From Isoetes taiwanensis (lineage: Eukaryota; Streptophyta; Lycopodiopsida; Isoetales; Isoetaceae): a DNA stretch of 64,000 bases. The notes beneath the pieces were generated by a model, which saw only the letters and a program-made list of their open reading frames with translations, made no database searches and was not told the DNA's origin. This document shows, one piece after another, positions 1 to 64,000 of this stretch (positions within the stretch are counted from its first letter, which is position 1; each line of letters begins with the position of its first letter). The stretch is from NCBI GenBank assembly GCA_021234155.1, contig JAJEKV010000072.1:1716526-1780525 (forward strand). The letters run 5' to 3'. The position numbers and the translations under genes are program-made.

Positions 1-510
1 TAGATGAGGTATGTGTGGTCTGGTGAGTGGTGAATTGTTGGCATCCACCATGTCCCACACCACACCCCACCATCTCCCACCACTACACTCTACCATCCCA
101 CCACCACACTCCACCATGTTCCCACCACACCCCTCCACCACACTCCACCACACCACCACCACACCACACCACACCACACCACCGGACTCCACCATGTCCC
201 ACACCACATCCCTCCACCACACTCCACCACCACTGGGTGTTTCTCGCCCACCACCACCACACTCCACCACCACCACAACACACCACCACACTCCACCATG
301 TCCCACACCACAATCCACCACCATGTCCACCACCACCACACCACACCACCACCAAACCCCACCACCACCATACCCCACCACCACACTCCACCATGTCCCA
401 CCCACACTCCACCACCACCAAACCCCACCACCACCACCACACACCACCACCACCACCACCACCACCACACTTCACCACCACAGACAATGTCCCACCACTC
501 CTTGCTACCA
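1..510. repeat. CCA/CACCAC-rich minisatellite
   Basis: This is a degenerate array of CCACCA, CACTCCACCATG and ACCACAC units on the + strand. Long open frames run through it on both strands, but they encode only His/Pro/Thr or Gly/Val/Trp low-complexity products and are not genes. A complementary TGG-rich array lies at 6.55-7.09 kb, so the two arrays are inverted relative to each other on either side of the RING/HAD/Ulp1 and transposase genes. The array begins at or before the window edge. Confidence 0.9.
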
Positions 511-648
511 CCATAGTGTGTTGTGTGGTGTGTCTTGGCGGCGATATGTTGTGTGTGTGTGGTATGTCTTAATGTGTAGAGAGTACCTTTGTGTTGTGTG
601 GTGTGTGATTGTGGTCTTCCATCGAGATGTGGCTTACTATGTTAGGAG

Positions 649-1401
649 GTGACATATCGTAGTGTTTTGTTTTTGCGGACTGGCGGCGGACTTGTGAAGG
701 AATGGTTGGCTGCAACATCAGCTGGGTTTGATAGATGCAAGCAACGATTGCACGCAAACGAGGATAGGAAAAATGATATCAAAAGAAAGATTGAGTTGTG
801 GAGCATAAAGCATAAAAAATTAGAGCTGATTTGCACAGATGGCAATCAATCATGACAGCAAATCCGAAAGCAGCAGAGGGTGTTCGGGTTGTAAGCGAAC
901 TAAAGGATGAAGAGCTAAATGGTACAGTGTTGCCTGGGCTGAATCAATTAAATAAGAAACTAGCAGAAATTGAAATTGAGCTAAAGGCATGTGAAGACTT
1001 ACTGCTGCAGCTGCAACCTCGAATGCAAAGATTTGAGATTTTTTCTGGGCATAGTGGTCATGACACTCCTTTAGATCCTGCACTTCCAATGCTTCCTGAG
1101 GCAGAAGAAGAGGGTGATGAAGGTTGTCCATTTTGTGGACGTTGTCTGAAATGGGAGGGTAAAATATTGCCAGTTGTGATAGCAGAATGCAGTCACCAGT
1201 ATCACATTCCATGTCTATCACACCATTTGAGGTAAATATTATCATCTCTAATTAACCCTCGTCTAAAGACTCTATTGATTTTGAATTTGTTTTGCAGACA
1301 CTCTAGAACCTGCTGCAGTCCCAGTTGTGCCCACATTATGACTGAGACATGGCTTTTGGCTTTTGGTGTTCGAGTGGTACCACAAGAACCAATAGACACA
1401 A
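649..1401 (+). CDS. Coiled-coil / RING-H2 zinc-finger gene (partial model)
   Basis: The reading frame encodes a charged, Leu/Glu-rich helical region (about 831-1080), then a zinc finger: CPFC, then CSHQYHIPC, and, after an intron, CCSPSC. The ligand order C-C-C-H-H-C-C-C fits a RING-H2 fold, typical of E3 ubiquitin/SUMO ligases. The intron is 1232-1297 (gtaaat...ttttgcag) and splices in phase, completing the last Cys pair; another donor (gtaagt) follows at 1402. The upstream stretch 649-845 is coding-like but in a different frame, so either a further intron or a frameshift lies near 840. The gene is followed by HAD and Ulp1-like coding on the same strand and may form one gene with them. The substrate is unknown. 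Confidence 0.6.
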
Positions 1402-1795
1402 GTAAGTGCCTTAACTAATGTTTCTCGATGTTGTCCGCGAGGTCATCGACTTAGTGTTTGCAGAAGTGCGAAATTTGAGACCAAGGATATCCAACAGTTA
1501 TCCACGCCTCGATCAGTTATGAGGCGCAAGATACCTCCCGGTGTACCTAGAATTCACCCCATTTGATACTTCTATGTCAATCCCGTGGCGGCGTGGAGAC
1601 TTCAAAACGAGATTTGGATAGTGAATGAATGCGATCATTATCAAGTAAAGTCTTGATGCCACATACATGATTTATTTTTTGTATTTTTACGTAGTCTTCC
1701 TCATTTCAATTATATTCTGAGAGATAGACGCCATGCAATTGGAAGCCATCGAAGAGATTCCTAGTGCATCTGTTTTAGGGGAAAATTAATTCCCT

Positions 1796-2589
1796 TTGAG
1801 ATTCATTACCCGCGGGATCCTTCACCGAGAAAAAAGTTTTGGTGCTGAACATGAGCCAAATGCGGATGCGGTGATGAAGTTGACAAAAAACCCCGGATCC
1901 TGGACAAGATCACGGCTCCAACGAGTCCAATACAACCTCAACCAAGAAAAAACCAAGAGGTTAACCGAATTTCTCCTTGTTGTTGGATTTTAATGGGGTT
2001 TTAGGCAAGTTTTATGACTTGAAAGAGAGGATCCTGCATCGGTAGGAGCAGTGACCCTAAATTGAACCTTCAAAAGGCAGCAGTTTCCAGGCCTGGATTA
2101 CAGGAGTTCTTAGAATGGTGTACATCAAAATTTGAGATTGCATTGTGGTCCAGCAGGGCTAAGAGTAATGTTGAATTGTTGATGAGAAAGTTGCTGCAGG
2201 AATATAAGGGCAGATTTCTTTTTATTTGGAATCAGGATGACTGCACCAACACAAAATTAAAAGTGGTTAATAAGCCAATTTTCCTTAAGGATCTGTCCAA
2301 AGTGTACAAGAAATACTGGAAATACCAAGTGAAAAAACACATTGTTAGAGATGACAGCAGATATAAGGGTTCTGCCAACCAGCCGAACACAATGATATGT
2401 CCAAATAGTTTTGCTCCCGACAGGTTGGATTCCATTTTCCTTTTAGAGCAACTCAAACCATGGCTGGAAGGACTTCTGGCTGCAGAAAGTGTGCCAGCTT
2501 ATGTGAAAGAACATCAAATAGGAAACATGTGGGATTCTGAAGAGTCGTGCAACTGCATGAAAATGCTCGACAAGTATTTTCATAAATGA
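1796..2589 (+). CDS. FCP1/NIF-type HAD phosphatase-like domain, frameshifted
   Basis: The frame at 2062-2589 contains RPGLQEFLEW, FEIALWSSR, FIWNQDDCT, then KPIFLKDLSKVYKKY and DDSRYKG. That is the order seen in plant FCP1-like HAD proteins, where the block ends with a DDSPYK-like loop. Just upstream, near 2000-2030, a different frame encodes LLLDFNGVLG, which matches the first HAD motif in its plant form (DLNGLL). The usual second Asp is Asn, so phosphatase activity is doubtful. The two parts need a frameshift or an unrecognised intron to join, and the frame also changes before LLLDFNG. The protein would end at the stop at 2587-2589. It sits between the RING gene and the Ulp1 gene. The domain assignment is fairly firm; the gene model is not. 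Confidence 0.6.
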
Positions 2590-2672
2590 ATCTTGTAAAA
2601 CTCTTTGAAAGTCAATATAAGTAAAAAAAATTCTATGATATGTGTTGTACTTTTTCAATTTAAAATATTTGA

Positions 2673-3448
2673 ATGGATTGTGAGCAAATGTTCTCGTGTG
2701 TGTTTAGAACTAGAGATGATAGAGCTTCGGCAGTCCCTGTCTATCTAAAGCCACATACACATTTGGAAGTGGTGCTGAGTGGAATTGAAACTGTCATGAT
2801 TAGCTCCACCGACATCAAAATTTTGGAAGCTGATATGCAGTGGTTCAATGATCAATTGATCCTCTTCTTCTCAAGGTGATACTTTCATCTGATTTGTGAT
2901 CATCAGGATTGTGCCATCATATGCATATGTTTGCAGATACATGGAATACTACTTGATGCTCCAAGGAATGAGCCATCCCTTTCATTTCTTTGACCCTCTT
3001 TTTCACTCGACATTATCCAAGGACACAAATAATTACAAAACAATAAGGAAACATGTGAATCTGGATAAGTGCCAGTACATGTTTTTGCCTGCTTGTGATG
3101 GACATCACTGGACCTGTTTTCTGATTGTAAGCCACGCGTGTCTCGCACAGAGATATAAAGGGATATATCACTTTGATAGCTTGGGCTTGCATGGCAGAAG
3201 CAGACATATTGAGAGGTTAGTGCTTGCTCATTGCATTTTGCTGTTGTGGCACAATGACAACAAACTTTGAATGCAGGTTCCTGGAATTGCTTGGACACAA
3301 TAATTTCGGCTTTACAACCTCAAATGTTGTGAAAATTTCCAGAGTGCCTCTTCAAATCGATGGTCATTCATGTGGCCCTGCCGTATGTTCGTTTATGCAC
3401 AAATTTGTGAGGGGGTACTTGAAAGGAGTGAATATAATGTTTGCCTGA
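2673..3448 (+). CDS. Ulp1/SENP-type C48 cysteine protease
   Basis: Three exons (2673-2875, 2937-3215, 3277-3448) join in phase across two short GT-AG introns of 61 nt each. The product carries the C48 signature in order: His in DGHHWTCF, Asp in HFDSLG, Gln in PLQIDGHS and nucleophile Cys in SCGPAVC. All catalytic positions are present. C48 enzymes cleave SUMO or related ubiquitin-like modifiers, and plant DNA transposons of the Mutator and CACTA groups often carry such a domain. Here the gene faces a transposase on the other strand (4101-9046), so carriage by a transposon is likely. The Met at 2673 is only the first in frame; upstream exons may join it to the HAD region. Confidence 0.75.
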
Positions 3449-4100
3449 TCTAGTAAGTCAACTCAAATGCAGCAGACAAACCAAACTCTGTTATTGACAA
3501 ACTGTGGTTAACTGCAAGTTGTGGACATTTCAGACCAGGATCTAGTTGATGTTAGAGTATTCATGCTTGAAATTTTAAGATTAGAAGCAATAAAAGCTGG
3601 AACTGAGAGGAACATATGTATTGGAAAGTATTTAGGTGCATGAGTCACCTTGTACTTTAAATCACTGTATATCTTTCTTATGTACATAATTGTTATTGTA
3701 ACCTCGATTCATTTGAATGAAAATTCATATTCAATTCATCTCACAAACAAAGGAATCAAGTGTTCAGAAGAATTCAAATCTTCAAAAGGAATCAAGACAA
3801 ACTCATTTTCACAGCTGAAGCACAAAACTTCAGATGAGTTCTGAAAACTACATAATGGTTTTACATTTCATCATCATCGGAAAGAACTTCAGGTAAATTC
3901 TGTAAAATTTTCTCCTAATCTAAAGGATCCAGCCTATGTACAGTCCTGTTTTGACGTTTAGTTGGTGGCATGTGAAGTCTGATTGTTACTGCAAAGATCA
4001 TAGCTGACGGTTGATCTTGCACCCTTCTTGTAATACATACCTTCTATGACACTTTCACCGGCGAGGTACCATGTTTCATTGAGTTGGAAGTCTTTCTCCA
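3449..4100. other. Intergenic gap between convergent genes
   Basis: AT-rich sequence between the 3' ends of the Ulp1-like gene and the transposase. It should hold the two 3' UTRs. I see no convincing coding region; the 64-codon frame at 3650 has no recognisable content. Confidence 0.5.
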
Positions 4101-4973
4101 CTATCCATTTTGGTTTTGTGCACATATCATAATCCAAAATTCAGAACCCTCATCATTCCCTTTCGGAGCAACGACAGCAAAATTATCACCAACTCTAAGT
4201 GCCTCTGCTAACATCGTGGGATTGGAGGAGAACAAGCACCTGCTGGATTTACGGTCCTCAATGTCAGCATGCACATTGAAGGACGGTACAATAACTTGAA
4301 GTTTCCAATCATCAATATAGTGCTTGTTCACACAACTGTCCCACATGCCATCCAAGCAATAGCTGCAGAAGCATAAAAGTTCCCTCGTGTGCAACTGCAA
4401 TGGAGATTCAGGATTGAATGCATGTACACAATCGATCTGCCTAGTGTCCAAAATCCTTTCTGCACCCCATGCTTTCTTTCTATCTATATCCTCCACCTTG
4501 ACTTCCCAAAAGAACCTTTTTATATTCTTCCTCTTACTGGTTTCAGATGTGTTCATCCACTCGGATGTTCCACAAGTAAACATCTCTTCGGCAACTTCTA
4601 CCACTTCATGAGCATTACCCAATTTTATGCTGCTGTATTTTAATTGCAGTTGTCTTAACCATCTCTTCAACTCAGCAGCTTTGCCATCGTGTTCACCTTT
4701 CCCGTGGTTAGAACAAAAAAAAATCCACATCATATAGACATCAGTGTCGTTTGTGTACCTAGCCACAAAGTAAAATGGCCTAGAAGCCTTGAATTGAGAT
4801 GCTGCACCATCTGAAAACACATAATATCTCTTTGGCACCCTTCCTTTCTGCTCCAGATATTTGTGGTGCTTCATGAAGCAGTGTTGCACGAACAAAGTAT
4901 CGTGCTCCCTATCATCTGATACATAGTAATGTATTTCCTTGATAATCTCATCTGCCACTGAGTCGTACTGCAT
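4101..4973 (-). pseudogene. DDE-type transposase, C-terminal part
   Basis: This is the C-terminal ~290 residues of a transposase whose middle part is at 5518-6247. The motifs FSDGAASQFK, WIFFCSNHGKGEHDG and a following KRWLRQL helix look like the second and third catalytic blocks of a DDE/D nuclease. I recall similar SDG..QFK / SHGKG..DG motifs in uncharacterised transposase-like proteins of other eukaryotes, but I cannot name the superfamily. The tail contains CFCSYCLDGMWDSC, a possible zinc site. The frame is open to its stop at 4101. It is separated from the rest by a 540-bp inserted element, so the gene is broken as it stands. Confidence 0.7.
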
Positions 4974-4975
4974 TA

Positions 4976-5515
4976 GGGATTTTTTGAGATCATAAAAGGG
5001 CCTTCTAAGAACTGCTGACTAAGCTATATGAACTACCAATCAGAAAACAGAACTGGTAATCCAGTCAGCAAAACAGTTATAACTAACTCACTGGATCACA
5101 TTTTCTAGCATAAGTGTTGATAGAAAAGTCCAAATGAGCTCTTGTTTGGTGCAATAGATAGAGCTCATTGAGGTCTTTCCAACCTTGGATGGTTTGCATA
5201 TCTTTTAGCCCCGTAGGATAGTAAAAAATGGTAAAAACCATATTTTTTGAAGTTTTGACAATCATAAGTGGTTAAAATATGTGCAAAGCATCTAAAGTTG
5301 GAAAGATCTCAATGAGATCTATCTATTGCACTAAACGAGAGTTCATTTGGACTTTTCTATCAACAGTTATGCTAGAAAATGTGATCCAGTAAGTTAGTTA
5401 TAACAGTTTTGCTGACTGGACCCGTCAGGCTCTGATTTCTGTTTGGTAGTTCATTTATCTTCATTTGGCTTAGTTGGCATGTTTTGAAGGCCCTTTTTTA
5501 ATCTCAAAAAAACCC
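4976..5515. mobile_element. 540-bp foldback (MITE-like) element with TA target duplication
   Basis: The two halves are near-complete inverted repeats of about 240 bp. The left end reads GGGATTTTTTGAGAT...AAAGGGCC and the right end GGCCCTTTTTTAATCTC...CCC. Each end is flanked by TA (4974-4975 and 5516-5517). Taking out the element plus one TA leaves the transposase codons on either side in frame, which confirms the boundaries. TA duplication suggests Tc1/mariner-type mobilisation, but the termini do not look like a standard Stowaway end. No coding capacity is seen. Confidence 0.85.
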
Positions 5516-5517
5516 TA

Positions 5518-6247
5518 ATGGATATGTTATTTGAACCAAAATGGTAATCTGGTTATTGACCCAGCGCATCGACTGCACCTCCTCTTGTTCCTTGAATATA
5601 TAGTTCTCTGCAAAATCCACTACCGAAAGATATGTATCGGCTGGGAGATTCTCCAGAAGCTCTTTAAATTGTTTTGCCTGCCATTGGTACATGAAATTAT
5701 GCAGTGGAAAGATTTTTAGACGCTCTTTCAGTTTATCCAGAAGCTCCTTGGGTTCTGTCTCATTGTACTGATGAGTCAGTCTCCTACTAGAACTCGAGAC
5801 GTTGTCTTTTTCATAGTCAATGTACTCCCATTTCACTTTCCTGTTACTGCCACTTTCTTCCATGGGACAGATGTGAAACTTCTTGATTCCACACAGCTCA
5901 CAATCTTCAAGGATGCACGCCTTCTTCTGAAACTCATCTAATTCACTCTTTGGACACAATATAGATCTCCACAAGCTTCTTGTACTTGCAAATTTATGCC
6001 GGTGTGCCCTGCATTGACCAAGTTCATGTGATCTACAAACATCGCAGGTGCAAGTGCAATTCTTTGGATGTTTAGTTCTCATCCCATTGAGTCCATCCAC
6101 TAGCATTTGCATCCTCACGTGCTGAATGCAACAGCAACTATTGAAGTCCTTCAATTTCACAACAAACCAGGGTTTTAGCTTCTCAAAAGCTCGAAGACGA
6201 ATCTTAATTTCTGGACGTTGGTCCAGAAACCTCTTGAACAATAGCAT
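5518..6247 (-). pseudogene. DDE-type transposase, middle exon
   Basis: This exon begins at a splice acceptor (catgcag) at 6247/6248 and codes through to the inserted foldback element. It contains a Cys-rich region (CTCTCDVCRSHELGQCRAH, then CELCGIKKFHICP) that looks like zinc binding, and then VVDFAENYIF, which I take as the block holding the first catalytic Asp. The next residues (QSMRWVNNQITI) continue the conserved core. In frame it follows the N-terminal exon at 8339-9046 and precedes the C-terminal part at 4101-4973. Confidence 0.7.
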
Positions 6248-6589
6248 CTGCATGAAAAACACTAAACTGTTAGGATGTGTATACCACACCAAACCATGCA
6301 CCATACCATGCCCCACACTCATCGTATTCACCCGAACGAGCACCTTAGTGCTGTGTACATTACCACACACCACACCACACCCCACCACACACCACACCAT
6401 ACACCATACACCAAATGTGTGGTGGTAGCAAGGAGTTGTAGGACATTGTGCAGGGTGGTGGAGTGTGGTGCTGGTGGTGGTGTGTTTGACCTGAAACCAA
6501 ATGCTATTAGCAATGATGATAACTTGTTCTAATGTTGCAAGGACATACTTAATTGATGCTGGAAAGACTCAATTGAAGGCATACAATTG

Positions 6590-7090
6590 AGTGGTGGTGG
6601 TGGGGGGTGGTGTGTGTGGTGGTGGTGGGGTGTGGTGTTGGGGGTGGTGGTGGTGGTGGTGGTGGTGGTGTGTGTAGTGGTGTGTGGTGGTATAATGTGG
6701 TGTGGTGGAGTGTGGTGGTGGGGTGTGGTGCTGGTGGTGGTGTGTGGTGTGGTGTGGTGGAGTGTGATGGTGATGGAGTGTGGTGGGGAGTGTGGTGGTG
6801 GTGGTGTGGTGTGGTGTTGTGGATTGTGGTGTGATGTGGTGTGGTGGAGTGTGGTGGTGGTGGTGGAGTGTGGTGGAGGGTTGTGGAGTGGTACATGGTG
6901 GAGTGTGGTGGTGGTGGTGGAGTGTGGTGGAAGGGTGCGGTGTGGGATATGGTGGAGTGTGGCGGAGGGGTGTGGTGTGGGATATGGTGGAGTGTGGTGG
7001 AGTGTGGTGGTAATGGACAATGTGGTGCATGTGGTAGTAATGTGGTGGTCGCAAAGATGTGGTGGTAGTCTATGGTGGTGGGATAGATGA
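6590..7090. repeat. TGG/GTGGTG minisatellite
   Basis: Degenerate array of TGGTGG, GTGTGGTGGAG and GTGGGATATGGTGGAG units on the + strand, the reverse complement of the array at 1-510. It lies wholly inside the transposase intron. Open frames across it encode only Val/Gly/Trp or His/Thr/Pro repeats. Confidence 0.9.
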
Positions 7091-7392
7091 TGGGGTGTGG
7101 TGGGGTGAGGGGGGAGAATAAATAAAATTGAATCCACACATATCATACATTAACATGCACACACCCACATGACACCATAGACATAACTCACCCCACACCA
7201 CACCACACCACACCACACCACACCACACATCATAATCACATCACTTTTATCCTATTTCGTCTGAAATAAAAAATCTGCCTAGCCTGCTCTCATAAACATT
7301 TCTGAAATTCGTACACCCTGATAATAATTACATTCCTCTTCTAATCATTAGAAAAGGATCTGGGTCCTAAATCCTGTACCTGCGTATGATTT

Positions 7393-7916
7393 TTGGTGTT
7401 TCATTCTCAAACGAACAAGTTCATTCCGGCAATGGTAGGGATGTTCAGAGATCACTACGGCCTACTCCAGGTGAGCGAGGAGGGCCTTCGACATATGTTA
7501 AATAGGGCTCGTGGCCAATCTCTGAAGGTGGAAATGCCTAAATCCACCTTTTTGCTGATTTCGAATTCACCCTAAAGCCATACAGCACACTGGATGCTGG
7601 GCCTTCAATGGCTATGTTTGGGGTCGGATTGACAGGAAGTGAGCTCTTAGACAAGGTCCATGACCTTATGTTACATGCTGCTACAAAGGCAGCCAGTTTA
7701 TTTGTTATCTGTCACTTGCCCGCTCTAAGTCTGCAACAGCGGGAATTACTGGCAGGGTTGCGTTCTTACCACCAGGGGATGCAGGAAGCACTGGCAAACC
7801 TGATCCTGTTAAATTCTGGGATGATTGCAGAAAGCTTAGATGCTTTAGTGCAGAAAACAGTAATTTTGGATGCACCAGAAGTCGAGCCCGTCATACTAGC
7901 ATTTCCTGCTGCTTAG
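7393..7916 (+). pseudogene. Unrecognised ORF with one frameshift, inside transposase intron
   Basis: Two overlapping frames read as one protein if a single frameshift near 7555 is allowed: the first runs from 7393 to about 7550, and the second is open upstream of its Met at 7608 and stops at 7914-7916. The product would be about 170 residues with a Leu/Ala-rich helical second half (KVHDLMLHAATKAA, LSLQQRELLAGL). I recognise no family. It lies on the strand opposite to the transposase, inside its intron, and may be part of a nested element or a second transposon ORF. The frameshift suggests it is dead. Confidence 0.35.
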
Positions 7917-8338
7917 GAAATGCATGTAAATTTAGTTCTTGGGTACAGAGCTTTCAATGGAAAGCCAAATTTTGTAAAGCCAAATTTTGTAAGATATGCT
8001 CCTTTTTTTAATATATTATACTTTCCAACAGAGCTGTGCTTGAATCTGACAAAAATTTGTCTTTATTCAACAAAAATTTGTACTTCTTAGGATCAGTTAA
8101 TTATCTGTCATTCTCAAATATTTTTAGACTGTACATACAACCAGTAAAGGAATACTCAATTCTGTCATGTTTTAATATTCTAAACATTAAATATTACATT
8201 TCAGACTAGAGTCAACTACACACAATTCACATGCTGCATATAGTACACCACAATCACTGTACAACACAATAACCACCACATGCACCACCACACTAAGCAC
8301 CATAACTAAGAAAACATGAATAACAGAAATAAACTAAC

Positions 8339-9046
8339 CTGTGATTCCTCCAGATAGTGGGCAGCATATTCTTCTCTTATATTTCTCTCCAATCTTCTTG
8401 TTCTAACATCCTTTGTGTTAGGAGACACTCTGGTGTTCTCAATCCAAAAATTTTGAATCTTTTCTATATGTTCATCTGAAATTGCATCGAATCGGTTAGC
8501 CCTCTTGTAAGAAACCCATTTCCCACCATTGTAATCGATCTCTTCCCTCTTTTTCTTTGCCTTTTGCAGGTTTCTTGGGTGAACACCTAATACCTTTCCA
8601 AGATCTCGCTGGCTGATTTTGTCACTTGTTTCATAATCTGCACGGCATGGTACAGACATTGCAAGGCAGCTATTCTTGGCTGCTAGGCAGTCATTGTTGG
8701 TAGAGAGTTTGACAGTCTGCATGGAGTCCCAGAGGCTCCTTATAACGATGCTCTTGGCTTCCAAATCTTTTAATTCTTCACCTATGAATTTTTCCAATGT
8801 TTTATCCCTCAAAAACTCAAGTAAAATTTCTTTCTTCATGCTATCCTCAATTCTTTTGGTCTGTTTATGGAAAGACGTTATTTCTTCAACATTTCTTCTT
8901 CCTTGGTTCTTCTTCGTTTTCTCCTGTCTGAAATGCCGGTTTGTGGACAGATTACCTCGTTGACATCCATATCCACAATGGATTGGAGCTTGCAGCAGGG
9001 AGGGAGCCAAAGAACAGGACGTAGGCGAAGAACAGGAAGGGGCCAA
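8339..9046 (-). pseudogene. DDE-type transposase, N-terminal DNA-binding exon
   Basis: This - strand frame encodes a basic, helical protein. The block QRDLGKVLGVHPRNLQKA looks like a helix-turn-helix, followed by WVSYKRANRFDAISDEHIE, TRVSPNTKDVR and EEYAAHYLEESQ. It then hits a splice donor in phase with the exon at 6247. The real start is uncertain: the frame is open to 9046, but coding-like sequence begins only near the Met at about 8837 (MKKEILLEFL). A basic RRKRRR stretch occurs in another frame near 8900. The exon would supply the DNA-binding part of the transposase. Confidence 0.6.
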
Positions 9047-9243
9047 AGAATAGGAATTTGAATTTTAGCTTTTGAAATTAGAATTTTCCCCACAAATTGG
9101 GACTCCATTCTTAAATAATGGCAGTTGAGCGGTGCCATAATTATACTTTCATACCACAAAAGTGGCGCATGCAACGCCACATTTTGGGGGGACAGGGGGA
9201 ACAGCCGAATTGGAACACTACAGCGTGCTTTTACACATGTCTC

Positions 9244-9720
9244 CAATTTAGTGTTGGAAATATGTCATGGCTACTATAATGTTTATTGTTGAATGCTAAA
9301 TGTCATTCATGTGTAAGGGCATTTTGGTAAATGCTAAATCTGATTCATGTGTAGGGAAATTTTGATAATTATGTTTAAATGTGATTCATGCATAGGGACG
9401 TTTTGGTAATTATGTTTAGGGGCAACATAGTATTTCTCATAACAAAATCTGCCCTTGTTAAAATATGCCATTCTAGTTTATATATGGTCTTATCTTCAGT
9501 CTGTCTCTTGATTTGTCATTTAGATCTCTATATGGCACCACTACAGGCTATGGCGTGTTCACATGTCACAAAGCGTTTGCAGTTGGTACGCTTTTAAGTA
9601 GCATATATTGTTTAGGCTGCGTCCTTTTATGGACGGGGTTTTGTAATTCTTAGTAGTCATAAGCTTATTTACAAATAGTGTCCATTATTAGGGTTTTTTT
9701 CTTAAGTAAGTATACACACA
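9244..9720. other. AT-rich segment, possible solo LTR
   Basis: It begins TGTTGGAAATATG, a start common to copia-type LTRs. It then holds three imperfect copies of a unit built around GATTCATGTGTAGGGA plus TTTTGGTAATTATG. No target duplication could be recognised. No gene is seen. Confidence 0.3.
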
Positions 9721-9746
9721 AATGTAGTTCTATCACATCCCCATAA

Positions 9747-10998
9747 TTACCTGGACTCTTCTTTGAAAAGTTGTCTTCCAATTAACATGTGCCTGACTTC
9801 ACTAGTCCCAGCTCCAATGTCGTACAATTTCGCATCACGTCTCCCAGTTGGGTATTCATTCACATAACCATTTCCTCCTACACATTGTATTGCCTGAAAC
9901 ATAATCAACATGAAGGACTAATTTGCTTAAAAGGCTCTTTTACAAATTAGAAAGGATTCTGGATTAGTTGGAGGCAAGCTTTTAACTAGACAGCTCAAAC
10001 AGTCCCTAAATGGCAATACCTGCAAAGCAGTTGGTGTAGCATTCTCTGCAGCAAAAAGGATTACCGCAGCACAATCCTACTAAAGCAACAATGGAAGCTT
10101 TTAGCTAGGGCTCATCACTATCTCGTTTTCAAATTTGACTAAAATCTGAACGTGAAGAAGAAGAAAGGCTGTTGAATGAAAATATTGAGCTTCTCTCTTA
10201 AAAATACAATAGATTGGATAAAGTCCAATTCTATTTACCTTTTGATCAATTAAGCCAGAATCACAACTTCTTGCAACTGAGTAGACAAATGCTATGCTTA
10301 TCACAAAAGTATATCGGCAGCATGGAAGAAAATTACGATTCACCTAGAAGCTTACATTTTTGTATACACGTCAGCCAGCTTTGCTTGAGAAAAGGTTGGA
10401 ATAAATGGCATCAGACAGTGAAGTGTCCAGGTAATGACTAGTGCAAAAAATGCATCTTATTCCTGCAACAAGCACCCATTTTAGACGAATAACCATGATG
10501 GACTTATCCATGACAAAAAGACATGCGAAGGATCTGAACTGTGAGCTTTGCCTACCTGCATTATTTGGAACTCTCCAATCGGTTTACCAAATTGTTCCCT
10601 CTGACTGACGAACATATGGAACTACCTCATTCATGCATGCTTGCATGAGCCCAACGGGTCCAGCAGCTACGAATAGTCTCTCCAGATCTAAGCCTAACAT
10701 CATAACATAAATCCCTACATAAAAGATACACAAGTTTACCACATTGTTAATGTTCAACATGAAGCAGTTAGATGCTTCACCTCAATCTATTAAACATAGA
10801 TCAGATTGTATGAAAATAAGGTCTGGTCCTCTCCTAGGATATTTTCCTTGGGAACAAAGCAGTTATCAAAAATCAACTCGCAGCTGTGAGCAACATATTG
10901 ATTAGCATCCAACTTAATTATACCATTCGAAAATACAGATATATACGTGTCACTTCCCTGCATTCCTAGTTTGTCCACTTTCTATCCGTGCTAAAACT
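9747..10998 (-). pseudogene. IVD: Isovaleryl-CoA dehydrogenase, 3' part, pseudogene
   Basis: At least six exon pieces match plant isovaleryl-CoA dehydrogenase, the FAD-dependent mitochondrial enzyme of leucine breakdown: KLGMQGSDT, CELIFDNCFVPKENIL, MMLGLDLERLFVAAGP, FVYSVARSCDSG, DCAAVILFAAENAT and [16 protein letters not shown], ending IGRQLFKEE. Introns have GT-AG ends (for example 10884-10946, which splits GSDT from CELIF). It is broken. One base appears lost near 10979 (before VDKLGM), there is a net +1 insertion near 10596 before QFGKPIGE, and two residues (LL) are missing after PTGR. Upstream exons are absent; the sequence changes at about 11000 into a CACTA-like element. Confidence 0.85.
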
Positions 10999-11010
10999 GA
11001 AAAATATACA

Positions 11011-11211
11011 CAACAAGAGAATGGGCATTTAGCGACGTGGGGTTGCGACGTCTGGGTCACGTGACGTGACATTTGACGTGACCATGTCACGTCAATGCGA
11101 TGTCACGTCGCGTTCACGTCGCAGACACGTCGCAGACACGTGGTCAGACGTCCCATGGACGTGACCCAGACATCGCTACAGACGTCACTAAATGGCCTTT
11201 CTCCTGTTGTG
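11011..11211. mobile_element. CACTA-like miniature element (~200 bp)
   Basis: The ends are inverted: CACAACAAGAGAATGGGC...TTTAGCGACG on the left and its near-complement ending GTTGTG on the right. The start resembles the CACTACAAGAAAA ends of En/Spm (CACTA) elements, with T replaced by A. The interior is packed with GACGTC, CACGTC and GTCACG motifs, like the subterminal binding sites of that superfamily. The 3-bp flanks (ata / aca) are not identical. It directly adjoins the truncated isovaleryl-CoA dehydrogenase pseudogene. Confidence 0.6.
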
Positions 11212-11542
11212 ACATATTTTGAATGCACAGTTATACTACATCATGACAACAAAATGAAGTGCTGGTATTTTAGTTATAAATATAGCACAAAATCCTCCTT
11301 AGCATCTATAGAAGAGTGGCGCTATAACCCATCCAACCATTAATGTAGACGTCGCATGCGACGTCCTGTAAAAAGAATTAAAAAAATAAATAAATGTTTT
11401 GCTTAGATAATTACAATATGATGTACAAGAGGCAAAAGGCATGTCACCTTTTTTTTTAATTTGAAAATCGTGTATTGTATTTATATTTTTAAATAATCAC
11501 AAAAGACTCGTTAAGGGGAGTATCCACCCTTTTAGCCTAGAG

Positions 11543-13932
11543 CTAATCTCTATCAGACTCGGTGGAGTAGTCATCCGAGTAAGTGGTTTGAGGACGCTCA
11601 GCTTCAGGGTCGCGATTGGATGGCTCTCCACCAAAGTTCGACGCTCCCTCGTCGACCCCTCGCCCTGCGTCCTCGTCCAGGGCTTGGTTCATGTGTTCCA
11701 TTGCTTTCTATAAAAACCAGAAGAATATGGCATTAATGTAGTTCATAGAATTATAATAATTACATACAACGCACATTGGCATTCCCGTGATGTGGGATAG
11801 TTCCCTCTTCGTATAACTGTTGATATAGATAAACAGCTCCACGAGTAGTGGCTATTTGTACATGCTCCATATAGCCAGTACTATGACAATATGACGAGTA
11901 TTAGCTAATGACATTTAAAGTTCTTATTAAAATTAATGTGAACTAATATAGCTTTTACGAATCTATGGTGAAACCCTTTCCGACCGCCGGAGCCCAAATG
12001 AGAGGGAGTTCGTCCACTTGCAGTTGCTGCCGCAGTCCGTTCTCTATGTTTCTGTTCTGGATCCTTTGCACGTTCGAATGCGATCTGATTGCAAGGCACA
12101 CAACATTATCACAAGTTAAAGTGAACGAATGGCAAAAAAAATAAGAAATACCTATAACTAGAAAACATATTCTATTTCAAGGGTTTATGGAGATTAAGTG
12201 GTTTAGGGACTTTTGACGAATCGCCTTTTTTGCAATCCGAGTTCAGTTTATCAAGCACTCTTTGCCTTTGATATAAATCGATAGATCAATGCAATATTAA
12301 AATAATAAAAACAAGACTATGACTAGATCATGTACCTCCTTTTTCGTTGAAGCTCGCCCATCATCGAAACGAGCTTCTTCCAGTTAAAGCTCTTTGTTTT
12401 TTCTATCTCTGGGAAACTCTCTTTCATTTTATTTTGACGCTCTCTATTTCGCGTTGGTCATAAGCGCCAGGCCACTCCCCTAGACCACAGGGAGGCCATA
12501 AACGAGAGATATTGTTTGAAACCGCGTCCCTCAGTGTAGTATAAAAGACACTTCCGGAGTCATCCTTCTTAGGAAGATCGTCCCTGAAGCATAAATGGTG
12601 GGTATATAAAAGCGTGTTTATGTCTACCGTCAATATACATATCCTGTCCCGATAGGAAACTTTTGAGCACTTTACAATTTATTCTAAGTGAAGAGAATGA
12701 ACAAAACAACAAATTTAGATGGCAAAGTACTAATATTTGAGGTTGATATCTTAAATAATATGTTCACATAAAACTTTCACCAAAAAATTATTATTATTAT
12801 GATAGTCGGGTATATTCGGGGCCAAATCACACGCCGACTTACGTATCTAAAACAAAGCGAAATGGACGCTCTCCTTTAGTGACACGACGTCGTCGGGATC
12901 TGGACCTCTCCAAGTCAGGCGATTCACGATGTCCTTGGGATCCCGAACCCGATAATTCTGGTGATTCATGTCGTCGTCGCCCTCTTGAATGTTGTGAGTC
13001 CATTGTTCCACTACCTCTTGACCTGGGAAGTAAAGAAATGTTTGGTGCGTAGTGGATATATATTTACCTGTTGAAATCTCCCTCCAAGTTCCTTGCACCA
13101 GAAAAATCTATTCCCGTCTCATGCCTAGAACGGGAGTCCATACTACGTCTACCGACCTCAATATTCTCGCGAGAACGTGGAGGCCGATAATCAACACTAT
13201 GTCGATGGGGCATAGGAATTGATACATTTGGGGGAGGCTGCCTAACCGGCGTCGGTGTCAAAGAGGCAAAATATGCTGCAATTTGTTCTCTCTCAGCGGC
13301 AGACATGCTTGCGACGAAGGCGGGGAGCGGCGGAGGAGCTGCAGAAGCACAAATATCACGCAAAAAACAATCCATTTATTTATTATTTTTATAAAAGCTA
13401 TCTTAATACCCAAACCTGCTGCTGTAGTGACAGGTGGAGGTTGGCTACTTGGAACGTCAGCACGATTGCCCCTACCTCGTAGAGTCCTCCTCCTATTTTC
13501 TCTAAACTCTTCCCTTTCCTCTACACAACAAATTAAAACTCCATGCATAAACCTACATACCTAATTAGAGGGTAAAGCGTATAAAAACTATATAAATACT
13601 TACCTTCGTCTTTGTCATTCTCCCTACGATTGCGATTACCTTTATTCATCGCCGAGAAAAATAGCACACCTAGATCAAAAGAAATTATGAGAGAAACATT
13701 TGATAACCATGAATGATATGGTTGCAATAATAGGATGATACTTACAAACTATACAGATCATAAATAGTACTTTGATGGTTTGAAATGTGCTACCAATGAG
13801 CCCCGGCATCGCTACTGCAGTCTTGACCGTCTTGACCGGGGGCGGAGGGGGAGACGCATAATGCCACGAATATCGCATCAGGAGAAAGATAGCCACAATG
13901 AGAAAGACCGCTAAGAGTTGAGCCTCCGCCAT
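11543..13932 (-). CDS. Multi-exon gene of unknown function, Arg/Ser-rich centre
   Basis: Reading the - strand from an ATG at 13932, the first exon gives a hydrophobic segment (LLAVFLIVAIFLLM) then a Pro run. Short exons follow, joined at canonical sites: one near 13610-13675 (LFFSAMNKGNRNRREN), a basic RRRTLRGRGN exon, a PPPLPAF...AAYFASLTP exon (13075-13340), an Arg/Ser-rich exon (SRSRRRRVTKGERPFRF, about 12842-13020), then pieces at 12345-12640, 11945-12085 and 11770-11880, and a last acidic exon ending YSTESDRD at the stop at 11543. The order, with a conserved-looking FHHRFVKA block and acidic tail, loosely recalls the plant Ptta/En-Spm accessory transposase family. A CACTA-like terminus lies beside it. 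I do not claim that identity. Confidence 0.4.
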
Positions 13933-14039
13933 GACTATATATATTAATTTGAACATAACGAGAATTAGCGAGAGAAAAGCTTTGAACAAATATCTATACC
14001 TAAATTTATATTCTTATCTTTATATTCTCGTATATATGT

Positions 14040-14350
14040 ATGGGGTGCATATCGAACTCTAGGTTGGCATATTATCAGGCCATGTATCATGTCATACATC
14101 GAACCCTAAATTATCCCACGTGGCATTTTTAGTGCCACATCATGAAACCCTACATTGCGTGTGGCACATCATCAAACCCTAGGTTGTGTCACGTGGCGAC
14201 TTCGTATTGCCACATCATAGTAAGTGCCATGTCATCAAACCCTAGCTTGCGTGTGCCACATCATCAAACCCTAGATTGTGCCACATGGCATTTACAATCT
14301 AGGGTTTGATGATGTAGCACACAAAACCTAGGGTTTGACGTCTGTAGCGA
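14040..14350. repeat. CATCAAACCCTAG motif array
   Basis: About five direct and two inverted copies of a CACATCATCAAACCCTAG motif, spaced roughly 30-60 bp and alternating with CACGTGGC and TGCCACAT boxes. The inverted copies are at about 14303-14335, next to GACGTCTGTAGCGAC, a motif shared with the miniature element at 11011. It lies just upstream of the - strand gene at 11543-13932, so it could be its promoter or a transposon subterminal region. Confidence 0.7.
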
Positions 14351-14497
14351 CACTTTATCTACAAGTTATGATTAATAATTTATTTACCATTAATAATAAT
14401 TTTTTTCATTAATAAATTACTTTTCCATTAGTAATTTTGAATAAAAAACATTTATTTGTTGCAACAAGCCTCAAATAGGAAGACAAAATTATATTAA

Positions 14498-16028
14498 TCA
14501 CTTCTTGCAAGCATTTAACAGTAGCTTAGCCATCTCAAGTGGATCACCACACTTCATATGTCGTCTCTCTCTCACAACTATATCAGAAGAAAGCCTTGCT
14601 GTTTTGAACACATCGATGACGCTAAGAATAGATGGGCGATCCATGTGCACCAGCTCTCTATCCATCATCATTTGGACCTTCATATGTTGGATGATGTCCA
14701 ATGTGCTAGAGTATCGGTCGGTTGGGTTTATCTCAACACACAACCCCATAAGCCGCATTGCCGGGACAAAATCAAGGAGCATCTTGTAAATGTAGCCCAG
14801 GGAATATATGTCAGATATCCCATGCCCCCATGATGCTTGGTCATCTGATGATGATATAAAAACTCTCTTCTCCCACCAAGGATATCGCACCGTTCCATCT
14901 TGTAGTGTATAACGGCTCTTCAACTTGGGCATTCGCTCCTTGCAAAAAAAACAGAGGGTCGTGTCCCAATCTCCAATAGCCACCTACACATTTGCAATGG
15001 GAATCATCAAAATGGAGTTTGACCCTTTTGCAATTGAGCTTTGTGTGTGTCCAACCTGGAGCGTGGATGGCATAGACTCCTTCCGCAAGAGCGAGAGTTA
15101 TTTCTGGGATGTACTTATACACGAGTCTCATTTTGGCTTTCCACTCCGCACTTATCTTCATATCAGCCCTTCTTGGAGCACTATGCATTGCATTTGACCA
15201 TCTCCTATAAGAAGAGAATTGGCTCGGAAGATGGTCAAGTAATTCTGCAAAGGTTCCTCCATTCATGAATGGCAAGACTACCATTGGTCCCTGTGGCTCA
15301 TCTCCACAAAAGACCTCAGGGGCATGTCCAAGGGGTGTGGCCAATGCTGGACTTGGGCTCTTGAAACGGATATACTTGTCAGCCAACGACCATGATGCAG
15401 CTCTATCTTGGCCTCTCCACACAATGCCAGTATAATAGTCATCTGCATTAAAGTACAGGGTTCCCAAGATCTGGATTTGGTATATCTGGCAGTCTTGTTT
15501 ACTACCAATGCACTTTACAACGTTTACAGCATCCACATGAATGCTATCAATAAATGCAGCACATTTATCATGACCATGTAATGATAATCTAGCCCCTGCA
15601 CCAATAGAGCTCCCACTATGGATAAGACTATCTAACTCTTTCACCTGTTCATCTTTGAGACTGCTACTGGCCATCTTGTGATCTTTGCGTCGGACCTTTG
15701 CACTTCGCCACGAATTAGCCCATCGTCCCACGTATGCCTCAGCATGGGGGCTCATAAGTGGCACTTTATACTTAAGTAGCGTCCTCAATTCTGGCTCAGG
15801 ATTGCAAACCCAAGACTTTAAGTTCTTTCTCATCATATCTTGCAACTCAGACTCATGCTCTGACCACCTCCCACATAATTCAGACCGACATTCTTTCTCA
15901 ACTGATGCTATAAAACGGTTAATTCGCTCATCGGTTTGTATATGCCTATTCGGGTCGGTCTGTGCACATATTTGATTGATGAGTATGCGCCTAATTTCAC
16001 TAAGCATCTCTGTCCTTACTGAGGCCAT
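14498..16028 (-). pseudogene. Degenerate protein-kinase-like gene with frameshift
   Basis: Start at the ATG 16028 (MASVRTEM); the frame is open to about 14980 and continues in another frame to the stop at 14498. The C-terminal half has kinase-like order: VVLPFMNGGTFAELLDHL (hinge and first C-lobe helix), PEITLALAEGVYAIHAPGWTH (catalytic-loop helix), AIGDWD where DFG is expected, SDIYSLGYIYKMLLD (DxxSxG helix) and NPTDRYSSTLDII (subdomain XI Arg). The HRD Asp/Asn and normal DFG are not seen, so it looks like a pseudokinase. The frames part at about 14980, where an extra 7 bases (tgtgtag) would explain the shift. The N-terminal ~180 residues are unrecognised. Confidence 0.5.
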
Positions 16029-16173
16029 TTTTATGCCTACAAACAAAACAAAATAATGAATACAAAAGCCAAGCATGCGCAAAGTAAATGCAACATAATA
16101 CGACAATATCAAACATGTATGCAGACCATATAATCATTACTTATAACATGCCCTATGGCGACTCATACCTTAT

Positions 16174-16184
16174 CCCCCCCCCAA

Positions 16185-16222
<38 letters not shown>
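16174..16222. repeat. Poly-C then poly-A run
   Basis: A run of C followed, after AAAGC, by about 35 A residues. No LINE or SINE body is recognisable beside it. Confidence 0.8.
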
Positions 16223-16224
<2 letters not shown>

Positions 16225-16674
16225 AAATAGGTTAGACTAGGGTATTCGGACCCACGGTCAATTTACATTCGTATTACTAGTTAATTAGTTAGCAGATAGT
16301 CCCAAAATTTAGTTAACTTTTTTAACACCATTAAGTACATTCTCTCAAACCTTATAGTATTTTGCAAGCCTTAATATACAGTATACAAAAACTTGTACAT
16401 GCATACCCCACAAATGAGGATCGCTATGTACGGTCCAGATCTTGGAATAAAGGGCAAATATGCCCATCCGACAGCTCTCGTTGCCCGGAGTAACCTCCCG
16501 TGTGAATATGCACCCAAACCAAAGGGGGTTTAAGGGGGATTTTAATTTAAATGTGTTAAATGCAATGGTTTGTGTTAATAATGTTAATGGTAGTTGTGTG
16601 TTAATTGTTATATTAAAAAAAAAATTGGCCCCTTTGGGGCCTTAAGGATGGTGTAAGGGCCAGAAAAGGGGCCA

Positions 16675-17480
16675 GTTCAAGCCATCTGTTAGAGCTGCCA
16701 GATTGGCACATGCATCCAAAGCAGTCGCATAAGTGTATTTATCTGGTTTCACCCCTTCAGCATTCATTTAATTGAAAAATTCCAAAGCCTTCTTATTATT
16801 TCCATTCTGCACATATGCTCCAAGCATACTTGTCCATGAGATAACATCACGGTAATGCATTTCATCAAACAATTGTGTTGCATTCTTAACATCTCCACAA
16901 TAAGCATATGCTACAAAACAACAACAAGGTCTCCTTCAAAACCCATGGCAACAATGTTCTGATGGATCTTCTTTCCAGTTACCAGATCCATCATAGCAGC
17001 ACAAGCATGAAGAGCACTCACATAAGTGACTTTATCAGGGACTATGCCCTCCAGCTAGCTGCATTTGCCTAAAAAATTCAAGTGTTTGATTCTCATGTCC
17101 ATTCTGTGTACATGCTGCAATTATGGAGTTCCATGACACTAGATCATGGAGAGGCATTTTATGAAAAATATTCTGGGCCTCTTGGATGCTCCCTTGTTGG
17201 GAAAATGCTGCTAACATTGAATTCCAGGAGACTACATCACGACGGGGCATCTTTTCAAATACCATTTTAACGCCATCTAGGCTTCCAAGTCTTACATAGA
17301 CCCCAAGCGTAAGGTTCCAGGAGAGAGAATACATTGGGTTCCTGAATAGACTCAAATACTGCCTGAACATCCTTCAAAGCTCCACATCTACCATACATTT
17401 CTACAAGCAAAATCCATGCAATGCAATCTATAGAGGCGTGTTTTCCCTGAATCAAAAGCTTGAAATGTGATAGTGTTACC
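16675..17480 (-). pseudogene. PPR protein pseudogene (PLS type)
   Basis: On the - strand, successive PPR motifs are readable: VEMYGRCGALKDVQAVFESI, GVYVRLGSLDGVKMVFEKMP, DVVSWNSMLAAFSQQGSIQEA, DLVSWNSIIAACTQNGHE, then in shifted frames DKVTYVSALHACAAMMDL and VISWTSMLGAYVQNGN. The alternating ~31-36 residue spacing is that of PLS-class PPR proteins, which bind organelle RNA for editing. Frames change at about 17040 and 17340, and there is no start or C-terminal E/DYW domain here, so it is a decayed fragment. Confidence 0.8.
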
Positions 17481-17519
17481 AGTAGAAGCTGATCTGCAAG
17501 CGCTAAAAGAAATTTCGGC

Positions 17520-18840
17520 CCAAAACGATTGTTTTACCCCTCGAAACAGCAAGAGATACAGCAAGGGATGATATAATTCATGCTAATCAGATGATTACCT
17601 GAAGTTGCAACAGGAGGAGTGTCACAGATCAACGACTTGAAGTCCGGAACTGGGTGCTAGAGAAGAGAAATAGTCTACTGTCCACTACCGTCATCACTAT
17701 CAGCACCACCATCATGGCTTAAACTTTCATAGATTGGCAAGCATCTGCTTCAAGCACTCAGGTAGCTCTCTGCTGGAACCGGTTAAGCTCTGCCCAAATC
17801 CGATGCTGCCAGAAGCATAAGAAACATAAAACGTAACTTTGCCCTAAAACACATTGCTTTGAACCATCTGCTTCAAGCTCGTATGCTGGAACCGGGCACT
17901 CAGGTAGCTCGTATGCTAAAACTGGTTAAGCTCTGCTCATCGGCCATTCCAAGTTTCTCCATCAGGCTCTATGAGACCTGCTTGAATCCGACCCACAAAA
18001 CCACGCCCCATGTTATAAGATCTGCCACCATTTTTTATGAAGAAGCTTCTCTCTGCAACGACGATCTGTTTAAATGGTAGCTTAATCATCGAGATCCCTT
18101 ATAGCAAAAACCATAACCCAGAGACCTAATTTTGGAGTTAACAAGAACCCTAAAATGAGCTGCTCGAGCTTTGCATGTCGAGCAAAATAAAATGTAATAC
18201 GAAAAAATAGAACTTAACGGAAAAATATATGATATATGGGTCTACACTATTGAAAAGAGGCATTAAAATTAATTCAAGCGTAAGCAAATACAATGCGCAC
18301 TCTAGATGTACTAATTAGTAGGCCTTGTGCAATACGCCCATCAAATCATATAAAAACCATTGGAAAAACCGTACAAAAATACAAAAAAAACCCCCTGTTA
18401 TTATGCTACGTATTCGGATTAGTTAGCAAAATTAACTGAAAGTTAACTAAATTAGAAATTAGCACTAAAAGTTAAATCACCCCATAGAGGTCACTTTAAG
18501 TTTAGTTAATTGTGCTTATAATTTTTTTTGCCTTTGGCTAACTTAACTAGACATGTTCGAAATAATTTAGTTAACTAGTTAAGTTATTTTTTAACCAAAG
18601 TTTTTAGTGCGAAATAGTATTACATTAAGTTAGCCTAACTTATTTTTTTAACTAGCTTTTATGTGAAGGAAATCATCCAGTTACTGTTAACTTACGATAA
18701 ACATAACTTAACTGAACTTGACCATGGGTGCGAATAGACCCTTACTCGGATCAAAAGCTAGATTTGGCTAGATAATAGAGGAGGCTTTGGACTGATGGAA
18801 TAAGCTAGATAGACTAGATTAGATCGGCTGGATTAGGATA
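17520..18840. other. No gene seen
   Basis: The left part repeats a few phrases (TGCTTCAAGC, CACTCAGGTAGCTC) in a short imperfect duplication near 17730-17930. The right part (18400-18740) is AT-rich with many TTAACTAG/AGTTAACT words. No coding region, RNA gene or clear element end is supported. Confidence 0.4.
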
Positions 18841-18844
18841 GAGT

Positions 18845-19405
18845 ATGATTAGGACCCGAACACGTGGTCCTCCCCACTCATGGTGGAGCCGAGCATGCCC
18901 TTTCCGTAGCCACCTCTACCTAAAAATAATAACATCTGGTCCCCTCCACTCATGGTGGAGCTGACCATGTCCCTGCCCTAGCTACCTCTACCTAAAACTG
19001 ACAATAAATGTGAACTAAGGCCTGAACACCTGGTCCTCCCCACTTATGGTGGAGCCGACCATGTCCTTGTCGTAGCCACATCTACCTAAGAATGAGAAGA
19101 AAAGTGGACTTGGACCCGGACACCTGGTCCTCTCCGCTTGAGGTGGAGCCGACCGTGCCCTTGAACAAGCCACTACAATTTTATTTTAAACCTAAGAAAT
19201 AACAAGTGGAACTGGAAGTGGACTTGAACCCGGGTACGTGGTCCTCTCCACTCTAGGTGGAACCGACCGTGCCCTGGAACAAGCCACTCTTTAACCTAGG
19301 AAAAATTTATGATTGTAGTGAAAGTGGACTTCGAACCTGGGTACATGGTCCTCTCCACTCTAGGTGGAGCCGACCCGTGCCCTTGAACAAGCCACTCCAT
19401 CAATT
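18845..19405. repeat. ~110-130 bp tandem repeat array
   Basis: Five to six imperfect copies of a unit built around GGTCCTCTCCACTC, then AGGTGGAGCCGACC, then TGCCCTTGAACAAGCCAC. The middle contains a small hairpin (CTCCAC/GTGGAG). Spacers between units are AT-rich and vary. Confidence 0.85.
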
Positions 19406-19544
19406 TGTTTAACCTACTTAAAACTATAAAAATAAAATGCAAGTGCAATCAACTACTTACCAAAAGAAGGACGTGTGTACACAAGATCTTGTCGGGTCTA
19501 AATCGTAATAGAAAGCTGCAACAGAAGTAACAAAGCATTAGAAG

Positions 19545-19990
19545 AATAAGAACAAAGAAGAAAAAGATCGAAGAAGAAAGAAAGGAAAAAAAGGGGGGGG
19601 GATAGTAAACAAGAGATAGAAATAAAACAAGAGAAAGAAATAGGAGAAGAAATAAAAGAATAGAGGGGAAGAAATAAGGATAGAATAGAGAAGAAATAAG
19701 AGATGAAAGAAGAAAGAATGAAGAAAAAAAGAGGAAATAAGAGAAGGGAAGGGAATAGAATGGAAGGAAGAAATAAGGGAAGGGAAATAAAATGATCGAA
19801 AGGAAAGTGAGGAAGCAATGAAAAAGAATGAAGAATAAGAAACAAATGAAGAAATGAAATGAAAAAGAATGAAGAATAAGAAATGAAAAATAAGGAAGGG
19901 AAGAGAAAAAAGAAATGAGGGAAGGGAGGGGAAAGAATGAGGAATGAGAAAGTATGAGAAAGAATGGAAATGAGAACATTGGAATTAGAA
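19545..19990. repeat. Polypurine (GA-rich) tract
   Basis: About 440 bp almost free of C and low in T on the + strand, made of GAAAAAG, AAGAAATAAG and GGAAGGGAA words. Frames on the other strand encode only Phe/Ser/Leu low-complexity sequence. It abuts the first copy of the direct duplication. Confidence 0.85.
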
Positions 19991-20004
19991 AAGAAATGAA
20001 CTTG

Positions 20005-20840
20005 GTCCCCAGGGCAATGTCGACGTTGAGTCCATTGGCAGAGCCAAATCACGGTTTCGGAGAGGGGAGATCGCCCGTCCGTCCCCAGAGCCTTGGGGAG
20101 AGGAAATTCGGGGCAAGCAGCTTTCGGGGGTATTTTAGGGTCCGTGCTCTGGCGTCAACACCCTCAACTCCACTTCAAGACACGGTGCAAGGTCCCGGCC
20201 GAATCTGACAAGGAGAGGACCTCCGAAACGTAAATCGTATGGGTTGCCAGGTTCTAGAAGGGTTTGTGTTTTGGGGGCCGAGTTTTGGTTTGTTGCAGTT
20301 GGACGTGGCCGAGAAGCTGCGGCCGAGAACACGGAGCAAGGGGAACTGACGGAATGGAGTTTGGGCCTGTCCTCCTCCCGATGTGGCAATTAGAAGTCGG
20401 GGGGGGCTTTTGCAGTGGCAAGACATTCATAAATTCGTAATTAATGCATTGTATGAAAATAAATTCTGATTTTTTGCCAACTGGATTCCTAATTCATCTC
20501 CAGCACACAGCCCAATTTTCGGAATTTTTGGAGAAGGTCTAGGTCAAAGGGTTAGCATTAGAACGGTCGGGGCAGCCCGTTGCGGGGCAACCGAGCTGGC
20601 ACCCTTCCCCAAGTCAAACAAGGCCAGGACCTTGCAGGGCTCCCTCACAAGAGGGGAGAGTCCGGACCCCAGGAGGCGGGATCCAAAAAAGTTCCCGAGG
20701 CAGCCCTTCCTGGCAGCGCTCCCCCGGGGGGCCGCACACTAATGACCACCCTCCCGGAGCCCTGTTCCCCTATCTGACCGTTGGATCCTCCATTCAGGGG
20801 CCCCTCTTCGAGAAAGCCCAAAAGATTCAGATCGGTTCGG
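20005..20840. repeat. Direct duplication, copy 1 (~830 bp, GC-rich)
   Basis: It runs from CTTGGTCCCCAGGGCAATG to about CAAAAGATTCAGATC and is repeated at 21125-21960 with a few percent of changes (offset about 1.1 kb). The copy has no convincing gene; open frames on both strands are only about 65-85 codons and differ between copies. The two could be LTRs or subterminal parts of a transposon; no PBS or TG..CA ends were recognised. Confidence 0.75.
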
Positions 20841-21124
20841 GAGAACTTGTCAAACCGCGGAGCGTCCTGAGGTCGGCCTTGTAGGAACCGCAGTGTTTTG
20901 TCGTTCGGGCACCGGGGAGGCTCCGGAATGGCAAATCGACCTCGCCAAGTCGTCCGGAATGTTGAAATTACCCTAGCAAGTTACAAGGTCGGTTTTGCAA
21001 AAGAAAGAAACACTCACGCCCTCCACGACACTATCCGGAATCCACATCCTAGGCCAATTGACTATGAGTGTGCTGGACATGAGCTACTTTGGCACTTCTT
21101 GGAGGTCGGGTGATCTTCTGGCCA

Positions 21125-21960
21125 CGGAACTTGGTCCTCATGGCAATGTCGACATTCTGAGTCCATTAACGGAGCCAAATCACGGCTCCGGAGAGGGGAG
21201 GTCGCCCGTCCGTCCACAGGGCCTTGGGAAGAAGAAACTCGGGGCAAGCAGCTTCCGGGGGGATTATAGGGTCTGTGCTCTGGCCTCAACACCCCCACTC
21301 CACGTCAAGACACGGCACAAGGTCACGGCCGAATCTGACAAGGAGAGGGCCTCCGAAACGTAAACGCTGTGGGTTGCCAGGTTCTAGAAGGGTTTGCGTT
21401 TTGGGGGCCGAGTTTTGGTCTGTCGCAGTTGGGACGTGGCCAAGAAGTTGCGGCCGAGAACGCGGAGCAAGGGGAACTGACGGAACGGAGTTTGGGCCTG
21501 TCCTCCTCCCAATGTGGTAATTAGAAGTCGGGGGGGTGCTTTTGCAGTGGCAAGACATTCATAAATTCGTAATTAATGCATTGTACGAAAATAAATTCTG
21601 ATTTTTTTGCCAACTGGATTCCTAATTCATCTCCAGCACACAGCCCAATTTTTGGAATTTTCGGAGAAGGTCTAAGTCAAAGGGTTAGCATTTGAACAGT
21701 CCGGGCAGCCCGTTGCAGGGCAACTGAGCTGGCACCCTTCCCCAAGTCAAAGGAGGCCAGGACCTTTCAGGGCTCCCTCACAAGAGGGGAGAGTCCGGAC
21801 CCCAGGAGGCGGGATCCAAAAAAGTTCCCGAGGCAGCCCTTCCTGGCAGCGCTCCCCCGGGGGGCCGCACGCTAATCACCACCCTCCCGAAGCCCGGTTC
21901 CCTTATCCGACCGTTGGATCCTCCGTTCAGGGGCCCCTCTTCGGGAAGGCCCAAAGACGG
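21125..21960. repeat. Direct duplication, copy 2
   Basis: Second copy of the GC-rich unit at 20005-20840, from CTTGGTCCTCATGGCAATG. The end differs: its last 53 bp are repeated in inverted form (21904-22027). Confidence 0.75.
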
Positions 21961-22027
21961 ACCGATCTGGAATCTTTTGGGCCTTCCCGAAGAGGGGCCC
22001 CTGAACGGAGGATCCAACGGTCGGATA
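21904..22027. repeat. 53-bp inverted repeat (hairpin)
   Basis: The arm 21904-21956 (TATCCGACCGTTGGATCC...CCCAAAG) is matched by its reverse complement at 21974-22027, with one extra T and a 17-bp loop. Confidence 0.9.
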
Positions 22028-22056
22028 GGCTAGACCCTTCTCATCGAAGGTCATTC

Positions 22057-23400
22057 TTGTTTCCTCTCAGTCTACGCATGCTGAAGTGTTCACATCCAAA
22101 CATGCTTCCCAAGCTTCCATGCCGATTATTGAACAGCCTATCCTACCTATTGTTCAGCCTGCCATACCTGAACCATCACGACAGGCACTATTTGAGTATG
22201 AACAAAATGTGGCAAGTTACATGCTCAAGCTTCAGAAATCTCAAGATCACCTTATGAATGGTATCAAATAGCATTTAAATTCTACGGAAGCTTTGAAGCG
22301 TGACTTTCAGGCCGCCTACGCTCAGACACAGGCCCTAGAAGAGAGCCTTCAAAGTAAACATGGAGCTTTGTTGGACACACAAGCTTCTCTCCTTAAGGAA
22401 CAGGAGGCACGCACCACTCTTGAAGAGCATCAAGCACAACTCCAGATCACCATAGAACAACTACTAGCTCAACTTCACGATAAGGACAAGGCACTTGCAG
22501 AAACAACAATCTCTCTATGTGGGGTTGCAGCAAGATTTCACCCGTCAGTAGCACGCCACCACGCAAAGTGAAGTACGCATTTTTATTTTACACACATGCT
22601 CATTGCAAAATAAAGGGAACAACTTCGTCTCCTTGCCACACAAGAAAACAAAATCAAAGATTTGGAATATCAGTTGCAATAGGCCATCCAGTCTGCCGAT
22701 GATGTCCACCAGGAATTGGGGATTGGGTATGCCAAACTTTACTTATAGCACTTAGGCACATTCAACAGTCTCCATGCCTATCTTGAGAGCCAGACTATCC
22801 CAGTAGACTGGGCTCTGCCCCCTCTCAATATTCTCTTATCCTATCCAGAATGCGAATGACTGTGTCAAGCACTGGATCAGGATTTTATTCAAAAATTTCG
22901 CACTCAGGCTCAGCAGCCCATGATGTAGCTTGCTCCTCAGCACGACACTCTCGATGTGTCGCTTGGAGCGCCTCCACGCCCTCATTTCCTCACATCTGAT
23001 TGATGCTTCCCCTTTTGGACCAAGGCTTTGGCTGGTCATGCTGATTGGACCCCAGGACATATTTCCACAGATCTCCGTTGGGATCCACGCTTTATGCGTT
23101 GGAATGTCTAGAAGGCAGGTGAAACCTTGGATCATAACCACAATTGGATATACATCCCAAACGAACGTGGTTGGAAATCCACTGCCAATGCTGTCTGGGG
23201 ACGAGCTGCCACCTCTCTAGGCCCGTATGTTCACAAGCAAGCAGGTTTTTGTGCTGCTTTGAAATGTCTTCTCACCCACTCCTTAGCTTGTGGACGTCCT
23301 GTTTTCTATTGCAATCACAATGCCAGTGCTGGTGCTTTTGGCCTCTAGAACTGTCTGCTGATGTCAGTTTGTTCTGCCAGAAGCTCACCGTGCCTTTGAA
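22057..23400 (+). pseudogene. Decayed coiled-coil ORF, probably transposon-derived
   Basis: The stretch 22086-22570 encodes a Gln/Glu/Ala-rich coiled coil (QAAYAQTQALEESLQSKHGA, LLDTQASLLKEQEARTTLEE), with an in-frame stop at about 22269. Downstream frames at 22640-23400 read on with stops and shifts, including WTPGHISTDLRWDPRFMRWN and WIYIPNERGWKSTANAVWG, a Trp-rich block. I recognise no family. A G-rich run (about 23600-23620) and an LTR-like TGTGCCAC start at about 23628 follow, as at the 3' end of an LTR element, so an extra ORF of a retrotransposon is one reading. Confidence 0.35.
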
Positions 23401-23624
23401 GACATGGCGTAGTCTGGGTTTCTGTTGGATGCTTCACCATCCATTGGGGTAAAACACTGCGGATACTTTGAAAGACCACCAGGATCTTATCCAGAAGTAT
23501 CATTCCGAGGCTCAACCTCATAGTTGTCAGGATGACTTCAATCAAGTCATACGTTTTCCACCACCAGAGATTTTCTCTCCTCCGAGTGTGCTTTAGTGTG
23601 GGCGGGGGCGGGGCGGGGGGGATA

Positions 23625-24180
23625 GTTCTGTGCCACAAGGCACTAGACTATTCTTGATTACTAGCACACAAGAGCCCAAAAACAAGGGTCAGAGTCACGC
23701 AGGAGCATTAGGGCAAAATCACGCCCACGCAGAAGCCCACGCCCCCGTCAAAGAAGAGGACAAGGGGTGACAAGTGACCACATCTAGTGAGTGCGGCCTT
23801 AACTTAGCAGGATTCGCGGAAGCAAGTAATCCAGAAGTCAGTGACCGAGATCACAAAGGCTCTACCATATGCCTATTTTGGACCTGAGGCCGTTGTACTA
23901 TATATATTAGTAGAGTTAGACCTTAATTTTAGATGAGACTTAATATCGTCTTATTTCAGCTTTTCGTCTCTGCATTTCGCGAGACCTCATGTATTTCTCA
24001 TGAAATTTAAGGGATTCTCCTTGGTTCTTTGTTTTGTTCTTTCTGTTTGTATAGCTTGCAAAATCTCGCGTGACACACTATATTAAGGATTTGTCTGTTT
24101 GATCAAAGGGTCCTCACAGAGGGTTGTCTTGCAGACGATCCGAACTCAGACCCGATTTAAGACCTTGTGATTTAGCTATG
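23625..24180. other. Possible LTR
   Basis: It follows a polypurine-like run (GGGGCGGGGCGGGGGGGA) and has a TATATATAT box (23900), a T-rich region and short AGACC/GACCC words like an R-U5 segment. No matching second LTR or target duplication was found, so this is weak. Confidence 0.25.
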
Positions 24181-24464
24181 GCTTCTCTTGTTTGGCTGTG
24201 AAAAGCCTACTTTAAAAAAATGCGAATCCGCCATAGCCATCTAGCAACCGTCCCCTGGCCACAAAAACATGGATAGAAAAAAACGGAAAAACAAATCTGG
24301 CCAGCTAGATAACAGATTTTATTTTTTTCCCTCTAACAACCTTGTTAAGCAACGAGAGATTATTGTCTCTCATTGTCTCTCATGCTATACGGTATAAAAA
24401 TTATCTGTCGTTGTATAGCACGAGAGATAGAAACATTTGGAGCATGTGGCCAACACGCAAGAGA

Positions 24465-24535
24465 GAGAGAGAGAGGGAGGGAGGGAGGAGGGAGGGAGGG
24501 AGGGAGGGAGGGGGAGGGGGAGGGGGGGGAGGGGA
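24465..24535. repeat. GAGA / GGGA microsatellite
   Basis: GAGAGAGA running into GGGAGGGAGGG and then a nearly pure G run. Long Arg/Glu/Gly frames across it are artefacts. Confidence 0.9.
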
Positions 24536-24699
24536 CTGCCACACTTGCTGCCACTACAGGAGCTATTGCTCCTATTGTTGCTGTCCAGGCAACAGCTTCA
24601 ACCACCCCTGCTACCCCTGCTAGTGCATTCGCTCCGCCACCTTTCCCTCCCCCTAGCCCATTGCAATCGCAGCTGCACTATTCCTCGCCCTTTGCAGCT

Positions 24700-25640
24700 T
24701 TCTGGTTAGATGATGGGCATATCTAAAATCTGGATCCAAGGATCTGGTTAAAACGATCTTTCCATAGTTCCTCTGCCTCACAAACCTACCTTTGTTCTTG
24801 GGAATCCGGTCCCTTTAAAGCATCTGGAACTCTAAAATTCTCATAAATCTCGTGAACCCTGAATCTATGATTCTCCAATTCAACTTTTTTGATGTATCGC
24901 TTAGTGCAAACACCTACTTGACATAGACATAGCCACTTCTGGGCTTCTTGATCATACCTCTAATCTGGAAGCTCTTCCCTCAGGACAGGGCTTCCTGCTT
25001 CCGGAATTGGAGCCGTGGCCCTAGCATTTGCAACCTCGCCATCCCCTTGATCTTCCTCCTGCAATTCAGCTAGAACTGAGGCCGCATTTTCGCGGGTTTG
25101 GGGGGCCTCCGCATTTGTTTTCGGCTTAAGCTTTTCCCTCTGAATAGTAGGGGACTGCATCTCTGCCTCAGAATTAAATCGGCCAGCCTTTTTTTCTTCC
25201 TGCAAACGCTTAGGTAGGTTGAAAGAATTTGCACACTGTCCTGCCCCATACCCAGTTCTCGTTAATGGAGTTGTTCAGACTAATCCCCAAGTTAATCGAT
25301 TCCTCTATCTGCAAAACAGAACAAAGATTAAAAAAATCAGATAAAAAAGATTAAATCGAGGTCCATTCTAGCATTTTTTTTACCTTAAACTGAAGAAAGG
25401 TACCCTTCCAATCCAAGATCGACTCCTAGAGCCCACAGCGCCGTCGGAATCGAGTCCTTTCCGCTCAGATAATCAAAGGGGAAGGGTAGAGATGAGTTGC
25501 AGAATGCGAAAGCTTATTTCGGTAAGGCGAGAATTCCCTCCACTGGAATCCCTTACCCTATCATAATGTTGACGTATGGAGTATGACCCCTCATTATGAT
25601 ATCTGGCAGCCTTAATTCAAATGGATCTAGCTTGGATCTT
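24700..25640. other. No gene supported
   Basis: One - strand frame of 81 codons (24960-25205; Glu/Ala/Pro-rich, ending VLREELPD) is open, and a splice-like site follows at about 25320-25390, but I recognise no protein. It could be an exon of a decayed gene. Confidence 0.25.
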
Positions 25641-26180
25641 AACATGTGGACGACAACGCTTTTGGACAAGGCGATTCCGGACAGTGGGATAACACCAAAG
25701 TCAATCGTGCTGGCCTGGGATCCCGGAGGCCGGGAATACCATGGCTGCTGGTGTGGGATCCCCGACGCGGCTGATCTCGACACGTGGACGGTGACGATTT
25801 TAGAGGAGGGGATAACACAATGTCCATGCGATCCCGAATGAGGGCATCCCAGTGACGGATAATGGGGGCGTCAAGGCCGATCCCGAGGGAGGTTATCAGC
25901 CTGGGACGAAAGATCCCGGGAGAGGGGATATCCGTCAGTGATCCAGAGGATGGGATCACAACAGCCACGCCACGGGATCCTGGGGGATGGGATCTCTGAC
26001 AGCGATCCTGGAGGACGGGATCACAATAGCCACGACACGGGATCCCGGTGGAGGGAATAACCACTGCCGATCCCGAGGGAGGTTATGAGCCAGAGCCAGG
26101 GGATCCCGGTGGAAGGGATCTCTGACGGTGATCCCGGGTGACGGGATCTCAGCGGACGGCTGAGATTTGATGGGGGTTCG
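25640..26180. repeat. GGGATCC-rich degenerate array
   Basis: More than 15 occurrences of GATCCC/GGGATC, within imperfect units such as GGGATCCCGGTGGA-GGGAT and GACGGGATCACAATAGCCACG, spaced 25-60 bp. GC content is far above the flanks. Confidence 0.8.
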
Positions 26181-26299
26181 GACGGCCCAGATGGTCCGAA
26201 AGTTACCTGGGTTGTGTCAACACCCGAAACGGGGGTTCGGCAATGGATTCCATCGAGCAAGGATGGGGATTCCAGAGGACGACATTTCCAGCCCCGGGA

Positions 26300-27512
26300 T
26301 CCCCGAAACCAGGGTAATTATATCTTCATCTTTGTCGTAGCCTTCCCTGTTTCTGCTCAATAAAACCTGTTTTGTTGCCATATCCACATCTGACATAGTC
26401 GCATCCTAGTTGACCGGAAGATTAACGGCAACAGCCAGTTTGAAGTTGACCGAAAGACGGCAACAGCCAGTTTGAAGCAGTCTCCAAAACATACTCACAT
26501 ATATGAAATATGCCAAAAAACATACATGAACAAGGGTTTGCCACCTAGGGGCAACCCAAAAAGAAGAACTCTCCCTTTACATAGAAAAGTCCGATAAGAA
26601 GCGAGGAAAAGCATTGGGCCGGATGACACAAAAATGGTGGTCTTGTCATATCTATAAATTCACTTTATAACATCCCAGGTAGGCATAATACGCATTGGAA
26701 TCCTCCAGGTGACGTGGAATACAAAGGGAGAAGGATTGTCTCCTTTTCATTTCACAATTGTCAAAGGCTACCGGTTTTTTGAGATTCTGATCAAAATTAG
26801 CAATTCATCTCTAAGAATGCACAGTCAATTTGCTTGACGCTTTCAGAAAATTCTTTATAGGCTTTTGCAGCTTCATTTTCTTGCCGTTTTGAGAAAATTC
26901 TTTATTGGCTTTTGCAGCCTCGAGGCCAATCTTGCTGCTTGCCTGTCGGCAAGGCCTTGAAAAACAATAATATAACCCTTAGATTCTTATTCTTATTTAA
27001 TGTTGTATCTTCAAAATACAAACTCACATTCGTAATTCCGAGCGGTGACATTAGCTGGCCATTTTAGCATGCACTTATCTGACTTAACAATTGTATTGAT
27101 AAGTCAAATGCTTCTACGGTGGCCTAATGCTGACAACTTTAAGTCATCTTGTCTAAACATTAAGAATGCATCTTCATGTAGAAGTTAAAGGGATCTACAT
27201 TTTGAAGGGCTTGACAATGCAGGATATTGCTGAAAAGGCATACAAATCTGAACCATGAGTATTGTCCCATTGCTGCTTACAATAATGCTCGCTACCAAGT
27301 AATGGAAGACTACCATGACAAATAAATTCACCTGCAATGCCCTCAATTTCATATCTGCATTCAGGCATAGATTTCAAGGTAAATACCTACAAAATTTGAT
27401 TGAATATTTTCTACTAAGTAAAAATATGGACCTGTTCTCAAGGTTGAGATGTATAAACCATATAGTACAAGCTGTTAACATGCATTGGTTAGGCAGATGG
27501 CAGCTGAACAGC
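26300..27512. other. Downstream flank of RPN2; no gene seen
   Basis: A short duplication (GGCAACAGCCAGTTTGAAG) is at about 26430-26475, and the phrase TTCTTTATAGGCTTTTGCAGC occurs twice around 26850-26920. The 3' UTR of RPN2 should lie just below 27513. Confidence 0.4.
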
Positions 27513-30500
27513 TTAAGGGACATAAACGAATGGCTCGGGGGGTGCTGGTTCACCATCTTCAGCTGCAATTGCTGAAAGTGAGCTTGGGGGTGCTATGCCA
27601 CCAGCTGCGTTCCCTGTTCCCCCCGGTGCAGCAGGATTATCAGTAGAGACTAGTTCTACTGGTTCTGTTGGTTCTAGATCCTTTAACATGACAAACCCAG
27701 AAGGTGTTCTTTTGACAGGTGCATAGCGACAACCTTCTGGGAACTTTATATACTTTTCCTGAAGCGGGACTACCCTAGCTGGGTTGCTGAGGGTTTCAGA
27801 TGTTGCTTCTGCCCCAACTTTCTTCTCTGGCCCACTATCAACCTGCAAGGCAACATAAAACTTAAGCCCCATATATCAATTGTGTCGACATTATAATAGG
27901 GGAATTAGTCGTCTACCTCCATTGCATCGCCATCCTTAGCACCCTCTTTGCCTGATGTGGACTCCTCCGTCGCACTATCCTGGGGTACACTGACCTCTCG
28001 TTCGGATTTCATTGCACTTTTTAATTCAGCCTCCCGTCTGGCCTTTGCTCTAGCTGAAGTAGAAAGAACTGCAGTTGGCAACTTTATGCTTGATGAAGTT
28101 GATGGTGGCACTGCAGGTGCTGGATAGGCAAACATTGCAGGCTTCACATCTGATATGAACTCAAACTTTGGCATTCTCAACTCATGGTTGAGACCAATGA
28201 AAGCTGTTGGCGCAAACGACAGGCTAATGAAATAAATTAGTGGATACCAATACCAGAACTGACTAAACACTGCCATCCCTACAACTGCCATCACACGGTC
28301 ATGACCAGTCCTTGACTGAAGATTTATAGACACATTACGACCACCAGCATCCAATATTCCATATGCTAGTATTGCACCCATCTTGCTCATAGTATCCTCA
28401 TGCTTGTCAAGGACAATTTTCTCCAACTGCCGCCTACAGTTTAGATCTCACGGAAATTAATCCCACTTACAGTATAAAACTTTCTGGATTCAGTTTCCAA
28501 CTCATACCTGAAGATGCCAACATGTGGATCCCGAGCTTCCGTTGCCTGCATAAGGACCATAGCCATTGCCATGAGGGCACCCTGCCGCACAAAGTCAACT
28601 GCATCCGAGGTTAAAGGTTCCAGCAATGATATAGCTTCACTAGATGCTGTTCCAGCACATGAGATCCCCACGGCCATAGCTGCACCATATCTCACGTGTG
28701 CATTGTATGACTCTGAAAGAAGAGATACGATCCTTGGAGTCTGATGTAGATCACAATCATATTAACACAGTGTCACCCTTTGTAATTGTTTTCATAAGTC
28801 AAAAGTTAAAAGGAGATAGCAACCACAATAGAACTAACCTGTTCAGGTTCAGAGCATAGAACAAATCCTAGAGCCAAAACTGCGGCTCGTCGTACATCGT
28901 CACTGACATCTGAAACTGCAAAGTGTAGAAGTCGCCGTATAGCACTATTGTTCGAGGTACCTCTATATGCAAGTGCCAACGCATACATCCCACCATAGCG
29001 CAATATGGGATCTTGATCCCTCGTCATTTGCTCAATAAGTGTGTCCGCTTCCTCTTCACGGCCATATACAACCAAAGCAATACCAAGTGCCAAACCCCTG
29101 CAAAGCCACTACTGCATTAGAGAAAATAAATCTACTCTACATGCAAAATTACAAATGCTTAAGTTTATGAGTAAGCATGCGAGAAAATTGTCCATATACT
29201 GTACCTGATAATCTTCTCATGCTGCGTATCATGCGCATATGCAAGCATCTCCGTTGCCTTTTCACTTGAGGTTCCGACCATAAGCAACCCCATTGCAATC
29301 CCAGCTGCCTCGCCTCCCACTGCACTGTCTGTATACAGCACGCTTTTTATGTCTTCATAAATCTCCTCGTCGGCTGTTCCTAGTGCTGCTAATCCAAGCC
29401 CAAGACAGGCTCCATGTTGAATAACCTGCTCATTGCCATATGATATGAGAACAGCAGGGGGAAAAAATGAACTTGAGAAGATTATAATTTAAACCTCATT
29501 GTTGGTCTTTCTCAAGCTCTCAAGCAGGAATTGTTTGATGCCCTCCCCATGATTTGCATGGATAAGTCCTAAAGCATAAAGCGCTCCACCCTCAGAGTAT
29601 GGGCTCCCACCACCACTTCCACCATTTTGTGGCAGATAGGGGGCCATTAAGGATCTCCCTTGCTGAAGATGGCCTCTGTGGATGACACCAAGACCAGCTG
29701 TGGCACTGAACTTTGCCCAATTTGTTGCTCTGCTGAGCCAGTCCTGATCCATAATAATGACGTTGCGTTATTATAATTCACATACATTCACGAGCATATA
29801 TTTAATTCGTGAGACACACACCAGGTTTTCCCGTAAAAAGGTATCCACTGTTGTACCAGCATGCATGAGCGCATTAGCATAAATAGTTGAGCTGTGACAT
29901 ACGCTGTTTCGCATCTCCACAGATTGTTTAATGGTCTTCAAAATAAGAAGATCTGATCTGAATAACAGAAGAAAATAGCATAGATGTGTTTGAGATAAAA
30001 ATATTTAAACAAACAAGTGCACTAAAAAGGATTGCCTAGACACCTGTTCCGATTGTAGAGAAATTGGAGGGTAAGATTTATAGGTGTTTCCCCAGATAGA
30101 ATTTTTTTTAGTTTTGTCATCCTATCTGCATAAGTCATCAACTCCGGATTTTCTGTGCCACCATCCGTGTTGCCCTTTTCTCCAATGTCCATCTGATCAG
30201 CCTCCGCTGTGTTTGCAGCAACATTTGCAGTGCTAGTGGCACCATTCTCCACTGGAGATGATAAATTATCACCAGCAGTACTTGGATTACTTCCAGGTTG
30301 TGGCTCTGGGAGATGATCACGCACTTTCAGAAGAAAAAGCTGGTATTCATTCTCAAATAGATCAAATGCTATTTGATATGCCAGCAATGCATCAACCTGC
30401 ACTTAGAAATTATACGAAAATGATTTTTTTCTCCACCAGCCAAAATATTCACAATCATCATACCTTATCGCCCTTGATAAGCCTATCCAAAATAGCAGCA

Positions 30501-32762
30501 ACAGTTCCCGGATCGTTGAGGAACATCAAACATTGGCACATGCTTAAATAATCAGGGGACGGAAGGCTTTGGTAAATATTCACGATGAGCCGCAGGACCT
30601 GGCAAACAACAATGTCTCAGGAATGCAATGAAGTGACCATATCTTTCCAGCATGCTATGCATGAACCCTGAAGCTACAGATTATGCACTCCAGTTTAAAA
30701 CTGCAATTCCACAGTAAGGAAGCTAATATTCCCAAATCCCGATGCTGGCTGGTGTACAGGATGCCAAACTAATTCAACAGATTTCCAAGGGCGAACAAAA
30801 TGGCTCTGATTTCTCTAATCTTTCTTATACAGATGTCTAAGTACGAACATCCAAGCTACAAGATATATGCTTATAACAATGATGTAAAAATATGTTAAAT
30901 TAGCCATGTCAAATGATATGAACTCTAAAGAAATGTTACTTCCAGAAGCAACTACCTTGTGACGGAACTCCCTTTTGTCAATGTGTGTTTGTGACAGCCT
31001 TAGACAATACACGAGCATGGCTGAAACGTTTTCACTTTTTGTTATAGCTTCCTCAAGCTTATCCAGTCTTTGGCACTCTATAGAGATCCCTGCTGCTTGC
31101 TGAAACTTTCCATCCAGCATGCACCTGGAAAGGAATGTTGTGAGACTTAGAGCCATTGTAGCAGACGCTTAAAAAATAATAATAATTAAGACTTACTTAT
31201 TCAACATTCTTTCCACAATTGCTACCAAACGTGGGTCTGCAACAGGTGTTTCGTTGTTCTCCAATGATTTTGCACGAATAGAAATATACTCATCTATGCA
31301 CTTTGCTGCATTTTAAACATCAAGCACTTAAGACATACAGGGAAAAGCGTTTCAGTAAAAAAAATCCAAGCATGTTAATGCTTATATTCAATTGCTTTCA
31401 TATAAAAAGAAAGTTGTTGCCTCCGCAATTTTATTTTCGCATCATGCAAAGAATATTACACTCGGTTAGTGATTCACAGTACGTCATGTAACACGTTACA
31501 TTTCAGATGCAGGTCAAAGCTATCGTGTCCGCCTTATACATGATCATTTGTCGAAAAGGCTTATAAAGGATGCAAAAGAATTGGCCTTAAAATTGGCTGT
31601 CCACCTTAGATTTAACAACGATGCACTTGGTATACAGGAATTTTACTAGGACTTGCCAAGGCTGGCATTGCTTCCTAGCTACAGGAATACAGAATGAATA
31701 ATCATCAGCATTATCCTAAATAGCTACCATACTTTACTCATCACCTATGCTTATATCCTGTCACTGTGGTATCTATGCTACCACAATGTAAATATTAAAT
31801 CATGTGATAAAGCCCTCAGTATAGCTCACTAGTCCAGTTTTCTAAACATCAAAAAGCCCTAGGCACTCCATTTATAACGACGAATTATGCTCAATGAGCA
31901 ATACTATTATTTTTAAAATCGCACAAACTAACCCTGAATTCCAATGTTTCATTTTAAACCCTTTAAATACGTTATGTAAAAGTGTTTGCACTATCCAAGT
32001 CTACTCTTCAGTCAGTTAAAGAAGCTATTGCGTAAGTTCGATGGATCCGTTCTAATTCTCGAAATTGCCCTCTACTGCTTTAACTCTTGCTAACAATACC
32101 AGCACTATGAGTAAGACAAGAATACTACCTACAAGCGTCTGTACATATTCTGATTCTTCAGTGACATCAAACAAGGGACCAGCACCCAAAGCATAGATTA
32201 AAGCATCGTTGAACTCTCCCAAATGATAAAAGACCTGCATAATCCATAATTGTAGCCAATTTCATATAAACAATCTGTTGAGATCTCCCTAGATAGTACC
32301 TTTGAAGCAACCAATGCAGCTAACTGTCGCTGGTCAAATGATTCATCTTCGTAAAGGCTTTCTCTGCAAAACGTCCCAACCATGTTACGTACATACAACC
32401 ATCCTGATTTCCTTGATAGCAATACAAAAGCAATGTTTATGGCTCCAATTATGTTTCAAACCTCCTAAATTAGATCTACTAATAGTTCATGGCAATGTGG
32501 CATACAATAAAGCAGAATCTGAACAAAGGTACAGTAAGGAAAGAAAAGAAACGGACGAATGTAGGTTTTTTTCCATTGCGAGATCATTTCAGGTAAAGAG
32601 AACAAACAGAGAACGGACTTACATGGTAGAAATATTGGTGGAAATCTCGGGCCAAAAGTTACCAGCAAACAAGTTGAGATTGTTCAAGGCATGGAGCTTG
32701 AGCAAAGGGTGCTGCTCCTGCAACATGGCTAGCAAGCCACTAGCGGTACTTACGAGTGCCAT
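27513..32762 (-). CDS. RPN2: 26S proteasome regulatory subunit RPN2 (PSMD1)
   Basis: Fourteen exons with GT-AG introns encode a full-length RPN2, the base scaffold of the 19S particle that anchors RPN10 and RPN13 and holds deubiquitination near the ATPase ring. Exons: 32623-32762, 32300-32363, 32129-32234, 31197-31305, 30956-31124, 30464-30598, 30044-30396, 29822-29957, 29495-29743, 29205-29425, 28839-29097, 28508-28740, 27917-28433, 27513-27842. The start [15 protein letters not shown] is the RPN2 N-terminus; the frame is open further upstream, but that part is not RPN2-like. PC repeats are plain: [58 protein letters not shown] and [15 protein letters not shown] Glu/Lys-rich insert precedes the C-terminal domain, which ends PPEPFVYVP. 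All exons join in frame; no defect is seen. Confidence 0.95.
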
Positions 32763-33252
32763 ATCTGAGAGAGCAACACAGCAGGGGGCTAAGAAGAAAT
32801 GGCTGGCGCAGGGAAGCGCCGCTGTGTTAGGAAGGTCCAAACAGATCACCGGACCTTCGATTCGGTCGGCCTCCTCCTTCGTTCTCTTCACGTGTACGTT
32901 TGTGTTGCAAACCGGAGAACCCTTCTACCTTTCCCCCAGTGTATTGCTACCGTATTCTAGGTCCGAGAAATGCATGTCAAAAATTCCAATGGTTGCTATG
33001 GTGTAATATATTTTCTAGATTGTACTATGAATATTCCTTGCTTCTATGAATGAATGAACTAGGCCTACATTGCACTGGCCGCAAAAAAGACCAATCCTTC
33101 GTTCTGCCAGCTGCTCGAATTGCGTAGATCCACATGGCCCCTTTTCTTGGTTGGAATGTCGACCAAAAATTTTTTATACCTTCCGTGTTTGTCTGCGGCG
33201 CTGCCTTTGGCATTTTTTCTTGCATCCATCGATCTTACCTACATTATATTAC
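32763..33252. promoter_or_regulatory. Upstream region of RPN2
   Basis: It should contain the 5' UTR and promoter of the - strand RPN2 gene. The sequence next to the ATG is open in frame for 43 further codons. No TATA box at a firm distance was identified. Confidence 0.35.
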
Positions 33253-33295
33253 AAGAAATTTATCGCGGCGGCCAAGGCCGCCGCGAACATTTCTT
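33253..33295. repeat. GC-rich perfect palindrome
   Basis: The core TCGCGGCGGCC-AA-GGCCGCCGCGA (33263-33286) is a perfect inverted repeat with a 2-nt loop. The arms extend with AAGAAAT on both sides at lower identity. The surroundings are AT-rich. Confidence 0.9.
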
Positions 33296-33755
33296 TAGTT
33301 CAAACCTGTGCAGTTAGACCCACTGTTAAAGTCCAATGTTTGACAATGCAATGCCTGCTTAGAAAAAAGGAGGCCAACTTCGCCAAGGAAAATATTCATT
33401 GTTTATACAAAGAAAGAAGCAAATAACAATATATCAAACTAGGGATCGAATAGGTGCCGAGTTTATGGTTTGGCCAGAGAGTTCCATTTGAGCCCTTAAT
33501 CAAAGGGTTTAGTGCCTCATAAACAGGAGCTTGTTATAAGAAAAGGACGATTTTGGAGACAACACACTAGAGAAAACTTTTACTTTATCAGTGTTTATTA
33601 ATGCCTGTTGAACAATAAAACAAATCAAAAGACACAAACATTTTCTAAGGATTAAGAACAATAAGAATGAATCTATGTACAATCACAAATGAATTTTGAG
33701 GATTACGAACAATAAAAATGAATCTTTGTACAACTGCAAATGAATCTCTCCAAAA

Positions 33756-34088
33756 TTACTGTGTAAAAACTTGTATAATCCATACGTCTGTGCTCGAATA
33801 CCCACTATAAACCACATGTGATATCTCCTCAATATTTGTTTCTTGATCTATGTAGATTTCGAAGCAATCTTTCAACAGATTTAATGCATCTTGAAGCTCT
33901 CCAATGTAGGGATTTTTTATGTTAACTGGCAGCTTTAATTTTGGATTCTGCAGAAGAGACCAACGTAGTGTTTTATCTTCGTTATCTCTGATAATATTTC
34001 TTTTTCTGATCAATGCCTTGAGACGATGAGATATGAATCTGCATTTAAGGTTGCAGAACGCAGCAGAAGTATGAAATTTAAGCATCAC
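33756..34088 (-). CDS. Hypothetical 110-codon ORF
   Basis: Open from Met at 34088 to 33756. It is Lys/Ile/Asn-rich with a helical centre (ELQDALNLLKDCFEIYID). No family is recognised, and no splice partners were established. It may be an exon of an unknown gene or a chance frame. Confidence 0.2.
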   Translation of the reverse strand: MMLKFHTSAAFCNLKCRFISHRLKALIRKRNIIRDNEDKTLRWSLLQNPKLKLPVNIKNPYIGELQDALNLLKDCFEIYIDQETNIEEISHVVYSGYSSTDVWIIQVFTQ

Positions 34089-37000
34089 AATGCAACTGCC
34101 AATAAAACCCTACAAAAGAGTAACAAAAGCAGACTCCACCATGATTGTATATTTATGAATTGACTTTGGACTTTGGTCCATTTATAGGAAGTGGACATTT
34201 CTGCTAATGTTGTCATTGCACTTTCAATACAATTTCTACATGTTACGAACCACCAGCAAGATTTTCCAAACTGGCGTACCAACATAAGAGTTGGAAAAGC
34301 AATGACATTTTATTCACCATCTCATTGGCCTCTATTAAGAAACACTGTTCTTGCACAAGTTAACTTGGCGGGATATTACGACGAGGATATAAATTATTGG
34401 CATGTTTTAATCAACGAATTATAAGAATTATTGCGGGCCAAAAATGTAGCTCATCTGCTTGGCCATGTGGTTCACCAAATCAATGACCCGATCTTCGTAA
34501 GAAACATGGTAGTACATCGGATCAACTATCGATGTAAATGCTAGGCCACAAACAAAATTCTCATACCTATAGCCCCATTCATTGTCATACCGGAAATCAA
34601 CTTAACAAATCTCTTACTAAGTGATATTCCCGCTTTTGTTAAACAAAAGTTGCAACAAATATCTCGCCAAACTACGAGATAAACAAACCTGGCATCACCA
34701 ACAAAATCGGTTGATACATCATCTTGATGTAACCCAAAATGCCCTTCAAGGATCCCTCGGAAGCACTCGATTAAAGAACCCAACAAACATAGAAAACTCG
34801 TATTAATGGGGATGTAGAAAGGCAATAATAAAGGATCCATTAACAAACACACATACTTGATAGAGCCAATTTGATGTCATCACAAGATGCATCCTTTTCG
34901 ATCGACTTACCATTTAGAGTAGGGAATGCCTTCCCTACAACACGAGAAATTGAACCCGAATGAGATTCAAGTATCAAAAGATAGAACATTCATTCTTCCA
35001 TTGAATAAGGCTTTTCCAAAATATTAGAACTCTCGAGACATAAATGTATTGAAATATAAATGTATTGAAATGAAGCCCAACTCAAGCGGTCTTACATTGT
35101 AGCCACAAAATAAATACTGTTTAGCCATTCTTCCTAGGTTCGACAACACGGGATGTTAAGGTACATACCGTGATAGCATGCACCGTGGTCATTAGTCCAG
35201 CGGCCAAACTCATCATTGACAACCTACAACAATCCCATCCAAATTCAATTATCACAAATTTTATATCGATAATACATCCCATATCTTAGCAAGCGAAGCA
35301 AGACAATTTGTCATGCAACTAGCAACTGAAAGCGAGGGGGATTTGCAACAAAAGACAGCGACAAAAGGGCAAAACCATTCCTCGCCACGACATATGATAT
35401 AGTGCTTCAATCCGGTAGATGGGTTTTGTTTTTTTGGAACAATCTTTTTGCGGATTTGCGGCACCATAATACGGCACGGCATGATTTAACGCGCATCAAA
35501 GCCCGGAAAAAACACGATTTCAAGCTTTATCGTATTTCTTTGGAGTAACGAAAATTTGAAGCGGGCATACCTTATTACCCTATAAGTTACTTAAATTAGA
35601 CCTTGCACGGAAATTTTGCTTGAATTTTTCAAGAATGCGTGCCGCTCTGGCTGCGGGTTACGTGTTGGCACCGATTTAAGAGCTCACGTGCAAGAGCTTC
35701 ATATACTTGGCTTTTATTTCTCCATTTAAGAATCCACTCCGTCAAAGCTTAATCCCTTGCAAAGGATCCGGATCCGGCCGACCACAACAATCTAGAGGCG
35801 ACGAGCATGAAATTTTGAATTCGCCAAAGCGTCAAGAATGGATGTAGCGAGATAGTCCCAAGAAAAAACGTGGCAACAAAAGATTAAAATGGAATCCAGA
35901 AGAAATATCTTCATCGATCTTCATCGACAGTTGTCTGTCTGTCTACGGTTCTATTTTCATATTTTTTTTTAACCGAGCACCCTATTTTTTTCCCCACCCA
36001 GGAATCTGGGAATCGAATCTTGGTGTGTCTCGATTATATATGTGTAGATAGTTTTGCCATGATCTACCCTCCAATCCAATCGCTTGTTCTCCCTTATCGC
36101 TTGTTTTGGACCATTGATTTACATAATATTCTCACGCATATTCCTTCCTATGCATTCTACACCCTCCACCAAATTCGTGTTGGGGTCAAATCCCCTTTTC
36201 CACCTCAACATAAGATTGTTTAACCTTCGCAATAAGTCAATATATAGGTCAACATACAATCGTCTTACAAAACAGTTCCTAAGGGGATTTGAACCCCCTG
36301 CAAGACTAGGCAGAACCACAACACTTCCAAACATGTGAACAACCCATAAATGTTCAACTCAAACCTTCAACAAAAGTACTCCTGCAATCAAGCCTGCTGA
36401 ACATCAAGCAACAATCCATACCTATACCTGCCAGAATCACCAAGCAAGCAGCTTATTTCAAATGTAACATCATAGCTACACTTGTTTGCCCATCTTCCTG
36501 AACTTTGGCATTCTGCACACTCACAACAGAAATTAACTTTTGTATGAATATAAATGTGTCTCCATCTTGGCTTGAAGGATAATTACAAGAAAATCTTATG
36601 AGGCATGATTACAAGATCCATGAACTTTATCAGGCAGTGGATATAACCAATCGGTAATTACGTAGCAGCCTCTATTATGCACACAAGGAGAGGCCAAAAT
36701 TAGCAACACTTCTAGCAATATAGCTTTCCAAGCTGCATCAGGTACTATATGGCCACTGCACCTATCTGGACGCAAAACACAACCTAATCATAAAGCGCGT
36801 ACTAGCAATCAAAACATCATGAAGACAAGCACTTAATGGAGCCGTGTTTATGAAGCAGGCAGTGTCGCAAATCCTATCCTCTCCTCTCTGCAAATTCTAT
36901 CCTCTCCTTCCGCAAATCCGGCGACCTCTCTGCTCCACCGTATTGAGTGCATCAGCTTGCCTTCTCTTGTCCGCTAGATACCGCCAAACCCTAGAATCTA

Positions 37001-37790
37001 AGTATAGAAAGTGCACAAGATAACAAGATAAGGACAAAAACCTTTGATGCTATGAAACCCTATTTCCAACGTCATCATTCTACTCCAATGCCTATGAATA
37101 CCTATACTAGACCTTATAAAATCATATGGTACACTTGTCCCTTTTCACAATTTCTGAGCTTTATCTATCTGGAAAAAAAATAGTTGGGTCAAATTCCCCA
37201 TGGTTTGGCCAGTATAGTTGGTTAGGGTTGCTATTGTGGGCAATATTTTGCTCAGAATCATATGATATGTGGAGACGTGTATTCGGGGGCGTACGCTATG
37301 GTTTACTATTTTAGATTTAGGGAAACTTTTTGGGGGGTGATTTTTTAGGATGTTATTTTGTATGGTCAATTTCTGAACTGGCAACAGGAGTGCTTATGGT
37401 GGAGAGGAACTAGGGAAGCCCTAGTGCAATTTCTTTGGGACACTGTGTGTTGTTATTCTTAGGGCAAGAGGGAGCTACATCAGCCTTGAAAAACCTGGTA
37501 AGGCTTGTTCTTGAATCCTTAGGTTGTTTGCTTGGAACTGGTCGGAATTAGCTGCTTACTTGGAGCTGCTCGAATCTTGCATGGTTCTTGCCTCTTGGGA
37601 AGTGGCAGGAATTTTTTGTTATCTCTTTATATTTGAAGGTGGCCGAAAATTGTTGTATAATCTTAGGATTTTGGACCTGGCAGATTGTTCTTGGTGTTGG
37701 ATACTTATAGTCATGCCAAGGCCTTTGCATGATACTCACATCTTTTTAATTTTTTACTTGTTTTTACGTTTCTTTGTGTTTGGAAAGATT
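34089..37790. other. No gene firmly supported
   Basis: Isolated frames on the - strand at 34541-34852 and 35261-35482 and an exon-like piece at 35170-35228 (between tgtag and gtatgt; LSMMSLAAGL) suggest a multi-exon - strand gene I cannot identify. Near 36185 and 36283 are two GGGGTCAAATCCCC-type words in opposite orientation. The rest is AT-rich. Confidence 0.3.
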
Positions 37791-37799
37791 TGTAATGCA

Positions 37800-37888
37800 G
37801 ATGATATACCATCTAGTGTTCCTGAAAGCATCATTAGTCCTAGCTCTCCTAATCAGGAAGTGCCGGATGCTCTGAGCAGTGTTGTCAG
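37800..37888 (+). other. Candidate isolated exon
   Basis: Between an acceptor (tttgtaatgcag) and a donor (cag|gtacg), an open stretch encodes DDIPSSVPESIISPSSPNQE, a low-complexity acidic segment. No neighbouring exons were established. Confidence 0.25.
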
Positions 37889-38577
37889 GTACGTTTAGTA
37901 TGGTACGGGTTTTATATGTACTTAATATATTAATACCGTATCCATACATCTCATTTAAAAAGTACTTTAAATACATTTTTTGGAATTATAAAATATTTAT
38001 TATACACGTGAAATACGTACTTTATGTACAGTATGTTAATTTCCTGTGATTTTTAGAACTATTATTTCTTGTATTGGAGTTGAAGTAGTTGCAATAACAA
38101 CTAGTATGAAGAACTTCAAGTTTTCAACAATGAACCATAATATATTACTCTAGAAAATTAAGTATTTCTCAAAGTTTTCAATCCAAAATATGTCTACTTA
38201 AAAGTTATATATTCTAATTTACAATCTACACCGACAGACAAATAAATTTAAGTAATTATTGCTCATTTGTTGCATCCGAAGCTATTAACCGTTGCTGACC
38301 TCTGTATTTCTTTCCTGGCATGAATGCAAGCTACTGAAGTATTAAGGAGAAGGTCTGCCTCTTTCAATGACAAAACAAGGAGAAAGGTGGGTCTGCATCT
38401 CCATCTCCATTCCGATTTGGTGGCTAGGATAAGAAGAAAGAATAGGAAAACGCAGAGGTTTTGGGTTTTTATTTGCAAGAAGATTGTTTTTTTTTAAACT
38501 ACAATTCCATAATTTCCCTAATGTCTAAAGTCTCCTAATGTGTTTTTTTTACTCCTATTTTATAATATAATAATGTA

Positions 38578-38606
38578 CTAGTAATGGGTGCCTGGCGTTG
38601 CCGGGC
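38578..38606 (-). mobile_element. Helitron-type 3' terminus
   Basis: Read on the - strand: hairpin GCCCGGCAACGCCAGGC, 8 nt, then CTAG followed by T. This is the hairpin-plus-CTRR end of a Helitron. The same hairpin, slightly changed, ends the element at 40748. The body would extend to the right. Confidence 0.65.
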
Positions 38607-38783
38607 ATAAATACATTCTATAATCTTGCTAGTTTGGAAGGTGGCCAAGAGAGAAAGAAATGCAAGTAAGCTGATGATTCAAATTAGTTTGGAAATAGTA
38701 GTATTAAGATTTTAATGTTGAGAATTTTGAAAGCACGTGAAATCAAAGATGTTGAGTAATATTGTGTTTAGCCAACATTATAT

Positions 38784-40154
38784 GTGCAACTTATGTATGC
38801 TGATGATGTTTCACTTCTGGCACATACCGCTGCTAGTATGCAACAACATTTACATGCTCTGCACAGTTTTTGTGAGAACACAGGTCTGCGTGTTAATCTC
38901 CAAAAGATCAAGCTTTTGGTAGTTCAATCTTCTCGTCACAATGTTCCCACTATGCACTATGATAGGCGCGAAGTTGAAGTTGTAGATAGCTACAAGTATC
39001 TTGGTGTAGAATTCTGTAAGAACACACTTTGGGAACAGTGTATTACCAAGCGGGTGGCTGATGGATGGAGAGCACTCTATGCAATGCAAAACAATTGTTT
39101 TCGCGCAGAAATTCATGATTGGCCACGGAAAGCCCACTTGTTTAGGGCTTTGGTAGAGCCTTTTTTATCAGTATGGTTCAAGTGTGGGGCACGCCATTAG
39201 TGCTAGTGCTTGGGAGAGCTTGGAGCGGGTGCAAAAGTCTTTTCACGCATTACAACCCTGGAGTTAAAACAACGGTGCCCTATGCTATTCTTTTTACAAG
39301 AGACGGGTTTTGGTCTCTTCAACATTCTCGCCATGAAGCACCATCTCCACTATATCCGCAAGGTGCACCACATGGATGATGTTAGGTATCCCGTTTTCTT
39401 ACTTGCCATGGTGAATCTCCTCGGGGTTTGAAACGATGTTGGAAAGAGCATTGCACTACATGGTTTTACCCGTTAGGTCAGGCAACCAGAGCATCGCCCG
39501 ATGCTTGCCGATTCGATCCCGAGCTTTTGCAACATTATTTCAATGGTCGTTTTTTCTCAAAAGATATGGGACGCAGATTACTTTGGCCCAAGAAAAAACT
39601 GGTCATTATCATGCACACATAAATCCCACCTTGGCACCGTGGCCCCAAGCTTATTTGCTTGCTTCATTGTCGGGGAACAAGCTTGTAGCTATTGCATCAA
39701 TTCGCGCACGGGTCCCACAGTTACTGGATTGAGATGGGTAGATGGGAGCGCCGCAATTGCCGCGAAGCGAGACTATGTGTCTGTTACCCGGTTCTGTTAT
39801 CGAAGATGAAAGCCATACTCTTCTGAGTTGCCCTGCTTTTGAGATAGTCCGGAATCATTTTTTGACCTTAGCATTCCATTCGACGCTTCCACAACTTCTC
39901 AGAGCACCATCTGTGCATGACTTGGCATTATACATACTTGAGGTTCTAGATAAACGTCTGCAATTACTGAGCCCTCAGTAGTCATTATCTCCGCTTGTCT
40001 AGTATCATCATTACTGCAAAGGTTTTTACTTTGAAAACCTTTCGAGGCAGGGGTTTTTTAATCCTAGTAGTAATGATTGTACTAGCCCATTGTATGGGTC
40101 CCATGACCTATTGGTCTCCGTGGACATTAAAAAATCTATTCTATTCTATTCTAT
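38784..40154 (+). mobile_element. 5'-truncated LINE (non-LTR retrotransposon), decayed
   Basis: It begins inside reverse transcriptase at YADDVSLLAHT (the catalytic YxDD motif), continues through NTGLRVNLQKIK and YKYLGVEF, then, with several frameshifts and stops, to a C-terminal zinc-like block (DESHTLLSCPAFEIVRNHF, about 39800-39860). The 3' UTR ends in the phrase GTCTCCGTGGACATTAAAAA followed by a (TTCTA)n tail at 40131-40154. Truncation at the 5' side and a simple-repeat tail are typical of LINE insertion. The copy is dead. Confidence 0.85.
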
Positions 40155-40830
40155 ATAACATAGAAGACAAAATATATTACAGATGTTGGGTGTTGCTAGG
40201 CTTTTATAAACATTGGGTGTTGCTAGGCTTTTATGAACATTTGTCATGTTGCTGCTTGCTTAAGGAAAAAAAATTTATGCTTACAATGCAAAGGCACTGA
40301 ATGTTCAAAACACACATTGTCCCGCTCAAAAACATTCTTTATTAAATAGAAGTAGAGCTGGCAGCGATTGCCAGCAACTGGGTATATCTTAATGTGTCTG
40401 CATATCCCATATGAAATAACTTGTTCAATGCGTGTGCATGTGGTAATTTTGGTTTTCTATATCTGTACCTGCGTACTCCTCCAGCTTGTCTATGGCCCTT
40501 CTTTAATTTGCTTTGAACATCGCTTGTTTGAACCTTTTGGTTCTTCCATGTACTTTTGGTTTTCTAGCTCCTCCACTGTCTGAATGTTAGCAAATTCCTG
40601 TTATATTCCTGTTATAGATGTCATGAAAAATCAGTGAAAACACGAGGGCTTTTGCTCATAATATATAGAGTGATCCGTGAGAAAAAAAAAATTGATAGAC
40701 ATAGTTAGTTATGTTGCAAGCATCTATCTATCTATATCTATATATAACTAGAAAAAGTGCCCAGCGTTGCTGGGCTTTTTATAAGACAACAAAAGTGGGA
40801 CAATATTGCAAAAGAAACCGTAATATTGCT

Positions 40831-41560
40831 TCCAAAAAGTCTTCCTCGACATAATGTCTTATGTTAAATTGCATTTTGATGTTTTTGAGATAATCACATT
40901 GTTGAGAATTACATTGAGATAATTATATTGTTGAGATTATGTAGATTAATAAAATATTATCGAGATTGTGACATATTGAGATATTCTTTAGATTTAAATT
41001 TTGTGCACCCATACACATCCAAATGAAATAAGTCAGTCCTGGGGTAGTTGGCTCATGTTAAATTTTTAGAACATTGACAATAAGGTTGCTTTGTAGCCAT
41101 TGCTGTTCTAAAAGTTCTGAATAACCTCTAACTATAGACTACATACACACTATAAAGTGAACTTCCATTGTTTAAAAAACATGCCACAACCTTTGGGCTT
41201 TTCGTCAAGAATAAGTTCATAAATTTAATAAATGAAGTGAGAACATCTAGCTGGACAAATGCTGCTTTTTACATTTAATCAAATATCATAGTTGAAGTGG
41301 TAGTTGAAATGGAATCATTTCTTGCTTTATTATAATTGCTGCCACTATCTAGAAGTAGATAATCAAGTACACATAACTACTACTTGATGTAAGTACCTTC
41401 ATAGTTCTTGATTGTACCAGATGAGTGAAATTTGTTTGAAATTCAATAGGCATATAAGGTTGTTCTTAATTACCATTAATTCACTCAACATGGTCTCCTT
41501 AATTACACATCAAACGCTTGCTTTGAAAATTGAACAGCTTTGAGTCTAAACAGCTTATAG
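40831..41560. other. AT-rich left-only segment
   Basis: Start of the portion missing from the right arm. It contains ATTGTTGAGA/GATAATTATATTG words repeated near 40890-40975. No gene is seen. Confidence 0.4.
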
Positions 41561-41569
41561 ATTGTATAT

Positions 41570-42290
41570 ATTGAAATGTAGAGTTCACTTCATTAATATT
41601 GATGACATCTCATGGTCCCTTCCTCGGGCGTTTATATGTGAGCATAAACCAAATGGGTGCCGTAAGCTTAGCAATTATGCCATGAGAGGCACCTTTATTT
41701 ATATTTTTCCATTTTTTATAAAGACAACATCCTCAAAAGTTCATGAGACATGCATGCATAACTTGAATCCAAACAACTTTCAATTCTTCTGGATTTGTGA
41801 AGTTCACATCGTTAATTTTGGTGACGCCTCATGGTCCTTTTTTCGAACGTTTAGATGTCAGCATAAAATTTATGGGTGCCCTAAGCATAAGCTTTGATTT
41901 GAACTTAGTAATTATGCCATAAATGAGGGGCAACTTGATTTATGTTTTCTATTGCCTCCGTTTTGGTTTTGGTTTGGTTTCACCCTTTCGTTTTCTTGGC
42001 TATATTGTTATTTCATATGGGGCATAGCCCCCGAGTTCTGCTTGGGCTTATGCCCACTTGTTTTGTTCTTAGTATTTGAGACTTGTTAGGGGGAACAATC
42101 CCCGAGTTCTGTTAGGGCCCATGCCCTCTCTTTCTGTTATGGTCCCATAACCCGATTGGGTTCTCGTGGACGTTAAAAATTTTTATCTTATCTTATCTTA
42201 TTTATCATAAAGACAATGTTCTCATAAGTTTATAAGAAAGACACCGTCCTCTTAAGTTTATTAGACATGTATGCACAATTAAGTCCAAAT
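41570..42290. repeat. Duplicated ~200-bp unit, second copy split by a LINE tail
   Basis: The unit GTTCACTTCATTAAT...CATGGTCCCTTCC...TATAAAGACAACATCCTC...AATCCAAA at 41579-41770 recurs at 41801-42290 (GTTCACATCGTTAAT...). In the second copy about 255 bp of LINE 3' UTR lies in the middle. The copies have diverged clearly. Confidence 0.65.
41950..42204 (+). mobile_element. LINE 3' UTR fragment with (TTATC)n tail
   Basis: It contains CATATGGGGCATAGCCCCCGA, GGGCCCATGCCC and GGTTCTCGTGGACGTTAAAA, then TTATCTTATCTTATC. The GTGGACGTTAAAAA phrase is shared with the 3' end of the LINE at 40154, where the tail is TTCTA instead. No coding part remains. Confidence 0.7.
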
Positions 42291-43845
42291 GTGTATTGAT
42301 ATTAAAATTTAGGGCAGCCCTTTTTTGTTGCATGTTAAGAACATTGTGCGAGAAAAGGGTGCTTTCTACGCAAGCACGTTGGTCCAATAAATGTACTCTA
42401 AATGTTAGAGGTGCCCTAAGCATAAACTTGCACCTATAGTTCTTTATAGAACAAACTTTGGATGGAAAATATTCATCCTCCATCTATCTATATATAATAC
42501 TAATAGAGTTTTAGGATAGTCTGTGCGCAATCTTACACGTTGATTTTTTATTTTTATTTTTAACCGCTTGATTTGCGGTTAGTTCTACTTAGGGGCCCTC
42601 TGTTTAAGAATAAGCTTGTCGTCTGTGACCTCTTCAAGCACAGACATTCCCGACCATTAGAATGTGCCATTCTAAACCCCTTGAGATTTCATAAAATGCT
42701 CAGAATTTGTTCACGTTTCGGATTCATTATTGAGAAGGGAGTTCTTGATAGACATTGGGTGTATAAGTGGATATAATGTTCATTTCTTGTAGATTGGTCA
42801 TCAAAGTCTAGGGTATGAAGGGAGGTACAAAACGTAACATTGTAAAGGATTATTGTAGATAAAGATCATTATTTAACTTGCAATAAAACAATAACTGTGA
42901 AGTGGCATTTTATTATGGGGTCCCAATGTATTTTCATATAGTCGTAATAATGTGCAATCATCGACGTAATGGATGACATCTATTTCTTCGCATGGACATT
43001 CACACAATATTAAAAATCCATGCCTTCGTCTACCTAAAAACAAATTGAGAAATTGGGATGCCTATTTGAGAAACTTTATCACCATAGACATTCAAAAATT
43101 CCTATCTTCGTCTGGTATATTTGGCAAATATGCAATGAGTAAAAATGCTCTTATCTCGTAAATAAAGCTCCATTTATCTTGAAAATGAAATGTTAGATTA
43201 CCAAACAATTATATGGCACGCAACCGGATCATGAATGGGGCAAACAAAAATATATTAGTACAAAGAAACCTAGGATTCTATATACAACAATAGAATAAAA
43301 CAAAGTGGAACATATGGTTGAGCAGTCAATGGTTCCAAATTCAAGAATAGAACCACAAATAATTGAACAGATTCGTTGGGGAGTAGAATCTTTGAAAGTC
43401 AAGAAACCCCGTTGTATAATAGTTAGCTCGCAAAAATGATTTATGTCTTTGACTTGTCGGGCTCGCATTTGCATTGTAAGAATTGCTCCATTGATATGCA
43501 AGTGGGTTGATAACTTCATGCCTAGCAAAAACCAGAAGCGCAGAACTTGGGTAAATGACGTCCAAAAGGGTGGATGCTTTCTGCAATGATGTATAGGTTG
43601 CCGCAAAAAAGAAAAAATGGATCCATCTTAAAGTATTATCATTTGGCTTAAGCTTAGCAAATGTAACCATTTTGCTCTAAAATATGGACGCATGGCAATA
43701 GAAACCTCTGACTGCAATCAATTTGTGTACCACATGCCACATCACTTATCCTCCATAAAAAAGATTTCAACGCACCATTGGTTCTATTTACATGAGGTTA
43801 GATTTTAACACCTCCATTTCAAGGAGGAGTTTGTACAATGAGGAA
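42290..43845. other. Left-only segment, no gene seen
   Basis: AT-rich sequence with isolated frames of 60-125 codons that match nothing I know, the longest on the - strand at 43229-43606. Confidence 0.35.
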
Positions 43846-43849
43846 ATAT

Positions 43850-44215
43850 GATCCAATTAAGCATTTGGACAGGCATAAGAAGGCGTAAACAAAAGCATTG
43901 AAGTCTTAGCAATGTTGGAAAACTTGAATTCACGTATAAAACAGGATGGGCATGTGCCAAATGTGGACCTTTTTGTTTGGCCTACCTCTGATATGGAAAG
44001 AGAGGCATCTTTGTGTGGCCATGCCGAGAATGTTTGCCACAAGGGCAAACATTACGGGTGACTAAAAACTTAAGGATGTGCACTGATTGTCATGATGTAA
44101 TGAAGGTAATATCCGGATTGAAAGAAGGAAGATTGTTCTTCAAGAAAGCAATTGGGTCCACCATTTTAAAGAAGGCCCTGCTCTCGTTCCCTGTGGAGAT
44201 ATGTGGTGATTAAAA
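43850..44215 (+). pseudogene. DYW deaminase-domain remnant of a PPR gene
   Basis: The + strand frames encode KLNSRIKQDGHVPNVDLFVW, then REASLCGHAENV, then TLRVTKNLRMCTDCHDVMK, ending EICGD before a stop. This follows the DYW domain of plant RNA-editing PPR proteins: the HSE zinc motif (here HAE), the CxxCH motif (CTDCH) and the C-terminal GDYW (here GD then stop). At least one frameshift lies near 44050. It ends exactly where the left inverted arm begins (44198), so it lies next to, but on the opposite strand from, the PPR-E fragment in the arm. Confidence 0.7.
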
Positions 44216-46422
44216 CCCTTATGTAGATCGTCACCATAAAGGATAGGACAAGATACAATGAGGAAATGTGCCTTTGGCATTTTGGGTGCTATTTTGAATT
44301 GCGGTGTGAACCGGGCCTAATGTGCTTAGGGGCAACATGAAAGATGGCTAAGACTTCAAGACTTCTCATTGATCTCTATAAATACCGATATGTGGGCTTT
44401 TTCTCCACCCCGTATTTTTCTCGGCTCTCTTATTACGATCGCATCAATGTACATTCCAAAGACCGTGCATAGATCTTTGTTTTGAGAAGCACATATGGGG
44501 AAGTGCTTTCTTTGTCTATCTCGACTAACTCGCTGAAAAAACACCGAGTCCTAATTCTACTTCCCCATAAACTTTGCAAGAACTAAGCAAAGCCATCCAT
44601 GATTCTATAGATGTGTAGGATGGCAAGGTCTCTAGTAAATGTCTTCGCCTCAAACAGTGTCCGATCGTGCAAAAAGATCAATCATGCAACCGTAATGATA
44701 ATTTTGTTGGAATAATGCCGTATTTTTCTTGCATATTTTAAAATACACTTGACACCGTGGTCACTAAGTCGGCACGATCGCATGCGGTGAGAACACATAT
44801 GAAAGTAATACTATCCGGTTGTATGTTCCCGTTGCATCATGGCATCAAAACATTGTATAGCCATGCTACACTTGTGGTTAGTCTTGATCCTCTTATCATT
44901 GCATTCCAAGCCGCGATTATTGAATTGGCACCTTTCAAAGACTCTTTGTGCATCTCGCAACCAGAGCCACATTTAGCATACATATCAACCGAGCACTCCC
45001 AACAAAGACATCTAGCTCAAAGACTATTTTTTGTAGCATCTCCGTATCTTTTCGTCCCTTTTCTATTGCTCCTATGCTAGCACAAGCGTTATGTAAACAG
45101 AATAAACGTTATCTCAGATTTGTTATTCTTGCAAAGTTCGATTTGTTCTTGCAAAGGTACAACACAATGATAACTCAATTTTGAAGGATAATAAACCTAA
45201 TCTCTACTTGCTACAGATTAGTCTTTCGAACAATCATGAAAGGTGCCTCTTTGGACCTAACTAAGTTAATGCAAATGCCATGCAAAAATGGACCTAACTT
45301 TCGATAGATGGCAAACCTCCTTTGTCGTGATCAACCTCAATCCCCAAATGCCTAGAATATATATGTAGGCCCATAAGAAAATTATGAAAAATGATCATGA
45401 ACCTACCAAAGGAAGAAGGTGTATCTCACGGCCAAATGTGAGGTGCTCCCAAATATCCAGGTGCTTCCAAGCAAGAATCGTTTACGTAGGTTGGCTAATC
45501 TGCCCCGCAATATACCATTAATGGTGTTGCTTGATTGCCCAAATGTGGAACAAATTGGATGACAAATGTGAGTCTAGAATAGTGCCCTACAAATTCTTCA
45601 ATGTAGAGTCTTTGATAGTTTATCTTTAGGCCATTTTACAAGAAGATTCCCTAGATATCATGAATAGACAGTGCAACATCCTCTTCTACATTAAGTGACC
45701 AGCATTTTGAAGCACTAAAAACAGAATGTGCCACTTCAATGTCCTCTATTTTAACTCATTATTTTGGTTTTTGCCTCCAATTCTAAAGCTTAATATGAAG
45801 GTGCAAACATGTTCCCAATTGATGCAAAACATTCGTGATAAGCAATCGCTTGTGTTCACAATCAAACATAGAAACAACTGTCTAGAATCAAATGATAAGT
45901 TAATAATGACACACCTAGAACATGATACTTGGGGACTCCCATGCCATAGCCGCCCATGATAGGGACTTAGGAAGTTTGAAAGGGACTCTAGCACAAATAT
46001 ATCACGTTTGCTTTGTTGTTGCAATATTGGAACTTTCGTGATTTGGTCTACATGAGTTCACATCTACAAATCTCAGAAGTTAAAGAGCAAGACTCGAACT
46101 TCTCACTACAGTTTTCTAAATTTTGAAGCAAGTCTCAAACTTTTCACTACTCATCCTCTCATATATTATTGTTAAAAAAAAAGAGATTTGCCAGGTCCTT
46201 GCTCATGCCCAATCTTTACCTTTGAATAATAACGTCAAGATATTAAGCTTGCTTGCTAGGGCCTCGATCCTAAATACCTATGCTGCCTCTATAGCTGCTG
46301 CTGGCATCTTCACAGATGCTTGTTCTGAGGCATGCTCTTCGTATGCAGCATGAAGACCAACATCTTCTCCTTCACTTATTCATGAATTTTCTCACTTATT
46401 TTCATCCCTTGATTTTGGCTTA
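44198..46422. repeat. Left arm of 2.2-kb inverted repeat
   Basis: Reverse complement of 46678-48890, with many scattered differences and small indels in the outer half and near-identity in the inner part: the frame at 46123-46353 and its mirror at 46746-46976 encode the same 76 residues. Confidence 0.9.
44345..45085 (-). pseudogene. PPR-E fragment, left-arm copy
   Basis: Inverted and more damaged copy of the PPR-E sequence at 47990-48736. Many small indels break the frame; short pieces such as FIEINEKS near the 3' end remain. Confidence 0.7.
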
Positions 46423-46677
46423 AAAACATCTTCTCCTTCACTTATTCATGAATTTTCTCACTTATTTTCATCCCTTGATTTTGGCTTAAAAACATCTTCT
46501 CCTTCACTTATGAAGACCAACATCTTCTCCTTCAGTGCTCGACCAGGTAAAGTCGGAATTAAGCCGGGTGCATCTGCATCGAACATCGGGCATTTAGGAA
46601 CAGAAACTGGAAAGGGAAGACGCCCAGATTTGTGGGAAGAAGAGAGACATAGCCGTCGTATAAAACAAAACCGCCAA
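46423..46677. repeat. Loop of the inverted repeat, with 66-bp tandem units
   Basis: A 66-bp unit (CATCTTCTCCTTCACTTATT...GATTTTGGCTTAAAAA) begins at 46361, recurs at 46427 and starts again at 46493. The rest of the loop (46540-46677) is unique. Confidence 0.8.
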
Positions 46678-48890
46678 AAGCCAAAATCAAGGGATGAAAA
46701 TAAGTGAGAAAATTCATGAATAAGTGAAGGAGAAGATGTTGGTCTTCATGCTGCATACGAAGAGCATGCCTCAGAACAAGCATCTGTGAAGATGCCAGCA
46801 GCAGCTATAGAGGCAGCATAGGTATTTAGGATCGAGGCCCTAGCAAGCAAGCTTAATATCTTGACGTTATTATTCAAAGGTAAAGATTGGGCATGAGCAA
46901 GGACCTGGCAAATCTCTTTTTTTTTAACAATAATATATGAGAGGATGAGTAGTGAAAAGTTTGAGACTTGCTTCAAAATTTAGAAAACTGTAGTGAGAAG
47001 TTCGAGTCTTGCTCTTTAACTTCTGAGATTTGTAGATGTGAACTCATGTAGACCAAATGCAGAAGTTCCAATATTGCAACAACAAAGCAGGTTGATATAT
47101 TTGTGCTAGAGTCCCTTTCAAACTTCCGAAGTCCTATCTGGGCAGCTATGGCATGGGAGTCCCTGTCCATGTTCTAGGTGTGTCATTATTAACTTATCAT
47201 TTGATTCTAGACAGTTGTTTCTATGTTTGATTGTGAACACAAGCGATTGCTTATCACGAATGTTTTGCATCAATTGGGAAATGTGTTTGCACCTTCATAT
47301 TAAGCTTTAGAATTGAGGCAAAACCAAAATAATGAGTTAAAATAGAGGACATTGAAGTGGCACATTCCTCGCTTTTTTAGTGCTTCAAAATGCTGGTCAC
47401 TTAATGTAGAAGAGGATGTTGCACAGTCTATTCATGATATCTAGGGAATCTTCTTGTAAAATGGCCTAAAGATAAACTATCAAAGACTCTACATTGAAGA
47501 ATTTGTAGGGCACTATTCTAGACTCACATTTGTCATCTAATTTGTTCCAAAGATTTGGGCAATCAAGCAACACCATTAATGGTATATTCGGCGATAGCTA
47601 CCATGAAGTTAACGATTCTTGCTTCTGGAAGCACCTGGATATTTGGGAGCACCTCACATTTGGCCGTGAGATACCTGCTTCCTTTGGTAGGTTCATGATC
47701 ATTTTTTCATAATTTTCTTATGGGCCTACATATATGAAAATCATTGCGGGGGATTGAGGTTGATGCAAAGAAAGGAGGTTTGCCATCCAACGAAAGTTAG
47801 ATCCATTTTTGCATGGCATTTGCATTAACTTAGTTAGGTCCAGCAGGCAGCCTTTCATGATTGTTCGAAAGACTAATCTGTAGCAAGTAGAGATTAGGTT
47901 TATTATCCTTCAAAAATTGAGTTATCATTGTGTTGTACCTTTGCAAGAACAAATCTGAACTTTGCAAGAATAACAAATCTGAGATAACGTTTATTCTGTT
48001 TACATAACGCTTGTGCTAGCATAGGAGCAATAGAAAAGGGACGAAAGATACACAGAGATGCTACAAAAAATAGTGCTGAGCTAGATGTCTTTGTTGGGAG
48101 TGCTCTGGTTGATATGTATGCTAAATGTGGCTCGGTTGCAGATGCACAAAGAGTCTTTGAAAGGCTGCCAATTCAGAATACTGCAGCTTGGAATGCAATG
48201 ATAAGAGGATACAGTACTAACCACAAGTGTAGCATGGCTATACAATGTTTTGATGCCATGATGCAACAGAACATACAACCAGATAGTATTACTTTCATAT
48301 GTGTTCTCACTGCATGCAGTCGTGCCAGCTTAGTGACCACAGGTCAAGTGTATTTTAAAAATATGCAAGAAAAATACGGCATTATTCCAACAGCCGATCA
48401 TTACAGTTGCATGATTGATCTTTTTGCACGATCAGGACACCTGTTTGAGGCAGTACATTTACTAGAGACCTTGCCATCCTACACATCTATAGAATCATGG
48501 ATGGCTTTGCTTAGTTCTTGCAAAGTTTATGGGGAAGTAGAATTAGGACTCAGGTGTTTTCAGCAGTTAGTCCAGATAGACAAAGAAAGCACTTCCCCAT
48601 ATGTGCTTCTCAAAACAGCATCTATGCAGGTGCTGGAATGTACATTGATGCAGTCAGAATAAGAGAGCTGAGAAAAAATACCGGGGTGGAGAAAAAGCCT
48701 GCAACGGTATTTATAGAGATCAATGAGAAGTCTTGACTTAGCCATCTTTCATGTTGCCCCTAAGCACATTAGGCCTGGTTCACACTGCAATTCAAAATAG
48801 CACCCAAAATGCCAAAGGCACATTTCCTCATTGTATCTGTCCTATCCTTTATGGTGACGATCTACATAAGGGTTTTAATCACCACATATC
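46678..48890. repeat. Right arm of 2.2-kb inverted repeat
   Basis: Reverse complement of 44198-46422. It carries the better-preserved PPR-E fragment at its outer half. Confidence 0.9.
47990..48736 (+). pseudogene. Captured PPR-E gene fragment, right-arm copy
   Basis: The frame begins inside a PPR motif (ACASIGAIEKGRKIH), continues VGSALVDMYAKCGSVADAQR, AAWNAMIRGYSTNHKCSMAI, QPDSITFICVLTACSRASL and DHYSCMIDLFARSGHLFEAV, then the E motif (IESWMALLSSCKVYGEVELG). It continues in a shifted frame after about 48610 with YAGAGMYIDAVRIRELRK and FIEINEKS to a stop at 48736. There is no start codon and no upstream PPR tract; the single frameshift makes it a pseudogene. Such organelle RNA-binding proteins are abundant in plants, and capture of gene pieces is typical of Helitrons. 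Confidence 0.8.
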
Positions 48891-49101
48891 AACCAGAGCA
48901 ATATTACGGTTTCTTTTGCAATATTGTCCCACTTTTGTTGTCTTATAAAAAGCCCAGCAACGCTGGGCACTTTTTCTAGTTATAAATAAGATGATATGCA
49001 TGTCTGTATTTTTTGAACAATATAAAAGAGTGAACAGACACCATCTTTGCAACCTGATATTTAACAGACCATATGCATCCTGTCAGACACACATTAAACT
49101 A

Positions 49102-50500
49102 TTAACAATACAATGGGTTTTCTGAATGGAAGACTTTTGAGCTTCTTATGTGGCCATGTACACGTTCCAAATTCCAAATTCTCTGCATCTTTCCTGTAAA
49201 ACTGGCAATACAACCTTGAGGTCTTTCGATGCTTAGATCAGTATCCAAGCTGCCATTATAAGCCAGGGCTCCCTTATTTAACATTTGGCAAGGAGCTGAA
49301 GCAATTGTTACCAGCTTCGTCTTTGGATTCCCAGCACAACCAATACCTGTGGAAAGAAACCACAATATGGCATGGGCATGCTTAATGCATCAAGGCTTTT
49401 ACATAGTTAAGGCCTTGGAAGAAATATCATGAGAGAACTTTAGTACAGGGCATTTGCTGCAAAGCCAGCCATCAAATGGTATTTTCAAATATGGAGATTT
49501 TAAGAGGGACGATCTACAGGACGTAAAATACATTCATTTCATTGTCTCAAATACAAAAGGAGGGAGCTAAGGCATTAGGAATTTACACTGTGCATGTGCA
49601 TCTTTTCTCGAGATGGTTTGTTCCCAATCATGCTTATATTCGATCCCCCTGCATGATTCATGCATTGCTCTATTAAAACACATTGAGAACAAATGAAATA
49701 TCCTACAAAGGAAATAAGAGTAGACCTATATATGTCATAAGGCTTGATGTGTAGTATGTGCACAAAGAAGACCTAATAATTCGAATGCTAATCACATAAG
49801 TATAACATAAGTATAATGTTCTGGAAACGGTATGGACAATGGGCTATATTGCCTTATCTGAAATGACTTTAGTGGGCTCTTCTATAATTGTCCACGGTAT
49901 TACTATAGAGCACACATCTACCACAATATAGAACTAAACTATAAAGCTCATCTGGAAAACTTAGTCAGATAAAATTTCTCATATTGATAACTAACAATAT
50001 TAGGCAAATACTAAGAAGATAATGCATATTCAAAGTCAACATACTGTATAACTAACCTGCATTCACATGAAGAAACTAATCCAATTGATTTCAAAGTAAA
50101 GAGTTGATAAACAATTGGTAACCATCAAGATGTTGAAGGCTGCTGCAGCAGATGTGATTATATTCAGCATATAGAACAATAAATAAGAGAGGCCATATGG
50201 AAACAATCAACAAACCCTCTTCTCCTTGGAAGGTAAATTTATGTCTTTCCTTGCATATCTACATGCACTTTTAAGTGCTTTCTTGTCTTAAATGACTTTG
50301 TTCCCATATTCAACATATAACCTTGTCTATTTTGAAAAAAAAAAGGAAATGCTCAGAATAAAAAAAAGATGCAGTACCATTGTAGATTCTTCAAGATCAC
50401 TATCAGAGTCCACACCAAGCTTCACATTATCATATAATATCCAGAAAAGCAAATATGTGTTACATCTTCTAGAAAGCGAAGCCTCCATAGATGAAGTATG
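49102..50500 (-). CDS. Unidentified multi-exon gene, 3' part
   Basis: A terminal exon (49102-49346) follows an acceptor (ttctttccacag) and encodes GIGCAGNPKTKLVTIASAPC...GCIASFTGKMQRIWNLERVH, ending at a stop at 49102. Upstream candidate exons lie at about 49590-49690 (SNISMIGNKPSREKMHMHS) and 50380-50490 (LGVDSDSDLEESTM, acidic). I recognise no family and cannot verify phases across all introns. It lies just outside the Helitron-like element and may be host sequence. Confidence 0.3.
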
Positions 50501-52306
50501 AAGAGCTTAAAGAATCCATAGGAATCTTATCAGGCCAAGAGATAGCGTGTAATAGCCTACTCCGATGATCTTACTGCACATGACATCTCTGAGGGCGTGA
50601 TACCCCTGAATGGGTTGCTCAAAAGAATAAGAAAATAGGAAATACAGGTTTTGCAGCATAACCTAGAACGGATATTGACTGCCAGCAGTGTCTACTGGCA
50701 AGATAAGAACAGAGACTGTAGGAGAATCCACTTAGCCAGCTAGAAACAAAGAAATTACAAACCCTAACCTGCAAATTGAAGCTACATGTCTAATCGCCAT
50801 TTGTAACCTGCACGATGTTAACAAAAGTAATCTAGGATGGGATTAAGCCATGCCCACAGAGAAAATGTCTACGATGCAAGGAAGCACTGTGGCATGAGTT
50901 CTGACATGCATCTGGCAATAAGGCTTTGTGGACCGCTGCATCTAAGCAATAAGATCCTAGTTCTTGAACGCGGCAACCAAACTCTCTAAAATGCAGATTC
51001 CACTTGTCTAATCATTGATGCGCTTCAGTAAAAGCAATACCTGACATGTATTCCCGTCTAGCGATTGTCGAATCCAGTGTGACCCAGAGTTGATTCGACT
51101 TGTAGAGCTGTGTTCTGAAAAATCCAAAGCAAACCAAAAGCCAAAGTTATTCAAACTCCCAAATCAGTAGATGAACATAAACGATTTACGCAATAGATTT
51201 ATCAATCCACAGATCAATATACCCACCAAATTACATTGCATGCATCTACCGTTGATTTATTTGCCAAGAATCATTATGCAACGATTTTTACAGCGTCTGT
51301 TGCAACAAAAAACACCATTTCACATAGCCATTAGCAAAAAGTATATGAAGTCGCACCTGTTTTGGAGTTTAAAGAGGATCTATCCATTTCGGAATGGATA
51401 ATATACCTGCTGATGAATAGATGGTGCACACAGAAAGGGGAAGAAATTCGTGGCAATGCATGCCCGGATGGAAAGGGGCAAAAAAAAGCAAGAAAAACCC
51501 CAAAAACCCTCAGTTTGGAAATCATATTAAAAAATTTGCTAGCGATTTTTGGAAGCACCGAAATATTTTCCGACGACCAAAATGCCAACAATCTTAGGAA
51601 ATCATGCTAAAAAAAAAAACCAACCAAGCCCAACCAAGCCCAACCAAACCTAGAGCCTTTCCTGAAATTCTAGCCTATCCACTTATGACTTCCACATCAG
51701 CAAAAACTGGTGTGGCTATTTTTAGGCTGTTAGATCTGACATTTTCTAAATCTATGGCCAGCGAAATTAGATAAGCCCAAGAAAATGACCCAAGCCCAAG
51801 AAAATGACACGGAGATGTCATTCGTCGCAATTGTTGATCTTTGGTTTTTTTCTTCCTTTGGTGTTGGCATTCTACCAGATCGAATTCGATGCTGCGACGA
51901 TTGAGCACATCTGGTTTTGTTGTCATCAATCCGGTTCTGTTGCAGATGGCCATAGACAGCAGCGCTATTGGGCGCAAATTTCAATTGGGCGCTTCTTGCA
52001 TAAGTAGAACAAAGGTTTGAGAATTTTGAAGCCCGAATAAAATAAGGGTCTTATCTGCCTTCTCGTTCATCCTAGGATTTCTTTTCTGTCAGGCTTATAA
52101 AGCCAACCGCAATGTCAATCCTTGAATCAATCCCTTCGTCACTGTGCCTTCTCGTCCAATCTCGATTTCTTTAAATCCATGGCTGCACAAATTAGAAAAA
52201 GTTAGGAAAATAGGCAACGGAGATAGGAAGAAAGACAATAACGGGTACCCTAGCATGTTCTAGAGGTTCATTGCTCAACCAGGTTTGGATTTATTTGAAT
52301 AGTTAT
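50500..52306. other. Left flank of the retrotransposon; no gene firmly seen
   Basis: Several frames of 60-100 codons at 51171-51984 match nothing known to me. Around 51660-51830 GCCCAAGAAAATGACCCAA is locally duplicated. The LTR element begins at 52307. Confidence 0.35.
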
Positions 52307-53848
52307 TGTGACGTTCCAGGTATCTATATGGTATACGTATACATACTATGACACGTCACCAGTACATAGTGGGCCTAAGGGCCCAAGTGGGGGTTCGCCT
52401 ATAATGGATTTTATTAGCTATGCTAATAAAACCAATGGATAATTATGGATTATAGTGGCATAATTAACCTAATTATGCTATTATGGTCTAATTAACTAAT
52501 GGTCACCAATAAGGGGGTGCCACCTGGCCCAAATCGATTGGCCACCATTTTGGGACATGCAATAGGGGTCCTACCCCCAATTCATCCCAAATTCGAATTG
52601 GGAGTGACGAGGAGCAGCAGCCAGCAGCTTACACTCGTTTTTGCCAACACTTACCCACCAGCCTCGAACTATGGATGCCTACCATGACCATGGCTCTAGC
52701 CAAGACACTGGTTAGTCAATAGATAGCTTCTTTCTCGATGACACTTCTTTGAGTAGATGGAATGATTAAATTCTCTTTTATAAGTTGTTCTAAACACTTG
52801 AATGGTATTTACATTAGTTCTTTCTGCTTCTTCCGTGTATTGGGAATTAAGAGAAGGGTAGAGACCTAAAAGCCTCTTAGCATTAGAGATGTCTCTAGCT
52901 AGATCCCTTAATACCCAATAATTGCGGCCTGTGCACAAGAGCCAACCTGGCTGTGGATGCTATGATGTGGTTCAGCACCAGACAACGAGTATGAGGGTTG
53001 AATCGGGGTGGGGTCTTGCCTAGCGTGGCTACAGGACTCCTATAGTGTGCTAGGCTTATAGCCGGTCACTGTGTGTGGGCCGGGTATGGGTCTGACACTC
53101 TCTGGGCCGGAGGGCGTGAGTCTATATGGCCATCCTGGGCTCGAACGGGCTAGTGAGCTAGCCTTTAGATTTAGGGGAGTAAGTCGAGTATAGATGCGAG
53201 GGTCACTGAGGGGGCACGTGTTCTCTAGCACACCCAGGGATCCGTCATACTCGGGGAGGAGACGCCTCTCTGACCTGCCTCATCGGACCGGGGAGATGTA
53301 ACCCGGAGTAGTCCCGAAGGGTGATTCCTTGGGATTGCGTCTCCGGAGGGCTACAAGCACGTCATAGCATGATTCAACCTATCTGCAAGGTGTGCACAGG
53401 AGGGGCGGATGGAGTGGACAACCCTAGCCATTGTCTTATGCCAGCCAACGCCATGTTATACTTTCGTCTGTTGATATCTTGAGGCCCTGGCCATCAGTTG
53501 ATCCCTTGGAGTCTGAGCCCGGGGTAGTGCCTTGTCATGGTGTTATTTATTTCATGTTATTATGGATGTATTATCTTTTCCGTGACGATGATGGATGGGC
53601 CACCTTCCGTGGTGGTATATTATTTGCATGATGATTGTATGCTAACGTGTATGTATGCTTCCGCTGTATAGGCTTTCCCATAGAGGACGTGGGACGAATG
53701 ACACCTCCGTGTTCCTCGCTCGGACACTTGGCCATCCCAAGTGGTCCGAGTATGACAGAGGGCCTTGCCATGGTGATGTAGTTGCCATGGGAGGGGAATT
53801 CCCATATTTATATGATGGGAGCATCGTATAGATTCTGGGAGCGTCACA
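52307..53848 (+). repeat. 5' LTR (1,542 bp)
   Basis: It starts TGTGACGTTCC and ends GGGAGCGTCACA, with 7-bp perfect inverted ends TGTGACG/CGTCACA. The first ~680 bp match the 3' LTR. The primer site follows after one base. Confidence 0.95.
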
Positions 53849-53849
53849 G

Positions 53850-53865
53850 TGGTATCAGAGCATGG
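53850..53865 (+). other. Primer-binding site, tRNA-iMet type
   Basis: TGGTATCAGAGCATGG lies one base after the LTR end. TGGTATCAGAGC is the common plant LTR-element complement to the 3' end of initiator Met tRNA. Confidence 0.9.
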
Positions 53866-54471
53866 TTTTGGTGGACCAAAATTATTAGTCTAACTCATTA
53901 GTTGATGGTACTCCTCCTAGGTTAGAGCGTTCCAACTCTGTAGTTAGCATCTTAGTTGGCCTAGTTATGGGAGGAATGACCTAGTTGTATGGAAAAAGTG
54001 CTCTCTAGTGGAGTGGCTAAGGTCAGAAAGTGGAGCCAGAGGTTCGATTTTTGTAATCGCCATAACTTTCTCCACCTAGCTCGGATCGACGAGATTTTTG
54101 TTCAAGCGCGTCGCGCATGGTCCAAAACCCTAGGGGAGTTGTCATCCGGCAGCAACAGATCGACGAAGGGGCCCAAAATCCAACTCGGGCACCGCTCAGG
54201 TTTGGGCGCTCCAGAATCGCGGTAGAAATGCGTATAACCCGACTAGCAACCGACCGTATATTGGCGCATATTCCCGCCATATAAATTTAAAAAGAAAAAA
54301 AAAGTTTCAAAAAAATTTTAAATTAAAAAGTGAAGAGACGTTTCTTTTTGTGCCCGCCTTAGCCACAGCCACCGGAACCCGAGCTTGCAACCCCGTCTCT
54401 GCCTGTGCCCTCGCCATCTCCAATCTTTAGCGCCTCACTTCCCGTCTTCCCTCCAGTCATCGTCTTTGTCC

Positions 54472-55764
54472 ATGGCCCATACCAAAGGTACTTTGAGCCC
54501 CGCCAACTTCACAATCCCTCAGATCTACGCCATGCTTGGGGAGCACCTGGCCACCGACCCTGATATGGTCGAGCTCCTCTTAAACGAGTTGGTGCAGCAT
54601 TTCAGTGATGGTCTGAGGATACCCTACCCCATATTCCACCTCTTCGAACGCTTCTTGATCAAGTTTAACCTCCAACGGCAGGCGTATACCATGGTCGAGC
54701 AACCCGACCAGGTTATGGTACTGGTTAAGTTTTACCCACCTGAGTGCGAAGAATATCCTGAAGAGGAGGCCATTCGGAGAGAGGCGGCCCGCATCAGGGG
54801 ACTGGCCCGCGAGGACGACACCAGGGAGATAAAAAGGGGTGACACCGCGTCTAGGGGCCGTGAGTACGTCTACCTAGGTGATGGGAGAGCCATCATCAAT
54901 CGTGAGCCCAACGAACTTCCCACATATGAGTGGAATGAGGCTACCCAGAGCTTCACGTGCGGTGAGATCCCATCACATGTCAGCCTGGATTACCTGATTA
55001 CGGTCCAGTTGGATATGCGACTCCGGCCAGACCGCTACCATCAAGAGCTGCTTCGAAGGGTCGCGGCTCGGCGGTTTGCTCAGGTAGAAGCCGACATGGC
55101 AACAGCCCGTGAGGCCAGGGAATGGGCAGAAAAGGCCCAACAAGAGCAACCACAGAAGGCGCAGCAGGAGCAGCAACAAAACCCGGACCAGCAGCAGCGG
55201 CAGCAGCAGGCCAACACAGAGCAGGAAACCCCGTGTGGGCCCGATCCGGTGGACAAGCCGCCTATTAAGAGACGTCGGAAGTCCACCGCTCGGAAGTCCG
55301 GCAGCCAGTATAAGAAAAAGCTCAAGGCTGTCGGGAGCATAGGGAAACACACAAGCTCGAGTCGCCGGCAAGAACGGATGGATACCGCACGGCCCCATCC
55401 AGTTTCTGCAAGCAAAACCCTACCCAAGAAGTCTGGCCCGATTCCAAAAGCTGCTACCTCAAGAAAGCCCCATCGTTTCAAACCGGGCACCGTGGCCTTA
55501 CGGGAAATCCTTAAATACCAGAAGACCACGGAGCTGCTACTGAGGAAGCTCCCTTTTAAGAGGTTGGTCAAAGAGATAGCACAAGAGTTTAAGACCGACC
55601 TCCGCTTCCAGACCTTTGCTATTTTGGCACTTCAGGAAGCTGCTGAAGCCTACCTAATTGCTCTTTTCAGTGACGCGAACCTTTGCGCTATCCACGCAAA
55701 GAGAGTCACAATTATGACCAAGGATTTAGCTCTTGCCCGGAGAATCCGGGGAGATCATCTTTAG
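54472..55764 (+). CDS. Retrotransposon ORF with C-terminal histone H3 domain
   Basis: One uninterrupted frame, open from a Met at 54385 and more likely starting at the Met at 54472 (context TCCATGGCC), gives 430 residues (459 from the upstream Met). The first ~200 are unrecognised ([20 protein letters not shown]; acidic [19 protein letters not shown]). A Gln/Glu/Ala-rich helical stretch and a Lys/Arg-rich linker ([19 protein letters not shown]) follow. The last 99 residues (codons 55465-55761) are a histone H3 core: [66 protein letters not shown] and LARRIRG. By eye about three quarters of positions match canonical H3. Loop 1 has normal H3 length, unlike centromeric H3. The tail before it ([17 protein letters not shown]) is not a standard H3 tail. 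There is no stop or frameshift, in contrast to gag-pol. It lies between primer site and gag. Confidence 0.9.
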
Positions 55765-56001
55765 TTGCCTTTAGGCATATCCACTGTACCAATTTTGTAA
55801 GGATGAATATTAATCCAATTTTTGTTCACTTTGTCTCTGTTGCAAAAAATAAATAAATAAATAAATAAATAACTAATTTTTGATAATTATTGAATGCTGA
55901 CGTCAGCATAAAAGTAGAAAGGGTATTTCAAAGTTTTTAGGGTTTCATTCCTCATCACTTACCTTTCTGTTCATCTTCCTCCTTCATTCCTTCCAGCGTC
56001 A

Positions 56002-57374
56002 ATGGCCACTGCCAACCTGCTTGAATGGTATCAAGATGGGGAACACTGGGACCCTCAAGTCCCCTTCGACCTCCTATAGCCTTTCCTACTCCAACGCATA
56101 GGTCTCATATCCAACATGCAGAGTCACCCTGACTATGCTGGATTTTTGGAGTTCTACACCGAGGAGATGATTCCTCTTTGCATCCCTTTGGGAGAACCCC
56201 CACAGCTTTACATTGAGCGAGCTGTGGTGAGGGAGATGCTTGAAGGAGACACCCACGCATACGATGTGCTTAAGGGCAAACTCTGGTGGGGCCGTAACCC
56301 ACCCGTCGTCATACATGAGGGTCAGCAGTTCCTTGAAGTGGCCTTTGCTTTGGCCATCCTCATGGATCAGTATGTGGAGGATGAGGCCCTGCTAGCAGAG
56401 AAGGGCAAGGTCCCGAAGTCATTAGATGAGGAAGAGGACGAGCATATTGGGATGGATGACTTCGTTTGGTGGAAGCAGTTGGCCGAGGAGATGCTGCCAC
56501 ACCGGGAGCGAGGGGCACCCCTGTCTGGGGTGGATGCCCTTACAGTTGTCTATCACCAAGGTCAGGAGTTCCTCCTCTTGGATGATATTCTCTGGACATA
56601 CCATGTAGTGGCCGGTTTGAAGGGACGGGAGAAAGTACAAGTCCTTTATGAACTGGCAGAATATTGCATGGATGACTTCATCGATTTTACACCAGTGGAC
56701 CTTCCTCCAGAGGTGCAGCAGCTGCTTCAGTTCCACCAGCAGACCATAGAGCCGGCCGACACTCTTCTTCGGCTTAGAGATCTTGTACTTCAAGATCCCC
56801 CATCTCAGCCTCCCACGGAAGCCTTCACGGCCATGGGACCCCATGTCCCAAACATCAACATGGTCGAGATCCCCTCCGACTCAGATGAAGAAGGGGAAGA
56901 CCTTTATCATAACCCTGCCCATCTTAGGGAGGAGAAGGAGGAGCTTAAGGAGGAAGAGGTCCTTATGGACCTGGATAAGGAGATAGCCACTTCGGTTACT
57001 CCACAAGGAAAAGCGTTGGGGAACCACAGAACCCGCTTCTTCTCTTTGTGGCCCGGGACTTGGCCCCGAAAGCCGAGGCATCGTGGTGGAGCCTCCGTGC
57101 TTTGTCCACTTTGGCAGGGCACAAGAAGTTGTCGTACCGTGTCCTCACTTATGTGTTGGTGCGCCGGGACTTCGCCCTTACCGCCTTGGGCCAGGACATA
57201 GCACCCTGGATGAGTATGAAGCTCCTCACGGCAGCCCCTTTAGCTGTTGCCTATCCCCCAGAGGTTGCATCCCTTGCGGATGCCATGGTTGACCCAGGGG
57301 TCACCCCGTTACGCCATCGCCGGCCACCATCACCTCCTACACCAATGGACCAGGATGCGGGGCCTAGCTCCTAG
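56002..57374 (+). pseudogene. Second extra retrotransposon ORF, unknown, broken
   Basis: It starts MATANLLEWYQDGEHWDPQV at 56002. An in-frame TAG at 56077 follows 25 codons, after which the same frame runs open to 57201, with an acidic region (SDSDEEGEDL, EEKEELKEEE) at about 56880-56980. Coding then appears to continue in another frame (57048-57374: LAPKAEASWWSLRAL, KKLSYRVLTYVLVRRDFALT) to a Pro-rich end (RRPPSPPTPMDQDAGPSS). So there is one nonsense change and one frameshift. The protein is rich in aromatic and acidic residues and has no family I recognise. It lies between the H3 ORF and gag. Confidence 0.5.
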
Positions 57375-57560
57375 CTAGATGTAACAGCCATTATAGAGTA
57401 TGGCCTTTGGCCACTCAAAAAAATATGTAATATTGCATTGATATTTTCATGCACTTTTGAATACAAGCAATTTTTTTTTTTCCTACAATACTTGTCTTTC
57501 TCTTTCTAGAGTTTGAAGTATAAGGAATAATTCATTTGTTGTATATCCATTCTTGCCTTC

Positions 57561-57808
57561 TTACAGAAGAAGAAGAGGAAGAAGAAAAAGAAGAGAAAGA
57601 ATAAGAAGAAGAAGAGCAAGAGGAAGAAGACGAAGAAGAGGAAGAAGAAGAGGGAGAGCCATACGACCCCATCAAGGGCTTTGAAATAGTTAACATCCTT
57701 CGTGACCATGCTTTCGAACATTTACAGCTTACGCTTCGTCGAACTTGGTCGTATTGGGACTGCACTAAGCAAGAAGCTTTTAATGATGCTAATGATCATC
57801 TTTGGTAG
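57561..57808 (+). pseudogene. Acidic ORF remnant before gag
   Basis: A run of about 30 Glu-rich codons, with an in-frame TAA at 57602, leads into EPYDPIKGFEIVNILRDHAF and TLRRTWSYWDCTKQEAFNDA, with a stop at 57806. The second part looks like real protein but is unrecognised. Poly-Ser frames on the other strand are shadows. Confidence 0.3.
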
Positions 57809-58111
57809 ATATATTATGCGCTCCGAGATCTCTTTAAACTTCTAATCATCAGCCCTACTTTGGAATTCCAGTACGTCATCATCCAAGCTTGGGCTAGGTA
57901 AAAAATGGTCCGGGCAGTGAGGGAGAGTATTCGACACTCTATTCTATATCCCTTTATGCAGCCCTAAGCTAGCTTGTTTTAATGTTTCACTTGTCTGTGT
58001 GCAACTTTTGTTTTCTATGTGAGGTCAAGATCTTTTTTTTGTAACCGTGTTTTCATCTTAATAATAAAAGTGCTTCTTTTGTAAAGTTTTGTCACAATCA
58101 ATGAAGTTAGC

Positions 58112-59460
58112 ATGCTTATCTTGGATTGTTTTATCTTAGACGGTGCACGCCCTCCCCCTTGGGCGACACCCGTGCAACCGGGCTATCTTACCCCGGAGCA
58201 AGAGCTCACTATTATGAAGCGGCAGCTTACTGAGCTCCAAGCCTACGTACTACAAATAAATCCACCTCAAATGCCACAGGAGTACAGACCAGAGATTCCT
58301 GCTCCGCAGAACCCGCAGCCGCCGCCAACCGCACCTGCACCTGTGCCCGCCACAGCAAGTCGATCTAAGAGGACACGCCCTAGTTCTTCCTCTGATGCTG
58401 CCTTGGAGTCTTCTAACTCTACCGCCCCGACCATGCCAAAACCAATAAAAAGGATTATCAGAAAACAGTGGATTCGACTATCACTAGCATTTGGAAGAAC
58501 CGGAAACTCGCACAATTTTTGGGCAAAACCAGGAATGGAGTGGATGCAGAGTCATGGTTGGATGAAATGCAGGAGTTTGGAAAGTCATACGGCATGACTG
58601 ACAAGGATACCGGCAAAGTTGCCACCACAAACTTTACAGGGTCAGCACGAATCTGGTGGAAAGGATATGCCCGCTCTCATGGGCTCACAAGGGGAAGGTG
58701 CCGCTATAAAGTCTTTGCTAAAGCCTTCAAGTCACATTATGTGCCTAGAGTGCATCATTGCCAATAGATCCAAACCTTCTACCGCCTGGAACAGAAAAAC
58801 ATAACCGTCCAGTCTTATACGGATGAGTTCATGCGATTACGCTTATACGTCCCAGGAAGTAATGAGCGTAGGGCAGTTGAAGGGTATATTGAGGGTTTAT
58901 CCCCTACCATAAGGAAAATAGTTCGAGCCATAGACCCTAAGACCGTTGCAGAAGCAGAGGCTAAAGCACTTAGCCTAGAAGAGGACATCCCGAAGTACCA
59001 TCCGCCACGACCCTCTTCGTTCACTCAGAACAAGGGGTATACACCTTACAGAGGGCGCTCACCTAGTCCAGGGCCTCCCGCCTCTACTGGATATCAGAAG
59101 ACTGAGAAGCAAGTTTCCTTCACCGTACCAGAGAAGTCTACCAACACTGCAGGAGCTTTCAGAGGTATCCTCCAAGCCATCCCTAGGGAGACCCGCGAAC
59201 AGCTACGTAGGGAGAAGGCCTGTTATCGGTGTTTCCGCCCGGGCCACCGTATGCAAGAATGCCCTTACATTACACAGACAGTGCAGGCTGCCCTGGCAGA
59301 TATGGATTGGGAAGACCCGGATAATGCTGTTGAGGATGATACGCCTGACTATATAACAGGTGAGTGTCACATTTATGCTCCCATTGAAACAGGTCAAGCC
59401 AACCACCAGCCCTCTGTCATTTCTACGGTCGGTCAAGTAGATTGTAAACCTTTGTCATTC
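58112..59460 (+). pseudogene. gag: gag polyprotein, degraded
   Basis: A Pro-rich N-terminal part, then, after a frame change near 58470, the retrotransposon gag domain (NRKLAQFLGKTR, ESWLDEM, GSARIWWKGYA), an in-frame TAG at 58765, and continuation (FYRLEQKNITVQSYTDEFMR). A CCHC zinc knuckle is at 59221-59262 (CYRCFRPGHRMQEC, spacing C-X2-C-X4-H-X4-C), close to normal. The frame shifts again before the protease. The Gag would package the RNA; this copy is not translatable as one protein. Confidence 0.9.
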
Positions 59461-59462
59461 TT

Positions 59463-60595
59463 ATGGATACTGGTAGTACTCATAACTTTGCATCTCCTAG
59501 AATGGCAGAAGCCTTGCACATCACCCCTTTGAGGTCTAAACCACGTCCAGTTACGCTGGCAAGTGGTGCCATACGCCACACCTGTGGTCACTATATCAAT
59601 TTGAATATTCAGCTGTCAGGGGCACCAGTTGCTTTAGGAGCAGAAATAATGGATATTGGCCATTATGATCTCATTGCGGGGATGGAATTCCTGGCCGCTG
59701 CCAAGGCCAACATTGACTGTGAGAAATGGGAGGTCACCTTCAATGCGGCCAATGGAGCCCGAGTTACTATAGCAGGTAAGCCTATTATGCAATGTATTTC
59801 ATTATGCCAATTGCATAGGGCTCTCAGGAGATTACAGATCACGGGCATGATTCGACTTGCTTCAGTGGAAGCTAAGTCCAAACAGGATGAAGCCCTTGAT
59901 GCCTTGCCTCCCGCAATAGACGTGGTTCTTCGAGAATACCATGATCTTTTTCCCGATGAAATCCATCGGTTGCCACCATTCGGAGGGGTGGAATGTGAGA
60001 TTACCTTGGAACCAGACACCAAGCCTACCAGTAAGGCCCCTTATCGGATGAGTATTCCAAATTGATCGAGCTTAAGAAGCAGTTGCAGGAACTCCTCAAA
60101 TTAGGCTTCATTAGGCCTAGTGTTTCACCTTTTGGAGCTCCGATACTCTTTGTTAAAAAAAAGGATGGCACCCTCAGAATGTGCATCGATTACCGTCAGC
60201 TAAATAAGCATACTATTAAGAATCGGTATGCCTTACTGCGGGCAGACGATCTTATGGAATCTTCGATCAGAATATCACCAGATAAGGATTAAGGAGAATG
60301 ACATCCATAAGTCCGCTTTCCGAACGGATTACGGGCATTACGAATTCACGGTGATGCCATTTGGCCTAGCTAATGCTCCGGCCACCTTTATGAGACTTAT
60401 GAATGATGTCTTCCGCGAATACCTTGACGATTTTGTCATAATATTCTTCGATGATATCCTCATATACAGTAAGACCTTAGAGGATCACGAACGACATCTT
60501 CGGTTAGCCTTACAGAAATTGAGGCGCCACCAACTATATGCCAAGTTCTCCAAGTGTCACTTTTCCACCACCAAGGTTGATTAACTGGGACATAT
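59463..60595 (+). pseudogene. pol: Protease and reverse transcriptase, degraded
   Basis: The protease begins with the active-site motif ILMDTGSTHNF (DTG) at 59457-59490. The RT follows after a frameshift at about 60060: [37 protein letters not shown], then a gap, then [36 protein letters not shown], and the catalytic [10 protein letters not shown]. Between DDLMES and YHQIRI, near 60255, about a dozen residues normally holding the first catalytic Asp (SKIDL) are missing and the frame shifts, so the RT is dead. A stop follows VD at 60582. The order PR-RT is that of Ty3/gypsy. Confidence 0.9.
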
Positions 60596-61324
60596 TGTGT
60601 CCGCAGAGGGAATAGCCACCGACCCAGCTAAAATTGAAGCAGTCAAGGATTGGCCAATCCCAACCAATGTGTCTGAGGTCCGCAGCTTTCTAGGCTTGGC
60701 CGTAAATTTGTCAAAGACTTTGCCAAGCTCGCCACACCTTTAACCGACCTGACTAAGCATGATAAGGTTAGGGATTGGATGGCACATTGGAAAGACAAGG
60801 TGCAGATCGGATTTCAAGCATTAAAGGATGCGCTAACAACAGCTCCTGTTCTTACAATGCCAGATCCTCAAAAGGATAAGTGGGTTGCCACAGATGCCAG
60901 TAAAATTGCTACAGGGGGAGTCTTAATGCAAGAAGGTCGGGTTATCGCTTATGATTCTCGAAAGATGAATGACGCTGAGCAGCAATACCCCACGCATGAC
61001 CAAGAGTTGCTCGCCGTTGTGCGTGCTTTGTGCATTTGGCGGCATTATTTACTTGGAAGGCGATTCCAGTTAGATACTGATCATCAAAGCCTCCAATACA
61101 TCTTCACGCAACCCCATCTCAATATGAGACAAAGATGGTGGATGGAATTCCTGGAGGAATATGATTTCGAGCTCATTTACAAACCGGGCAAGCATAATGT
61201 TGTTGCTGACGCCCTTTCTAGACACCCATTCGTCACTCGAATGCATTGTAATGCTATCTCCACACTCTCCAGTGAGTTCGGGAAGCAGATTCAGCAGGCC
61301 CTTCCCATAAACCCGAAATTCTGA
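60596..61324 (+). pseudogene. pol: RT connection and RNase H, degraded
   Basis: [20 protein letters not shown] continues the RT thumb, and a frameshift follows near 60700. RNase H is well preserved at 60779-61324: WVATDASKIATGGVLMQEG, YDSRKMNDAEQQYPTHDQEL, RHYLLGRRFQLDTDHQSLQY and HNVVADALSRHPF. A TGA at 61322 ends the frame where a Trp codon could be expected; the same frame continues on. Confidence 0.85.
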
Positions 61325-62599
61325 GAGGTATGGCAAAGTGTATCTAAGGAAGCCAGAAAGGATAAGGAGAGAGAGACCTTCTGCCATTATAAGAAGGAAG
61401 CTGGACTCCTTTATTACAAGGACAAGTTATGTGTTCCCGAGACATCTGGAGTTCGTAAGCTCATTCTCCATGATACACATAACAGTCCTATAGAAGGACA
61501 TGCAGGATTTATAAAAACGTATTTCAAAATCCACTCTAGCTATTTCTGACTGGGAATGAAGAAGCATATCGCAAGGTATATTAAGAAGTGCCAGACCTGT
61601 CAACAAACAAAGGCAGAGCAGTTGCGTATTCCAGGAGAATTGCAATCCCTCGATGTGCCCAACGCTAAATGGGAAGTTATTACCATAGATTTTATCGTGG
61701 GGCTTCCACGCACCTTAAGAGGGTTTGATGCCTTAATGGTCGTGGTCGACAAACTTTCAAAGATGGCACATTTCCTGCCATGTCGTACCATAGACACTGC
61801 ATTGGATACCGCCTTGCTCTTCACGAGGGAGATATTTCGTCTGCATGGGATGCCCCGTACCATTATATCAAACTGGGATCCTAAGTTTGTTAGTGCATTT
61901 TGGAAGGATTTCTTCAGCACTATTCAAACTAAGCTTGCCATGAGCACAACTTATCATCCACAGACAGATGGTCAAACAGAGCGTACCAATCGCATAATTG
62001 AGGATATGCTACGTAATTATGTCTGGAACAAACAGTCTCACTGGGCAGACTACATTCATTTGGTAGAGTTTGCCTACAACAATGCCAGACAGGAGTCTTC
62101 AAGGATGTCTCCTTTCATGATAAATTATGGCTATCAATGCCTTACACCAGACACGTGGCATAACCCAGTATCAAAGGTCGAGGTTTCTCAGCAATTGCTT
62201 ACAGACATGCAAGCGTTAGTCGAGGAAGTACGGGCATACTTGACAGCCGCAAGAGCTCGGCAAAAGAGCCTAGCCGATCGACACCGTACTCCCTGGGAGT
62301 TTCAGGTCGGTGAGTCCGTCTGGTTAAAGATCAAGGTCAAGCAAGCCAAACTTAAGATTGGCAACTATAAGAAGCTTGCACCTAGATGGGCGGGACCAAT
62401 TGAGATCACCGAAAGGATAGGGTCTCAAGCCTACCGGTTGGATCTACCCGCAAATTTAAAGATCCATAAAGTTTTCCATGTAAGTCTTCTCAAGAAGCAT
62501 CATCCGGATCCGGAAGAGATTCTTGACACACCAACACTTCTCGAGATGACTGAGGATCAGTTGGAGATTGTGCCAGAAGCTCTCCTTGATCGTTCCTAA
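61325..62599 (+). pseudogene. pol: Integrase, with in-frame stops
   Basis: The HHCC zinc domain spans 61440-61610 (LILHDTHNSPIEGHAGF ... CQTCQQTKAEQ) with a TGA at 61547 where Trp would fit. The core has ITIDFIVGLP (D), SNWDPKFVSAFW (D, usually SDRD) and HPQTDGQTERTN (E). The C-terminal GPY/F module reads LAPRWAGPIEITERIGSQAY and KIHKVFHVSLLKKHHPDP. The frame closes at TAA 62597-62599, just inside the chromodomain linker, and is open from 61556. The integrase would insert the cDNA. Confidence 0.9.
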
Positions 62600-62857
62600 A
62601 AGCAAACCCGCCGAACTCAGATCTTGCAATACTTGGTCAAGTGGAAACACTTACCCACAGAAGACGCAACATGGGTTCTTAAAGCGGATTTGGATAAGAC
62701 TTACCCAGACTTTATGAAGGAATACCAGGGCCGAACCATTCAAGATGCAATCATCTTCAGCCCGGATGGTAAGCATAGTGTTCTTTTAGTGCGACATGGG
62801 TCATATGAGCGAGATCCGGCAGGGATCATTCTAGGGGTTGGGTTATATGCATCTTAG
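62570..62857 (+). pseudogene. Integrase C-terminal chromodomain
   Basis: In the same frame as integrase but after the TAA at 62597: QTRRTQILQYLVKWKHL, EDATWVLKADLDKTYPDFM. The spacing YLVKWK...EDATW is the chromodomain signature of plant chromoviruses; such domains read methylated H3 and steer integration. The frame ends at 62855. The stop separates it from the integrase in this copy. Confidence 0.85.
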
Positions 62858-63302
62858 ATGGGGATTTGGGCATATAGGCATTCATGATAGGACGCATTCG
62901 TCCACGGCTATTATGGGAATATTCCCACTCCTTACGCCGAGACGACATGCAAGTCTTAGGCATGATAGGATCCTTGCATTCATATTTTTATTTATTTAAG
63001 GGGGTGGTTCCTTCAACCACACTAAACTTATTTCTTAAACACTAATGTATTCGCTTCTGCAGGCCAGTAAAATACTGCTAAGTTGCAGAAGAATCGAGGC
63101 CTCACTTCGGAGGCTAACTTGTGTTTTTGAGATAAAATTGTGTTTGACATGTACTCTTGAATAATTTCCTACTGTTTTGTTGAAGACAGGACTTCTTGTC
63201 CTGCTCCCTCCATATGTAACCCTTTAATGTTTTCAATAAATCAACGTTATCTTCACCATAATTATTCTCCACTAACTCTAATGCTGAGGATAGCATTAAT
63301 CC

Positions 63303-63314
63303 AAGGGGGAAGAA
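63303..63314 (+). other. Polypurine tract
   Basis: AAGGGGGAAGAA lies immediately before the 3' LTR start TGTGACG, the site of plus-strand priming. Confidence 0.9.
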
Positions 63315-64000
63315 TGTGACGTTCCAGGTATCTATACGGTATACATATACATACCATGACACGTCACCAGTACATAGTGGGCCTAAGGGCCCAAGTGGGG
63401 GTTCGCTTATAATGGATTTTATTAGCTATGCTAATAAAACCAATGGATAATTATGGATTATAGTGGCATAATTAACCTAATTATGCTATTATGGTCTAAT
63501 TAACTAATGGTCACCAATAAGGGGGTGCCACCTGGCCCAAATCGATTGGCCAGGAGGCACTTACCATTTTGGGGAATGCAATACGGGTCCTACCCCCCAA
63601 TTCATCCCAAATTCGAATTGGGAGTGAAAAGGAGCAGCAGCCAGCAACTTACACTCGTTTTTGCCAACACTTACCCACCAGCCTCGAACTATGGATGCCT
63701 ACCGTGACCATGGCTCTAGCCAAGACACTGGTTAGTCAATAGATAGCTTCTTTCTCGCTGACACTTCTTTGAGTAGATGGAATGATTAAATTCTCTTTTG
63801 TAAGTTGTTCTGAACACTTGAATGATATTTACATTAGTTCTTTCTGCTTCTTCCGTGTATTGTGAATTAAGGGAAGGGTAGAGACCTAAAAGCCTCTTAG
63901 CATTAGAGATGTCTCTAGCTAGGTCCCTTAATACCCAATAATTGCGGCCTGTGCACAAGAGTAAACCTGGCTGTGGATGCTATGATATAGTTCAGCACTA
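63315..64000 (+). repeat. 3' LTR (first 686 bp, cut by window end)
   Basis: Starts TGTGACGTTCCAGG and follows the 5' LTR closely. One 11-bp difference lies at about 63552 (AGGAGGCACTT extra), with roughly 20-25 scattered substitutions by eye. Confidence 0.95.

Follow-up and report, generated by a model that had tools for sequence, protein, structure and literature searches.

Chromoviruses are known for chromodomains able to read histone marks, and one carrying an H3 of its own would form a direct link between a retrotransposon and the nucleosome. The available portion of PMC6317226 states that no partner has been identified for the type II chromodomain of plants, and the word "histone" occurs once in that article, for H3K9 binding by chromodomains. 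The closest precedent in kind for the locus described here is an orchid Ty3/gypsy element with an m6A demethylase, reported in the accessible part of PMC9289625: Phalaenopsis elements carry an ALKBH5-like enzyme of this kind, represented by 38 consensus sequences in one species and 23 in another, and its activity was tested. The captured domains named in section 12 of that text do not include a histone. Captured histones have so far been described in DNA viruses, according to the sections used here of a viral-histone review (PMC9145170) from which the word "retrotransposon" is absent, and an H3 held by a chromovirus would extend them to reverse-transcribing elements. The same sections report single viral H3s (Manila clam xenomavirus, Dishui Lake phycodnavirus and others) that are 73–87% identical to the host H3, three of six having lengthened tails with added N-terminal stretches of 35–68 residues in the examples given, and a bracovirus H4 that joins host nucleosomes (PMC9145170).

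We observed an open reading frame (ORF1) encoding a fusion protein with a C-terminal H3 in a 64,000-nt stretch of Isoetes taiwanensis DNA (the window), where it lies intact inside the LTRs of a chromodomain Ty3/gypsy retrotransposon. This element shares with plant chromoviruses its LTRs, primer-binding site, polypurine tract, gag knuckle, protease-reverse transcriptase-RNase H-integrase order and chromodomain, but differs ahead of gag, where it has about 4.2 kb with two extra ORFs, the H3 fusion being one. In this element and in those of Phalaenopsis, all of them Ty3/gypsy, an extra ORF holds a captured host domain; there it is represented by many consensus sequences and a tested enzyme, here by one copy of a structural chromatin protein known from sequence. 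Compared with the viral H3s covered in the sections used of PMC9145170, which belong to DNA viruses and have 35–68 added residues, ORF1 belongs to an LTR element and has about 265 residues plus a tail; at the chaperone site, those named there read SAIL or TAIL and ORF1 reads FAIL. The ORF1 core is also about 80% identical to plant H3s, a comparison made with plant H3s in general and not with the host H3. An additional internal ORF without an assigned function is a likeness to other plant LTR elements that have captured genes or gained further ORFs, as described in the available parts of PMC7264820, PMC11963269, PMC3726574 and PMC13317346, but the word "histone" is absent from the main texts of all four. 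Our literature search, which covered open-licence papers and could miss a rare capture, returned no report of a histone in an LTR retrotransposon, in agreement with an initial annotation of this DNA that knew of no Ty3/gypsy element with its own H3.

The element around the H3 fusion

The element extended from 52307 to past the end of the window, and all of its features given here lie on the forward strand. The right end of the 5' LTR (52307..53848, TGTGACG...CGTCACA) was set by the inverted terminus CGTCACA and the adjoining primer-binding site. Its first 672 bases (52307-52978) matched 63315-63998 at about 95% (650 of 684 positions identical), and this match defined the 3' LTR (63315..64000), whose right end lies beyond the window. 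The two LTRs differed by 22 mismatches in 672 ungapped columns (3.3%; 16 transitions and 6 transversions), which at usual plant substitution rates places the age of the element, as an order of magnitude, at one to several million years. Directly after the 5' LTR end and one G we found TGGTATCAGAGC (53850..53861), which we take to be an initiator-Met tRNA primer site, and the polypurine tract AAGGGGGAAGAA (63303..63314) was observed immediately 5' of the 3' LTR.

Gag with a CCHC knuckle (58112..59529) was recognised by profile and translation and was frame-shifted with one stop, while protease, reverse transcriptase, RNase H and integrase (59448..62596) were spread over several frames with stops. 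Profile matches within pol included RVT_1 (6.3e-24), RT_RNaseH (1.3e-32), SH3_Tf2-1 (2.2e-21) and a weak rve (0.0012), and were followed by a chromodomain at 62606..62731 (Pfam PF00385, 2.6e-10). The features of a chromovirus were thus observed, with an LTR pair with inverted ends (the 3' LTR partial), a primer-binding site, a polypurine tract, reverse transcriptase and RNase H ahead of integrase, and a chromodomain where the integrase ends. Frame changes or stops occurred at about nine places in gag-pol, counted from translations, so the present copy is probably not autonomous.

A plain chromovirus has less than the approximately 4.2 kb observed here between primer-binding site and gag, an interval that contained both ORF1 and a second accessory ORF (ORF2), each running in the sense of the element. 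The initial annotation had put the H3 reading frame between these two landmarks; its position stood, and the element proved more complex than described, with ORF2 intervening before gag and with gag-pol defective. The ORF2 region (56002..57198) had an in-frame TAG at 56077-56079, was open over 56080-57198 and may contain a frameshift near 56985. Its codon-position GC of 0.70/0.29/0.60 over 56116-56982 showed a strong bias. No Pfam family and, in viral contigs, no relative was found for ORF2, and we rejected it as a duplicate of ORF1 in view of the absence of similarity between the two.

The leader ahead of ORF1 carried seven ATGs, all before 54231, so that translation of ORF1 would need splicing or an internal start. 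An acceptor-like pyrimidine tract ending in CAG (54434..54456; 16 of 18 pyrimidines) was observed 15 nt 5' of the ORF1 ATG, and a second such tract with CAG (17 of 18 pyrimidines) ended 5 nt before the ORF2 ATG. The ORF2 tract ranked first and the ORF1 tract tied for second among 16 sites listed for 53849-58300 (21 in the whole element). From these signals it is a reasonable guess that ORF1 and ORF2 are made from spliced mRNAs.

The reading frame and its H3 core

ORF1 (54472..55764, 430 aa) was identified by ORF prediction, Pfam and shuffling. Its first ATG is at 54472 and its stop codon ends at 55764, while the frame is stop-free from 54334 (476 codons) and gives 459 aa from an upstream TTG, as the initial annotation had it with 430-459 codons. 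A chance ORF was rejected, since the longest stop-free run in any of 2000 dinucleotide shuffles of 54300-55800, read in six frames, was 313 codons (mean 132). We also looked at whether ORF1 is a host gene to which the LTRs do not extend, an outcome that would have counted against the original proposal, and rejected this as the LTRs lie on both sides of it. No lesions were observed in ORF1 versus about 11 in gag-pol and ORF2, a count from translations that is not significant alone (P 0.12).

The last 99 residues of ORF1 (332-430; 55465..55761) aligned without gaps to H3 residues 37-135, ending at the last residue of H3, and Pfam Histone (PF00125) matched residues 302-426 at 5.8e-39. An H3 core of normal spacing at the end of an intact frame inside a chromodomain LTR element, as proposed at the outset, was thereby borne out. 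Among 176 matched PDB sequences the 60 listed were all H3, and the core shared 78 of 98 positions with an H3.1-like plant H3 and equally 78 of 98 with an H3.3-like one. To compare cores more widely we used 240 fetched proteins (best 120 per search), of which 208 had ungapped full cores, 107 of them distinct; in this set, which is biased towards the query, the closest core was that of an environmental protein (P0157) at 84.5% identity. The Ceratopteris protein P0166 was rejected as a related copy, since it consists of an H3.3-like sequence in doubled form and lacks the N-terminal part. CENH3, whose hallmarks are a lengthened loop 1 and a divergent core, was likewise rejected because the ORF1 core was ungapped against canonical H3 through loop 1 and about 80% identical.

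The core had Phe41, Phe87 and Leu90, a mixture of plant H3.1 and H3.3 states at what we take to be the positions separating the two, Leu90 being the H3.3-like state. The chaperone site read T86-F87-A88-I89-L90. Three changes (R52L, Q68K, E105S) altered sites invariant across the 107 distinct cores, and some other changed sites also vary among natural H3s in the same query-biased set. Residues C110, H113, R116, D123, L126, R129, R63, K64, R83, K115 and T118 were kept, which we take to be among the H3-H3' and DNA-contact residues. Changes were not depleted at a chosen set of contact or marker positions (8 of 35) relative to elsewhere (12 of 63). In the full-length AlphaFold2 model the H3 part had low confidence (pLDDT 42-70 over blocks), and the 50 structural matches listed included no histone, so the H3 fold rests on sequence homology.

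With one copy of the fusion examined, we tested the randomness of the replacements by simulated neutral substitution in place of Ka/Ks. Starting from the H3 consensus and introducing the same 19 replacements at transition weights of 1, 2 and 4 (4000 runs each), neutral means of the BLOSUM62 sum were -9.7, -9.0 and -7.8 versus an observed sum of +15, a value attained by 0, 1 and 9 of the runs, respectively. With three actual H3s as ancestor (19, 19 and 15 replacements in 97 residues) the P values were 0.0005, 0.002 and 0.011. The 15-19 core replacements were more conservative than neutral mutation in all six settings (P at most 0.011), and a stop codon arose along the way in 55-67% of neutral runs. 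The H3 core is thus complete, ungapped and conservatively altered, and the nature of its replacements argues that an H3-like protein was under constraint as it diverged. The simulation fits divergence within the element and divergence in a host gene prior to capture alike, as the changes are not dated.

The residues upstream of the core

Upstream of the H3 core, AlphaFold2 run on the single sequence predicted a small domain at residues 1-95 (54472..54756; mean pLDDT 68.5) in the order helix-helix-strand-helix-strand-strand, within which residues 15-87 are predicted to have helices and strands in the order seen in winged helices, in a model of a part for which no relative was found. Fold searches with predicted models of the ORF1 N-terminal part gave nothing significant. 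Residues 1-215 were compared with 5.8 billion proteins, in a search admitting proteins 0.55 to 1.75 times the length of ORF1, and none of the 1106 candidates had an E up to 1; no relatives of ORF1 were found in viral contigs and prokaryote genomes, collections with hardly any plant DNA. A long helix with one break was predicted by AlphaFold2 at residues 188-249 (55033..55218), its end overlapping a Gln-rich stretch. Motifs of the KRRRK type serve as nuclear import signals, and the KRRRK at residues 266-270 (55267..55281) is a putative signal of this kind.

Residues 267-276 (55270..55299) are a candidate remnant of H3 residues 1-10 (ARTKQTARKS), with 7 of 10 identical and a shuffle P of 0.0004, which becomes 0.006 when the match may fall on any 10-mer of the H3 tail. 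This likeness suggests, without certainty, that the fusion may have joined an entire H3 reading frame to the end of some 265 residues from a different protein and that its tail contains an insertion, though gapped local alignment of the whole H3 tail, where the K4, K9 and K27 contexts lie, to ORF1 was not better than shuffles (P 0.11-0.23). The earlier description of the upstream ~330 residues as non-histone holds for a long in-frame part of them, with the possible exception of this short stretch.

Origin of the fusion and its possible role

Our preferred reading, tentative at a probability of roughly 45%, is that a plant chromovirus acquired a host H3, fused in frame behind another protein, and kept the product in an accessory role, its H3 part having retained the H3 fold. 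The capture and fusion put forward in the initial annotation are supported by the in-frame fusion inside the LTRs and its well-preserved core. The captured H3 coding sequence was probably whole, and the fusion would have been placed upstream of gag. The H3 part would pair with host H4 and be accepted by histone chaperones, perhaps through a replication-independent route given the H3.3-like state of Leu90, and through this part the fusion would reach the nucleus and stay on chromatin, while its front part may bind a component of the element or its DNA. One outcome could be the tethering of the element, or of pre-integration complexes, to chromatin; another could be chromatin bearing a non-standard H3 whose long tail is specific to the element, affecting silencing or integration. 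In favour of an acquired and retained H3 are the LTRs flanking ORF1, the 99-residue ungapped core ending where H3 ends, the conservative replacements, the kept contact residues and the lesion-free frame, and the single viral H3s with lengthened tails offer a precedent (PMC9145170, in the sections used). Against it stand the one copy, the N-terminal part for which no relative was found, changes that could predate capture, R52L, Q68K and E105S at invariant sites, contact positions not depleted of changes, the low-confidence H3 model with no histone among 50 listed structural matches, the seven leader ATGs and the lesion P of 0.12.

Transduction of genes by LTR elements is exemplified by maize Bs1, which took up other genes, and a single element copy could have picked up an H3 transcript in the same manner, with template switching as one conceivable route, leaving ORF1 without a role for the element. 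We consider this possible but rather unlikely. Only one copy is known here, an (AAAT)-rich stretch after the H3 stop could be a relic of a transcript end, and plant LTR elements often contain captured genes that exist in one or few copies, according to the parts available of PMC7264820 and PMC13317346. Yet the core, which differs from plant H3s by about 20%, is still open and conservatively changed, and most passengers evolving neutrally would have acquired a stop. The conservative replacements thus speak against a dead passenger, except where they had already arisen in a host gene when the capture took place. That exception is the basis of an unlikely explanation in which an already divergent host H3 variant was captured recently, so that the conservative changes would record selection on the host gene and not on the element; the simulations cannot date the changes, and part of the variation is shared with natural H3s of the query-biased set, but no close protein was listed, the best of the fetched cores being that of P0157.

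A later nested insertion, in which a transposon or processed gene copy with ORF1 (and ORF2) landed in an ordinary chromovirus, appears very improbable. The length before gag, beyond that of a plain chromovirus, and its resemblance to two gene-like units would agree with such an event, but the shared sense of the two ORFs speaks against it, as does the absence from 53849-58200 of a nested LTR pair and of strong terminal inverted repeats. We accordingly rejected a nested LTR element or TIR transposon, the longest inverted pair in that interval being 30 nt at 73%. Going beyond the preferred reading of an acquired accessory H3, we regard as quite doubtful that a whole LTR retrotransposon lineage has its own H3 variant with a 330-residue front, loaded by the H3.3 route, and that the nucleosomes so marked guide the chromodomain integrase or shield copies from silencing. 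If true, this would be a reverse-transcribing element writing its own chromatin and not just reading that of its host.

Elsewhere in the window, long His/Thr/Pro-rich ORFs at 11-652 (+) and 6529-7146 (-) derive from simple repeats and are probably not genes. Pieces of host-type genes were observed for an NLI-interacting-factor-like phosphatase (2062-2586, +), an RPN2 C-terminal domain (27908-28426, -) and PPR repeats (48114-48659, +). We also observed a direct repeat of about 830 bases at 19998-20822 and 21127-21955 (92% identical), and a 2.2 kb inverted repeat at 44198-46421 and 46678-48890 with 94% identical arms lying close together.
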